DNA of 47,646 nt from Bacteroidota bacterium (lineage in GTDB: Bacteria; Bacteroidota; Bacteroidia; Bacteroidales; Lentimicrobiaceae), in the NCBI GenBank assembly GCA_009773515.1, contig WSXX01000033.1:1-47646 (forward strand), given 5' to 3'. This document shows positions 1-47,646 of the stretch, in pieces. The number at the start of each line of letters is the position of its first letter. Position 1 is the first letter of the stretch. Below the pieces are notes generated by a model that made no database searches, was not told where the DNA came from, and worked only from the letters and a program-made list of their open reading frames with translations. The position numbers and the translations under genes are program-made.

Positions 1-154
1 TCATTGGTGCAATAATGCCCCCATTACCATCATCAATCGCCATGGTGGTTCCGGTTCTGTAAGTTGAAGGAATAAAAACCTCAAATGTACCTTGTGCTTT
101 TACATGAAAAACCAGGATAACCATCAGAAAAACCACCGCGACAATATTCTTCAT
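1..154 (-). CDS. Exported protein of unknown function, 5' end only
   Basis: Only the N-terminus is in the window; the gene runs off the left edge. Reading from 154 downward gives a start MKNIVAVVFL, a hydrophobic core and an AQ-type signal peptidase I site (VKAQ), then a mature part beginning GTFEVFIPSTYRTGTTMAID. An in-frame upstream ATG at 211 sits behind an A-rich stretch and would add 19 residues; I prefer 154 because it gives a normal signal peptide, but 211 is possible. The mature part contains acidic and glycine residues (AIDDGNGG) reminiscent of exported repeat or propeller proteins, but the fragment is too short to assign a family. It diverges from the flippase gene at 434. Confidence 0.55.
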   Translation of the reverse strand, partial: MKNIVAVVFLMVILVFHVKAQGTFEVFIPSTYRTGTTMAIDDGNGGIIAPM

Positions 155-265
155 GGATTTCAATTTTAGTCTGTTTTCGGGCAAAGTGGGATATTTCACA
201 TTTCTGTCCATAAGTTTATTTTTTAAAGCAATGATTAGAAAACTGTATTCCGCTATTATACTTTC

Positions 266-288
266 TAGCAGGTAATTCTATCCTGCTA
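266..288. promoter_or_regulatory. Inverted repeat between divergent genes
   Basis: TAGCAGG (266-272) and CCTGCTA (282-288) are 7-bp inverted arms separated by 9 A/T-rich bases. The element lies between the divergent exported-protein gene and the flippase gene. It could be an operator or a weak RNA hairpin; nothing in the window decides which. Confidence 0.3.
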
Positions 289-408
289 AAATAGAAATAA
301 TCCTATAACCAAAATGGAAAAATATCGATGATTGTTTTTTCGAAGTGTGGGTGTTTTGCTGATATTCCTGTGTTTTCAATTAAAAAGGCAGACAATTTAT
401 AATCAACC

Positions 409-436
409 TTGCTGAATCCCCGTTTCGCTATATTTG
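409..436 (+). promoter_or_regulatory. Bacteroidota-type promoter of the flippase gene
   Basis: TATATTTG at 429-436 matches the -7 consensus TAnnTTTG exactly. TTG at 409-411 is a -33 candidate, with a 17-bp spacer, slightly short. The -7 box overlaps the first possible TTG start (434) of the downstream frame, which argues that translation starts later. Confidence 0.55.
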
Positions 437-1765
437 CAGCTTGTAAAACCTATCCTTTTCCACTTGCCAAAAAGATCATATTTTCAGGATATTGCCGGGG
501 TTTTGGGCAGTAATGTGTTTACCCTGTTTACCAACTTCGGGCTGGTTATTCTGCTTGGACGTATGCTGGGCCCGGAAATGTACGGACTTTACACCGCCCT
601 GCTTGTGGTTCCGTTGCTGGTGGTTAGCTTTTTTCAGATGGGCATTAGGCCCACTGCGGTTTTTCTGATTGGTTCAGGAAAAGAAGATGAAAATAAGGTG
701 GTTTCGGCCATGCTGACTGTGCTGATTTTTACGGCTTCTACAGGCGTTATATTCAGCGCTGTTGCATACTTTTTTGTTGGAACTGAAGGTTATACACCGC
801 TGCTTATAATAATGGCTCTGCTTACCATTCCCATGCGGCTGACTTCCATTTATACCGGTGGCGTTTATCTGGGAAAGGAAGAAATTCCAATCACCAATAT
901 GATGAACTGGCTCACCGGATTGCTTACCCTGGTGCTGGCAATTATTATGGTTTATTTCCTGAGGATGGGGCTTTTTGGTGCGGTTGCATCCATGATGCTG
1001 GCCAATACTACAGTTGCAGTTGTTGCCATTTCTATGCTTGTCAGGCGGTTTAAAACAAGGATTTCGTTAGGTAACCCGCTTATCGGCAGAATGTTGAAAA
1101 CCGGTGTGGTTTACGCCCTCTCATTTCTCACCATTCAACTGAACTACCGGCTTGATGTGATCTTGCTGAAAGTACTTTCAGAACCCCGTGAAGTGGGAAT
1201 TTATGCTCTGGGCGTGTCAATGGCCGAACTGCTCTGGCAGATACCGCTTGCCATCAGTATTGTGGTGATGAGCCGCAGCGCCAATGCATCTGACAAAAAA
1301 GCACTCAATCAAAGTACAGCGCGACTGCTCCGGATTTCGCTGATATTGGGCTTAATCATTTCAGCAGGTATAGTTGTTTTGTCACCATGGATTGTTCCGC
1401 TGGTTTTTGGCGAAGCGTTTGCTTCAAGCGTTATTGTGATGCAAACCATTATGCCCGGAATACTGATGATTATTATTTTTCGCATCCTCAGCGGGCAGCT
1501 GGCGGGAACAGGGCATCCCGAAGCTGCTATAAAAGCGTTTGCTCCGGCGATGGTTCTGAATGTGATTCTTAATTACTTGTGGATTCCTGAGTTTGGCGCC
1601 AGAGGTGCGGTGATGGCAACCAATATAAGTTATGCTGTGGCGTCGGTTGCTTATCTTATTACTTATTCGCGTATCACCGGAATGCCGGTGAAAGAGATTT
1701 TCAGATTTGGGAAAGAGGACTGGAGTTTTATAAAGAGATTTACTGACAGGATAAAGAAAGCCTGA
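434..1765 (+). CDS. Wzx/MATE-like polysaccharide flippase
   Basis: A 443-residue, very hydrophobic protein with about 12 membrane segments and a short basic tail (FGKEDWSFIKRFTDRIKKA). The N-terminal pattern, a helix followed by GRMLGPEMYGLYTALLVVP, is typical of the polysaccharide biosynthesis/oligosaccharide flippase superfamily (Wzx, MATE/MviN fold), which moves lipid-linked glycans across the inner membrane. The frame has no ATG start. It is open from 416, and the first start codon is TTG at 434, inside a promoter -7 box. TTG at 464 (then PKRSYFQDIAGVLG) is the more likely start. No glycosyltransferases are next to it, so the glycan it carries cannot be named. The family call is firm and the start is not. 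Confidence 0.85.
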   Translation: MQLVKPILFHLPKRSYFQDIAGVLGSNVFTLFTNFGLVILLGRMLGPEMYGLYTALLVVPLLVVSFFQMGIRPTAVFLIGSGKEDENKVVSAMLTVLIFTASTGVIFSAVAYFFVGTEGYTPLLIIMALLTIPMRLTSIYTGGVYLGKEEIPITNMMNWLTGLLTLVLAIIMVYFLRMGLFGAVASMMLANTTVAVVAISMLVRRFKTRISLGNPLIGRMLKTGVVYALSFLTIQLNYRLDVILLKVLSEPREVGIYALGVSMAELLWQIPLAISIVVMSRSANASDKKALNQSTARLLRISLILGLIISAGIVVLSPWIVPLVFGEAFASSVIVMQTIMPGILMIIIFRILSGQLAGTGHPEAAIKAFAPAMVLNVILNYLWIPEFGARGAVMATNISYAVASVAYLITYSRITGMPVKEIFRFGKEDWSFIKRFTDRIKKA

Positions 1766-1842
1766 AGGGGGATTTGAGTCCTGGCAAGTTGAAAAGAAGA
1801 ATTGACAAGTTAAATGCCTGTACTTTTAGAAATTAACAAGAA

Positions 1843-1875
1843 GACCTCACAAGTTGGAAGAAAACTTGTTAGGTC
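1843..1875. repeat. Hairpin repeat copy 1 (GACCT...AGGTC)
   Basis: Arms GACCTCACAAGTT and AACTTGTTAGGTC pair with one mismatch around a short purine loop. It is the first of three copies downstream of the flippase gene and downstream of the GH92 gene, so it may end transcription from both sides. Confidence 0.7.
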
Positions 1876-1914
1876 AGATTTGTCATCACGGCAGGAAGTA
1901 TGAAGTAACAAGAA

Positions 1915-1947
1915 GACCTAACAAGTTGAAAGAAAACTTGTTAGGTC
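1915..1947. repeat. Hairpin repeat copy 2, perfect stem
   Basis: The arms GACCTAACAAGTT and AACTTGTTAGGTC are perfect inverted repeats. It is nearly identical in sequence to copies 1 and 3. The perfect stem suggests it is the least decayed copy. Confidence 0.75.
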
Positions 1948-1976
1948 AATCCAAATTCAAGAAGTCTTTTTAAGAA

Positions 1977-2009
1977 GACCTCACAAGTCGAAAGAAGACT
2001 TGTTAGGTC
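1977..2009. repeat. Hairpin repeat copy 3, abutting the GH92 stop codon
   Basis: Arms GACCTCACAAGT and ACTTGTTAGGTC pair with one mismatch. The copy ends 2 bp from the last base of the minus-strand GH92 gene, a position suited to transcription termination or 3'-end protection of the mRNA. Confidence 0.7.
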
Positions 2010-2011
2010 AG

Positions 2012-4957
2012 TTATTCCACAATTATCTCATCCACAAAAATATAAGCCTGACCACCCGCACCCAGATGCCATTGGGGAATGGTGCCGAAATTCAAGGCTT
2101 TTACTTTGATGTATCTACCGGAAACATTCACTTTTGAACCCAAATCATTGACGTGCATTTCGTAATCGTCAGCCGCTACCTGATTTTTTATGTTGGCAAT
2201 CTCTTTGAAATTTATCCCGTCATCAGAAATAAAAAAGGAAACTTCTTTTGGCATCCATATCCAGGAACGAACATCCTGAATAAAGCCTGCCGCCACCCTG
2301 CGAACCGGTTTTTTACTTCCCAGGTCAACTATGGCTTCAAAATCGGTTCCCTGATATCCCTGCCATCCGCCTAAGCGCCAGTTACCGGCGCCGCGCAATC
2401 CGTCAATCAGGGCTTCAGGGCCACCGGCACTGTAGTTTTGCTGATATTCAGATTTTAGTTCTACGGAACGGGTTACATCAATTTTTGTAAAATTTCCTTC
2501 AATATAATTGCTGTAGCCGATTCCTTCTTTCCAGGCAATGGCTTTCAGCGTTGTGGTTTTGTCGAGAATAACCGGCGCGGTATAGCGTGTTGAATTGCGA
2601 TCGGGAGCTGAACCATCCAATGTGAAGTATATTTCACAATCGGGAACTATGGTGCCGATAGTCACCGGCATTGGCTCTTTAATTCTTGAATCTTTGGCTT
2701 CAAGGTAAGGAACCGGCAGAATCAACTCTTCACCAATGTGTGTCACCGGTTCATTTCCTTCTCCCACACCCCAGCTTTCGTTGGGTTTGCTGCCCATTTC
2801 GAAAACAAGATGCCCGCCATTCATTATGTCGTTGTGCAGAATGTACGACTTTGGATATGCTTCCCCGTTCAGGGTAACCGACTGAACATAACAATTCTGC
2901 TTTGAGACCTTATTGGCAGTAATTTTAAATACTTTTCCGTTCTCAAGATTGATTTCCATTTCAGGAAACCACGGTGTGCCGATAACGTATTCAGGCTGTC
3001 CCGGTGTAACCGGATAGAAACCCATTGCACTCATTATCAGCCATGCCGACATTTGTCCGCAGTCTTCGTTGCCGATAAGTCCATCGGGTTGAGGGGTATA
3101 AAATTCATCCATAATCTGACGCACACGCTGCTGTGTTTTCCAGGGTTGCCCAACAAAATTATAGAGGTAAGCCATGTGATGGCTGGGCTCATTGCCCTGC
3201 GCGTACTGACCGATAAGTCCGGTTATGTCTTTCATATCGCGGCCACCAACTTCAACCTCTGTGTTGAAAAGTTCGTCAATCTTTGCGGCAAGTTTGTCTT
3301 TGCCGCCATGCAGTTCGTAAAAACCGGTAACATCCTGAGGCACATAGTAACTGTAATGATACGAATTGGCTTCGGTAAAATGCCAGTCAACCGTGGTTGG
3401 ATCAAAAGGGGTGAGCCAGCTGCCGTTCAGTCGCGGGCGCATAAATCCTGTGGTTGGATCAAAAATATTTTTGTATGACTGAGCCCTGCGCATGTATTCA
3501 CGGTAAATTTCTTCGCTGCCCAAATCTTTGGCCATTACGGCAACACACCAGTCATCGTAAGCATATTCAAGTGTTTTTGAAATAGATTCATGCTCTTTGT
3601 CGCCCGGAATATAACCATACTTTTTGTAAACATCGAGTCCGAAATGATCCTGAGCAGCGCTGTGAACCATGGCTTCGAGGGCTTTATTTCCGTCGTAACC
3701 GCGGATGCCTTTCATCCATGCATCGGCAATTACTGAAATGCCATGGTTTCCGATCATACACCAGGTTTCGTTTCCGGCAAGCTCCCAAACAGGAAGCAAA
3801 CCACCTTTATCATACATATTGAGCATGGTTTTTACAAAATCATTGGTGCGCTCCTGTTCAATGATGGTCATCAATGGATGCCAGGTGCGGTAAGTATCCC
3901 ACAATGAAAAAACGGTGTAGTTTGTGAAATCCTCTGCAGTGTGGATATTTCTGTCCATTCCCCGGTATCTGCGGTCAACATCCATAAAAGTATTGGGTTG
4001 CAGAAAGGCATGGTACATGGAAGAATAAAAAACCTTGTTCTGATCTTTGTCTCCACCTTTAACCTTGATTTTGCTTAACTCCTTATTCCATGTATCCTGA
4101 CTTTGTTTCCTTATTTCATCAAAATTCCATCCGGGAATTTCGGCTTTCAGGTTTTTGTAAGCTCCGTCGGAATCGACCGCCGAGAGTGAAACTTTAACTT
4201 CGATCTGCTCCCCGGCTTCTGTTGAAAAACCGACAAAAGCCTTGATGTTGGTCCCTTCTGCGCGCTGAATTGCCTCCTGTAAAGTATCGTTAATTGCAAT
4301 TCCTTTGCGGGAAAATGGCTTTGAGAACTCCATATGGAAATACCAGACCATATCCTTTGCCCAATTGGTTGAGCGGCGCATTCCGCGGATTTCGGTATCG
4401 CTCACAAATTCAATCCATGATTCCAGCACATGATCGCGGTGCTGAAGGTCGATGATCAGGTTTGCCGCTTCGGAAGCAGGGAATGTATAACGGTGGTAAC
4501 CAACCCGGGTGGTGGCTGTAAGTTCGGCCAGAACATCGGGTTTGTCAAGTTTTACACTGTAATATCCGGCTTCAGCTTTTTCGTTTTCTTTGCTGAAAGG
4601 TGAACTGTATTCCGTGTTTTTAAACACCGGGCTGCCAACCACAGGCATCACAAGAATATCGCCATAGTCACTGACACCCGTGCCATTCAGGGCAGTATGA
4701 GCAAAGCCATACATAACGCTGTCGGTGAAATGATAACCTGAGCAGCCATCCCAGCCATCGAGCCGGGTTTGGGGGCTGAGTTGCACCATGCCAAAAGGAA
4801 CGGTTGCTCCCGGGTAAGTGTGGCCATGTCCGCCGGTTCCGATAAACGGATCAACATACGATACCGGCTCTCCGTTTTCTGCAGCTTTATCACAGCCCGA
4901 AAGCATAAAAAATGCCATTGACAGAACGAAAAGAAATGTGTTTTTTCTCATATTCAA
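2012..4957 (-). CDS. GH92 family alpha-mannosidase lipoprotein with C-terminal CHB_HEX_C and F5/8 C domains
   Basis: A 981-residue protein. Residues 1-22 form a lipoprotein signal with lipobox LSGC (Cys22), so it is anchored in an outer or periplasmic membrane. Residues about 30-760 are a GH92 catalytic region: YVDPFIGTGGHGHTYPGA near the start, GNEPSHHMAYLYNF, and IGNEDCGQMSAW, which holds the conserved Asp of the family. Residues about 775-845 resemble the chitobiase/hexosaminidase C-terminal domain (IYFTLDGSAPDRNSTRYTAPV). The last 135 residues resemble an F5/8 type C (CBM32-like) sugar-binding domain. GH92 enzymes are exo-acting, calcium-dependent alpha-mannosidases, many of them active on N-glycans. 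The gene follows lacI by 45 bp on the same strand and is probably co-transcribed with it. An alternative start at Met3 changes little. Confidence 0.95.
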   Translation of the reverse strand: MNMRKNTFLFVLSMAFFMLSGCDKAAENGEPVSYVDPFIGTGGHGHTYPGATVPFGMVQLSPQTRLDGWDGCSGYHFTDSVMYGFAHTALNGTGVSDYGDILVMPVVGSPVFKNTEYSSPFSKENEKAEAGYYSVKLDKPDVLAELTATTRVGYHRYTFPASEAANLIIDLQHRDHVLESWIEFVSDTEIRGMRRSTNWAKDMVWYFHMEFSKPFSRKGIAINDTLQEAIQRAEGTNIKAFVGFSTEAGEQIEVKVSLSAVDSDGAYKNLKAEIPGWNFDEIRKQSQDTWNKELSKIKVKGGDKDQNKVFYSSMYHAFLQPNTFMDVDRRYRGMDRNIHTAEDFTNYTVFSLWDTYRTWHPLMTIIEQERTNDFVKTMLNMYDKGGLLPVWELAGNETWCMIGNHGISVIADAWMKGIRGYDGNKALEAMVHSAAQDHFGLDVYKKYGYIPGDKEHESISKTLEYAYDDWCVAVMAKDLGSEEIYREYMRRAQSYKNIFDPTTGFMRPRLNGSWLTPFDPTTVDWHFTEANSYHYSYYVPQDVTGFYELHGGKDKLAAKIDELFNTEVEVGGRDMKDITGLIGQYAQGNEPSHHMAYLYNFVGQPWKTQQRVRQIMDEFYTPQPDGLIGNEDCGQMSAWLIMSAMGFYPVTPGQPEYVIGTPWFPEMEINLENGKVFKITANKVSKQNCYVQSVTLNGEAYPKSYILHNDIMNGGHLVFEMGSKPNESWGVGEGNEPVTHIGEELILPVPYLEAKDSRIKEPMPVTIGTIVPDCEIYFTLDGSAPDRNSTRYTAPVILDKTTTLKAIAWKEGIGYSNYIEGNFTKIDVTRSVELKSEYQQNYSAGGPEALIDGLRGAGNWRLGGWQGYQGTDFEAIVDLGSKKPVRRVAAGFIQDVRSWIWMPKEVSFFISDDGINFKEIANIKNQVAADDYEMHVNDLGSKVNVSGRYIKVKALNFGTIPQWHLGAGGQAYIFVDEIIVE

Positions 4958-5002
4958 CAGGTATTTGGTTTATTTCTATTAAAATGTTTTGCAGTTCAGA
5001 AA

Positions 5003-6043
5003 TCAGTTTTTCATGAATCTGACTGAAGACTCTCTTACAATCAGATCAACCGGAAGCATCACAGACCATTCACCCGGCGGAACCGGGGTTCCCTGAATCT
5101 GTTTCAGCAAAAGATCAAAAGCACGTTTACTGATGAGATCAACGGGCTGCTCAACCGCTGAAACCGAGGGCCGGGTGAAGTCAAAATAAAGCACATCGTC
5201 AAATCCAACTAGCGCAACCTGAGAAGGAACCGAAACCGATAATTTTCCTAGATACTTCAGACAAAGTGATGTGAGATTATTGTTGAGCGTAAAAATTGCA
5301 TCAGGCAATATGCCGGCATGGTGCAGGCTGTTAAGATTCTCCTTTACGGCTTCCTCAATGTTGTTGAACGGCGCTTTGATAATCCATTCATCCGGAATTG
5401 TAATTCCCTGTTTGTCAAGCTCAGACTGAAAGCCGCCAATGCGTTCGTTGATGGTGGAGATGTGTTCAGGAGTGATTCCTATGGTTGCAATTTTTCTGAA
5501 TCCCTGAGAAAGAAGATGGCGGGCTGCAAGTCTGGCACCTCCAAAATTATCTACAGAAACATTTGCCGATTTCATACCGGGGAAAGTCCTGTCGATCAGC
5601 ACATGAGGCACACCAGCATCAAAAAGCTGATTAAAGTACGATGCATCTTGCATAGATGAAGAAATTATCAGCCCATCCACTTTGCGATTGCGAAGCAAAC
5701 GAATCTGAGCTTCTTCTTTTTCAATGTTTTCTTCGGTGCTGCAAATCACAACACTATATCCCTGATTCCAGGCATAATCCTCTATTCGTCTGGCAATACG
5801 GGAATAAAAAAGGTTGGATATATCTGATACAATCAAACCAATGGTTTTTGTCACTCCGGTGCGAAAACCCCGCGCAAGCACATTCGGCTGAAAATTCATC
5901 TCCAGCACTTTTTCCCTTACCTTTTGCTGTGTTTGTTTGCTGATGCCATGCGCGTCGGCTTTGTTGTTAATCACAAGCGACACAAGTGTTTTTGATACCC
6001 CGAGAGATGCAGCAATATCAGATAATTTGACTTTTTTTGCCAT
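5003..6043 (-). CDS. LacI/GalR family transcriptional regulator
   Basis: A 346-residue protein with the classic layout: an N-terminal helix-turn-helix (VKLSDIAASLGVSKTLVSLV, residues 5-24), a hinge region containing FQPNVLARGFRTGVTKTIGLIV, and a periplasmic-binding-protein-like effector domain to the end. These proteins bind palindromic operators with a central CG and are released, or occasionally recruited, by a small sugar. It sits between the GH29 and GH92 genes. Its own promoter carries the palindrome at 6079-6092, and a near-identical site lies in the susC promoter, so it is the likely local regulator, autoregulated and controlling glycan import. The effector cannot be read from the sequence. 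Regulation of a SusCD locus by LacI rather than by a hybrid two-component system or an ECF sigma factor is less common. Confidence 0.95.
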   Translation of the reverse strand: MAKKVKLSDIAASLGVSKTLVSLVINNKADAHGISKQTQQKVREKVLEMNFQPNVLARGFRTGVTKTIGLIVSDISNLFYSRIARRIEDYAWNQGYSVVICSTEENIEKEEAQIRLLRNRKVDGLIISSSMQDASYFNQLFDAGVPHVLIDRTFPGMKSANVSVDNFGGARLAARHLLSQGFRKIATIGITPEHISTINERIGGFQSELDKQGITIPDEWIIKAPFNNIEEAVKENLNSLHHAGILPDAIFTLNNNLTSLCLKYLGKLSVSVPSQVALVGFDDVLYFDFTRPSVSAVEQPVDLISKRAFDLLLKQIQGTPVPPGEWSVMLPVDLIVRESSVRFMKN

Positions 6044-6059
6044 AAGAAAAGGCTTTTCG

Positions 6060-6067
6060 CAAAGATA
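6060..6067 (-). promoter_or_regulatory. -7 box of the lacI promoter
   Basis: On the minus strand the sequence is TATCTTTG, an exact TAnnTTTG match, 17 bp upstream of the lacI ATG. The expected -33 region falls in or next to the operator-like palindrome at 6079-6092. Confidence 0.6.
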
Positions 6068-6078
6068 AACACTTTTAA

Positions 6079-6092
6079 CTAAAACGATTTAG
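6079..6092. promoter_or_regulatory. Putative LacI operator in the lacI promoter
   Basis: CTAAAACGATTTAG is a 14-bp palindrome with arms CTAAA/TTTAG and a central CG, the usual form of LacI-family operators. It covers the -33 region of the lacI promoter, so binding would repress lacI and the GH92 gene behind it. It differs at one base from the site at 13038-13051. Confidence 0.7.
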
Positions 6093-6133
6093 CTTGAAAG
6101 ATTTATATTTTCAAAGCATTGGTTTGCTTGCCA

Positions 6134-7957
6134 TTAATCAATTCCTTCTATCCTGAAAGTCCAGGCATGATGACCAGGCATTTCGTTGTACGAAACAGCA
6201 CTCAGGTCAATCTGAAGAAGACCATTCTGATGTTTCCAAGGGAGTGACTCTTCGCGGCCGAGCAGACTTATTTTTGATCCTGCCGGTGGTTGAGGAACAG
6301 GCAACAACAGTTTATTGCCCGGCCATTCAAAACAAACAGCATATAAGTTGTTGTGGTTGCGGGTATATGCAATATATTGCCGCTCTGACTTATACAAACC
6401 ATTCAGCCCATCACCTTGAGTTAACCCGGCTTTTGTAAACAGATTTTTCTGAGGAATCACTTCTTTGCCAAGAGATTTGCTTTCCCACGACAGCGAAATG
6501 GATGCATTCTGAACATCTTCGCGAAATTCAACTTTTATGGAATAGAATTTCCCCTTCTCCATGCTCACTTTGCCGGTTGCAGATGATGCTTTTGCTTCGC
6601 GCATGGCTTCTGAATCGGTGCCTTCAGTAACAGTTTCCCATTGATCGAGAACAAGTTTTCCGTCAATGTAAAGACGCATTCCATCGTCAGCCACAGCTGA
6701 AAAAGAAAATTGCTCTGAAAAATCAGGTTTGATGAACCCGGTCCATTCGGCTGTAAAGTGATCTTCAATAACCGGATAACCCGGTGAATTACGAACCCAG
6801 TTAAAATTAACCTGAGCATCAGTCCGTTCAAGTCTGACAGGCTTGTTTTCCCCGCTTTTTTTCCACTGCTTTGCTCCGTAAATTGCTTCACCATTAATTT
6901 CAAGCCATTTGCCAAGAGATTCTATTCTTTCCTGCTGAAGCAGCGGAATTTTTCCATCAGCAGCAGGACCCACATTAATAATCAGTCCACCGCCATAAGC
7001 TACTGTTCTGACAAAGAGGTGAATGAGTTCTTCAGATGTCATATATGCTGATAGCTTTTCATTGCGGTTGAGCCCGAACGAACGCCCAAGCCCACGAACC
7101 TCTGCCCAAGGCCGGTCGGTATCTAATCCTCCCGAACTGTACTCAGGTGTTTTAAACCCGATATCGGCGCCGTGTCCCCAACGATCATTTACTATTGCAT
7201 CGGGGCCAACCAGATTATAGTACCATGAAATCAGTTCACGGGCATGCCAGTCTTCGGCAGAGTTAAACCATTCGCCATCGGTAAAAATAAGATCGGGGCG
7301 GTAAGCTTCAACCACTTCTTTGTATTGTGGAATCATATGCTGCTCAACATAGTTTTTGATGGAATCATCAGGATCTTCGTACCATTTGTGAAGCGGGTGA
7401 CCCCATTCAGGAAGCGAATAATAAAGCCCGAAACGGATATTTTTCTTCCTTACTGCCTCTGAAATTTCGCCAACAAGGTCACGTTTTGGGCCGACATCCA
7501 TGCTGTTCCATCCGGGTGCATATTTGCTGGGCCACAGGCAGTATCCGTCGTGATGTTTCGAAACAAGCACAATATAACCTGCTCCTGACTTGCTGAAAAT
7601 CTCTGCCCATTCGTCTGCATCAAAAAGCTCTGCTTTGAATAAAGGAGCAAAATCACGGTAGGTAAAATCATCGCCGTAATTTTTTTTCATAAAATCAATA
7701 CGGTTTTGAGCCCCTGCCTGAAGTCCGCGCAGATACCATTCGGCATATGACTCAGCGCCACCATATGAGGGCACAGAGTAAACACCCCAGTGGATAAAAA
7801 TACCCAGTTTTGCATTGGTAAACCATTCAGGATAGGGCCTGCTGCGAAGCGATTCCCAACTGCTTTCAACACTTTGGTTCTGTGCTTTCAACCCTGCTGA
7901 AATCAGCAGCAACATGATAAGAAGAACTGTTTTCCGGAATTTAATCGCTTTATTCAT
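6134..7957 (-). CDS. GH29 alpha-L-fucosidase with PA14 domain
   Basis: A 607-residue exported protein with a Sec signal peptide ending in LKAQ. Residues about 40-350 are the GH29 barrel: PEWFTNAKLGIFIHWGVYSVP near the start, SKHHDGYCLW in the middle, and LIFTDGEW, where Asp227 fits the family nucleophile. A PA14 domain at about 390-495 (FSFSAVADDGMRLYIDGKLV) lies between the barrel and the C-terminal beta domain, and may bind glycan or direct the enzyme to its substrate. GH29 enzymes release alpha-linked fucose with retention of configuration. The gene is transcribed in the same direction as lacI and GH92 but has its own promoter, and it diverges from the hydrolase gene at 8183. Together with GH92 it suggests a fucosylated, mannose-containing substrate. 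Confidence 0.94.
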   Translation of the reverse strand: MNKAIKFRKTVLLIMLLLISAGLKAQNQSVESSWESLRSRPYPEWFTNAKLGIFIHWGVYSVPSYGGAESYAEWYLRGLQAGAQNRIDFMKKNYGDDFTYRDFAPLFKAELFDADEWAEIFSKSGAGYIVLVSKHHDGYCLWPSKYAPGWNSMDVGPKRDLVGEISEAVRKKNIRFGLYYSLPEWGHPLHKWYEDPDDSIKNYVEQHMIPQYKEVVEAYRPDLIFTDGEWFNSAEDWHARELISWYYNLVGPDAIVNDRWGHGADIGFKTPEYSSGGLDTDRPWAEVRGLGRSFGLNRNEKLSAYMTSEELIHLFVRTVAYGGGLIINVGPAADGKIPLLQQERIESLGKWLEINGEAIYGAKQWKKSGENKPVRLERTDAQVNFNWVRNSPGYPVIEDHFTAEWTGFIKPDFSEQFSFSAVADDGMRLYIDGKLVLDQWETVTEGTDSEAMREAKASSATGKVSMEKGKFYSIKVEFREDVQNASISLSWESKSLGKEVIPQKNLFTKAGLTQGDGLNGLYKSERQYIAYTRNHNNLYAVCFEWPGNKLLLPVPQPPAGSKISLLGREESLPWKHQNGLLQIDLSAVSYNEMPGHHAWTFRIEGID

Positions 7958-8017
7958 AGGGCGAAGATTAAATTGATTGATCGTTCAGAATCATTGGCTT
8001 TACCCGATGTTCTTTTG

Positions 8018-8025
8018 CAAATCTA
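8018..8025 (-). promoter_or_regulatory. -7 box upstream of the GH29 gene
   Basis: On the minus strand TAGATTTG is an exact TAnnTTTG match, about 60 bp upstream of the GH29 ATG at 7957. No clear TTTG lies at the expected -33 distance. No copy of the CTAAAACGRTTTAG operator was found here. Confidence 0.45.
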
Positions 8026-8072
8026 CAAACTCTTTTGAAATAGAAAGCATCTTTTTAATTTTTTTTCAGAAG

Positions 8073-8105
8073 TTGTTGAAAAATATAAACTGAATACTAT
8101 CTTTG
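8073..8105 (+). promoter_or_regulatory. Promoter of the 8183-12968 operon
   Basis: TTG occurs twice at 8073-8078. A 19-bp spacer after the second copy leads to TATCTTTG (8098-8105), an exact match to the Bacteroidota -7 box. The start codon at 8183 lies about 75 bp further on. No LacI-type palindrome overlaps it, so this operon may be controlled differently from susCD. Confidence 0.65.
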
Positions 8106-8182
8106 CATCTGAATCGGTGTACCTGATTAATTAATCAGATTCTTCAGGATTTTGCCAGTTCAATAATCAGAAAATCGTTGCC

Positions 8183-10693
8183 ATGAAAAAATATCCCCAC
8201 AACCTTTTACTTTTGCTTGTTACAGCCTTGTTCAGTCTGACATCAAGTGCACAGAAAACCGGAAATATTGTTGAAATATTCGGGAAAGAAAAAATAGAAA
8301 ACACAAGCGAAGGCACAGTAATTCACACATTCAGTGATGGATTGGTTCTTCGCAAAGGAGTTGTCCCCGGGCTTATCAATGGATACAACGACATTGTTTT
8401 CTGGCAAATGGCAACCGGAAAATTTAGATCACCCGTGGCAGGACAGACGATTGAAAACCTGTTTTCAGGGCAGGCTGAGGGCAGTGAACTGAAGTGGGAA
8501 TCCACAAAGGTTGATTCAACCGGTGTTTTTAAAGATAATCTCAGCCGTTCATTGTTATATACCAGTTTTGAATCGCCGCAAAGCACTATTGCGCTGCTTG
8601 ACGCTACCGGTCACACCAGGGTTTACGTGAATGGCTTGCCGCATGAAGGCGATCATTATGACTACGGATATACCCTTATTCCTTTCAGGCTGAAAAAGGG
8701 GATGAATGAGATTGTTTACACTTACGGCCGCTTTTCGCGATACAGCGCAAAAATTGTTATCCCTGATAAAGAGATTTTTTTCACCAGCCGCGATATGACA
8801 TTGCCTTCAGTGCTTCGCGATGAAAATGAAGTACGCTGGGGCGCTGTAAGAGTAATTAACGCAACCGAAAAAAACCTTAAAGGGTTCAGTCTGGAATGCC
8901 GTTTTGCTGATGGAAGTATTGCCGGCACTGAATTGGATAATATAATTTCACTTACCACACGAAAGGTAAAATTCAGGATACCGGCCTTTAAATCAATGCC
9001 TTCAGCAGATACAATCACTGCCGAACTTATCCTGAAAGATGCTTCCGGCCGCGAAATTGACCGCACGATCATTACCCTGAATGTAAAGGAAAGCAGCCGG
9101 CATCACGAAAGAACTTTTGTAAGCAGAATTGATGGAAGCATTCAGTATTTTTCTGTTGCTCCTTCGCTCAGCAGCGAAGAAGGGCAATCGCTGGTGCTGA
9201 CGGTTCATGGAGCTTCGGTTGAGGCTACCAATCAGTCAAGGGCATACAAACAGAAAGATTGGGCACACATCGTTGCGCCGACAAATCGCCGTCCGTTCGG
9301 ATTCAACTGGGAAGAATGGGGCCGTATTGATGCATTGGAAGTTCTGTCTGAATCAAAGAAAATCTACAAAACCCATCCTCAGAAAACCTATCTCACCGGT
9401 CACTCCATGGGTGGACATGGCAGTTGGTTTCTCGGAGTTACCTATCCCGATCACTGGGCAGCCGTTGCTCCTTGCGCCGGTTACCCCGATATTACAGGAT
9501 ACAGGCGTTCAGGGCCGGATAGCGCATTAAAACAGAATCCGCATTTTGGCATGATGGAACGTGGAGCTTCTGCCGGACGGGTTTTCAACCTTGCCGGAAA
9601 TTATCTGCAGTCCGGAATTTATATCCTTCACGGAAGTGCCGATGCAGTTGTACCTGTTGAACAAGCCCGTAAAATGAGAGAACTGCTGGGCGGATTTCAC
9701 AACAACTTCGCCTATTATGAATACCCCGGAGGATCTCACTGGTATGGCGATCACAGCGTGGACTGGCCTCCGCTGTTTGATTTTATGAAACAAAACACCA
9801 TTCCTGAAACATCAGAAGTTGATAGCCTTTATTTTTCAACCGCAGCACCTGCTGTTTCGGCAACAAACTACTGGATAAGGGTAAATCAGCAGGAAAAACA
9901 GTATGAGACATCGGCAATAAAAGCCATCAGAAAATCAGACACAACCCTGGTTAATCCTGAAAATATCAGAAGTTTCAGCCTGCTTTTCGGGAAGTATAAT
10001 ATACCTGAGCCGGCATTTGTTCATGTTGAGAATCAAACAATAAAACCAACATCAGCAGGTGATATTCATTTGCAGAAAGTCGGACATGAATGGAAGGAAA
10101 TCTCTGAAATCAACATGTCAGAGAAACATCCTGACCGTCAGGGTGGATTTAAGCTGGCTTTTGACAATAATGTTGTTTTTGTTTATTCAACTCAGGGAAA
10201 CAAATCAAGCAATGAATGGTACCTGAATAAGGCGCGTTTTGATGCTGAAACCTTTCTTTACCGGGGAAACAGCTCGGTTGAAATAATTCCTGACAAGGAA
10301 TTTTCGCCCGAAAAGTATAAAGACAGAAATGTGATTCTTTATGGAAATTCAGTAAACAACAGTGCCTGGAAACAATTGCTTGGACATTGCGAAATCAAAG
10401 TCACCGACAAGGAAATTATTTTCGGCAATAAAACATTCACCGGCACCGACCTTGGCACCTTCTTTATTTACCCAAGGGCCGATAGTCACACTGCATCGGT
10501 AGGTGTAGTTGCCGGAACCGGAAATGAAGGCATGAAGTCGCTCTACCCGAATGACTATTTTTCAGGCATTACCGGTTTTCCTGATCTTATGATTTTTGAT
10601 GTAAACTGGCTAAAGGATAATCCCCGGGGAATAAAAGTATCGGGGTTTTTCGGAAACGACTGGAAAATTGAAACCGGAGAATTTACTGAATAA
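8183..10693 (+). CDS. Exported alpha/beta hydrolase (prolyl oligopeptidase/esterase type), multidomain
   Basis: An 836-residue protein with a signal peptide ending near SSAQ. Residues about 25-320 are beta-rich with no family I recognise. Residues about 330-530 are an alpha/beta hydrolase: the nucleophile elbow GHSMGG puts the nucleophile at Ser408, HGSADAVVPVEQ gives Asp487, and YPGGSHWYGDHS gives His519, a full catalytic triad. The remaining 300 residues are unassigned. The fold is shared by S9-type peptidases and carbohydrate esterases such as acetyl-xylan or feruloyl esterases. In a polysaccharide locus, removal of an acyl group from the glycan is the more likely role (inference). It is the first gene of a three-gene operon, 15 bp ahead of the next. 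Confidence 0.85.
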   Translation: MKKYPHNLLLLLVTALFSLTSSAQKTGNIVEIFGKEKIENTSEGTVIHTFSDGLVLRKGVVPGLINGYNDIVFWQMATGKFRSPVAGQTIENLFSGQAEGSELKWESTKVDSTGVFKDNLSRSLLYTSFESPQSTIALLDATGHTRVYVNGLPHEGDHYDYGYTLIPFRLKKGMNEIVYTYGRFSRYSAKIVIPDKEIFFTSRDMTLPSVLRDENEVRWGAVRVINATEKNLKGFSLECRFADGSIAGTELDNIISLTTRKVKFRIPAFKSMPSADTITAELILKDASGREIDRTIITLNVKESSRHHERTFVSRIDGSIQYFSVAPSLSSEEGQSLVLTVHGASVEATNQSRAYKQKDWAHIVAPTNRRPFGFNWEEWGRIDALEVLSESKKIYKTHPQKTYLTGHSMGGHGSWFLGVTYPDHWAAVAPCAGYPDITGYRRSGPDSALKQNPHFGMMERGASAGRVFNLAGNYLQSGIYILHGSADAVVPVEQARKMRELLGGFHNNFAYYEYPGGSHWYGDHSVDWPPLFDFMKQNTIPETSEVDSLYFSTAAPAVSATNYWIRVNQQEKQYETSAIKAIRKSDTTLVNPENIRSFSLLFGKYNIPEPAFVHVENQTIKPTSAGDIHLQKVGHEWKEISEINMSEKHPDRQGGFKLAFDNNVVFVYSTQGNKSSNEWYLNKARFDAETFLYRGNSSVEIIPDKEFSPEKYKDRNVILYGNSVNNSAWKQLLGHCEIKVTDKEIIFGNKTFTGTDLGTFFIYPRADSHTASVGVVAGTGNEGMKSLYPNDYFSGITGFPDLMIFDVNWLKDNPRGIKVSGFFGNDWKIETGEFTE

Positions 10694-10708
10694 AAAATTG
10701 GGAAACTG

Positions 10709-11830
10709 ATGCGCTGTGTGATCATAATATTATTGCTGAATATTCTGGGAATTGAAGGGAATGCTCAGTTGATTCTGCTTGAAAATCCTCCCCGGAACTA
10801 CGTTTGTTACCGAAGCAGCGGTGAAATTCAAATGGATGGACAATTGAACGAAACGTGCTGGAAAAATGTCCCGTGGACGGATAATTTTACCGACATAGAA
10901 GGCGGGCTAAAACCAGCGCCTTATTACCGGACAAGGGTGAAAATGCTTTGGGATGACAACTACCTTTACATTGCAGCAGAGCTTGAAGAACCGCACATCT
11001 GGGCAACTTTCACCGAAAGGGAGTCTGTAATTTTTCACGAAAATAATTTTGAAGTTTTCATTGATCCTGACGGAGATACCCACAATTATTATGAGTACGA
11101 AGTCAATGCACTTGGCACCGAATGGGATCTTATGCTTACCAAACCTTACCGTTTTGGTGGACTTCCGATAAGTGCGTGGGACATAGCCGGCATGAAAAAA
11201 GGAATTTACCTAAATGGCAGCTTAAATGATCCTTCGGATACTGACATCAGCTGGACAATTGAAATGGCTTTTCCCTGGAAAATACTGGCTGAGGCCGCTC
11301 CATATTTAAGCAAACCCGAACCCGGAAATCAATGGCGGATAAACTTCTCGCGGGTACAGTGGAAACTCGATGTTGCAGACGGAAAATACCGCAAGAGCAT
11401 AAATCCGGAAACAGATCGTTCGTTTCCTGAATACAACTGGGTGTGGTCTCCGCAGCATACCATAAATATGCATAAGCCTGAGTATTGGGGTTTTGTGCAG
11501 TTTTCAGAAAATCAGGCAGGAACCGAAAAGGAAGCGTTCAGGAATGATCCCGATTTCAAAATAAGAGTTATTCTGCGCGAATTGTTTGACCAGCAATACA
11601 AATATATGCATAAGCATAACCGTTTCGCTGTATCTGCACAGGAATTGAAAATCAGCGCCGAAATGTTTGCCGGCATAGAAGTCACTTTTGAAGCATCTGC
11701 CAAAAGGTTTATGCTGTCAGCAGTTTCGTCAGAAGAGGGATTCCGGTGGTTTATTACCGAAGACAGCAGAATCTGGAAAGCCAAAGACAACATCCCGCGG
11801 GAAATTTTGCCCGGACACTATAATCATTAA
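10709..11830 (+). CDS. Exported carbohydrate-binding family 9-like protein
   Basis: A 373-residue protein with a short signal peptide (cleavage near GNAQ). The pattern IQMDGQLNETCWKNVPWTDNF, followed by VKMLWDDNYLYIAAELEEP and an ENNFEVFIDPDGDTHNYYEYEV segment, is characteristic of CBM9-like domains, with several exposed Trp and Tyr residues. Such proteins bind sugars at the surface of carbohydrate-degrading Bacteroidota; catalysis is not expected. It lies 15 bp after the hydrolase gene and 25 bp before the GH10-like gene, so it is probably translated from the same mRNA. The roughly 110 C-terminal residues are not covered by the recognised domain. Confidence 0.85.
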   Translation: MRCVIIILLLNILGIEGNAQLILLENPPRNYVCYRSSGEIQMDGQLNETCWKNVPWTDNFTDIEGGLKPAPYYRTRVKMLWDDNYLYIAAELEEPHIWATFTERESVIFHENNFEVFIDPDGDTHNYYEYEVNALGTEWDLMLTKPYRFGGLPISAWDIAGMKKGIYLNGSLNDPSDTDISWTIEMAFPWKILAEAAPYLSKPEPGNQWRINFSRVQWKLDVADGKYRKSINPETDRSFPEYNWVWSPQHTINMHKPEYWGFVQFSENQAGTEKEAFRNDPDFKIRVILRELFDQQYKYMHKHNRFAVSAQELKISAEMFAGIEVTFEASAKRFMLSAVSSEEGFRWFITEDSRIWKAKDNIPREILPGHYNH

Positions 11831-11855
11831 CCACAGATTAATAACCTGAGCATCA

Positions 11856-12968
11856 ATGAAACGCAGAAACTTTGTAAAGAAACTTGGAATGGCGGGTCTG
11901 GGATTTGCCGCAGTCAATACATTCGGATTTCCTGTTTTCGCAGAAAGCCATGACAAAAATTTCAAGAAGTGGATATGGATTACACCCGAAGCTGATCTGC
12001 CTGCCGAAGAGTGGAAATCAAGATTCAGGCTGATGAAAGAACATGGAATACATGGCGTAATGGCTCAGGTATATGGCAGTCATAAAGCTTTGTACCCTTC
12101 TGCGTTTTTGCCGGTTGAAGCCGATGTACTCAGCACATTGATTGAAGCTGGCCGTGAAAATGGCATTGAAGTTCATGCATGGATGTGGACAATGCCCAAC
12201 AACAACCCATTCTATATTGAAAACCATAAAAAGTGGTATGTAGTCAACCGGCTCGGGCAACCGGCTCACTCCCACCCTGCTTATGTGGGATATTACCGGT
12301 TTATGTGTCCGAATCAGCCCGGAGTGCAGGAGTTTTTGCAACGAAATGTCAGAGAACTTTCAGCGATTGAAAATCTTGATGGAGTGCACCTTGATTATAT
12401 AAGGTATCCTGATGTGATTCTGGCCGAAGCACTTCAGCCGACATATAATATAGTTCAGGACAAGGAATATCCAGAATATGATTATTGTTATTGCGGGGTA
12501 TGCCGGCAAAAGTTCAAAGATCAAACAGGACTGGATCCGTTAACAGATATGGCAGAACCTGCCGAAAGTGAACTCTGGAGACAATTCAGGTACGATTCTG
12601 TAAGCAATCTGGTAAACAATATTCTTGCTCCTGAAATCAGGAATGCCGGAAAAATATCATCGGCAGCTGTATTTCCAAACTGGGAAAGTGTAAGACAACA
12701 GTGGAGTCAATGGGATCTTGATGCATATTTCCCGATGCTATATCATAACTTTTACAATGAAGGGCCGGAATGGATAGGCGAACAGCTCAGCCTTCAAATA
12801 AGTTTACTGAAAAAACCTGCGCCGGTTTATGCCGGATTATTTCTCCCGTCGCTTACACCCGAAGAATTGGCAAAAACCCTCTCTATTATCAGAGAATCAG
12901 GTGGTTTGGGGTATTCTGTGTTTGCTTATCATAATATTACTGAGGAGCACTGGAAAATAATGAAATAA
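11856..12968 (+). CDS. Exported family-10-like glycoside hydrolase (GHL10/DUF187 type)
   Basis: A 370-residue protein. The N-terminus MKRRNFVKKLGMAGLGFAAV has the twin-arginine form of a Tat signal, so it may be exported folded. The rest has a TIM-barrel pattern of the GHL10-like superfamily: KWIWITPEADLPAEEWKSRF, IHGVMAQVYG, GIEVHAWMWTMPNNNP, and LDGVHLDYIRYPDV, with conserved Asp and Tyr residues at a strand end. A CYCGVCR segment contains three cysteines, possibly a structural metal site. Members of this superfamily act on glycans or peptidoglycan-like substrates, but few have been tested. It is the last gene of the 8183 operon and is followed by the susC promoter. Confidence 0.8.
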   Translation: MKRRNFVKKLGMAGLGFAAVNTFGFPVFAESHDKNFKKWIWITPEADLPAEEWKSRFRLMKEHGIHGVMAQVYGSHKALYPSAFLPVEADVLSTLIEAGRENGIEVHAWMWTMPNNNPFYIENHKKWYVVNRLGQPAHSHPAYVGYYRFMCPNQPGVQEFLQRNVRELSAIENLDGVHLDYIRYPDVILAEALQPTYNIVQDKEYPEYDYCYCGVCRQKFKDQTGLDPLTDMAEPAESELWRQFRYDSVSNLVNNILAPEIRNAGKISSAAVFPNWESVRQQWSQWDLDAYFPMLYHNFYNEGPEWIGEQLSLQISLLKKPAPVYAGLFLPSLTPEELAKTLSIIRESGGLGYSVFAYHNITEEHWKIMK

Positions 12969-13033
12969 GTATATTATTCATTACCAGTGAGTTAAATTCT
13001 TTTGAAAATATTTTTTTAATTTTTTTTAATAAG

Positions 13034-13066
13034 TTTGCTAAAACGGTTTAGTTTTTACTATTTTTG
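13034..13066 (+). promoter_or_regulatory. susC promoter with operator in the spacer
   Basis: TTTG at 13034-13037 and TATTTTTG at 13059-13066 are -33 and -7 boxes separated by 21 bp. The palindrome at 13038-13051 fills most of the spacer, so a bound LacI protein would exclude RNA polymerase. The leader to the ATG at 13173 is about 100 nt. Confidence 0.7.
13038..13051. promoter_or_regulatory. Putative LacI operator in the susC promoter
   Basis: CTAAAACGGTTTAG matches the site upstream of lacI (6079-6092) at 13 of 14 positions and has the same CTAAA/TTTAG arms with a central CG. Its position between the -33 and -7 boxes points to repression. Confidence 0.72.
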
Positions 13067-13172
13067 TCTTATTGAAAAGCTATGGAATGAACTGTCAGGA
13101 ATCAGAAACCAGCGAAAAGTTCCACAGTTTTTCACACCAACACACCTATTCATCAACCAAAAAGTCAAAGTT

Positions 13173-16100
13173 ATGCGAAAATTGTTTTTACTTTTTTGCC
13201 TTGTACTGGGATTAACAGCCTCCAGCCTTTATGGTCAGGATCTCAGTATTACAGGTACGGTAACCAGCCAGGATGACGGATTAAGTCTTCCGGGAGTTAC
13301 AGTGGCAGTTAAAGGAACCTCTATCGGAACCACGACAGATGTAAATGGAAAATTCAGTATCCGTGCTGCGCAGGGAGCTGTTCTTCAGTTTTCATTTGTG
13401 GGAATGGTTAAACAGGAAGTGACTGTGGGACAGTCGAATGTAATAAATGTATCTATGGCTTCCGGGGCTTTGGGCCTTGATGAAGTAGTAGTAACAGCAC
13501 TCGGTATCAAACGCGAGAAAAAGTCGCTCGGTTATGCGCTTCAGGATATTCAGGCTGATGAACTGATATCGTCGCGTGAGTCAAATGTGGGCAACGCCTT
13601 AACCGGAAAAGTTGCCGGTTTGCAGGTAATTCGTTCAAGCAATGGCCCTGCCGGATCATCAAAGATTATTCTCAGGGGACAAAGTTCGCTCACAGGCGAC
13701 AATCAGCCGTTGATTGTAGTTGACGGGCTTCCGCTCAATAACTTTACAGGCCGGGAGAACAACGACTACTGGAACCCTTCACTTGACATGGGTAGTGGTA
13801 TCGGCGACATCAATCCGGATGACATTGAAAGTATCTCAGTGCTCAAAGGAGCTTCAGCAGCAGCACTTTACGGGTCAAGGGCAGGTAATGGTGTAATTTT
13901 AATCACCACGAAAAAAGGTGCCAGAAAGCCCGGACTGGGAATCACTTTCTCTTCCACTTTCGGAACTGAATCTGCATTTATACATCCTGAAATGCAGGAC
14001 AATTTCGGACAGGGAGTTGCCGGAGAATATGACAACCGCTCAAATCTGAGCTGGGGCCCGGCCATCACCGGCCAAACCCTTGAAAACTGGAATGGTGTTG
14101 AAAAACCACTTGCTGCCTATGACAATGTAGGTAACTTCTTCGATCGCGGAACTTCACAGAATTACAACCTCTCATTCCAGCAGGAATTTGACAATACATC
14201 TGTATTTACTTCGCTATCGCGCAGCAACGACAAAAGCATTATTCCTGGTGCAGAACTAACAAAAACCAACCTGACAACCAGGGCATTCAGCAAATTCGGC
14301 AACAATCAGAAATGGTCTATCGATGCCAAAGTTCAATACATGAATGCAGAAGCAAAAAACAGACCGCTGCTCGGACATAATTATTCGAACCCCTTCTTTA
14401 CCATGTACCTGATGCCACGCAGTCTGGATATCACTGAATTTGAAAACTCAGTAGATGAAAGTGGCAAAATGATATGGTACGGCGGAAGCAATCAGATTAA
14501 TCCTTACTGGACATCAAAGTATGCACAGAACACCGATAGTCGCGACCGCTTCCTGCTTTACAGCTCTCTGAAACACACGTTCAATAACTGGCTTTCAGCA
14601 GAGATCAATGCAGGTTCAGATATCTATACCACCAATAATGAGTCGAAACGCTACTCCGGAAGTCCGATTGATCCGAACGGAAATTACAGCATGGGAAAAG
14701 AAACCTTTTTTGAGCACAACTTCAGCACCCTTTTTACCGCCAAAAAAGACAATCTATTCTCAAAAGTAGGTGCTACTGCTTCGGTTGGAGGAAACATCAT
14801 GGATCAGGAATTTTCAAGCATAAGATCCAGCTCGGGTGAACTTGAGGTGCCTAACCTCTTTGCACTGAACAATGGCAAAACCAGTCCAACTGTTGATGAA
14901 AGGTTTTATCAGAAACGAATTTTATCGGCATACGGAACATTGCAGTTGAACTGGGATGGTTATCTGTTTGTTGACGGAAGTCTTCGTAACGACTGGTCAT
15001 CTACCCTGAGTGAGGAAAACCGTTCTTTCGTATATCCTTCGGTAAGTGCCTCATTTGTGGTTACCGATATGCTTGAAAAATTTAATACCAACGTACCTGC
15101 CTGGATTACATTTGCCCGTGTACGCGCATCTGTAGCAAAAGTTGGTAACTCATTGAATCCTTATGAGTTGTATAACACATACAGAATTGGAAACGACCCA
15201 CTGGGTAATACTACCGGTACTACCAACGATATACTCTTCGATCCGAATGTACAGAGCGAACTTATTACATCGCGTGAGTTAGGCGCCGATATTCGCTTTT
15301 TCAATAACAGATTGGGATTTGATTTTACCTGGTACAAATCGAATGCTACCAATCAGTTGCTTAACCTGCCGATGGATCCATTAAGCGGCTACCGTTTTAT
15401 GAAAATCAATGCCGGCGATATTCAGAACAAAGGTATTGAGTTGATGGCTCATGCAAGAATACTTGAAAACTCCAAAGGACTCAACTGGGCGATACAGTTC
15501 AACTATTCGAAAAACAAGAACACAGTTGAAGAGCTTACCGATGAGATAGAGACTTATCAGATTGGTGGATTTGACAACATGCAGATTCTTGCTGAAACCG
15601 GACAAGACTATGGTATGATTTACGGAACCAGTTACCTGAGGGTAGAAGACGAAACCAGTGAATTTTTCGGACAGATGGTTCTGGATGCCAATGGTTTACC
15701 CTTGGTCAACCCTGATCCTGTTTCATTTGGAAGTCAGCAGCCCAATGCTCTGATGGGCATCACCAACACATTAACTTACAAAGGAATTGCTTTTAGCTTT
15801 ATGTTTGATGGCCGTTTCGGAGGATATATCTTTTCACAGACCAATCAGGCCATGCAGCTTGCAGGAACTGCAGCAATTACAGCACCTGATGGTCAGCGCA
15901 ACGACCTTGTAGTTAGCGGAGTTATTGACAATGGCGATGGAACTTACCGTGCAAACGATGTTTCCATAACCCGAGAGCAATACTGGACATCAGTGGCCGG
16001 AACCGGAAACCTTGGAATTACTGAAGCCAATGTATACGACGCAACCAATGTAAGGTTAAGGTACATCAACCTGAGCTACGACCTTCCGCGTAAACTGCTT

Positions 16101-16286
16101 GCAAAAACTCCTGTTCAGGGTGTAAAGGTAGGCATGACAATGAATAATGTCTGGTTGATCAAGAGCAATCTTAACGGAGTTGATCCTGAGTCGGTTTATG
16201 CCACAGGAACTAACGCCCTCGGTTTCGAAAATGCTGCACCGCCATCAAACAAGACATTTTTGTTCAACTTAAGTGTATCATTCTAA
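13173..16286 (+). CDS. SusC/RagA family TonB-linked outer membrane transporter
   Basis: A 1037-residue protein starting at the ATG at 13173, which gives the signal peptide MRKLFLLFCLVLG...YGQ. The frame also extends upstream to a TTG at 13035, but that lies in the promoter and operator and is rejected. After the signal comes a carboxypeptidase-D-like regulatory domain (ITGTVTSQDDGLSLPGVTV, about 26-105), the LDEVVVTALG segment, a plug (NALTGKVAGLQV, LIVVDGLPL, SISVLKGASAAALYG), and a long beta-barrel ending in a terminal aromatic (FNLSVSF). SusC proteins form the TonB-driven pore under a SusD lid and import oligosaccharides into the periplasm. susD follows after 12 bp. Confidence 0.96.
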   Translation: MRKLFLLFCLVLGLTASSLYGQDLSITGTVTSQDDGLSLPGVTVAVKGTSIGTTTDVNGKFSIRAAQGAVLQFSFVGMVKQEVTVGQSNVINVSMASGALGLDEVVVTALGIKREKKSLGYALQDIQADELISSRESNVGNALTGKVAGLQVIRSSNGPAGSSKIILRGQSSLTGDNQPLIVVDGLPLNNFTGRENNDYWNPSLDMGSGIGDINPDDIESISVLKGASAAALYGSRAGNGVILITTKKGARKPGLGITFSSTFGTESAFIHPEMQDNFGQGVAGEYDNRSNLSWGPAITGQTLENWNGVEKPLAAYDNVGNFFDRGTSQNYNLSFQQEFDNTSVFTSLSRSNDKSIIPGAELTKTNLTTRAFSKFGNNQKWSIDAKVQYMNAEAKNRPLLGHNYSNPFFTMYLMPRSLDITEFENSVDESGKMIWYGGSNQINPYWTSKYAQNTDSRDRFLLYSSLKHTFNNWLSAEINAGSDIYTTNNESKRYSGSPIDPNGNYSMGKETFFEHNFSTLFTAKKDNLFSKVGATASVGGNIMDQEFSSIRSSSGELEVPNLFALNNGKTSPTVDERFYQKRILSAYGTLQLNWDGYLFVDGSLRNDWSSTLSEENRSFVYPSVSASFVVTDMLEKFNTNVPAWITFARVRASVAKVGNSLNPYELYNTYRIGNDPLGNTTGTTNDILFDPNVQSELITSRELGADIRFFNNRLGFDFTWYKSNATNQLLNLPMDPLSGYRFMKINAGDIQNKGIELMAHARILENSKGLNWAIQFNYSKNKNTVEELTDEIETYQIGGFDNMQILAETGQDYGMIYGTSYLRVEDETSEFFGQMVLDANGLPLVNPDPVSFGSQQPNALMGITNTLTYKGIAFSFMFDGRFGGYIFSQTNQAMQLAGTAAITAPDGQRNDLVVSGVIDNGDGTYRANDVSITREQYWTSVAGTGNLGITEANVYDATNVRLRYINLSYDLPRKLLAKTPVQGVKVGMTMNNVWLIKSNLNGVDPESVYATGTNALGFENAAPPSNKTFLFNLSVSF

Positions 16287-16298
16287 AAGCAAAGGAAC

Positions 16299-18215
16299 AT
16301 GAAACGATTTATAAAATTATTCACCGTATTGTTTGCAGGCAGCTTGCTATTCAGCGCATGCCAGAAGGATTTCCTCGATGTTAATGTTGACCCGAAAGCA
16401 GCCAATGCCGATCAGGTTCAGGTTGAGTATTTCCTCAATTCCTCCATCACCGGCACTCAGATGGATCCTCATGTGGCCGAACGTGCTTATGTTTTGTACT
16501 GGAAAAATGCCGGAAGGCAGCACCGTTCAAACGGATCACTTGCACTTGGCGCCTATAACGATGGCTGGAGCTCAGATTATTACTCCTACCTTTCAGGTTG
16601 GCTCAAAGATGCTACCAATGCAATTAATGTTGCTGAACTGAAAATTGAAAACGGCACAGAATTTCCATACACCAACAATATGAAACAGGTTGCCCGCATC
16701 TGGCGTGTTTACCTGATGAGCGAGTTTACCGACAATTTCGGCCCAATGCCAATTGATGGATTTCAGGGTGAAAATCCGGAATTTAAGGATGTTAAAACCG
16801 TTTATGAATTCATGCTTAACGAGCTGAAAGATGCAACCTCAAAGATTGATGTAACCATCACTTCAGTGGATGCAGCCCGATTTGACAAAGCTTACGGATT
16901 TGATTATTCAAAATGGATAAAATACGGCAACTCAATGAGATTGAGACTTGCTATGCGCCTTTCGGAAGTTGAGCCAGCTTTTGCAAAAACCGAATTTGAG
17001 CAGGCTGCAGCCGGAAATAACCTGATCCTGACTTTTGACGAAGCTTTTAAAATTGCCGAAAGAGATGGTGGATGGGATGCCCTTTCACCAGTAATGTCGA
17101 GGGAATGGAACACTCAGCCCCTTTCATCAACCATGAGCAATCTTTACATTGGACTTGGTGGAGTTGCTTCAGCAGATCAGTTGCCGGCAAGTATTCACAG
17201 TTACATAAAACCGGCTGACTATATGGGTATAAAGTACGAAAACCATTTCGGAACTGTAACCAACGATCCTTCAGCAGGTTTCTGGTATGATGGTTTGCCC
17301 AACGCCATGGACCCAAGGGCTTACAAAGCCTTTATTCTTCCCGGTTGGTTTGACAATCCGGATTTCTGCACCTGGCCTTCATGGACTCAGGATGCTTTCA
17401 ACACACAGCGCGACCTGATACAACTTAACAGCGATGATGTATTGGTTACCATTAATGCCGCTTATACCTGGAATGCATTTTGTCTGGGCAACTGGGGCGA
17501 CAAAGGGCCTAAAAATCAGATAGCAACTTTTCTGGGAACCCTGCCACGCATGAGCCAGAAATACAGAAGTGCCAGCGAGCGCGTTTTCTTCGCACCATGG
17601 GAAACATACTTCCTGTTGGCTGAGGCTTCAGTTCGGGGTTGGGCTACTCCTGTTGATGCAAAAACTGCCTACGAAAGCGGCATTGCAGCAAGCTTTCAGT
17701 ATTTTGGTGTAGAGGGACATCTGGGCCAGTACCTGAGCTCTGAAGCTTACAACCGCGCAGGAACATCGGTAAGTTTCGACCATACTGCCGAACCTCCTGC
17801 AACAGTAAGCATGAGTTATGTTGATGGTTATACCCAGCAGGCCGGCACTTACACATTCTCTTACCCAAAAAATACTCTGTATCAGGGTGGAGCTGTAAGT
17901 AATGATCTTCTCACCAAAATCATTACCCAGAAATACATTGCTCAGTTCCCATGGTTGCCGCTGGAAGCGTGGAACGATCACCGCAGGCTTGGTTTGCCAT
18001 TCTTCGAAAATCCTTCCATCGAATTGCCGATACAAACACTTCCTGACTTAAACACAGGAAACTATATGCAGAGCAAAGTAAGCTTCTTCCCTCAGCGACT
18101 GAAATATCCATCAAGCCTTGAAAACAGCAACCCGGCTGGTTACCAGCAAGGATTGTCGTTCCTGGGCGGTGCTGATGAAGTGCTTACTCCGCTGTGGTGG
18201 GCTAAAAAACAATAA
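16299..18215 (+). CDS. SusD/RagB family nutrient-binding outer membrane lipoprotein
   Basis: A 638-residue protein with a lipoprotein signal (lipobox FSAC, Cys21) followed by QKDFLDVNVDPKAANA, the usual opening of SusD-like proteins. The helical body with TPR-like regions (KWIKYGNSMRLRLAMRLSEV) and the C-terminal EAWNDHRRLGLPFFENP segment fit the SusD-like_2 type. It is the surface lid of the SusC pore and gives glycan specificity. At 638 residues it is longer than the typical 500-550, with inserts in the middle. It is translated directly after susC and followed by two hairpins, so the pair is probably a two-gene transcript controlled at 13034-13066. Confidence 0.95.
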   Translation: MKRFIKLFTVLFAGSLLFSACQKDFLDVNVDPKAANADQVQVEYFLNSSITGTQMDPHVAERAYVLYWKNAGRQHRSNGSLALGAYNDGWSSDYYSYLSGWLKDATNAINVAELKIENGTEFPYTNNMKQVARIWRVYLMSEFTDNFGPMPIDGFQGENPEFKDVKTVYEFMLNELKDATSKIDVTITSVDAARFDKAYGFDYSKWIKYGNSMRLRLAMRLSEVEPAFAKTEFEQAAAGNNLILTFDEAFKIAERDGGWDALSPVMSREWNTQPLSSTMSNLYIGLGGVASADQLPASIHSYIKPADYMGIKYENHFGTVTNDPSAGFWYDGLPNAMDPRAYKAFILPGWFDNPDFCTWPSWTQDAFNTQRDLIQLNSDDVLVTINAAYTWNAFCLGNWGDKGPKNQIATFLGTLPRMSQKYRSASERVFFAPWETYFLLAEASVRGWATPVDAKTAYESGIAASFQYFGVEGHLGQYLSSEAYNRAGTSVSFDHTAEPPATVSMSYVDGYTQQAGTYTFSYPKNTLYQGGAVSNDLLTKIITQKYIAQFPWLPLEAWNDHRRLGLPFFENPSIELPIQTLPDLNTGNYMQSKVSFFPQRLKYPSSLENSNPAGYQQGLSFLGGADEVLTPLWWAKKQ

Positions 18216-18223
18216 ACCTTCCC

Positions 18224-18260
18224 GATTCCACTCAGCGCTGAAAATGCTCCGGGTGGAATC
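18224..18260. repeat. Inverted repeat after susD
   Basis: GATTCCAC (18224-18231) and GTGGAATC (18253-18260) are perfect arms around a 21-base loop, starting 8 bp after the susD stop. No T-run follows, so this is more likely an mRNA 3'-end stem than an intrinsic terminator. Confidence 0.5.
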
Positions 18261-18342
18261 GTTAAACAACTCAATGAAAAATACATCAATAAATTTAAAA
18301 TACTAATCCTGACAATGGTTGGTTGGTAGATTGGTTAGTTGC

Positions 18343-18377
18343 AAAAGCAGGGTATGTCTATGACAACCCTGCTTTTT
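18343..18377 (+). terminator. Rho-independent terminator of susCD
   Basis: AAAAGCAGGGT (18343-18353) pairs with ACCCTGCTTTTT (18366-18377) around a 12-base loop, and the stem ends in a T-run. It separates susCD from the NagB-like gene at 18407. Confidence 0.8.
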
Positions 18378-18406
18378 AAAAATATACCATCAAATCAACT
18401 ACCTTT

Positions 18407-20779
18407 ATGGAAGATTCAGCAGTCAACGCTTCTTCATCAAAAAACGAACTAATGCAATACAATCCCCTCTCAAAAGTTGAAAAAGCATTTGCCCGTATTT
18501 CGGGAATTGAAAGCACCTCAACACTAACTCCTTATATAATTACTGAAGACTTCCCGAAACTCGGATTGCTTACTTCGCTGCGGTTTCTTGAGTGGGTTTC
18601 AGAAAATCCTGAAGGCGTAATCAGTCTGCCCACTGGCAAAACTCCTGAGTATTTTATCAAGTACACTCATTTTCTTCTGGAAAACTGGGAAAAACCGGAA
18701 ACAAAAATTCTTCTGGAAAAATACGGACTTGCCGGATTACCAAAGCCGGATTTGAGCGGATTACATTTTGTGCAGATTGATGAATTTTATCCGATCTCCC
18801 CACTTCAGCACAACTCGTTTTTCAACTACGTTTCGGAGTATTACATCAAGGGATTTGGTCTTGATCCCGCAAAGGCGCTGCTGATCAATTCCGATGAGAT
18901 TGAGCTTTGTCAGGGAAAAACTTATCAGGAAATATTTCCGGATTACATAATTGACCTCTCGTTGCGTTACCGCGAAGCAAAAACCGAAGCAGAAGAGCTG
19001 AAAAAAGCATCCATATTCATGATTGATCAATGGTGTTCGGAGTATGAGCAAAAAATCAGGGAAAAAGGCGGAATTGGTTTCTTCCTCGGAGGAATAGGCC
19101 CCGATGGGCATATTGCTTTTAATACCCGGGGATCGGATTTATATTCAACCACACGGCTCACTCAAACCAATTTTGAAACCCAGGCAGTGGCAGCAGGTGA
19201 CCTTGGCGGGATAGAAATTTCACGAAACCGTCTGGTTATCACCATCGGTCTGGGAAGCATAACTTACAATCATGATGCAGTGGCCATTATTTTTGCCGCT
19301 GGTGAAGCAAAGGCGGAAATTGTAAAAGCTTCGCTTGAAAATGAAATGAATACAGTGTATCCGGCAACGGTTCTCCAGCGGCTCAGAAATGCCAGATTTT
19401 ACCTCACATCAGGTGCTGCCTGCCGCCTGAACGACTCCGTTGAGCGTTTTTACAAAACCGGAAAATGGACCCACGAAAAAACCGAGAGAGCCATCATAGA
19501 TTTATGCACCAAACTCAATAAATACGGGCATCACCTTACTCAGGAGGATCTTGAAAATGACCCTTGGTGCAGGCTGATTCCGGGGGTTGATCTGAGTTCT
19601 GTTGCCACGGTGGTTGAATCGGTGAAATCGAAAATAGTAAAAGGCATTGAGCGGGATGATAACCAGGTAATTTATCACACCGGCCCACACCACGACGATA
19701 TTATGCTTGGCATTATGCCCTATACCAACCGTCAGATGCGCTCGCTCACCAATGATGTACATTATGCGGTTATGACATCGGGATTTACCGCTGTAACCAA
19801 TCATTTTTTAATCAGTGTGCTTGACGATACACTGGAAATGATGGAAAGGGATGAAATCCAGATGATCTTTTATCCAGATTTTTTCAAGGAAGGTTATGCT
19901 TACAAATGGGATAAAGATGTATATCATTTTCTGGACAATGTAGCCCGGCACAACGATTACGAGAAGCGCCGCGGCTTGTGTCACCGTTTGGTAAGGTCAG
20001 CAGTGGAAATATGGAAAGTTGCCGATCGGTTTGAACTGAAAAAGGTGCTCACGCAGATAAACAAAATGTTGCGTGAAAGTTATGACGGAAGTAAAAATCC
20101 GCCGGAGATTCAAACGCTTAAAGGAATGCTCCGTGAGTTTGAAGAGGAGCTGGTTTGGGCATATTATGGAGTGCAGGTAAAAAATGTGCATCATTTAAGG
20201 CTTGGTTTTTACAAAGGTGAAATATTTACAGAAAACCCTGAAAAAGATCGCGATATGCTTCCGATTCTGGAACAGTTCAGATCAATCAGACCCGGAATTA
20301 TCAGTCTGGCCCTCGACCCTGAAGGCAGCGGCCCCGACACGCATTATAAAGTATTGCAGGCAATAGCAGGTGCTGTAAAAGAATGGAGCCGCGAAACGGA
20401 TTTGTCGGGACTCAGAATACTTGGTTACCGCAACGTGTGGTACAAATTCCATCCTGCAGAAGCAGATATGATTGTCCCGGTTTCGCTCAACTCGCTGGCG
20501 GTACTCGAAAAATCTTTTGCCGAAAGTTATCTGAGTCAGGTAAATGCCTCATTCCCAAGCTTTGAGTACGATGGACCGTTCAGTGCACTTACCCGCAAAA
20601 CATGGGTAAAACAGCTCAAACAGATTCAGCTGCTGCTCGGGAAAAACTATTTCTACGAAAATGAAAAAGCGCTGCTCAGAGCTACACATGGGCTGGTTTA
20701 TATCAGGGAGATGAATGTTGAGCAGTTTGTGGCTATCGCCGATGAGTTAAAGAAGTTGTCGGAAGGAACTCCGGTTTAG
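18407..20779 (+). CDS. Glucosamine-6-phosphate deaminase-like (NagB) / PIG-L-like fusion protein
   Basis: A 790-residue cytoplasmic protein. Residues about 40-370 are NagB/SIS-like: VQIDEFYPI (Asp125, like the general base of E. coli NagB) and GGIGPDGHIAFN (Asp233, His235). The position of E. coli Glu148 is Thr240 here. Residues about 400-790 resemble a PIG-L/LmbE deacetylase. The usual AHPDDE motif reads PHHDDI (427-432), keeping His428, Asp430 and Asp431 and losing the Pro and Glu. Bacteroidota commonly fuse these two domains, usually at about 640-660 residues, so this one is longer. A role in amino-sugar catabolism fits the locus, since GlcNAc is the core of N-glycans. The altered residues leave open a changed substrate. 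A second Met at 18452 is an alternative start. Confidence 0.82.
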   Translation: MEDSAVNASSSKNELMQYNPLSKVEKAFARISGIESTSTLTPYIITEDFPKLGLLTSLRFLEWVSENPEGVISLPTGKTPEYFIKYTHFLLENWEKPETKILLEKYGLAGLPKPDLSGLHFVQIDEFYPISPLQHNSFFNYVSEYYIKGFGLDPAKALLINSDEIELCQGKTYQEIFPDYIIDLSLRYREAKTEAEELKKASIFMIDQWCSEYEQKIREKGGIGFFLGGIGPDGHIAFNTRGSDLYSTTRLTQTNFETQAVAAGDLGGIEISRNRLVITIGLGSITYNHDAVAIIFAAGEAKAEIVKASLENEMNTVYPATVLQRLRNARFYLTSGAACRLNDSVERFYKTGKWTHEKTERAIIDLCTKLNKYGHHLTQEDLENDPWCRLIPGVDLSSVATVVESVKSKIVKGIERDDNQVIYHTGPHHDDIMLGIMPYTNRQMRSLTNDVHYAVMTSGFTAVTNHFLISVLDDTLEMMERDEIQMIFYPDFFKEGYAYKWDKDVYHFLDNVARHNDYEKRRGLCHRLVRSAVEIWKVADRFELKKVLTQINKMLRESYDGSKNPPEIQTLKGMLREFEEELVWAYYGVQVKNVHHLRLGFYKGEIFTENPEKDRDMLPILEQFRSIRPGIISLALDPEGSGPDTHYKVLQAIAGAVKEWSRETDLSGLRILGYRNVWYKFHPAEADMIVPVSLNSLAVLEKSFAESYLSQVNASFPSFEYDGPFSALTRKTWVKQLKQIQLLLGKNYFYENEKALLRATHGLVYIREMNVEQFVAIADELKKLSEGTPV

Positions 20780-20800
20780 CAGCTGAAAATCAGTCCGTTT

Positions 20801-21478
20801 TCAAACTTCTTTATACCAGATGCCTTCGTGATTTTCGCTCTTTTGCAGCGGGTGGATATAATCTTTCAGCAATGCTTCAACTTTTTGTGCAATGCCCGAA
20901 ACAAAATCGCCGGGTTCAAGCAGAAGTGAGGTTTTATCATCATCATCGGCAAGCATCTTTACGGCTTTTCTGATTTTTCCGGCGGCAAGTTCAAAACTTT
21001 CGCGCGTCATTTCGTACTTTTGGTTCTCTACATTCTCCTGCCCTTCGCACAATCGGTAACCCAATTGGGTATTGTATCTGATTGCATTGGAATTGCTTCG
21101 CAGAATGTGTGCAAACTGTTTGTTCCAGTTCAGGAAGTAGAAAGTAGTTTCAATTCCGGCAACCGAAACAAGATAGGGTACAAAAGTGGCATAAAACTCA
21201 GTGCGTCCAAGAAAAAGTCCCGATTCTGAAGTACGATTTTCCCAATCCACATTCTTATCATTCAGTAGTCCGATTTTTTCACCTTTGTAATAAATCATCA
21301 GATAATTATTCTCCAGATTATCAATGGAATTAAACCAGGTAAGCTGTTGCTCAGACGAAATGATTTCGCGGAATTCCATGTTCAGTCGCACAGGATCGGA
21401 GTTGCGCCATTTTCGCACAAGTTCAATATCTTCCTGTTTCAGTCGTTCAAGTGTGATGCCGTATTTAAAGAGTTTCAT
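20801..21478 (-). CDS. GNAT family N-acetyltransferase with C-terminal extension
   Basis: A 225-residue protein. Residues 1-150 follow the GNAT pattern seen in sugar or antibiotic N-acetyltransferases such as PseH: ITLERLKQEDIELVRKWRNS at the start, then IYYKGEKIGLLNDKNVDWEN, and the acetyl-CoA-binding helix region HILRSNSNAIRYNTQLGYRL. The last 70 residues (about 155-225) are a charged extension that I do not recognise. The gene is convergent with the NagB-like gene, leaving 21 bp between them, and is transcribed alone. The substrate is unknown. A sugar-nucleotide or amino-sugar acceptor is possible but unsupported. Confidence 0.8.
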   Translation of the reverse strand: MKLFKYGITLERLKQEDIELVRKWRNSDPVRLNMEFREIISSEQQLTWFNSIDNLENNYLMIYYKGEKIGLLNDKNVDWENRTSESGLFLGRTEFYATFVPYLVSVAGIETTFYFLNWNKQFAHILRSNSNAIRYNTQLGYRLCEGQENVENQKYEMTRESFELAAGKIRKAVKMLADDDDKTSLLLEPGDFVSGIAQKVEALLKDYIHPLQKSENHEGIWYKEV

Positions 21479-21504
21479 TTATCGAGAATTTATGTCCCTG
21501 AAAA

Positions 21505-21533
21505 CAAAAATACAAAGAACGGAGCAGAACAAA
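21505..21533 (-). promoter_or_regulatory. Promoter of the GNAT gene
   Basis: On the minus strand TTTG (21533-21530), a 17-bp spacer and TATTTTTG (21512-21505) form a -33/-7 pair, with the -7 box ending 26 bp upstream of the ATG at 21478. Confidence 0.55.
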
Positions 21534-21572
21534 CTCCGTACGGGTGATATAATTAAAAATTCTATCCGGGCA

Positions 21573-21893
21573 GGATTTATTCGCCCCCTTCGGGGACGCC
21601 GTTTCCTCTTCCCATCCACCACCGTGGGTTCCACTACGTTACACCCACGGTTATTTGAAATTTGCCCCCTTCGGGGACAGTGAAGAGCGCCGAAGGTGCT
21701 CAATAACAATAACCGTGGGTGGAGCTCTTCGCGAAACCTAAGGTGAGAAAGGATAAAAGTAACCGCTGCCCCAAAGGAAAGCACAGTGAAGAGCGCCGAA
21801 GGTGTTCAATAACAATAACCGTGGGTGAAGCTCTTCGCGGAACCCATGGCTACGAATGATACGAGTAACTGCAGCCCTGAAAGGGTTGAACTG
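21573..21893. repeat. Composite palindromic repeat, block 1
   Basis: A head segment carries two GCCCCCTTCGGGGAC mini-hairpins, each a possible C(UUCG)G tetraloop, around the palindrome at 21622-21650 (CCGTGGGT...ACCCACGG). Two tail units follow, each opening AGAGCGCCGAAGGTG and containing CAATAACAATAACCGTG. The first tail has lost its right arm; the second ends with AACCCATGGCTA. The block ends in a GCCCTGAAAGGG hairpin. It is non-coding. Confidence 0.85.
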
Positions 21894-21938
21894 CTCAACA
21901 TTTGTTGAAACTTTTGCGGAACTCACGATAAGAAAGGG

Positions 21939-22259
21939 AATTTATTCGCCCCCTTCGGGGACGCAGTTCCTATTTTCATCCGCCAACCGTGGGTTCCACT
22001 GCGCTGCACCCACGGTTATTTGAAATTTGCCCCCTTCGGGGACAGGTCAGAGCGCCGAAGGTGCTCAATAACAATAACCGTGGTAGAGTTCTTTGCGAAA
22101 CCTAAGGTGAGAAAGGATAAAAGTAACCGCTGCCCCAAAGGAAAGCACAGTGCAGAGCGCCGAAGGTGCTCAATAACAATAACCGTGGGTGGAGCTCTTC
22201 GCGGAACCCACGGTAAAGAGGTAGCAAAGTAACTGCAGCCCCGACAGGGGTTGAATCAG
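21939..22259. repeat. Composite palindromic repeat, block 2
   Basis: The same head and two-tail organisation as block 1, in the same orientation, downstream of the Y1 transposase gene. The first tail is decayed (CCGTGGTAGAG). The second carries the CCGTGGGT/ACCCACGG arms. The block closes with a CCCCGACAGGGG hairpin. Confidence 0.85.
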
Positions 22260-22267
22260 ATTTTATA

Positions 22268-22714
22268 CTAAGGAAAAAACCGCTCGTCAATTTCTATTCC
22301 CATCTCCTTTAATAATCGGCGATATTCTTCTATAAAACTTTCTTTTTTATGGTGCTCTCGTTGATTTTCGATATAATTAGAAATCATATTTTTATCCCGA
22401 AAGGCATAAGTTAAAGCTCCATATCCATCTGCCCATCCTTTGAACTTCGGAAAACCAGAGTGCTTTTTTAACCATAAAGAACTTGCAGTTTTAATATCCC
22501 TCATATAATCAGCTAAGGCTACTTTCGTATTCAAATCCGACAAAAAATGCAGGTGATCTTCTGTACCGTTAATCTGATAAAGAAAACAGTTTTTGTTGTT
22601 TATGATACCCGCAATGTAGGCATAAAGCTCATCAGAGTGATCAAGATTCAAGGTGTCTTTTGTATCTTTCGTATGGAAGATAATATGATAGAGAATTTGT
22701 TTGTAACTTGACAT
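22268..22714 (-). CDS. IS200-like / RAYT Y1 (HUH) transposase
   Basis: A 148-residue protein from the ATG at 22714, which gives MSSYKQILYHIIFHTKDTKD; the frame extends 28 codons upstream into the repeat and I reject that part. The HUH motif His54-Leu55-His56 (in GTEDHLHFL) and the catalytic Tyr114 (in ISNYIENQREHHKK) are both present, and the length matches complete Y1 transposases. It is probably active, or recently so. Enzymes of this family make single-strand cuts at hairpin ends. No tnpB/IscB partner is present. It lies between blocks of palindromic repeats that it probably recognises, as in REP-associated tyrosine transposases. Confidence 0.9.
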   Translation of the reverse strand: MSSYKQILYHIIFHTKDTKDTLNLDHSDELYAYIAGIINNKNCFLYQINGTEDHLHFLSDLNTKVALADYMRDIKTASSLWLKKHSGFPKFKGWADGYGALTYAFRDKNMISNYIENQREHHKKESFIEEYRRLLKEMGIEIDERFFP

Positions 22715-22760
22715 ATAATAAGGGATTAGGTGAATTGTTATTACAAAGATAATTACATTT

Positions 22761-22973
22761 CTATTCACCCCCTTCGGGGACGCAATTCCTATTTTCATCT
22801 GCTAACCGTGGGTTCCACTGCGTTACACCCACGGTTATTTGAAATTTGCCCCCTTCGGGGACAGTGAAGAGCGCCGAAGGTGCTCAATAACAATAACCGT
22901 GGGTGCAGCTCTTCGCGGAACCCACGGTTAGGAGGCTGCAAAGTACCACCAGGCCCGACAGGGGTTGAACCAG
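22761..22973. repeat. Composite palindromic repeat, block 3
   Basis: A head plus a single tail, immediately upstream of the transposase start. Both CCGTGGGT/ACCCACGG palindromes are intact. It ends with a CCCGACAGGGG hairpin. It is the shortest block and may represent the basic unit. Confidence 0.85.
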
Positions 22974-22980
22974 AGATGGA

Positions 22981-23406
22981 TATATATTCGCCCCCTTCGG
23001 GGACGCAGTTTCCTCTTCCCATCCACCACCGTGGGTTCCACTGCGTTACACCCACGGTTATTTGAAATTTGCCCCCTTTGGGGACAGTGAAGAGCGCCGA
23101 AGGTGCTCAATAACAATAACCGTGGGTGAAGCTCTTCGCGGAACCCACGGTTAGGAAGGATAAAAGTAGTCGCTGCCCCAAAGGGAAGCACAGGTCAGAG
23201 CGCCGAAGGTGCTCAATAACAATAACCGTGGGTAGAGTTCTTTGCGAAACCTAAGGTGAGAAAGGATAAAAGTAACCGCTGCCCCAAAGGAAAGCACAGT
23301 GCTGAGCGCCGAAGGTGCTCAATAACAATAACCGTGGGTGAAGCTCTTCGCGGAACCCACGGTTACGAATGATACGAGTAACTGCAGCCCTGAAAGGGTT
23401 GAACTG
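22981..23406. repeat. Composite palindromic repeat, block 4
   Basis: A head and three tails, the longest of the four blocks. The middle tail shares the same decay (GTAGAGTTCTTTGCGAAACC) seen in block 2, so it was copied as a unit. It ends about 115 bp before the sufB promoter. Confidence 0.85.
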
Positions 23407-23521
23407 TAAAAACTATTCCATTGCACATTTGTTATGCATAAAGTGATAGTTATGGCAGAGAAATCCGGAATGATTTAAGTATTTTAAGACCTGAATCACA
23501 TCTCAGTTATGGCAAAATCAG

Positions 23522-23529
23522 TATCTTTG
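23522..23529 (+). promoter_or_regulatory. -7 box of the suf operon promoter
   Basis: TATCTTTG is an exact TAnnTTTG match, 52 bp upstream of the sufB ATG at 23582. There is no clear -33 TTG at the usual distance, which may mean that an activator is needed. Confidence 0.55.
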
Positions 23530-23581
23530 CCAGCTATCTTAATTTAATCTAATTAAGTACTCAAATAAGACAACAAGGGAA

Positions 23582-25030
23582 ATGGAAAAAGACCCTAACA
23601 ATATACTTGACGAAGTAACGCAGGGCGAATACAAGTATGGCTTTTACTCTGATATTGAGATGGAAACAGCTCCTATGGGCTTGTCGGAAGACACCATCCG
23701 TTACATCTCAGCAAAGAAGAATGAGCCAGACTGGCTGTTACAATATCGCCTCGATGCATACCAAAAATGGCTGAGTATGACTGAGCCAACATGGGCACAT
23801 ATTCATCATCCGCCCATCAATTATCAGGAGATTATCTTCTACGCTGCGCCAAAAAAGAAAAAGGAGTATTCAAGCATCGATGAAATTGATCCTGAGTTGA
23901 TTGAAACTTTCAACAAACTTGGAATTTCTCTGGAAGAGCAAAAAAGGCTTACCGGAGTTGCTGTGGATGCAGTTATCGATTCTGTTTCGGTAAAAACAAC
24001 ATTCTCCGAAACGCTTGAAAAACAAGGCATTATCTTCTGCTCTTTCAGCGAGGCCGTGCAGAAAGTCCCTGATCTGGTAAAGCAATATCTTGGCACCGTA
24101 GTTCCTACACACGATAATTTTTATGCTGCACTTAATTCTGCGGTTTTCAGCGATGGCTCTTTTTGTTATATCCCAAAAGGAGTGCGCTGCCCGATAGAAT
24201 TATCTACGTATTTCCGCATTAATGCAGCCAATACCGGGCAGTTTGAGCGCACACTCATTATTGGTGACGAAGGCAGTTACGTGAGCTATATGGAAGGCTG
24301 TACCGCTCCGATGCGCGACGAAAACCAGCTTCACGCGGCCATTGTCGAAATTATTGCACTCAAAGATGCCGAAGTAAAGTATTCAACCGTGCAGAACTGG
24401 TATCCGGGAAATAAAAAAGGCGAAGGTGGCATTTATAACTTTGTTACCAAACGTGGCATCTGCAAGGGAAATAACTCCAAGATATCATGGACACAGGTAG
24501 AAACCGGCTCGGCCATTACCTGGAAATATCCAAGCGTGGTGCTGTTGGGTGACAATTCAGTCGGTGAATTTTACTCGGTTGCAGTTACCAACAACTATCA
24601 GCAGGCCGACACCGGCAGCAAGATGATACACCTTGGCCGCAACACTAAAAGCACAATAATTTCAAAAGGAATTTCAGCAGGCCACAGCAGCAACAGCTAC
24701 CGCGGACTTGTAAAAATGACAAAAAGAGCTGAAAATTCACGCAATTTCTCACAATGCGATTCACTTTTGCTTGGCGATAAATGCGGCGCACATACATTCC
24801 CATACATCAAAACCGAAAACAAAACTTCGATTGTTGAACACGAGGCAACTACTTCAAAAATATCAGACGATCAGCTATTTTACTGCAATCAGCGCGGCAT
24901 AAGTACCGAAAGTGCCATTGGCCTGATTGTTAACGGATACGCCCGCGAAGTGCTGAAACAATTGCCTATGGAGTTTGCTGTGGAAGCACAGAAATTGCTT
25001 TCGATAAGCCTTGAAGGAAGCGTGGGGTAA
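23582..25030 (+). CDS. sufB: Fe-S cluster assembly scaffold SufB
   Basis: A 482-residue protein, the normal length for SufB. It carries the family signatures [48 protein letters not shown]-like [18 protein letters not shown] and, near the C-terminus, [12 protein letters not shown] followed by [16 protein letters not shown], regions that contain the scaffold Cys and Glu residues used in cluster assembly. SufB forms the SufBC2D complex that builds Fe-S clusters in the cytoplasm. It is the first gene of a complete suf operon. The start is the ATG behind an A-rich stretch. Tandem repeats separate it from sufC. Confidence 0.97.
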
Positions 25031-25038
25031 GTGATTTC

Positions 25039-25094
25039 GGATTGTGGATTTCGGATTGTGGATTTCGGATTGCGAATTTCGGATTGCGGATTTC
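25039..25094. repeat. Tandem repeat, four 14-bp units
   Basis: Four copies of GGATTGTGGATTTC, the last two with G-to-C/A changes, begin 9 bp after the sufB stop. They lie inside the suf operon, between sufB and sufC. Confidence 0.8.
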
Positions 25095-25117
25095 GTTACC
25101 GACAGCTTTCAGGATTG

Positions 25118-25152
25118 GAAATTAGAAATTAGAAATTGGAAATTAGAAATTT
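25118..25152. repeat. Tandem repeat, 7-bp GAAATTA units
   Basis: Five imperfect GAAATTA units are followed by a CT-rich run before the sufC start. This second simple repeat lies in the same sufB-sufC spacer. Confidence 0.7.
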
Positions 25153-25207
25153 CTCTCTCTCCATTTCTTGCTTCTCAAAAAAAAACTAAAACAAACCAAA
25201 CAAAACT

Positions 25208-25957
25208 ATGCTTAGCATTAAAAATTTACGGGTTTCGATTAATGGAAAAGAAATCCTCAGAGGTATAAATCTTGAAGTAAGACCGGGTGAAGTTCATGCA
25301 ATTATGGGCCCGAATGGCACCGGAAAGAGCACTTTGGCTTCGGTTATTGCAGGTCGCGATATATATGACATTACCGAAGGCGAAATCCTTTTCAAAGGAA
25401 AAAACCTTCTTGATATGGCAATAGAAGAGCGTGCCAGTGAAGGTATTTTTCTGGGCTTTCAGTACCCGGTTGAAATTCCCGGAGTCAGCATCACCAACTT
25501 TATGCGCACTGCCGTGAACGAACAGCGCAAATACCGCGGACTTGATCCCATGCCGGCCAACGAATTTCTGGCAAAAATGGAAGAGAAGAAACAATTGCTC
25601 GAAATTCAGGCAAAACTTGCAAACCGTTCGGTAAATGAAGGTTTCTCGGGTGGTGAAAAAAAGAAAAATGAAATTTTTCAAATGGCAATGCTTGAGCCAA
25701 GTCTTGCAATTCTTGATGAAACAGATTCGGGTCTCGACATTGATGCGCTGAAAATTGTGGCTGCCGGGGTTAATAAACTTCGCAAAGCCGACAATGCTTT
25801 TCTGGTGATCACACACTATCAGCGTTTGCTTGAATACATAGTTCCTGATATTGTGCATGTGCTTTACGACGGACGCATTGTACGTTCAGGAGGCAAAGAA
25901 CTTGCCGTTGAACTCGAAGAAAAAGGCTACGAATGGATTAAGGCTGAAATTGCCTGA
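25208..25957 (+). CDS. sufC: Fe-S cluster assembly ATPase SufC
   Basis: A 249-residue ABC-type ATPase without membrane segments. The Walker A GPNGTGKST (34-42, Lys40), the signature FSGGEKKKNE and the Walker B LAILDETDSGLD are all intact. ATP hydrolysis by the SufC dimer drives shape changes of SufB and SufD during cluster assembly. It lies 177 bp after sufB, an unusually long intra-operon gap filled with simple repeats, and 17 bp before sufD. Confidence 0.97.
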   Translation: MLSIKNLRVSINGKEILRGINLEVRPGEVHAIMGPNGTGKSTLASVIAGRDIYDITEGEILFKGKNLLDMAIEERASEGIFLGFQYPVEIPGVSITNFMRTAVNEQRKYRGLDPMPANEFLAKMEEKKQLLEIQAKLANRSVNEGFSGGEKKKNEIFQMAMLEPSLAILDETDSGLDIDALKIVAAGVNKLRKADNAFLVITHYQRLLEYIVPDIVHVLYDGRIVRSGGKELAVELEEKGYEWIKAEIA

Positions 25958-25974
25958 TACTGGAAAAACACATT

Positions 25975-27387
25975 ATGGAAGGAATAACAACCACATACAA
26001 CGTTAAGGATACCCTGCTGAAACTATTCGACGACAATGTCGCACGCATCAGCAGCAATAATCCTGTTGAAATCGCAGAAATGCGGCAAAAAGCCATTGCT
26101 GTTTTTGCACAGAAAGGTTTTCCCAATACAAAACTGGAAAAATGGCGCAATACCGATTTGAGTAAAGTTCTCAACCATGATTTCACTTTTCCGCTGAAAG
26201 CAGATACCCGGAATGTGGACATTGAAAAAATCTTCAGATGCGATGTCCCCGGATTTAATACATACATGGTTGCACAGCTCAACGGATGGTTTATCGACCG
26301 CGGTGAAATCTTATCGCAGGCAGCCAAAGGAGTAGTTGTTTGCAGCCTGGCTGAAGCTTTTACCAAATATCCTGATCTGATTAAAACCCACTTCGGGAAA
26401 TATGCACCTTTTGCCGACAACGCACTTACAGCCTTAAATACTGCATTTGCTCAGGACGGAGTTTTTATCTATGTCCCGGATAATGTTGAAGTTACAGAAA
26501 CCATTCAGATGGTCAACCTCATACATTCAGATGATGGCGTATTCGTTCAGCCGCGCAATCTGGTGATTGTTGGCAAAAACAGCAGTCTTCGTCTGGTGCA
26601 ATGTGATGATTCTGTGGATGATCAGGTTGGATTTATAAATTCGGTAACTGAAGTTGTTCTTGCTGAAAATGGCATTCTTGATCATTACAAACTTCAGAAC
26701 AAGAACGATCGTTCAGCACTGATCAACAGCATATACTTCCACCTTGAAGCCGGCGCTAATCTTTCGACCAACGCCATAAGTCTTAACGGCGGACTTATCC
26801 GCAACGAAGCCAATGTTTTACTAAACGGGCGCGGAGCTCATGCCGATATTCTTGGCGTTTATCTGATGGATCGCAATCAGCATATCGACAATCAGGTATT
26901 TGTTGATCATGCAATGCCCGACTGCACCAGCAACGAAATGTTTAAAGGCATTCTTGATGATCATGCCAGCGGAGTTTTTAACGGACATATTCTGGTGCGG
27001 CAGGATGCACAGCGCACCAATGCTTATCAGAACAACAAAAACATCCTTATTTCCGACAAGGCAGTGATCGACACCAAACCTTTTCTTGAAATCTATGCCG
27101 ATGATGTAAAATGCAGTCACGGCGCCACAGTCGGACAGTTAGACAGCGAAGCAATGTTTTACCTCAGATCAAGAGGCATTGGAATGGAAAATGCCCGAAT
27201 GTTGCTGATGTATGCCTTTGCAGCGGAGATTATAAATAAAATCTCAATTCCACAGCTTCAGCTAAGGATTGATGATCTGGTAAAAAAACGCCTCAGGGGC
27301 GAACTTTCAGTTTGCGACCAATGTGTATTGCACTGTAATTCAAGGGAGCAGAAAGTAGCTTTCGAAATTGATATGAGCAAAATCTGA
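25975..27387 (+). CDS. sufD: Fe-S cluster assembly protein SufD
   Basis: A 470-residue SufB paralogue. The C-terminal beta-helix has the SufD signature DDVKCSHGATVGQLDSEAMFYLRSRGI, with the His of KCSHGAT that helps to bind the nascent cluster. It partners with SufB and SufC in the scaffold complex. The C-terminal segment CDQCVLHCNSREQ has three cysteines and is unusual for SufD, so it may be worth comparing with close relatives. Start at the ATG at 25975, 17 bp after sufC. Confidence 0.95.
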   Translation: MEGITTTYNVKDTLLKLFDDNVARISSNNPVEIAEMRQKAIAVFAQKGFPNTKLEKWRNTDLSKVLNHDFTFPLKADTRNVDIEKIFRCDVPGFNTYMVAQLNGWFIDRGEILSQAAKGVVVCSLAEAFTKYPDLIKTHFGKYAPFADNALTALNTAFAQDGVFIYVPDNVEVTETIQMVNLIHSDDGVFVQPRNLVIVGKNSSLRLVQCDDSVDDQVGFINSVTEVVLAENGILDHYKLQNKNDRSALINSIYFHLEAGANLSTNAISLNGGLIRNEANVLLNGRGAHADILGVYLMDRNQHIDNQVFVDHAMPDCTSNEMFKGILDDHASGVFNGHILVRQDAQRTNAYQNNKNILISDKAVIDTKPFLEIYADDVKCSHGATVGQLDSEAMFYLRSRGIGMENARMLLMYAFAAEIINKISIPQLQLRIDDLVKKRLRGELSVCDQCVLHCNSREQKVAFEIDMSKI

Positions 27388-27440
27388 TTCCGGTTTACTG
27401 AATTAAACCTGCTTTTTGTTGTGATTTAAACTAAAATGAA

Positions 27441-28670
27441 ATGCAAACCATAGCTTCTGATATTGACAAAATCAGGTCTGACTTTCCGATACTGAGCCGA
27501 AAGGTTCACAACAAGCCATTGGTTTATTTCGACAATGCAGCAACCACACAAAAGCCTCAGGTTGTGATTGATGCAATAGTAAATTATTACACCGACCTGA
27601 ATTCAAATGTTCATCGCGGGGTACATTATCTCAGCCAGCAGGCAACCACTGCTTTTGAGGATGTAAGAACCAAAATTCAGAAGTTTATAAATGCAGCTTA
27701 CCGTCACGAAATCATTTATACCCGTGGCTGCACAGAATCAATAAATCTGGTTGCTGGATCATGGGGAAAGGCTAACATCAAGGCAGGCGACGAAATACTG
27801 ATTTCCGCACTTGAACATCATTCCAATATTGTTCCCTGGCAAATGCTTTGCGAGGAAAAAGGGGCCCAACTGAAAGTCTGTCCGATACTTGAAGATGGCT
27901 CCTTGGATATGAATACATTGTCGGCACTCATGACACCTTCAACAAAACTTCTGGCCATTACACACATTTCAAATACGCTGGGAACTGTAAATCCCGTGAA
28001 GGAAATAACCCGCATGGCACACGAAAAGGGAATTGTTGTGCTGATTGATGGTGCTCAGGCTTTGTCGCACATGAAAGTGGATGTTCAGGATATTGACTGT
28101 GATTTTTACGCTTTTTCGGCCCACAAAGTTTATGGACCCATGGGAATCGGCGGACTTTACGGCAAGGAAAAAATTCTGAATGCCATGCCTCCCTGGCAAG
28201 GTGGTGGTGAAATGATCAAAAATGTGACCTTTGAAAAAACCACCTACAACGAGCTTCCTTTCAAGTTTGAAGCAGGAACCCCCAATGTGGGAGATGTACT
28301 CGGATTTGGTGCCGCTTTGGATTATGTGAATGAAATTGGACTTGATCAGATTGCGGCCCGCGAACATGAGTTGCTTGAATATGCAACGGAAAGATTTCTA
28401 TCTGATCCGCTGATCCGCATCATTGGCAGGGCTCCTGAAAAAGCCAGTCTGATATCGTTTATGATCGGTGATATTCATCCTTATGATGCGGGAACAATCA
28501 TTGATCAGTTTGGCGTTGCGGTGCGAACCGGAACCCATTGCACCCAACCGCTGATGGATAGTCTCGGTATTCCGGGAACCATAAGGGCTTCTTTTGCTTT
28601 TTACAACACCAAAGAGGAGATTGACAAACTGATGGAGGCGATTGTCAAGGTAGAACAACTATTTTTGTAA
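27441..28670 (+). CDS. sufS: Cysteine desulfurase SufS
   Basis: A 409-residue PLP enzyme of the group II (SufS/CsdA) type. Lys229 in FSAHKVYGPMGIGGLYG should carry the PLP. The active Cys367 lies in RTGTHCTQPLM, within the short loop typical of SufS, which depends on SufE. It abstracts sulfur from L-cysteine as a persulfide for cluster assembly. Position in the operon (54 bp after sufD, 22 bp before sufE) agrees with this role. Confidence 0.97.
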   Translation: MQTIASDIDKIRSDFPILSRKVHNKPLVYFDNAATTQKPQVVIDAIVNYYTDLNSNVHRGVHYLSQQATTAFEDVRTKIQKFINAAYRHEIIYTRGCTESINLVAGSWGKANIKAGDEILISALEHHSNIVPWQMLCEEKGAQLKVCPILEDGSLDMNTLSALMTPSTKLLAITHISNTLGTVNPVKEITRMAHEKGIVVLIDGAQALSHMKVDVQDIDCDFYAFSAHKVYGPMGIGGLYGKEKILNAMPPWQGGGEMIKNVTFEKTTYNELPFKFEAGTPNVGDVLGFGAALDYVNEIGLDQIAAREHELLEYATERFLSDPLIRIIGRAPEKASLISFMIGDIHPYDAGTIIDQFGVAVRTGTHCTQPLMDSLGIPGTIRASFAFYNTKEEIDKLMEAIVKVEQLFL

Positions 28671-28692
28671 ATTCGAACCGGAGAACAAAAAC

Positions 28693-29127
28693 ATGAGCAA
28701 AATAGAGGAAACCACCAGTGCAATTATCAATGAATTCGACATTTTTGATGACTGGATGGATAAATATAATTACCTGATTGAACTTGGCAAATCACTGCCT
28801 TTGATTGACGAAAAGCACAAAACCGAGAGCAACCTGATTCAGGGATGTCAATCGAGGGTTTGGCTGCATGCCAGTTACGACGGCACACTCATTCATTTTA
28901 CTGCCGACAGCGATGCAGTAATCACCAAAGGAATCGCAAACCTGCTTATCCGGGCTTTTTCGGAGCATACCCCTCAGGAAATTCTAGATTCATCCACTGA
29001 ATTTCTGAACGAAATCGGACTTACACAGCACCTTTCGCCAACGCGCTCAAATGGAATGCTTTCCATGATCAAACAAATAAAAATGTATGCGCTGGCGTTT
29101 AAAACCAAACAGGCAATGGGCAGCTAA
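28693..29127 (+). CDS. sufE: Sulfur acceptor protein SufE
   Basis: A 144-residue protein of typical SufE length. Cys52 in NLIQGCQSRVWL is the persulfide acceptor equivalent to E. coli Cys51. It takes sulfur from SufS and passes it to the SufBCD scaffold. It lies directly behind sufS, and the pair is expected to act together. Confidence 0.96.
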   Translation: MSKIEETTSAIINEFDIFDDWMDKYNYLIELGKSLPLIDEKHKTESNLIQGCQSRVWLHASYDGTLIHFTADSDAVITKGIANLLIRAFSEHTPQEILDSSTEFLNEIGLTQHLSPTRSNGMLSMIKQIKMYALAFKTKQAMGS

Positions 29128-29183
29128 GCGCGATTAAAACCGCATCTTTAAACCTGTTTCTCAACCCACTACAATATACAATA

Positions 29184-29507
29184 ATGATGAACCACGAAAA
29201 AACCCTTGAATTGGGCAACGAGATCATCGAAAAACTTAAAACCATTTTCGACCCGGAAATTCCGGTAAATATTTACGATCTCGGACTGATTTACAATGTA
29301 AGCATTGACGATAAGTCGATTGCACACATCACCATGACCCTGACCGCACCCAATTGTCCGGTTGCTGAATCGCTGCCGGTTGAAGTAAAAGAAACCGTTG
29401 CAACCATCGAAGGCCTTGAAGATTGTGAAGTAGAAATCACTTTCGACCCACCATGGACTAAAGATATGATGAGCGAAGAAGCCATGCTTGATCTGGGGTT
29501 TTTGTAA
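29184..29507 (+). CDS. DUF59/MIP18-family Fe-S assembly protein (SufT-like)
   Basis: A 107-residue protein with the DUF59 pattern IFDPEIPVNIYDLGLIYNV near the start, then the conserved MTLTAPNCPVAESLPVEV with its reactive Cys, and FDPPWTKDMMSEEA at the end. Proteins of this family help cluster maturation or transfer. They are common as the last gene of suf operons in Bacteroidota, as here, 56 bp after sufE. The Met at the next codon (29187) is an equal alternative start. Confidence 0.92.
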   Translation: MMNHEKTLELGNEIIEKLKTIFDPEIPVNIYDLGLIYNVSIDDKSIAHITMTLTAPNCPVAESLPVEVKETVATIEGLEDCEVEITFDPPWTKDMMSEEAMLDLGFL

Positions 29508-29689
29508 ACAGGATTTTTATTAAGTCAGGATTCACAGAATTTACAGGATTTGATTATTAAAGTGTCGTTCTAAAACAACTATCTCTGATTATTCAACTCA
29601 AATTATAAGTTTTTGAATTAAATATGTAGTGGGCAAATAAATGGATTATTCACGACGTTATATCGTGTAAAATCCTAAAAAATCCCGCC

Positions 29690-30412
29690 ATGAAAAACCT
29701 TCGGACTTTAGTTGCACTTTTTTTCATTTTCTCTGCTGCCAGTGTATTTGCTCAGTTGCCGGCAAACAATGCCGAACTTCCTTTTATAGAAGTAAACGGA
29801 ACCGCTGAAAATGAGATAATTCCTGATGAGATTTACATTTCAATTACACTGAAAGAAAGACAGGAAGGCCGCGACAAATACACCATTGACCAGCAGGAAG
29901 ACCGATTGAAAGAAGGACTGAAAAAGTTGAATATTCCGCTGGATAACCTTTCCCTTTCTGATGCAAACGCAAATTACGTCAGGGTTAAATGGTCGGGCAG
30001 AGATGTGCTTACCCGCACAGAGTATTTGCTGAAAGTCAATGATGCTGTCAGCGTAGGGAAAGTTTTTGAGATGCTGGATGAAATAAAAATCAATGATGCC
30101 CGGATTGCCAGGGTAGATCATTCAAAACTCGATGAGCTAAAAAAAGAGGTAAGAATCATGGCAATAAAAGCTGCCAAAGCAAAAGCCGACTACCTGCTTG
30201 AAGCCATTGGAGCGGAAACTGGAAAGCCACTGATTGTCAAAGAAATGACCACACAAATATACGACAATCAGATGCTCAATATCCGTGGCCAGAGCTCCCA
30301 GAGTATGTTGTATGAAGTTGAAGGCTTAAAATATACCGATGCCGACAAACTTATTCAGTTTCAAAAAATAAAAATCCGGGAATCGGTGTATGTTAAGTTT
30401 GGGATAAAATAG
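29690..30412 (+). CDS. Exported SIMPL (DUF541) domain protein
   Basis: A 240-residue protein with a signal peptide ending near VFAQ. The SIMPL/DUF541 pattern begins with LPFIEVNGTAENEIIPDEIYISITLKERQ and continues with LTRTEYLLKVNDAVSVGKVFEMLDEI. The C-terminal part has the YADADK-like YTDADKLIQFQKIKI region. SIMPL proteins form oligomers in the periplasm, and their function is mostly unknown. Transcribed alone, 180 bp after the suf operon. Confidence 0.88.
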   Translation: MKNLRTLVALFFIFSAASVFAQLPANNAELPFIEVNGTAENEIIPDEIYISITLKERQEGRDKYTIDQQEDRLKEGLKKLNIPLDNLSLSDANANYVRVKWSGRDVLTRTEYLLKVNDAVSVGKVFEMLDEIKINDARIARVDHSKLDELKKEVRIMAIKAAKAKADYLLEAIGAETGKPLIVKEMTTQIYDNQMLNIRGQSSQSMLYEVEGLKYTDADKLIQFQKIKIRESVYVKFGIK

Positions 30413-31041
30413 TAGTGTACTAAAAGCCTGCTGAAAAACCATATGAATTTTCATTATGACCTCAGAATGGTCAAACGTCTATTGAAAATGAAGAAGATAT
30501 GAAGATACGATCCGCCGCGGGCGGATCGTATGTCTATCAAATAATTCATATTCTAATTACATTTCAGCCCTCCGGGATGATTATTCCAGACTTTTCCATT
30601 TTAGTTCGAAAAAAAATATTCACGATAAGACTGCTGAATTCTCCTTTCCAATTTTTTAGATTGGCATTTCGAAATCAGTGATTTTTCTTTCAAGATACAT
30701 AAATAAATAAAGCTAACCGGCACAATATATCACTGGCAATTCAATCTGATTTTTACATTTTTCGATTTTACTCTTCTGTTAATCAACACATTAAAGTGAG
30801 TCAAAATATTTACGATTTTTCACAAACCCATTATTTTCTAATACAAAAATAATTTGCCCCACTATATGTTTACTATACATTCTATATACTTTGTACTATT
30901 TAATTTATTTCCGTATATATGTCAATAAATGTACATTAACATTTTTTAATAATTTCAGTTGAACCGCAACCGATCTTCAGGTGTTTGATAGTTTTAAATA
31001 AATTAAACAACAATTTTTAATTAAACAAACCCAGCAAAACC
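30413..31041. other. AT-rich intergenic region with one palindrome
   Basis: About 630 bp without a supported gene. It holds the perfect palindrome at 30505-30531, then about 500 bp of very A/T-rich sequence. Near 30890 there is TATACTTTG, one base too long to fit TAnnTTTG; it could still serve the gene at 31042. Nothing else was recognised. Confidence 0.6.
30505..30531. repeat. Perfect 12-bp inverted repeat
   Basis: ATACGATCCGCC and GGCGGATCGTAT flank the bases GCG. The GC-rich core stands out in an AT-rich spacer. It lies about 90 bp after the SIMPL gene and has no T-run. It could be a mobile palindromic repeat, a protein-binding site or an mRNA 3' stem. Confidence 0.7.
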
Positions 31042-31644
31042 ATGAAAAAACAAACCATTTCCCTGATGATTGCAGCAGTATTATTATTGAATGTCTCTCC
31101 TGCTTTCAGCACAGATCACAACCACAAAGACAAAAAGAAATCAAAAACCAAATCATCTGCCATTACCGTTGAAGAAGTTAATGCAGCCCAGCAGGCATGG
31201 TGCGATGCAGTAGTTGCAATTGGCAAAACTTACGACGAAGGAGGTGACTATAAGAAGCTGGCTATGGACATCCTCACACAGGCTTACGATTACGACAACG
31301 GAACTGTTTTCTTTAAACCAACGCTGACATTTGGCGACCAAACTTTCAGAACCACCAAAGAAGGTGCTCATTCCTATTTTGTTGGTGGCAACGCCAAATT
31401 TCCGAACGATAAAGGTTTTGCATTAAAGCCATGGACCAAAGTATGGTACGACAATCTTGGCAATGAAAATGAAGGCATTCAAATCTATGACAATATTGCT
31501 ATCACTATGGGTAATGTTTATTTCACCGGAAAAGATGGCACCCAGATTATGGTTGACAAAACCTTTGTCTTTAAAAAAGGAGATGATGGGAAACTCCGAC
31601 TCATTGTGCATAAATCATCACTTCCATACTCCCCCTCAAACTAA
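31042..31644 (+). CDS. Exported SnoaL/NTF2-like protein
   Basis: A 200-residue protein with a signal peptide (MKKQTISLMIAAVLLL...AFST), then a lysine-rich linker (HNHKDKKKSKTKSS) and a compact domain beginning VNAAQQAWCDAVVAIGKTYD. The segment LFKPTL-like FFKPTLTFGDQTFRTTKEGAHSYFVGG and the ending LRLIVHKSSLPYSPS fit a group of exported SnoaL/NTF2-fold proteins that are often mislabelled as phosphoribosyl-AMP cyclohydrolase. Its function is unknown, and the ending is consistent with a small ligand-binding cone fold. A hairpin follows it, so it is probably monocistronic. Confidence 0.75.
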   Translation: MKKQTISLMIAAVLLLNVSPAFSTDHNHKDKKKSKTKSSAITVEEVNAAQQAWCDAVVAIGKTYDEGGDYKKLAMDILTQAYDYDNGTVFFKPTLTFGDQTFRTTKEGAHSYFVGGNAKFPNDKGFALKPWTKVWYDNLGNENEGIQIYDNIAITMGNVYFTGKDGTQIMVDKTFVFKKGDDGKLRLIVHKSSLPYSPSN

Positions 31645-31666
31645 ATTTATATAAATCAAACTGCGG

Positions 31667-31714
31667 GCTGTTCATAAATCCAGATACTTTAGGTATTAAT
31701 GACTTATGAACAGC
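31667..31714 (+). terminator. Hairpin after the SnoaL-like gene
   Basis: GCTGTTCATAA (31667-31677) and TTATGAACAGC (31704-31714) are perfect 11-bp arms around a 26-base loop. CATTTATTTA follows instead of a strict T-run, so termination is likely but not certain. Confidence 0.55.
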
Positions 31715-31735
31715 TCATTTATTTAACACACTTGT

Positions 31736-32416
31736 ATGAAAAGTATAAAAACAGCTATAATCTTCTTAATTGCGCTGAATCACTATTTTATTTCTTCTGC
31801 TCAGGAATCAACAACAGGAAACTGGTTTATGTATTTTGGAAACCAGAAGATTAACAGCAATTGGAACTGGCACAATGAAATTCAATACCGCAATTACAAT
31901 TTTGCAGGAGATTTGCAGCAAATGTTACTCAGAACAGGTATCGGTTATAACTTAACAGAGAATAACAATAATTTGCTTGCCGGTTATGCGTTCATACACT
32001 CCCAAAACTATGTTTTAAATTCTGATGAAAAGACCAATTTTGATGAACACAGGATTTTTCAGCAGTTTATTACCAGACAGCGCTTTGGAAGAGTAAATAT
32101 TATGCACAGATACAGGCTTGAACAGCGCTTTCTTCCCGATAATTTCAGAATAAGAATGAGATATTTTGCTTCGGTGAATATACCTTTGACCCTTCCGGAA
32201 ATGAATCCCCGGGCAATTTATTTTTCTGGTTATGGTGAAGTTTTTATAAACGGTGGTTCACCTACTTTTGATAGGGGCCGGATTTACGGAGCTCTAGGCT
32301 ATGTTATAGGCAGGCATTTAAGGGCCGAAGCTGGATTTATGTCTCAGATTCAGGAAAAAACCAACCGTAATCAGTTCCAGATTGTGTTGTTTAACAACAT
32401 ACCGTTCAGGGAATAA
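31736..32416 (+). CDS. DUF2490 domain outer-membrane-like protein
   Basis: A 226-residue protein with a signal peptide ending near ISSAQ. GNWFMYFGNQKINSNWNWHNEIQYR, followed by alternating hydrophobic strands and ending FNNIPFRE, is the DUF2490 pattern: an expected small beta-barrel in the outer membrane. Role unknown. Confidence 0.85.
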   Translation: MKSIKTAIIFLIALNHYFISSAQESTTGNWFMYFGNQKINSNWNWHNEIQYRNYNFAGDLQQMLLRTGIGYNLTENNNNLLAGYAFIHSQNYVLNSDEKTNFDEHRIFQQFITRQRFGRVNIMHRYRLEQRFLPDNFRIRMRYFASVNIPLTLPEMNPRAIYFSGYGEVFINGGSPTFDRGRIYGALGYVIGRHLRAEAGFMSQIQEKTNRNQFQIVLFNNIPFRE

Positions 32417-32553
32417 GCCAGTTACATGAGTGCAATTCCAAAAAAGTAATTATATCTGCCTTGTTTTTATTGCTCTCAGCTTTTATCATTGGTAATTCTG
32501 GTTTTGCCAGGATTGATTCTTATCTACTAACAGAAACAAAAAGTCAATCAAAA

Positions 32554-32967
32554 TCACTTCTTCACCTCTACTTCCGGTTTATACTTATGGATTTCAGCTA
32601 TAAAATCTTCCCTGCTTTCGGGTGAAATCATAATTGTTTCAAAATTTTCGAATTTCAGTTCAAGACGTCGTAAAGAAAGTGCCGGCGATGAAAGCGGATT
32701 GCTTGTGTACTTTATGGATTTCAACTGCTTCAGATCGAATGTTTTGCGATAAAACAATCCGCATATTACAGTCAGTCCATCAATCGGGTGAAGGCGATAA
32801 TATGTTCTGAAATAGATGGGAAGTATAAGCACAAGTAAAGGCAGAAGAATAAAAGCGGCATACCATGGCTCCTGGAAAAATATATAAACCATTATTCCCA
32901 AAGGTATTAATACCGATATGGTAAACCATGGCGCGATCCTCGAATGAAATACTACAGCTCGTTCCAT
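32554..32967 (-). CDS. Membrane-anchored PH-domain protein
   Basis: A 137-residue protein. Two hydrophobic segments (about 12-30 and 35-52) are followed by a bacterial PH-like domain beginning IYFRTYYRLHPIDGLTVICG, with the SIKYTSNPLSSPALSLRRLE strand pair and an ISPESREDFIAEI helix. Its role is unknown. It lies 51 bp behind the aminotransferase gene on the same strand and may be co-transcribed with it. Confidence 0.75.
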   Translation of the reverse strand: MERAVVFHSRIAPWFTISVLIPLGIMVYIFFQEPWYAAFILLPLLVLILPIYFRTYYRLHPIDGLTVICGLFYRKTFDLKQLKSIKYTSNPLSSPALSLRRLELKFENFETIMISPESREDFIAEIHKYKPEVEVKK

Positions 32968-33018
32968 AAAATGCGAGATTTCAGCAACAAAATATTCACC
33001 GTTTCTGAACTTATTACT

Positions 33019-34146
33019 TCAACGAAAAAATACAGTAATTGCATTAGACACACTGTCAGTTTCTTCATCAGTCATTCCGAAAAAAAACGGCAACCTGAGC
33101 AATGTTTCTTCATATCGGCAGGCTTGGGGCAGAATTCTGTCGTCATGCCTGTTGTGGAAATAAGGTGAGCGGTGCAGCGCAAGATAATGAAACACCGCGT
33201 GAATGCCGGATGCCATCAGATGGGCGAGCAAAGCGTCTCTCACCTCCTTTGATCGGGTTGTGATGTAAAACAGATGGGCGTTCACTGTTGCATAATCTGG
33301 CACATAAGGTAATTTTATGTGGCCATCACGCTCAAGAAACCGGAGTTTGTGGTAATAAGCAGTCCAGGTTTCGATGCGATTCTGCTGAATGATGTCGAGG
33401 TGCTCAAGCTGCCCGAAAAGGAATGCAGCCGTTAACTCGTTGGGAAGAAATGAACTTCCAAGGCTTACCCATTCATATTTCTGGACCTCTCCCCTGCCAA
33501 AAGCGGCCCGGTTGGTACCCTTTTCGCGGATAATTTCAGCTTTTTCAATCAGTCCGGGATCATTCACCACCAGCATACCTCCCTCGCCGGAGGTAATATT
33601 TTTGGTTTCGTGAAACGAAAATGCAGACAAACTACCGAAGCTTCCCAGAGGCTGATCTTCATAAAAAGCATCTATACATTGCGCTGCATCTTCAACTACC
33701 GGTATTTTATATTTCTGCGCCAGTTGCATAATGGAAGGCATATCGCAGGCAATGCCTCCATAATGAACCACCACAATTGCTTTGGTATTTGAAGTAATCA
33801 GGGCTTCAAGCAGATCGGCATCCATGTTTGGGTTTAACGCATTGCTGTCGGCAAAAACAATTTTTGCTCCCCTGAGCGCAAAAGCATTTGCGGTTGAAAC
33901 AAAGGTATAAGAGGGCATTATTACTTCATCGCCCGGCTGAATATCGAGAATAAGCGCTGCCAGTTCAAGTGCATCGGTGCAGCTGGTGGTGAGCAGTACT
34001 TTACGGAACCCGAATCTTTCTTCGAAAAACTCCTGACACAAATGGGTGTAATGACCATTGCCGGCCAATTGTCCGATTAATGCAGCTTCGGAAATATGAA
34101 AGGCTTCGCGCCCTGTAAAATGCGGTTTATTAAAAGGGATTTTCAT
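33019..34146 (-). CDS. dTDP-4-amino-4,6-dideoxygalactose transaminase (WecE/RffA type)
   Basis: A 375-residue PLP aminotransferase of the DegT/DnrJ/EryC1 family. IPFNKPHFTGREAFHISEA at the N-terminus and the PLP Lys182 in SFHETKNITSGEGG are diagnostic of the WecE/RffA group, which converts dTDP-4-keto-6-deoxyglucose to dTDP-4-amino-4,6-dideoxygalactose (Fuc4N), a precursor of surface glycans. The usual partners (RmlA, RmlB, a 4-amino N-acetyltransferase) are not next to it, so the sugar must be supplied from elsewhere. The GNAT gene at 20801 is too distant to link on this evidence. Confidence 0.9.
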   Translation of the reverse strand: MKIPFNKPHFTGREAFHISEAALIGQLAGNGHYTHLCQEFFEERFGFRKVLLTTSCTDALELAALILDIQPGDEVIMPSYTFVSTANAFALRGAKIVFADSNALNPNMDADLLEALITSNTKAIVVVHYGGIACDMPSIMQLAQKYKIPVVEDAAQCIDAFYEDQPLGSFGSLSAFSFHETKNITSGEGGMLVVNDPGLIEKAEIIREKGTNRAAFGRGEVQKYEWVSLGSSFLPNELTAAFLFGQLEHLDIIQQNRIETWTAYYHKLRFLERDGHIKLPYVPDYATVNAHLFYITTRSKEVRDALLAHLMASGIHAVFHYLALHRSPYFHNRHDDRILPQACRYEETLLRLPFFFGMTDEETDSVSNAITVFFR

Positions 34147-34234
34147 TGCCCTGAATGTTTTATCGGGCTAAAATAGCCAATTTTTGGTAAATAATTAAAA
34201 AAAGGGACGAGGGACGGATGTGGGGACGAGGGAT

Positions 34235-34303
34235 GGATCGGAGGTCGAGCGTTCCCGATAGTTATCGGGACGAGACCGAAGAAGACAAGGGGACAAGGAG
34301 ATG
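34235..34303. repeat. 69-bp direct repeat, copy 1
   Basis: Identical over 69 bp to 34567-34635. It contains the perfect palindrome TCCCGATA-GT-TATCGGGA and ends in GACAAGGGGACAAGGAGATG. Confidence 0.85.
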
Positions 34304-34477
34304 GGGTGACAAGGGGAAAGTGAAAAATGAAAAGTGAAAAATGAAAAATGAAAAGTGGAAAGAGGAAATGAAAAGTGACTATTAACCGGAGGTCTGAGAT
34401 ATTTATCTGGGTGATACCAAAGTTTGAGATAGAGATGAAATTCTAAAATAATTGCATAAATGTCAAATCAGAGCGCC

Positions 34478-34550
34478 CTTCTCCTTGAGGAGAAGGTGCC
34501 GAAGGGCAGCTTGCCCCGTCACACCATAGTGATGACGGGGGATGAGGTGG
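34478..34550. repeat. GAGAAGG hairpin repeat element
   Basis: CTTCTCCT-TG-AGGAGAAG is a perfect stem-loop. It is followed by a second hairpin, CCCCGTCA/TGATGACGGGG, and ends with GGATGAGGTGG. Elements of this form are scattered in Bacteroidota intergenic regions; here the second hairpin appears to interrupt the element. Confidence 0.6.
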
Positions 34551-34566
34551 ATAAAAGACGGGGGAC

Positions 34567-34635
34567 GGATCGGAGGTCGAGCGTTCCCGATAGTTATCGG
34601 GACGAGACCGAAGAAGACAAGGGGACAAGGAGATG
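34567..34635. repeat. 69-bp direct repeat, copy 2
   Basis: Identical over 69 bp to 34235-34303 and in the same orientation, 264 bp further on. Confidence 0.85.
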
Positions 34636-34714
34636 CAAGAGGGAAATGGGGACAAGGTGAAGGGGGGACAAGGAGACACGGAGAAATGGAGATAAAGAGA
34701 AAATTCATTATAAT

Positions 34715-34744
34715 TTTGTATTCAACTAATTATCAATACATTTG
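34715..34744 (+). promoter_or_regulatory. Promoter of the DUF2147 gene
   Basis: TTTG (34715-34718), an 18-bp spacer and TACATTTG (34737-34744), an exact -7 match. The overlapping TAATTTTG at 34711-34718 is a second -7-like box. Confidence 0.6.
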
Positions 34745-34869
34745 CAGATCTGACGAATTCAATTTATCCACAAAAGTTGATTTATGCTTTAATAACATCT
34801 TTAATGGTGCTATTTTTGCATTGGCATTCAACTTTCCTCAATTGAATCTTAACCAAAAAAAACTTAATT

Positions 34870-35610
34870 ATGAAACGAGCATTTTTTCTTAAAGCACAAA
34901 CACAAATGAAATTCAATGTATTAATGATAGTGTTCCTGCTGGGATTTGCCATTGTTTCAGCCCAGACCCAGCCGGTAAAACAATCGACAAAAGAAAAAGC
35001 ACCTTCGCAAACCAATGTGGTTGTTAAACAGAGCACTCCGTCAACTTCTGCCGAAAAAGCACCGGCAAACCAATCGAAAGATGCAGCTCCACAGGTAACA
35101 CCGCAAAAACAACCTACAAAAACTACAACACCAACCACCAAACCCAAAGTTGTTACTCCGGTTAACCCGAATAAAGCATCAGATGTTGCCCCGAAAAATG
35201 TACCAACAACAACTACAAAAGACATAACCGGTTACTGGCTGACGGCAAACAAAGGAACAATTGTACAGTTTTACAAAGAAGGTGATCGCTTTCACGGCAA
35301 GGCAGTATGGCACAGACAAGCTACCGACAGAAGCGGCAAACCGCTTAAGGATGTTAATAATCCTGACAAATCGAAAAGAAATAACCCGCTTATAGGCTCT
35401 CTGCTGGTTACCAACCTGAAATACAATCCTAAAACCAATACGTATGAAGGCGGTAAAGTTTATCAGCCCAATACTGGTCGCACTTTTGATTGTAAAGTAA
35501 AACTTACAAAAGAAAGCAATTCGATGGAGATTACAGGAACTGCAGGAATGTCGATGATCAGCAAAACGCTTGTCTGGTCAAGAACTACCGGTGTGCCGGG
35601 AAAGAAATAG
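34870..35610 (+). CDS. Exported DUF2147 protein with Lys/Pro/Thr-rich linker
   Basis: A 246-residue protein. A second Met at 34906 gives the more usual signal peptide MKFNVLMIVFLLGFAIVSAQ, so the 12 residues before it may not be translated. A low-complexity linker rich in Lys, Pro, Thr and Gln (about 35-115) probably spans or binds the cell wall. The C-terminal DUF2147 domain begins ITGYWLTANKGTIVQFYKEGD and ends ITGTAGMSMISKTLVWSRT. DUF2147 proteins are exported and uncharacterised, and most lack this linker. Confidence 0.82.
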   Translation: MKRAFFLKAQTQMKFNVLMIVFLLGFAIVSAQTQPVKQSTKEKAPSQTNVVVKQSTPSTSAEKAPANQSKDAAPQVTPQKQPTKTTTPTTKPKVVTPVNPNKASDVAPKNVPTTTTKDITGYWLTANKGTIVQFYKEGDRFHGKAVWHRQATDRSGKPLKDVNNPDKSKRNNPLIGSLLVTNLKYNPKTNTYEGGKVYQPNTGRTFDCKVKLTKESNSMEITGTAGMSMISKTLVWSRTTGVPGKK

Positions 35611-35640
35611 ACTCCGGAAATTTACAGTTTTTTAAGTCAG

Positions 35641-35682
35641 ACAACAGAGCCACGGCGCATCGTGGCTCTGTTGTTATTTTTT
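35641..35682 (+). terminator. Rho-independent terminator after the DUF2147 gene
   Basis: ACAACAGAGCCACG (35641-35654) and CGTGGCTCTGTTGT (35661-35674) form a perfect 14-bp stem with a 6-base loop, followed by TATTTTTT. Confidence 0.9.
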
Positions 35683-35793
35683 GGAGAAACCCATGCTGCG
35701 CACCTATCCATATTTTATGTTATTTTGCGGATGAAACCCTGAAAGGCAAAGGCATTGTTTTTCAAACACCATCGACAAGGAAATCAGCACATT

Positions 35794-37809
35794 ATGAGTA
35801 TCCGAAAAAAAGAAACTGCACCACCGTTACCAAAAGCGTCGAAGCCTGTGATTGAAAAAAAACAAGGCAATACTTTGTATTACCTGTTAATTGTTGCTTT
35901 CTCGTTTGCGCTTTACGGAAATACCATCAAGAACGAATATTCGCTTGACGATATTTATGTCACTGGCAAAAATCTGCTTACTCAGCAAGGAATAAAAGCC
36001 ATTCCCGCTATTTTTTCTTCATACTATATTTCGCTGAATGCCGAAGAAGGCGGACAGCACAACTTCGGTTACCGCCCGATTACAAAAGTAACCTACGCCA
36101 TTGAGTGGCAGTTTTTCGGCGAAAACCCGCATGTAAGTCATTTTATCAATATTCTGCTTTATGCATTAACGGGCATTGTTTTATTTCTGCTTCTGCGCAG
36201 ATTGCTCAGCAATTATCATATATTTTTCCCTTTCCTTACGGTGATGCTTTTCCTTGCGCATCCGCTGCATACCGAAGTGGTTGCCAGCCTGAAAAACCGT
36301 GAAGAATTACTGAGTTTCCTCGGAGCTTTGTTCGCGCTGAAGTATTTCGTGAAATTTCATGATAGCGGCAAAAAACTCAATATACTCTGGGGAACCCTTG
36401 CTTTCGGACTTGGCTTCCTTTCAAAAGCCAACATCATGACCTTTTTGGTGGCGATTCCTTTGGTGATGTACTTTTTCACCGACATCAAACCAACAAAGAA
36501 CCTGATACTTGCGGGTTCAATGATATTTATTCTTCTTGTTGCATTGATCGTGCCCCGTTTATTTCTGGGTGAAGCCAGCCGTCCGATACAATTTATCGAA
36601 AATCCCCTGCTGATCGATCCTTCGTTTATCGACAGAATCGGCACATCAATGATGGTTTTGCTGTTTTATCTGAAAATGCTGATTTTCCCGCATCCATTGT
36701 CATTTTATTATGGATTCAATATGATACCGGTTACCGGATTGGGCAATCCACTGGTGTGGTTTTCTATTCTGCTTCATACCGGCATGCTTGCATTCGCCAT
36801 CTGGAAAATAAGGCAGAAACACATTCTTTCTTTTGCCATTCTGTTCTATCTTGTTAACATTTCAATGTATTCCAATCTGCTGGCCACTCCTACCGGATTG
36901 GTAGCGGAACGGTCGCTTTACATTGCTTCGCTTGGCTTCTGCATTGCATTGATGTATGGACTTTTCAGGCTTTTTGGTTCATCACCCGAAAATCAGAAAA
37001 TAAGTTCAAAAACCCTGAATTATGTTCTGCTTGCTTCGGTAATCATTGCCATTCCGGCCACAGCAAAAACCATCGACAGAAACGGCGACTGGAAAGACGA
37101 ACTTACACTATATGCCGCAGATGCCCCGCATTTGCAAAATTCAGCGAAAGCCAATTTTATTTACGCCACCAACCTCCGCAGCTCGGTGGTTGACCGCCTG
37201 AAATCAGGTGTGCCGCGTAAACAGATTATCCCGGATGCTCAGATTTGCATCAAACATTTTAAGCAGGCAACAAAAGTTTATCCGCAATATGCAGATGCCT
37301 GGAATAATCTAGGTGAGGTATTTCTGCTGCTGCTGAATGAACCGGATTCGGCCATTCAGTATTTTGAGAAAGCAGTAGAGCACAACCCGAATTTTACCGC
37401 AGCATTTTACAACCTCGGTTATACCTATCAGGTTACCGATCAGGCTGAAAAAGCAATTCCGCATTACGAAAAAGCCCTTGAACTTGAGCCTTACGAAATC
37501 AGGGCCATGTCGAACCTTGCTCAATTGTATCAGAAAACCGGTCAAACTGAAAAAGCAGTAAATCTAAATGAGGACATCATCATGATTGAACCGGATCTTG
37601 ATCTGCCATACATCAATCTGGGGACCTACGCCATGCGCAACGGAGAACCTGAAAAAGCACTCGATTATTTTGAAAAAGCCATTCAGATTAATCCCAACAA
37701 TTTTGAATTGAATATGCGCCTCCGCAGTTATTTCCTTAAAGTGGGAGACTCAACCAAAGCCGATTATTACTTTGAACTTGGTCGCCGTTCAGGCAGACCA
37801 AAACAGTGA
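35794..37809 (+). CDS. TMTC-like membrane protein with C-terminal TPR repeats (possible protein O-glycosyltransferase)
   Basis: A 671-residue protein from the ATG at 35794; the frame is open from a TTG at 35755, which I reject. About 12 membrane segments lie between residues 30 and 420, with the N-terminal signature NTIKNEYSLDDIYVTGKN and the loop FGYRPITKVTYAIEWQFFGE typical of the TMTC/DUF1736 and GT-C-like glycosyltransferases. At least four TPR units follow (for example YADAWNNLGEVFLLLLNEPD and NPNFTAAFYNLGYTYQVTDQ). Eukaryotic TMTC proteins O-mannosylate cadherins. Bacterial members are widespread and untested. The FAAL gene begins 10 bp after it, so the two are probably one operon. Confidence 0.82.
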   Translation: MSIRKKETAPPLPKASKPVIEKKQGNTLYYLLIVAFSFALYGNTIKNEYSLDDIYVTGKNLLTQQGIKAIPAIFSSYYISLNAEEGGQHNFGYRPITKVTYAIEWQFFGENPHVSHFINILLYALTGIVLFLLLRRLLSNYHIFFPFLTVMLFLAHPLHTEVVASLKNREELLSFLGALFALKYFVKFHDSGKKLNILWGTLAFGLGFLSKANIMTFLVAIPLVMYFFTDIKPTKNLILAGSMIFILLVALIVPRLFLGEASRPIQFIENPLLIDPSFIDRIGTSMMVLLFYLKMLIFPHPLSFYYGFNMIPVTGLGNPLVWFSILLHTGMLAFAIWKIRQKHILSFAILFYLVNISMYSNLLATPTGLVAERSLYIASLGFCIALMYGLFRLFGSSPENQKISSKTLNYVLLASVIIAIPATAKTIDRNGDWKDELTLYAADAPHLQNSAKANFIYATNLRSSVVDRLKSGVPRKQIIPDAQICIKHFKQATKVYPQYADAWNNLGEVFLLLLNEPDSAIQYFEKAVEHNPNFTAAFYNLGYTYQVTDQAEKAIPHYEKALELEPYEIRAMSNLAQLYQKTGQTEKAVNLNEDIIMIEPDLDLPYINLGTYAMRNGEPEKALDYFEKAIQINPNNFELNMRLRSYFLKVGDSTKADYYFELGRRSGRPKQ

Positions 37810-37819
37810 AAATAAATAC

Positions 37820-39517
37820 ATGCCTGAGATAAGCAACTACTATCAGCCTGATCTGACCCTTCCCGCACTGCTCAAAAGAGCAGCAGATTTCAATGAAGAA
37901 CTCTACATCGGCTATATGCACGAGAACGGCGAAATCAGCCGGCAAACATACCGTGAGTTATACAGTGAAGCCCTGAAGCTTGCTGCCGGACTTCAACATC
38001 TTGGCATAAAAGCCGGCGACAAAATCATCATTGCCACTCAAAACAACCGCGAAACCATAACTCTGCTGTGGGGTTGTTTCCTTGCGGGAACAATACCAAC
38101 CGTGCTGCAGCCGCCAATGACCTTTTCGGGTTATAACCCGGCTGTGGTTAAATTGAAGAACGTTTTTGATCAACTTGAAGAACCTTATATTTTCTTCAGT
38201 TCGGAATTAAAAGAAACCGACACGCTTCCGGCCGAAAAAGTAAAATACATCAGTCATCTGGAATGCGATGGTAATTTCATGGAACCAAAGCTGCACCCTG
38301 ACGATCTTGCTTTTGTACAATTCTCATCCGGCAGCACCGGCGACCCCAAAGGTGTAATGCTTACCCATAATAATCTGATGGTGAATATGGATGCCATTCG
38401 CATCGGGCTCGACCTTAACTTCCCGGATCGGACCGGCAACTGGATGCCGCTGTTCCATGATATGGGTCTTATAGGTTATCATTTGGTTCCTTTATATTGT
38501 TCAATTTATCAGTATCACACTGAAACTATTGACTTTATAAAAAATCCCGGGTTATGGCTCGATCTGATGAGCGAAGCCCGGATTAATGTAACGGGGTGCC
38601 CGAATTTCGGACTGGCATTGGTTCAGCGTTTTCTTCGCCGTAAGAAAACCCTGCCCGATTGGAACTTCTCTTCCATGAAAGCCATGCTTAATGGTGCAGA
38701 GCCGATTTCGGTGCAGATAATGAATGATTTTGTGGAAAAACTACAGCCTTTCGGGTTCAGGCCCGAAGCCATGATGCCCGTTTATGGAATGGCCGAAGCT
38801 ACGCTGGCAATTACTTTTACGCCGCTTATGCAACCTTCGGTAATTACTGCTTTTGATTCAAAAGTTCTTGATCTGGAAAACAAAGCCATAAGAACCGATC
38901 TGTCTGATCAGGCAGCGCGACTGCTCTCAGGCGTTGGTGTTGCCCTTAACGATACCGAAATACGGATTGTTGATGCTGCAGATCAGCCCCTTGCGGATGG
39001 CCTTGCCGGTCAGATTCAACTTCGCGGGCCCGGAATTACCAAAGGTTATTTCAACAAACCCGAAGCCACTGAAGCTGCATTTTGCAATGGCTGGCTGCGA
39101 ACCGGTGATATTGGTTTCTTTTTTGAAGGAAACCTATATGTCAGCGGCAGGCACAAAGACATCATATTCAAAAATGGCCGCAACTACTTTGCCAACGATC
39201 TGGAAGTAATGGCCTGCACATTGGATGACATCAGTTACGGTAAAGTATGTTTCGGAGGAACCACAAGCGCAAAAACCGGCCATGATAAAGTGATTGCTTT
39301 CCTGGCAGGATCGCCGGGCGAAAAAGCCATTGAAACCTTCAGGCAATTGCGGAATCTGCTGCGTGCAAATCTCGGCATTACTGTGGATGAGCTGGTGATG
39401 GTGAAATCGAATGAAATTCCGAAAACATCGAGCGGAAAACTGCAACGCTACAAACTTATGCAGCGGTACAATGCCGGCGATTTTGACGGGCAGGTAATAA
39501 CAGGCGATAATCTTTAG
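37820..39517 (+). CDS. Fatty acyl-AMP ligase-like AMP-dependent synthetase
   Basis: A 565-residue protein from the ATG at 37820. The open frame begins 48 bp earlier, inside the preceding gene, at a TTG that I reject. ANL-superfamily motifs: A3 FVQFSSGSTGDPKGVMLTHN, A5 YGMAEATLAITF, A7/A8 LRTGDIGFFFEGNLYVSGRHKD, and A10 EIPKTSSGKLQRYK with its catalytic Lys. The WMPLFHDMGLIGY segment is typical of FAALs, which activate fatty acids as acyl-AMP and transfer them to a carrier protein instead of CoA. A suitable carrier lies at 43664, and the second FAAL has its own, so their substrates may differ. Confidence 0.88.
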   Translation: MPEISNYYQPDLTLPALLKRAADFNEELYIGYMHENGEISRQTYRELYSEALKLAAGLQHLGIKAGDKIIIATQNNRETITLLWGCFLAGTIPTVLQPPMTFSGYNPAVVKLKNVFDQLEEPYIFFSSELKETDTLPAEKVKYISHLECDGNFMEPKLHPDDLAFVQFSSGSTGDPKGVMLTHNNLMVNMDAIRIGLDLNFPDRTGNWMPLFHDMGLIGYHLVPLYCSIYQYHTETIDFIKNPGLWLDLMSEARINVTGCPNFGLALVQRFLRRKKTLPDWNFSSMKAMLNGAEPISVQIMNDFVEKLQPFGFRPEAMMPVYGMAEATLAITFTPLMQPSVITAFDSKVLDLENKAIRTDLSDQAARLLSGVGVALNDTEIRIVDAADQPLADGLAGQIQLRGPGITKGYFNKPEATEAAFCNGWLRTGDIGFFFEGNLYVSGRHKDIIFKNGRNYFANDLEVMACTLDDISYGKVCFGGTTSAKTGHDKVIAFLAGSPGEKAIETFRQLRNLLRANLGITVDELVMVKSNEIPKTSSGKLQRYKLMQRYNAGDFDGQVITGDNL

Positions 39518-39518
39518 C

Positions 39519-39625
39519 CTTAAATGCGCAAGCATGTCGATGACTCGTTGATAGTCAGGGCTTGCCTTGATTTTACCTTATTTTTGCCTGATACTTGTTT
39601 TCAATTAGTCAAACCCTGACTTGCG
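39519..39625. repeat. 107-bp dispersed repeat, copy A
   Basis: Highly similar to 43487-43592, with an identical core from CCTTATTTTTGCCTG to CCCTGACTTGCG. It has decayed inverted ends (ATAGTCAGGG and CCCTGACTTG). It starts directly after the FAAL stop. Confidence 0.8.
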
Positions 39626-39659
39626 GATATTAGAAAATCAAGTGGCCACCGCAGGTTTT

Positions 39660-41738
39660 CTACATTTTTACAAGCTTTCTGATTTCAACGGACTTTGCAG
39701 TTTCAATGCGGAGGAAGTAAATTCCTGTTGCCAGATTGTTGATGTCAATTTGATGGGGTAAAACTTTCTGTTTTTCTGTTTTTACAAGCATCCCATTACA
39801 ATTCAGAATACTGATATTCACAGGCAATCCGCTGGAATTAGCAATAGTTTCGATGGTAACAGTTGAATTTGCCGGATTTGGGAACAATGAATAGCCGGAT
39901 TCAGGTTTCATATTTTGTTCTGCGAAAACAAGACCGCCATTTGTTGTTTTAAAAATCCTGCCCTCATCGCCTACTATATATCCGGTTAATTCATTGGTAA
40001 AATACACTGTACCGTATCCTATACACGAAAGATAATCTATGCTCGTCCAGTTTAATCCCCCATTGCTTGTCTGGTAAAAACTACAGTTATCCCCACACAT
40101 ATACCCATCACTTTCATTAACAAAGTAAATTGAAAGAAAACTTTTGCCAAATTGCTGGGATAAATTAATCCATGTCTCGCCACCATCGGTTGTTTTATAA
40201 AAATCACCCGCAAATCCACAAACAAAACCAACATTTTGATTTACAAAAAATACATCAAGCAGAATACCGTTGTTGTTTATGGGGATTTCTATCCAGTCAT
40301 CACCTCCATTTTCAGTTTTAAGAACAGCATAGGATAAAATTGCAAATCCCAGATTTTCATCAACAAAATGAATACCTCTGACTGGGGAACCCTCAAAAAC
40401 ACTATTCCATGAAATCCCGCCATCATTTGTTCTGAGTATAGTTCCTGTTCCAATATACTCTCCTGCAACATAACCTGTATTTTCATTTACAAATGTAAGA
40501 TCCCTCAGCGTGGTTCCAGGAATATCAAGCAAATTATCCCAGGATTGTCCTCCATCTGTTGTTTTAAATATTTCTCCATTCCAACCAGAAATGTAACCTA
40601 CATTCACATCAGTAAAATAAACAGAAACCAGGTGTTCAAACTGGCCATCGTCAATTATCTGCCATGATTCCCCGGCATTTGTAGTTTTTATAACCTGACC
40701 ATAATTCAATCCTGAGTCATCATAATAATGACCAACGGCATACCCAGTGTTTTCATCAATAAAATGAACATCCCTTAAATCAGATTCGGTTACAGTTGTT
40801 GTATAATTGACGTAAGAAACCCCAGCATCTGTTGATTTATATATTTTACCTGGAAAGGCTGTTCCGAATACTGTATTTTCGCTGGTAAAAAAGTAAGACA
40901 CACAATGATCCATTCCAACCGGAATCCATGTTGTACCTCCATTGGTGGTTTTGACCAATTGTGATACCCCAATGAAAGTATCATAAGAAAGTGCATAGCC
41001 TGTCTGTTCATTAATAAAGTGAATATGATCAATCGGCAGGTTGCTCTGGAAATGAGTCCATGACTCCCCTCCATTGGTTGTTTTCATCATGAAATTATGA
41101 TTACCAGCTACATATCCTGTGTTTGGAGTCAGAAAAAATATGCTTAACAATTCCAGATATGGATCGCCGGAAGTACTGGTCCAGGTATCACCACCATTGA
41201 TAGTTTTGTAAACGGTTCGCATGGAAGCTGCAGCATAGCCCACGTTTTCATTAACAAAGTGCACCGAATAAACATCGCTGTATATATTAATAAATGCCCT
41301 GTTCCAGGTTTCCCCGCCATCGGTAGTGCGAAGAAGTTGCCCGTTCATGCCGGCAATAAAACCTGTTGTTGAATTAATAAAGAAAATATCATTGAAGTTT
41401 TCAGTGGTTCCGGATTCCAATTCCTGCCAGGTGTCGCCGCCATCAGAGGTTTTCATAATAAAACCACCATTACCGGTGACGAATCCTGTCTCAATATCGG
41501 TAAACCAGACCATTTTCAGATTGCAAAGTGTGCCTGTTGGTTTGATTTCCCAATTTGTTCCGGCGTCAGTAGTCTTCAGAACCACACCTTTTTCACCAAC
41601 AATATATCCTGTTTGCTCATCAGGAAAATGAACATCTGACAGATACCAACCAAATGGCGAAGGGTTTGACCAGTTCCATTGTGAAAATGAGGCGAGTGCC
41701 AATAGAATCAGTACTGCTGAAATAAATAATTTCTTCAT
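39660..41738 (-). CDS. T9SS-sorted Ycf48/Hcf136-like beta-propeller protein
   Basis: A 692-residue exported protein with a signal peptide ending near ASFSQ. It then has about 14 repeats of 40-45 residues of the form VHFVNENVGYAAASMRTVYKT...GGDTWT, the Ycf48/BNR-like pattern that folds as a beta-propeller. The last 80 residues are a type A T9SS sorting domain, with LFPNPANSTVTIE at the start and ending ATGIYFLRIETAKSVEIRKL, so the protein is secreted or attached to the surface. It is on the opposite strand to FAAL and ACP, and no direct functional link to them is seen. Confidence 0.9.
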   Translation of the reverse strand: MKKLFISAVLILLALASFSQWNWSNPSPFGWYLSDVHFPDEQTGYIVGEKGVVLKTTDAGTNWEIKPTGTLCNLKMVWFTDIETGFVTGNGGFIMKTSDGGDTWQELESGTTENFNDIFFINSTTGFIAGMNGQLLRTTDGGETWNRAFINIYSDVYSVHFVNENVGYAAASMRTVYKTINGGDTWTSTSGDPYLELLSIFFLTPNTGYVAGNHNFMMKTTNGGESWTHFQSNLPIDHIHFINEQTGYALSYDTFIGVSQLVKTTNGGTTWIPVGMDHCVSYFFTSENTVFGTAFPGKIYKSTDAGVSYVNYTTTVTESDLRDVHFIDENTGYAVGHYYDDSGLNYGQVIKTTNAGESWQIIDDGQFEHLVSVYFTDVNVGYISGWNGEIFKTTDGGQSWDNLLDIPGTTLRDLTFVNENTGYVAGEYIGTGTILRTNDGGISWNSVFEGSPVRGIHFVDENLGFAILSYAVLKTENGGDDWIEIPINNNGILLDVFFVNQNVGFVCGFAGDFYKTTDGGETWINLSQQFGKSFLSIYFVNESDGYMCGDNCSFYQTSNGGLNWTSIDYLSCIGYGTVYFTNELTGYIVGDEGRIFKTTNGGLVFAEQNMKPESGYSLFPNPANSTVTIETIANSSGLPVNISILNCNGMLVKTEKQKVLPHQIDINNLATGIYFLRIETAKSVEIRKLVKM

Positions 41739-41791
41739 GATATTTATGATTAAATGAATATTCTAACTGCTAATGGTTTGGTAATTCAATA

Positions 41792-41799
41792 CAAAACTA
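41792..41799 (-). promoter_or_regulatory. -7 box of the T9SS protein gene
   Basis: TAGTTTTG on the minus strand is an exact TAnnTTTG match, 53 bp upstream of the start at 41738. Confidence 0.5.
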
Positions 41800-41808
41800 T
41801 TGAATTAT

Positions 41809-41862
41809 TATGTGATATCCCAGCGATTTCAGAATATATTTATTTAGATATAATATCACATA
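41809..41862. repeat. 10-bp inverted repeat in the intergenic region
   Basis: TATGTGATAT (41809-41818) and ATATCACATA (41853-41862) are perfect arms around 34 bases. The pair lies just upstream of the propeller gene's promoter and downstream of the radical SAM gene. Operator or mRNA stem. Confidence 0.45.
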
Positions 41863-41926
41863 GTCTGGTTTATCCGGCAACGATTCTACCTCTTATTAAA
41901 CCAATTAATTGCAAGAATTATTGATA

Positions 41927-43411
41927 TTATACCTGACGACCTTTAAACCTATCCACCATTTTTTTCCATGACACGGCGTATAAAAACATCAGGATATAAT
42001 CGGTTAGTTTCAGGTATAAGGACCGTTTGCCTGAATTCCATTCAAGTTTGCGGTTGAGGCCGTCGGGCTTGTCGTTAATCATATCCTCCAGCACAACACG
42101 GCCATAATTGTGGTTGGCTCCGTAAACCCAGTAAGCGGTGTTTAATCTGCGGGTGCGCCAGAGGGTTTTAAACATCATTTTCCTGATATTGTCCTTGTTA
42201 TACATGCTCCACCAGATTTCTTTCATGGTTTCCTGAAGTTCTTCGCGGGTAAGTTTTGACGTACCCATGGTAGCCTGCATAAAATGATAATACTTCCAGT
42301 CTTCAGGAAAATTCTTCAGTTCAATCTTATTTTCGGCTTCCATGCGCTTAAAAAGTCCGGTTCCGGGAAGTGGAGTCATAATACTTGCCTGAATGGCATC
42401 AATGCCGCTATTGAGAATAAAATCGCGGCGTGCCAGCAACTCCTCCCGGCCATCGCTTTCCATGCCGAAAATCATGGCTCCGAGGATGCCTATACCATGA
42501 CGATGAATCTTTTTGAAAGATTCTCTGTAGGAATCAACACCACGGCTGAGGTTCAGCCTTTTTTTTGCATCGGCCAACGCCACGGTTGTCTCTGCTTCGA
42601 TGCCAAGCAGAATCAGTGTACAACCACTTTTGGCAGCCCAAAACAGCACTTCCTCATCATCTGCAAAGTTGATGGAAGCCTGACCAAGCCAGAGGTTTTT
42701 AATTCCCCGGTTAACCATGCCCTTAAATAAGCGGATTGCTCTTTCGCGCCCTTGTTTATTGTTGTTAACCAGATGGTCATCCACAATAAAAACCATAGGA
42801 CGTGTCAACTTCTCCATTTCATCCAGCACGTCCTCCACATCTCTTTCGCGGTATTGCTTTCCGCAAAGTTCAGTAACCGAACAAAAATCGCAACCCATAG
42901 GGCAGCCACGAGAGGTCTGTATCAGATCATTAACATAAGGGTATTTGAAAATATCGCGCCGTGCATGCGGAATCAGGTTTACAGGAGTAATTCCGCTATA
43001 ATATATTGGTTTGGGCTTCCCTGATTCAAAATCATTTAGAAATACCGGCCATGCAGTCTCGGCTTCACCTGCGATTACTGTATCTACGTAATTCGCAACT
43101 TCATTGGTCATCATACTGGCATGGATGCCTCCCATTACGGTATAGATGCCCAGCTCGCGGCATATAGCAGCAATCTCATAGGCGCGTGGCGCATTGGTTG
43201 TAAAAGCGGTTAATCCAACAAGGTCGGCTTGTCTGGGAGTAAACTTCTCAAAGCTTTCATCAATGAATTCAATATCCCAATGATCCGGCGTTAGCGCTGC
43301 TATAATACCAAGTCCCAAAGGCATAAAACTGGTGCTGGGGTCGTTAACCAAGCCTTGTACACCTTGGTTTATGGGATTGATAAGCAGAAGTTTTTTAGGC
43401 TTATTTATCAT
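41927..43411 (-). CDS. B12-binding domain radical SAM protein
   Basis: A 494-residue protein. The N-terminal 150 residues are a B12-binding-like Rossmann domain (KKLLLINPINQGVQGLV, LTAFTTNAPRAYEIA, MGGIHASMMTNEV). The radical SAM core follows with the [4Fe-4S] motif Cys170-xxx-Cys174-xx-Cys177 in TSRGCPMGCDFCS. There is no DxHxxG corrinoid-anchoring motif that I can see, so cobalamin use is uncertain. A DUF4070-like C-terminal region follows. Related enzymes methylate, cyclise or rearrange lipids, bacteriochlorins and peptides. Two FAALs and an ACP nearby make lipid tailoring an attractive but unproven role. Confidence 0.88.
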   Translation of the reverse strand: MINKPKKLLLINPINQGVQGLVNDPSTSFMPLGLGIIAALTPDHWDIEFIDESFEKFTPRQADLVGLTAFTTNAPRAYEIAAICRELGIYTVMGGIHASMMTNEVANYVDTVIAGEAETAWPVFLNDFESGKPKPIYYSGITPVNLIPHARRDIFKYPYVNDLIQTSRGCPMGCDFCSVTELCGKQYRERDVEDVLDEMEKLTRPMVFIVDDHLVNNNKQGRERAIRLFKGMVNRGIKNLWLGQASINFADDEEVLFWAAKSGCTLILLGIEAETTVALADAKKRLNLSRGVDSYRESFKKIHRHGIGILGAMIFGMESDGREELLARRDFILNSGIDAIQASIMTPLPGTGLFKRMEAENKIELKNFPEDWKYYHFMQATMGTSKLTREELQETMKEIWWSMYNKDNIRKMMFKTLWRTRRLNTAYWVYGANHNYGRVVLEDMINDKPDGLNRKLEWNSGKRSLYLKLTDYILMFLYAVSWKKMVDRFKGRQV

Positions 43412-43486
43412 TTAAAAACAGTTTCCGGTAAAAAATCGTTTGCAATAATAAGCATATATCCTATAGAAAAGACATTGTGATAAGCT

Positions 43487-43592
43487 CTTAAATCGCAAGT
43501 TTGTCGATGATTCGTTGCAAGTCAGGGCTTGTCTTGAAATTGCCTTATTTTTGCCTGATACTTGTTTTCAATTAGTCAAACCCTGACTTGCG
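43487..43592. repeat. 107-bp dispersed repeat, copy B
   Basis: Same orientation as copy A at 39519-39625. It has perfect 10-bp inverted sequences, CAAGTCAGGG (43518-43527) and CCCTGACTTG (43581-43590), like a small MITE. Both copies contain TATTTTTG, a possible -7 box. It lies directly upstream of the ACP gene. Confidence 0.8.
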
Positions 43593-43636
43593 AATTTTAG
43601 GGGCGCTAAAAAATGAAACAAACCACCGAAACTTTT

Positions 43637-43644
43637 TACCTTTG
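43637..43644 (+). promoter_or_regulatory. -7 box of the ACP gene
   Basis: TACCTTTG is an exact TAnnTTTG match 20 bp upstream of the ATG at 43664. It also shows that the upstream ATG at 43613 is not the start. Confidence 0.6.
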
Positions 43645-43663
43645 CGGCTCAAAACCCATACAA

Positions 43664-43897
43664 ATGAAAATTGAAGATTTTATAACCCGGATTGAAGAAG
43701 AATTTGATGATATTGAGCCAGGAACCCTGAAACCTGAAAGTATTTTCAGAGAAGTGTTTGAATGGAACTCTATCAATGCACTGATTTTAATTGCATTGGT
43801 TAAAACTGAATACGATGTTGCCATCAATGCCGAAGATATTGCCAATTCAAAAACAGTAGCGGATATCTACGGGATTATTGAGTCGAAAGTTGCGTAA
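43664..43897 (+). CDS. Stand-alone acyl carrier protein
   Basis: A 77-residue acidic helical protein. The phosphopantetheine serine is probably Ser36, in FEWNSINALILIAL; the usual DSL motif reads NSI here, a variant known in carrier proteins that partner with FAALs. Helix 1 (KIEDFITRIEEEFDD) and the C-terminal helix (TVADIYGIIESKVA) fit the fold. The start was set at the ATG at 43664 because a promoter -7 box lies inside the longer frame from 43613. The gene has the same orientation as the FAAL at 37820; collapsing the duplicated 107-bp repeat would put the two genes about 150 bp apart. Confidence 0.88.
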   Translation: MKIEDFITRIEEEFDDIEPGTLKPESIFREVFEWNSINALILIALVKTEYDVAINAEDIANSKTVADIYGIIESKVA

Positions 43898-44202
43898 AAG
43901 AGTAATTAAGAACCGCGGACAGAAAAGTTCCCGACTTCACTGATTTCGGGCAATTTCCATTACATGTAACAGTTGTGCGGGAATTGAGCATAATGCAGAG
44001 ATGACAGTTGGATCAAGCGTTTAAACACTTCGACTCTCAGTGTGACATTCGTGTTAGGTCAGCAATGATTCTCTTTAATGCACACTTTATCAGCTCTATA
44101 CGATGTCCTCCTGAGCGGAGTCGAAGGACTTAACGATCAATTTTCAAACAATTAATCCTTAATAAGCGATAAAAATCAGGATCATTTCAATGATCAATCC
44201 CG
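43898..44202. other. Intergenic region with dispersed repeat remnant
   Basis: About 300 bp with no gene. CTTCGACT (44028-44035) and AGTCGAAG (44119-44126) are inverted arms; the right arm lies in CCTGAGCGGAGTCGAAGG, a sequence often found as a dispersed repeat in Bacteroidota. No promoter was identified, and the region separates two convergent genes. Confidence 0.55.
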
Positions 44203-46254
44203 CTATTCAATTTCCTTCATTTTCTCAAATGCCCGTTCGCAGAGTTCTTTCACCGTAATTTTATCGAAGAAAACATAAGGTGGAATATTTACACCGAATT
44301 TTGTGAGTACATCCTGCTGAAGCTGAACGGCTTTCATAGAATTGAGTCCGTAAACCGAAATGGATTTTGACTGGTCGATACGCTCAAACGGTATTTTCAG
44401 GTGAATATGTATCCAGGCAATCAGCCATGCCTGAAGTGAGGTAATATCAGGTGTTTCGCTGTCAGTTTTCGAGGTTGATGGAGTACTTTCAAAGATTGAT
44501 TCTCCAACCACCTGTAACGATTTGCTGAGGAAACCTTCGCGGCAGGCTTTTCGCTGAATTTTACCACTTGAAGTTTTAAGAATGCTTGCTGTACGAAGCA
44601 ATTGTATGGCATAAACCTGCTGCTCAAACTCATCGGCAATGTGCTGTCGGATTGCATCACAAACAGCTTCAACATCTAAATCTCTGATGGCTGATCGCTC
44701 AACTTCAGCCACGATTACCAGTTTTTCACCATCCTCCGCATCAACCGAAAAAGCAGCACTGGCATTTAGTCGCAATGCCGGGTGACTGGCTTCGGCAACA
44801 AACTCAATGTCCTGGGGATAATAATTTCTGCCCTGCAGAATAATCATGTCTTTCAGCCTTCCGGTAATGTAAAGTTCATCGTGTTCAAAAAAACCAAGGT
44901 CACCGGTTCGCAGGTATTCTTTTGTTGTACCTCCTTTTATTCTTGCTTTGAAAGTGGCCTCAGTTACAACTTCATTGTTCCAGTAACCGGCGGTTACAAT
45001 TGAACCTGACACCCATATTTCGCCAACTTCATCATTGTTGCACAGGGCAAGTGTATCCGGATTTACAATCTTTACATCAGTATCCAGCCAATTGAAACCC
45101 ACTCCTACAAGAAATCTGGCATCTGTGGCATCCTCTTTTACTTTCAAAATTCTGTTCTGCTCAAGTAAATTTCCTGAAATACAAAGATATTCAGGACCTC
45201 GTCCGGCCGGGGGGCCGGCAATAATCAGCGTGGTTTCGGCCATTCCATAACATGGATAAAGCATGGTGGTTTTTAATCCGAAACCTGTAAAAACATCAAT
45301 AAAACGGGTAAAAGTAGATTTTCGAATGGGCTCAGCCCCGCAATAAAGCGTATTGAGCGACGATAAGTCCAGCCCTGCTCTGTCTTCTTCTGATATTCCA
45401 TCTACACAATGATCAAATGCAAAATTAGGTGCCCCGGAATGTGTGCCTTTGTATTTCGTAATGGCTTTCAGCCATCGCAAAGGCTTCTGAATAAACGCAA
45501 CAGGTGGAATTATTATTCCGGGACAACCGTTGAAAATGGGATCAATTACGCCATCAATCAAACCCATATCATGAAAACTTGGCAACCAGGTTACCGAAAC
45601 ACTTTTGTTTGAAAGTCCAAAACTCTGGCGGATAAACATGGTATTCCTAACAATATTCTGATGGGTAACCATCACACCTTTTGGCCTTCCGGTAGAGCCT
45701 GAAGTATATTGAAGCAGGGCAATATCACTGATTGCCGGATTATAATCAGCCTTGTCAATTGGACTTTCATCAGCTGCTAAACTATCTGAGACCAGCCATT
45801 TCATCTGGCGTAATTCTTCCAGATCGGAAAAAGACCTTTCGGTGGACTGTGCAATATCGGCATTTGAAAGTACGATGGTTGATCCTGAATCAACCACAAG
45901 TGTTTTAATCCGATCCAATGATCGGTTTTTCCTTGGCGGATATGCAGGCACAGCAATCACACCGGCATAAAAACAGCCAAACAGTGCTTTTACAAAATCA
46001 AGTCCCGGAGGGAAAAGCATCAGTGCACGATCGCCAACTGCACCTGCAAGTCTTAAATGGAAAGCAATTTTTCTGGCAGCCTGATCCAGCTCCTGGTAAG
46101 TGATTCTTTCTTCATCGTCTTCGCCATCTCTTACGAAAATATAGGCTATTTTCTCCGGAGAAGATAAAGCTCTGGCCTGAAGAATCTCCGGAAGGGTGTA
46201 TTTGAAGGTATCCTCTTCGGTAATGCAGTCGTTTAGGAAATTATCCAGTGCCAT
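44203..46254 (-). CDS. Fatty acyl-AMP ligase with C-terminal acyl carrier domain
   Basis: A 683-residue two-domain protein. Residues 1-580 are a FAAL: A3 LLQYTSGSTGRPKGVMVTHQN, A5 YGMAETTLIIAG, A8 TGRLKDMIILQGRNYYPQDIE, and A10 ILKTSSGKIQRKACR. VTWLPSFHDMGLIDG is the FAAL-specific hallmark. Residues about 600-683 are a carrier domain with Ser639 in VYGLNSMKAVQLQ (N for the usual D). The protein activates a fatty acid and loads it onto its own pantetheine arm, normally as the starter of a polyketide or lipopeptide assembly line. No KS or condensation domain is in the window, so either the partner genes lie elsewhere or the acyl chain is handed to an unknown enzyme. Confidence 0.93.
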   Translation of the reverse strand: MALDNFLNDCITEEDTFKYTLPEILQARALSSPEKIAYIFVRDGEDDEERITYQELDQAARKIAFHLRLAGAVGDRALMLFPPGLDFVKALFGCFYAGVIAVPAYPPRKNRSLDRIKTLVVDSGSTIVLSNADIAQSTERSFSDLEELRQMKWLVSDSLAADESPIDKADYNPAISDIALLQYTSGSTGRPKGVMVTHQNIVRNTMFIRQSFGLSNKSVSVTWLPSFHDMGLIDGVIDPIFNGCPGIIIPPVAFIQKPLRWLKAITKYKGTHSGAPNFAFDHCVDGISEEDRAGLDLSSLNTLYCGAEPIRKSTFTRFIDVFTGFGLKTTMLYPCYGMAETTLIIAGPPAGRGPEYLCISGNLLEQNRILKVKEDATDARFLVGVGFNWLDTDVKIVNPDTLALCNNDEVGEIWVSGSIVTAGYWNNEVVTEATFKARIKGGTTKEYLRTGDLGFFEHDELYITGRLKDMIILQGRNYYPQDIEFVAEASHPALRLNASAAFSVDAEDGEKLVIVAEVERSAIRDLDVEAVCDAIRQHIADEFEQQVYAIQLLRTASILKTSSGKIQRKACREGFLSKSLQVVGESIFESTPSTSKTDSETPDITSLQAWLIAWIHIHLKIPFERIDQSKSISVYGLNSMKAVQLQQDVLTKFGVNIPPYVFFDKITVKELCERAFEKMKEIE

Positions 46255-46280
46255 AGAAAATGCTGAGTATAAATGCGCTG

Positions 46281-46288
46281 CAAAAATA
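46281..46288 (-). promoter_or_regulatory. -7 box of the FAAL-ACP gene
   Basis: TATTTTTG on the minus strand is an exact TAnnTTTG match 26 bp upstream of the start at 46254. It lies about 55 bp from the IS4 element. Confidence 0.5.
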
Positions 46289-46355
46289 GGAAACTATGGG
46301 GGATTTGGGGAGGAAGTAATTTCTAATTTCCAATTAGTACTGATGCGTTAATTTT

Positions 46356-47522
46356 TCAAGCGTTAAATAAATCGTATTGTTCTTTGACATTTTGATTGAA
46401 TTGATTTTCTGTTAATAGTTCTCTTAGCGGTGTTTTATCAAAAGCCGAGATGCCCAATATTTGGATTATCTCATAAATTGACAGCGAACTCTGTAGGTGG
46501 TATTTCATGTATGCGACTGTCAAATAGGTACATATGGCTACCCAGACATGTAGATTTACTGCATTTTCTGAGTGACCCCAGAGCTTTTTGATTGTTAGAT
46601 TTTGCTTGATCCATTTGAAGAACACTTCTATTTGCCAGCGGTTACGGTACAGACGAGCAATCTCAAGCGCCGATGCTTCGAAGTTATTAGTGAGAAAGAC
46701 AAGCTCGACATCTTTTTCAACATCATAATATTCCACCAACCTCAGCAGCTCCGGATACAAACGCTTGGACTTTGGTCCAGCGAGATTGATGGTCATGTCA
46801 CTCCTTAATCCGGTGGTTTCATCGAAGTTATAGTTTTGCTCTACCACTTGATAATCCAATGTTACTCTTGCTCGAGTAACGAAGAATGAATCGGCTTTAT
46901 GCATTCTATGGAGAGCCTTTAGGTCAATGTAAGCTTTATCCATCAGGTAAATCGCTCCTGGTATAGGAATAATCTCATCCAAGATATTGCTATCATGGCA
47001 CTTGCCATCGGTGATAAGGATAAAGGCCGGAATGCTTCCTCTTAAGTCAAGAAGTGTATGGATCTTTATAGCTCCCCTGGAGTATTTCCCCGGTGCCCAG
47101 CTGAATAGCTTAAGGCTTAAAGAAATTGTGGTAGAGTCCAGGGCAAACACATCATTGTCAATGTTAATGTTGGGTATTGGGCTATTGACATATAGTGGTC
47201 TGACCAAACTTATGAGATACTCTCCAAAGTCAGCGAAAATTCTCCAGTCTCTTTTCTCATTAGCCCGGGACAGCGTTGACTGGTTGACATTTTGCATTAT
47301 CCCAAGGTGATAAAGCTTGTTGCGATGAGCCTTGAGGCAGACACAAATATCACGAAGAGAATTTCGTGCCGTAAGTTGACCGAAAAAGAGCTGGACAAAC
47401 TGATTCCAACAGTTTAACTCCCGAACCCGGTGGTTTCCTTTGTACCTGTTCACACACTTTTCAAACTCATACTTGTTGATCACCTGCAAGAGCTGAGCAA
47501 AGACATATTTCCCTGAATTCAT
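46356..47522 (-). CDS. IS4 family transposase
   Basis: A 388-residue DDE transposase, intact. Asp129 (FALDSTTI), Asp195 (YLMDKAYID) and Glu299 form the catalytic triad. The Y-2-R-3-E-6-K signature of IS4 is exact at Tyr292, Arg295, Glu299 and Lys306. The N-terminal 100 residues contain the DNA-binding DUF4372-like region (SGKYVFAQLLQVINKYEFEK). It is likely functional. The element lies next to the FAAL-ACP gene and could have brought or separated neighbouring genes. Confidence 0.95.
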   Translation of the reverse strand: MNSGKYVFAQLLQVINKYEFEKCVNRYKGNHRVRELNCWNQFVQLFFGQLTARNSLRDICVCLKAHRNKLYHLGIMQNVNQSTLSRANEKRDWRIFADFGEYLISLVRPLYVNSPIPNINIDNDVFALDSTTISLSLKLFSWAPGKYSRGAIKIHTLLDLRGSIPAFILITDGKCHDSNILDEIIPIPGAIYLMDKAYIDLKALHRMHKADSFFVTRARVTLDYQVVEQNYNFDETTGLRSDMTINLAGPKSKRLYPELLRLVEYYDVEKDVELVFLTNNFEASALEIARLYRNRWQIEVFFKWIKQNLTIKKLWGHSENAVNLHVWVAICTYLTVAYMKYHLQSSLSIYEIIQILGISAFDKTPLRELLTENQFNQNVKEQYDLFNA

Positions 47523-47541
47523 AGTTCTGCACTTTAACGTA

Positions 47542-47549
47542 CAAAACTA
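47542..47549 (-). promoter_or_regulatory. -7 box of the IS4 transposase gene
   Basis: TAGTTTTG on the minus strand is an exact TAnnTTTG match, 19 bp upstream of the start at 47522. Confidence 0.5.
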
Positions 47550-47591
47550 CTAGTCAATTCAAATCAAAAAATCAAAGAACGCCATTATTGT

Positions 47592-47618
47592 ATTCTATGT
47601 CAAAGACTTACATAGAAT
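47592..47618. repeat. Inverted repeat inside the IS4 right end
   Basis: ATTCTATGT (47592-47600) and ACATAGAAT (47610-47618) are perfect arms around 9 bases. Between the terminal repeat and the transposase promoter, it may be a transposase-binding site or a shield against read-through transcription. Confidence 0.5.
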
Positions 47619-47646
47619 TCTAAAAAGTTAACGCATCACTAGTAAT

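Follow-up and report, generated by a model that had tools for sequence, protein, structure and literature searches.

A predicted LacI-type operator shared by the lacI-GH92 and susCD promoters of a Lentimicrobiaceae genome and recurring across Bacteroidota

The window, by which we mean the whole analysed stretch of 47,646 nucleotides from a member of the Lentimicrobiaceae, contains a PUL with adjoining susC and susD genes together with glycoside hydrolases. Its nine annotated genes and the associated putative regulatory elements are the following.

2012-4957, minus strand: GH92 alpha-mannosidase (Pfam GH92, E 3.8e-191; TIGR01180), 45 nt downstream of lacI
5003-6043, minus strand: LacI-family regulator of 346 aa (Pfam LacI, Peripla_BP_1/3), with recognition helix VSKTLVS and hinge ARGFRTG
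6060-6067, minus strand: putative -7 element of the lacI promoter, TATCTTTG, 11 nt downstream of operator 1
6079-6092: predicted operator 1 (O_lacI), CTAAAACGATTTAG, 35 nt ahead of the start codon of lacI
6134-7957, minus strand: GH29 alpha-L-fucosidase carrying a PA14 domain, located upstream of lacI
8109-8122, no strand assigned: candidate third operator, degenerate, CTGAATCGGTGTAC, just downstream of a TATCTTTG box at 8098-8105 and before the esterase operon
8183-10693, plus strand: esterase-like enzyme (Pfam Esterase / Peptidase_S9)
10709-11830, plus strand: CBM9-like carbohydrate-binding protein (domain annotation)
11856-12968, plus strand: GHL10/GHL6-like putative glycoside hydrolase (domain annotation)
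13034-13037, plus strand: putative -33 element of the susC promoter, TTTG, retained in genome G006 and TTAC in genome G011
13038-13051: predicted operator 2 (O_susC), CTAAAACGGTTTAG, within the -33/-7 spacer of the putative susC promoter
13059-13066, plus strand: putative -7 element of the susC promoter, TATTTTTG
13173-16286, plus strand: SusC, TonB-dependent glycan importer (TIGR04056, E 2e-190; Plug, CarbopepD_reg_2)
16299-18215, plus strand: SusD, surface glycan-binding lipoprotein (Pfam SusD-like)
18407-20779, plus strand: glucosamine-6-phosphate-deaminase-like (NagB-like) protein of 790 aa (NCBIfam PRK02122, below cut-off)

The regulator belongs to the LacI/GalR family, with PF00356 and PF13377/PF00532 above cut-off and phmmer matches to the PurR, CcpA and LacI structures. 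Solved structures nearest to the GH92 protein include alpha-1,2-mannosidases, and the closest solved structure to the GH29 protein by sequence is 7pls, named tissue alpha-L-fucosidase. GH29, lacI and GH92 follow one another on the minus strand; operator 1 separates GH29 from lacI, and lacI and GH92 presumably form one operon. The start of susC was set at 13173 rather than at the TTG at 13035. For the deaminase-like protein there is no Pfam match at 0.001, and its gene adjoins susCD in G006 and G011 and lies near susC in G389. SusC carries no STN-type domain (E 0.001), and ECF/anti-sigma control of the locus was set aside, as no ECF sigma or FecR-type anti-sigma gene is found among the nine annotated genes. 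An N-glycan utilization locus would combine a releasing enzyme (PNGase/GH18/GH85) with exo-glycosidases that trim the core. The same nine genes include GH92 and GH29 but no releasing enzyme; PNGase F, GH2, GH20, MFS permease and ROK kinase genes are likewise absent among them.

A preliminary description of this DNA had proposed that lacI and susC share a palindromic operator. Both sites lie where it placed them, share 13 of 14 bases, contain a central CG and are each self-complementary at 12 of 14 positions. Operators of the LacI family are described as mostly even palindromes with a central CG (PMC4052901), and both sites are of this kind, being even, centred on CG and located at or near the promoter of a target. 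We searched the own genome, an assembly of 5,034,399 bases in 67 contigs with 97.2% completeness. The pattern CTAAANCGNTTTAG matches in exactly two places, both in the window, while the reversed control pattern gives 0 matches and about 0.47 would be expected genome-wide by chance at the base composition of the window. The genome scan for extra copies that had been suggested earlier thus finds no spread to unrelated genes. One extra copy with a single mismatch, on another contig (C3:2703), was set aside as an operator because it lies within a long ORF. With up to three mismatches, the motif shows no enrichment in the own genome: it has 177 forward and 202 reverse matches, while the reversed control has 643 and 618. 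The signal thus rests on near-exact copies, and with these matches below control we do not claim a wider regulon from a looser motif. In the window alone, up to two mismatches yield 4 strand-matches against 1.6 expected, and 12 of 100 shuffles reach 4. This within-window excess is weak, and the significance of the motif stems from the genome-wide and comparative tests.

Within the genus, a LacI orthologue is found in two of the 18 genomes sampled, G006 (80% identity) and G011 (71%). Conservation in related loci, on which the proposal was to be judged, is seen in these two genomes: in each, lacI and susC are both preceded by a site, and no third site occurs. All nine genes of the locus are contiguous in G006; in G011, GH29-lacI-GH92 and susC-susD-NagB-like lie on two contigs, both stopping at the break, which leaves the esterase operon out of view. 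Three-way alignments of the own genome with G006 and G011 keep 13 of 14 columns in operator 1 and 12 of 14 in operator 2; the corresponding figures for the flanks are 32 of 78 and 40 of 107. Among the 16 same-genus genomes that lack the LacI orthologue, G015 has one site and the other 15 have none. Of 13 genomes of the genus that were searched for the SusD orthologue, the same three (own, G006 and G011) have it.

The sequence CTGAATCGGTGTAC at 8109-8122 differs from CTAAANCGNTTTAG at 3 positions, and matches of that quality occur at chance level. Its aligned counterpart in G006 is CTAAATCGTTTTAC, with one mismatch. We keep this position as a candidate third operator, convincing in G006 and degenerate in the window. 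The proposed small regulon of lacI(-GH92) and susCD is strongly supported by rarity, conservation and co-occurrence, with the reservation that its size may be slightly larger through 8109-8122.

The motif extends far beyond the genus. A scan of contigs from 84,980 species with a 12-orthologue alignment gave at least 562 relatives, of which the best 80 loci were retained; these were found by peptide patterns that included the recognition helix VSKTLVS[LM]V. Sites were counted within 250 nt upstream of lacI. Among these best 80 of at least 562 loci, 46 carry an exact site upstream of lacI, 9 further loci a site with one mismatch (55 of 80 with at most one) and 10 a site with two. Shuffles give no exact site, 0.1 one-mismatch sites and 1.3 two-mismatch sites per 80 loci, and the reversed pattern upstream of lacI in the same best 80 gives 0, 2 and 6, respectively. 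In total 55 exact sites occur across the 1.21 Mb of these best 80 loci, and 46 of them fall upstream of lacI. L116, from the cultured relative Perlabentimonas gracilis, is among the loci with the operator ahead of lacI. The search pattern itself fixes twelve columns of the site profile; the only informative features are two absences, that of G at the first N and that of C at the second (0 of 46 in each case).

Motif and regulator also co-occur. Among 393 genomes of the order, the motif is present in 25 of 36 genomes with a strong orthologue and in 15 of 357 without (Fisher p 7e-21, at an orthologue cut of E 3.3e-126 or better that was chosen after the list was seen), and in a first genome sample it is present in 10 of 11 orthologue genomes compared to 9 of 137 others, own genome excluded (p 9e-10); since the genomes are related, these p-values overstate independence. 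With a cut-off of 1e-70 instead, the numbers are 32 of 103 and 8 of 290 genomes. The 25 motif-bearing orthologue genomes carry 16 family labels. In the 10 genomes of the first sample, the site lies upstream of lacI in 8, at the start of a PNGase F gene preceding lacI in G145, and in G056, as its sole site, on a contig other than that of lacI. Both genome samples and the 80 loci overlap: L098 is G006, L100 is G011, L106 is a contig of G374 and L104 is taken as a contig of G389. Second sites upstream of susC occur in five further genomes (G323, G389, G374, G184 and G378). Operator and regulator thus co-occur, with the operator upstream of the regulator and of pathway genes, as is the definition of a regulog. 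We conclude that the shared palindrome is very probably a real on/off switch, the predicted operator.

The association has exceptions. No exact site is present in 11 of the 36 strong-orthologue genomes, and in 25 of the best 80 of at least 562 loci the closest sequence upstream of lacI departs from the motif at more than one position. In L105, L117 and L118, which lack a site upstream of lacI, GTAAATCGATTTAG precedes the GH20 gene that heads a GH20-lacI cluster, and some other loci that lack a CG-centred site upstream of lacI have a changed operator centre. Some second sites lie within ORFs (e.g. in G041, L208 and L224), others next to genes unrelated to glycans, such as uvrB (L217), TamB (L213) and lipoate ligase (L222). 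ORFs in the relatives were taken as the longest non-overlapping ones; the lacI frame of L104 was missed in this way, though it is open by similarity search.

The recognition helix VSKTLVS is invariant across the 12 orthologues of alignment A2. A few of the best 80 of at least 562 loci vary in it, and the conservation among the 80 is partly selected, since the peptide patterns included this helix. In LacI and PurR a hinge leucine inserts at the central base step of the operator. The hinge of the window protein (residues 57-63, ARGFRTG) has phenylalanine instead of the expected leucine. This phenylalanine is found in all 26 loci with at least 53% identity (among the best 80 of at least 562), and those of them in which an operator was found retain the CG centre. 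A CG centre goes with leucine as well as with phenylalanine hinges. Five loci (L167, L168, L169, L174 and L176) have an ALR hinge and CTAAA-N-TT/AT-N-TTTAG upstream of lacI, with the half-sites kept, and L141 combines an AT centre and one half-site mismatch with a GLR hinge. Hinge residue and operator centre appear to change together in some lineages. The five ALR loci may be a single clade and reflect one evolutionary event.

The placement of the sites relative to the promoter bears on the mode of action. Bacteroidota promoters have the consensus TTTG at -33 and TAnnTTTG at -7. The preliminary description had operator 2 filling the spacer of the susC promoter, and this arrangement holds, with TTTG at 13034-13037, the operator at 13038-13051 and TATTTTTG at 13059-13066. 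Among the 46 exact-site lacI promoters, TAnnTTTG follows the operator at a distance of 5-13 nt in 32 and within 40 nt in 33, while an upstream control stretch contains it in 2 of 46. Of 8 distinct susC promoters, 6 have the element downstream as well, at a distance of 6-9 nt. A TAnnTTTG just downstream of the operator suggests repression, and since a bound dimer would cover promoter DNA, repression by occlusion is the likeliest mode.

The neighbouring genes in the relatives point to the substrate. Recurrent neighbours among the best 80 of at least 562 loci are an MFS permease of the gluP/fucP/NagP kind, ROK kinase, GH2 with a mannosidase domain, GH92 and GH20. Genes of N-glycan type near lacI or the sites comprise PNGase F, GH92, GH2 with Mannosidase_ig, GH20, GH95, GH35, BNR/sialidase-like proteins and L-type lectin. 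By BLAST with a reference set, the 55 loci with at most one mismatch include 36 that have GH92, GH20, GH2 or PNGase F within 7 kb, compared to 9 of the remaining 25, the comparison being made within the set of 80. In L104, GH20, alpha-galactosidase, GH35, BNR sialidase-like and GH95 genes precede the operator, and MFS, ROK, GH2 and GH92 genes follow behind lacI. Where lacI is arranged with susC, a PNGase F gene follows susD in all three loci examined (L137, L157 and L162); in L106, susC-susD and then a PNGase F gene lie ahead of lacI. G389 has the operator before a susC (65% orthologue of the window SusC), with PNGase F beside it and the NagB-like gene near. A site precedes a PNGase F gene in G107 and a BD-FAE esterase in both G107 and G208, and GH29 and GH20 lie near lacI in L107, L108 and L110. 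Ten of the 55 site-bearing loci have none of GH92, GH20, GH2, PNGase F, GH29 or SusC within 7 kb by BLAST with the reference set; one of these, L134, has a GH38 mannosidase.

Two sets of relatives have unusual neighbours. L119 has an exact operator and a lacI of 65% identity, next to genes for aldehyde ferredoxin oxidoreductase and a class II aldolase, with no glycan genes among the neighbours examined. L112 and L154, whose LacI orthologues fall with that of L119 in the 60-65% identity range, have gene sizes like those of L119; the operator is kept in L119 and L154 and absent in L112. L-type (legume) lectin proteins preceded by the operator are encoded at L144:11204-13270, L151:5006-7042, L153:11236-13620 and L219:3041-5899. 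Those of L144, L151 and L153 are tagged for type IX secretion, from MAGs titled Flavobacteriales. It is possible that these lectins bind N-glycans at the cell surface.

The characterised PNGase enzymes covered in PMC10154615 act on N-glycans only, which makes an N-glycan regulon the best reading. The gene neighbourhoods of the relatives thus suggest a regulon directed at N-glycans. The window contains no PNGase F, GH2, GH20, permease or kinase gene among those annotated, and the N-glycan assignment therefore comes from the relatives. In the genus of the window, the regulon seems reduced to lacI-GH92 and SusCD, with the esterase operon as a possible third part, which leaves the substrate less certain there.

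LacI control of a SusCD locus had been called unusual in Bacteroidota. This view does not hold, as lacI-susCD pairs recur and are also present elsewhere in the own genome. In 11 of the best 80 of at least 562 loci, lacI is directly followed by a susC-like gene, and 8 of these 11 have a site with at most one mismatch upstream. The own genome has two LacI-family genes (Pfam PF00356). The second, at C13:31762-32754 (L094:9760-10770, minus strand), is divergent from another susC, and tandem GCAAACGATTGC-like palindromes lie between the two at L094:10771-11288. Its candidate operator GCAANCGNTTGC occurs in 17 places in the own genome compared to 1 for the reversed control, which suggests a separate, larger regulon of the second LacI. 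In published work, LacI genes are reported within xylan PULs of Gramella flava (PMC5306329), and the beta-1,4-xylan TonB-dependent systems of Bacteroides ovatus, Prevotella bryantii and Xanthomonas campestris are described as regulated by LacI-family proteins or hybrid two-component systems (PMC12125979), which means that LacI control of importers of this type has precedents. In the full-text literature searched, including PMC11278836 and PMC12915301, we found no description of a LacI regulon for N-glycans in Bacteroidota; such a search covers subscription papers weakly. The regulator is of an ordinary kind, put to a use that is not described in the literature searched.

Taken together, we consider it highly probable that CTAAAHCGDTTTAG is the operator of the LacI protein encoded at 5003-6043, which would repress lacI-GH92 and susCD and be released by a sugar. 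The sites, their rarity, conservation, promoter placement and gene neighbours come from the computation, while binding, repression as opposed to activation, the N-glycan substrate and the inducer are inferred. In the absence of inducer, a repressor dimer would sit ahead of the -7 element at the lacI-GH92 promoter (autoregulation) and within the -33/-7 spacer at the susCD promoter, and would block RNA polymerase. Oligosaccharides trimmed from eukaryotic N-glycans, or mannosides, would enter the cell, and a mannose- or GlcNAc-containing sugar would bind the periplasmic-binding-protein-like domain and cause the repressor to leave. Its release would induce SusCD and GH92, perhaps also the esterase-CBM9-GHL10 operon and GH29. 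The regulator belongs to a group that is conserved in Bacteroidota and has the same operator before lacI, susCD, PNGase F, GH92 or lectin genes.

The operator might be real and the regulon of this genus nevertheless serve another fucose- and mannose-bearing glycan of plant, algal or microbial origin, the N-glycan role having been lost as the regulator relocated to this locus. The gene content of the window would fit this: GH29, GH92, an esterase, CBM9-like and GHL10-like proteins are present, and PNGase F, GH2, GH20, MFS and ROK genes are missing among the nine. The operator-bearing susC of G389 nevertheless lies beside PNGase F and near the NagB-like gene, on a contig (taken as L104) that also has lacI, MFS, ROK, GH2 and GH92 genes, and GH29 and GH20 occur near lacI in L107, L108 and L110. 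We regard another glycan as a minority possibility, rather unlikely but to be kept in mind. Still less likely is that the LacI protein activates susCD and GH92 or acts in both directions. Dual regulators exist in the LacI family, e.g. Cra/FruR and CcpA, but the operator here is inside or against the core promoter (32 of 46 for lacI, 6 of 8 for susC), where a dimer would block the polymerase.

Binding of the sites by a different regulator is very improbable. The obvious candidate is the second LacI of the own genome, as many LacI-family proteins bind palindromes with a central CG and this gene also adjoins a susC. Its recognition helix, ISPSTVS, differs from the VSKTLVS of the window LacI and it has its own candidate motif GCAANCGNTTGC, on which grounds we ruled it out as the controller. 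Moreover, of the 16 same-genus genomes that lack the orthologue, 13 keep another LacI relative (1e-30 or better), and the motif is present in just one of the 16. That the two 14-mers are chance AT-rich palindromes is scarcely credible. The rarity of the motif at up to three mismatches relative to the control and the weak excess within the window would be in keeping with chance; the exact or nearly exact recurrence of the sites at both positions in other genomes, and in dozens of lacI promoters, is not, and chance was rejected on genome-wide rarity, conservation upstream of lacI and co-occurrence of motif and orthologue. Repression of lacI-GH92 and susCD by the window LacI through the shared operator is thus the reading that we retain.

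For the wider group we propose, as a likely reading of the comparative data, a previously undescribed LacI regulog for N-glycan foraging across Bacteroidota in which CTAAA-N-CG-N-TTTAG would coordinate PNGase F at the surface, L-type lectins, import by SusCD, exo-glycosidases acting in sequence, and sugar uptake and phosphorylation, with apparent co-change of hinge and operator centre in some lineages. SusCD loci are usually assumed to be under hybrid two-component or ECF systems. For a poorly studied, mostly uncultured part of Bacteroidota, the analysis predicts a regulator, its operator and a set of targets that together make up a regulon apparently directed at N-glycans, and this regulon claim is better supported than the sequence of the window alone could show. 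As the operator is short and nearly exact, it can be used as a tag for further candidate N-glycan genes, e.g. the L-type lectins, and such a tag can suggest functions for neighbouring genes.

The nearest functional analogue is ManR (BT2103) of Bacteroides thetaiotaomicron, which is described as controlling an oligo-alpha-mannosidase/SusCD operon together with cytoplasmic mannose use (PMC3878776). Both ManR and the window regulator are one-component regulators of monosaccharide type. ManR, however, belongs to the GntR family and has orthologues in 3 of 11 Bacteroides genomes (PMC3878776), whereas the window regulator is a LacI-family protein, and its group has the palindromic CTAAA-N-CG-N-TTTAG operator and is found mostly in MAGs titled Bacteroidales or Bacteroidetes. 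HTCS_Man, for alpha-mannan in B. thetaiotaomicron, also controls mannosidase and SusCD genes, but it is a hybrid two-component system with direct-repeat sites (PMC3878776), in contrast to the LacI-type regulator and palindromic operator of the window. KdgR, UxaR, UxmR and UxuR of Bacteroides are members of the LacI family that were likewise predicted by comparative genomics; they serve uronate pathways (PMC3878776, PMC4052901), while the window group is linked to N-glycan/mannoside genes and susCD. Outside Bacteroides but within Bacteroidota, a LacI regulon is predicted for UxuR2 of Algoriphagus marincola (PMC5507952). Its loci concern galacturonate and glucuronate and include a TRAP-family transporter and GH109 (PMC5507952), unlike the window locus with its GH92 alpha-mannosidase and SusCD importer.
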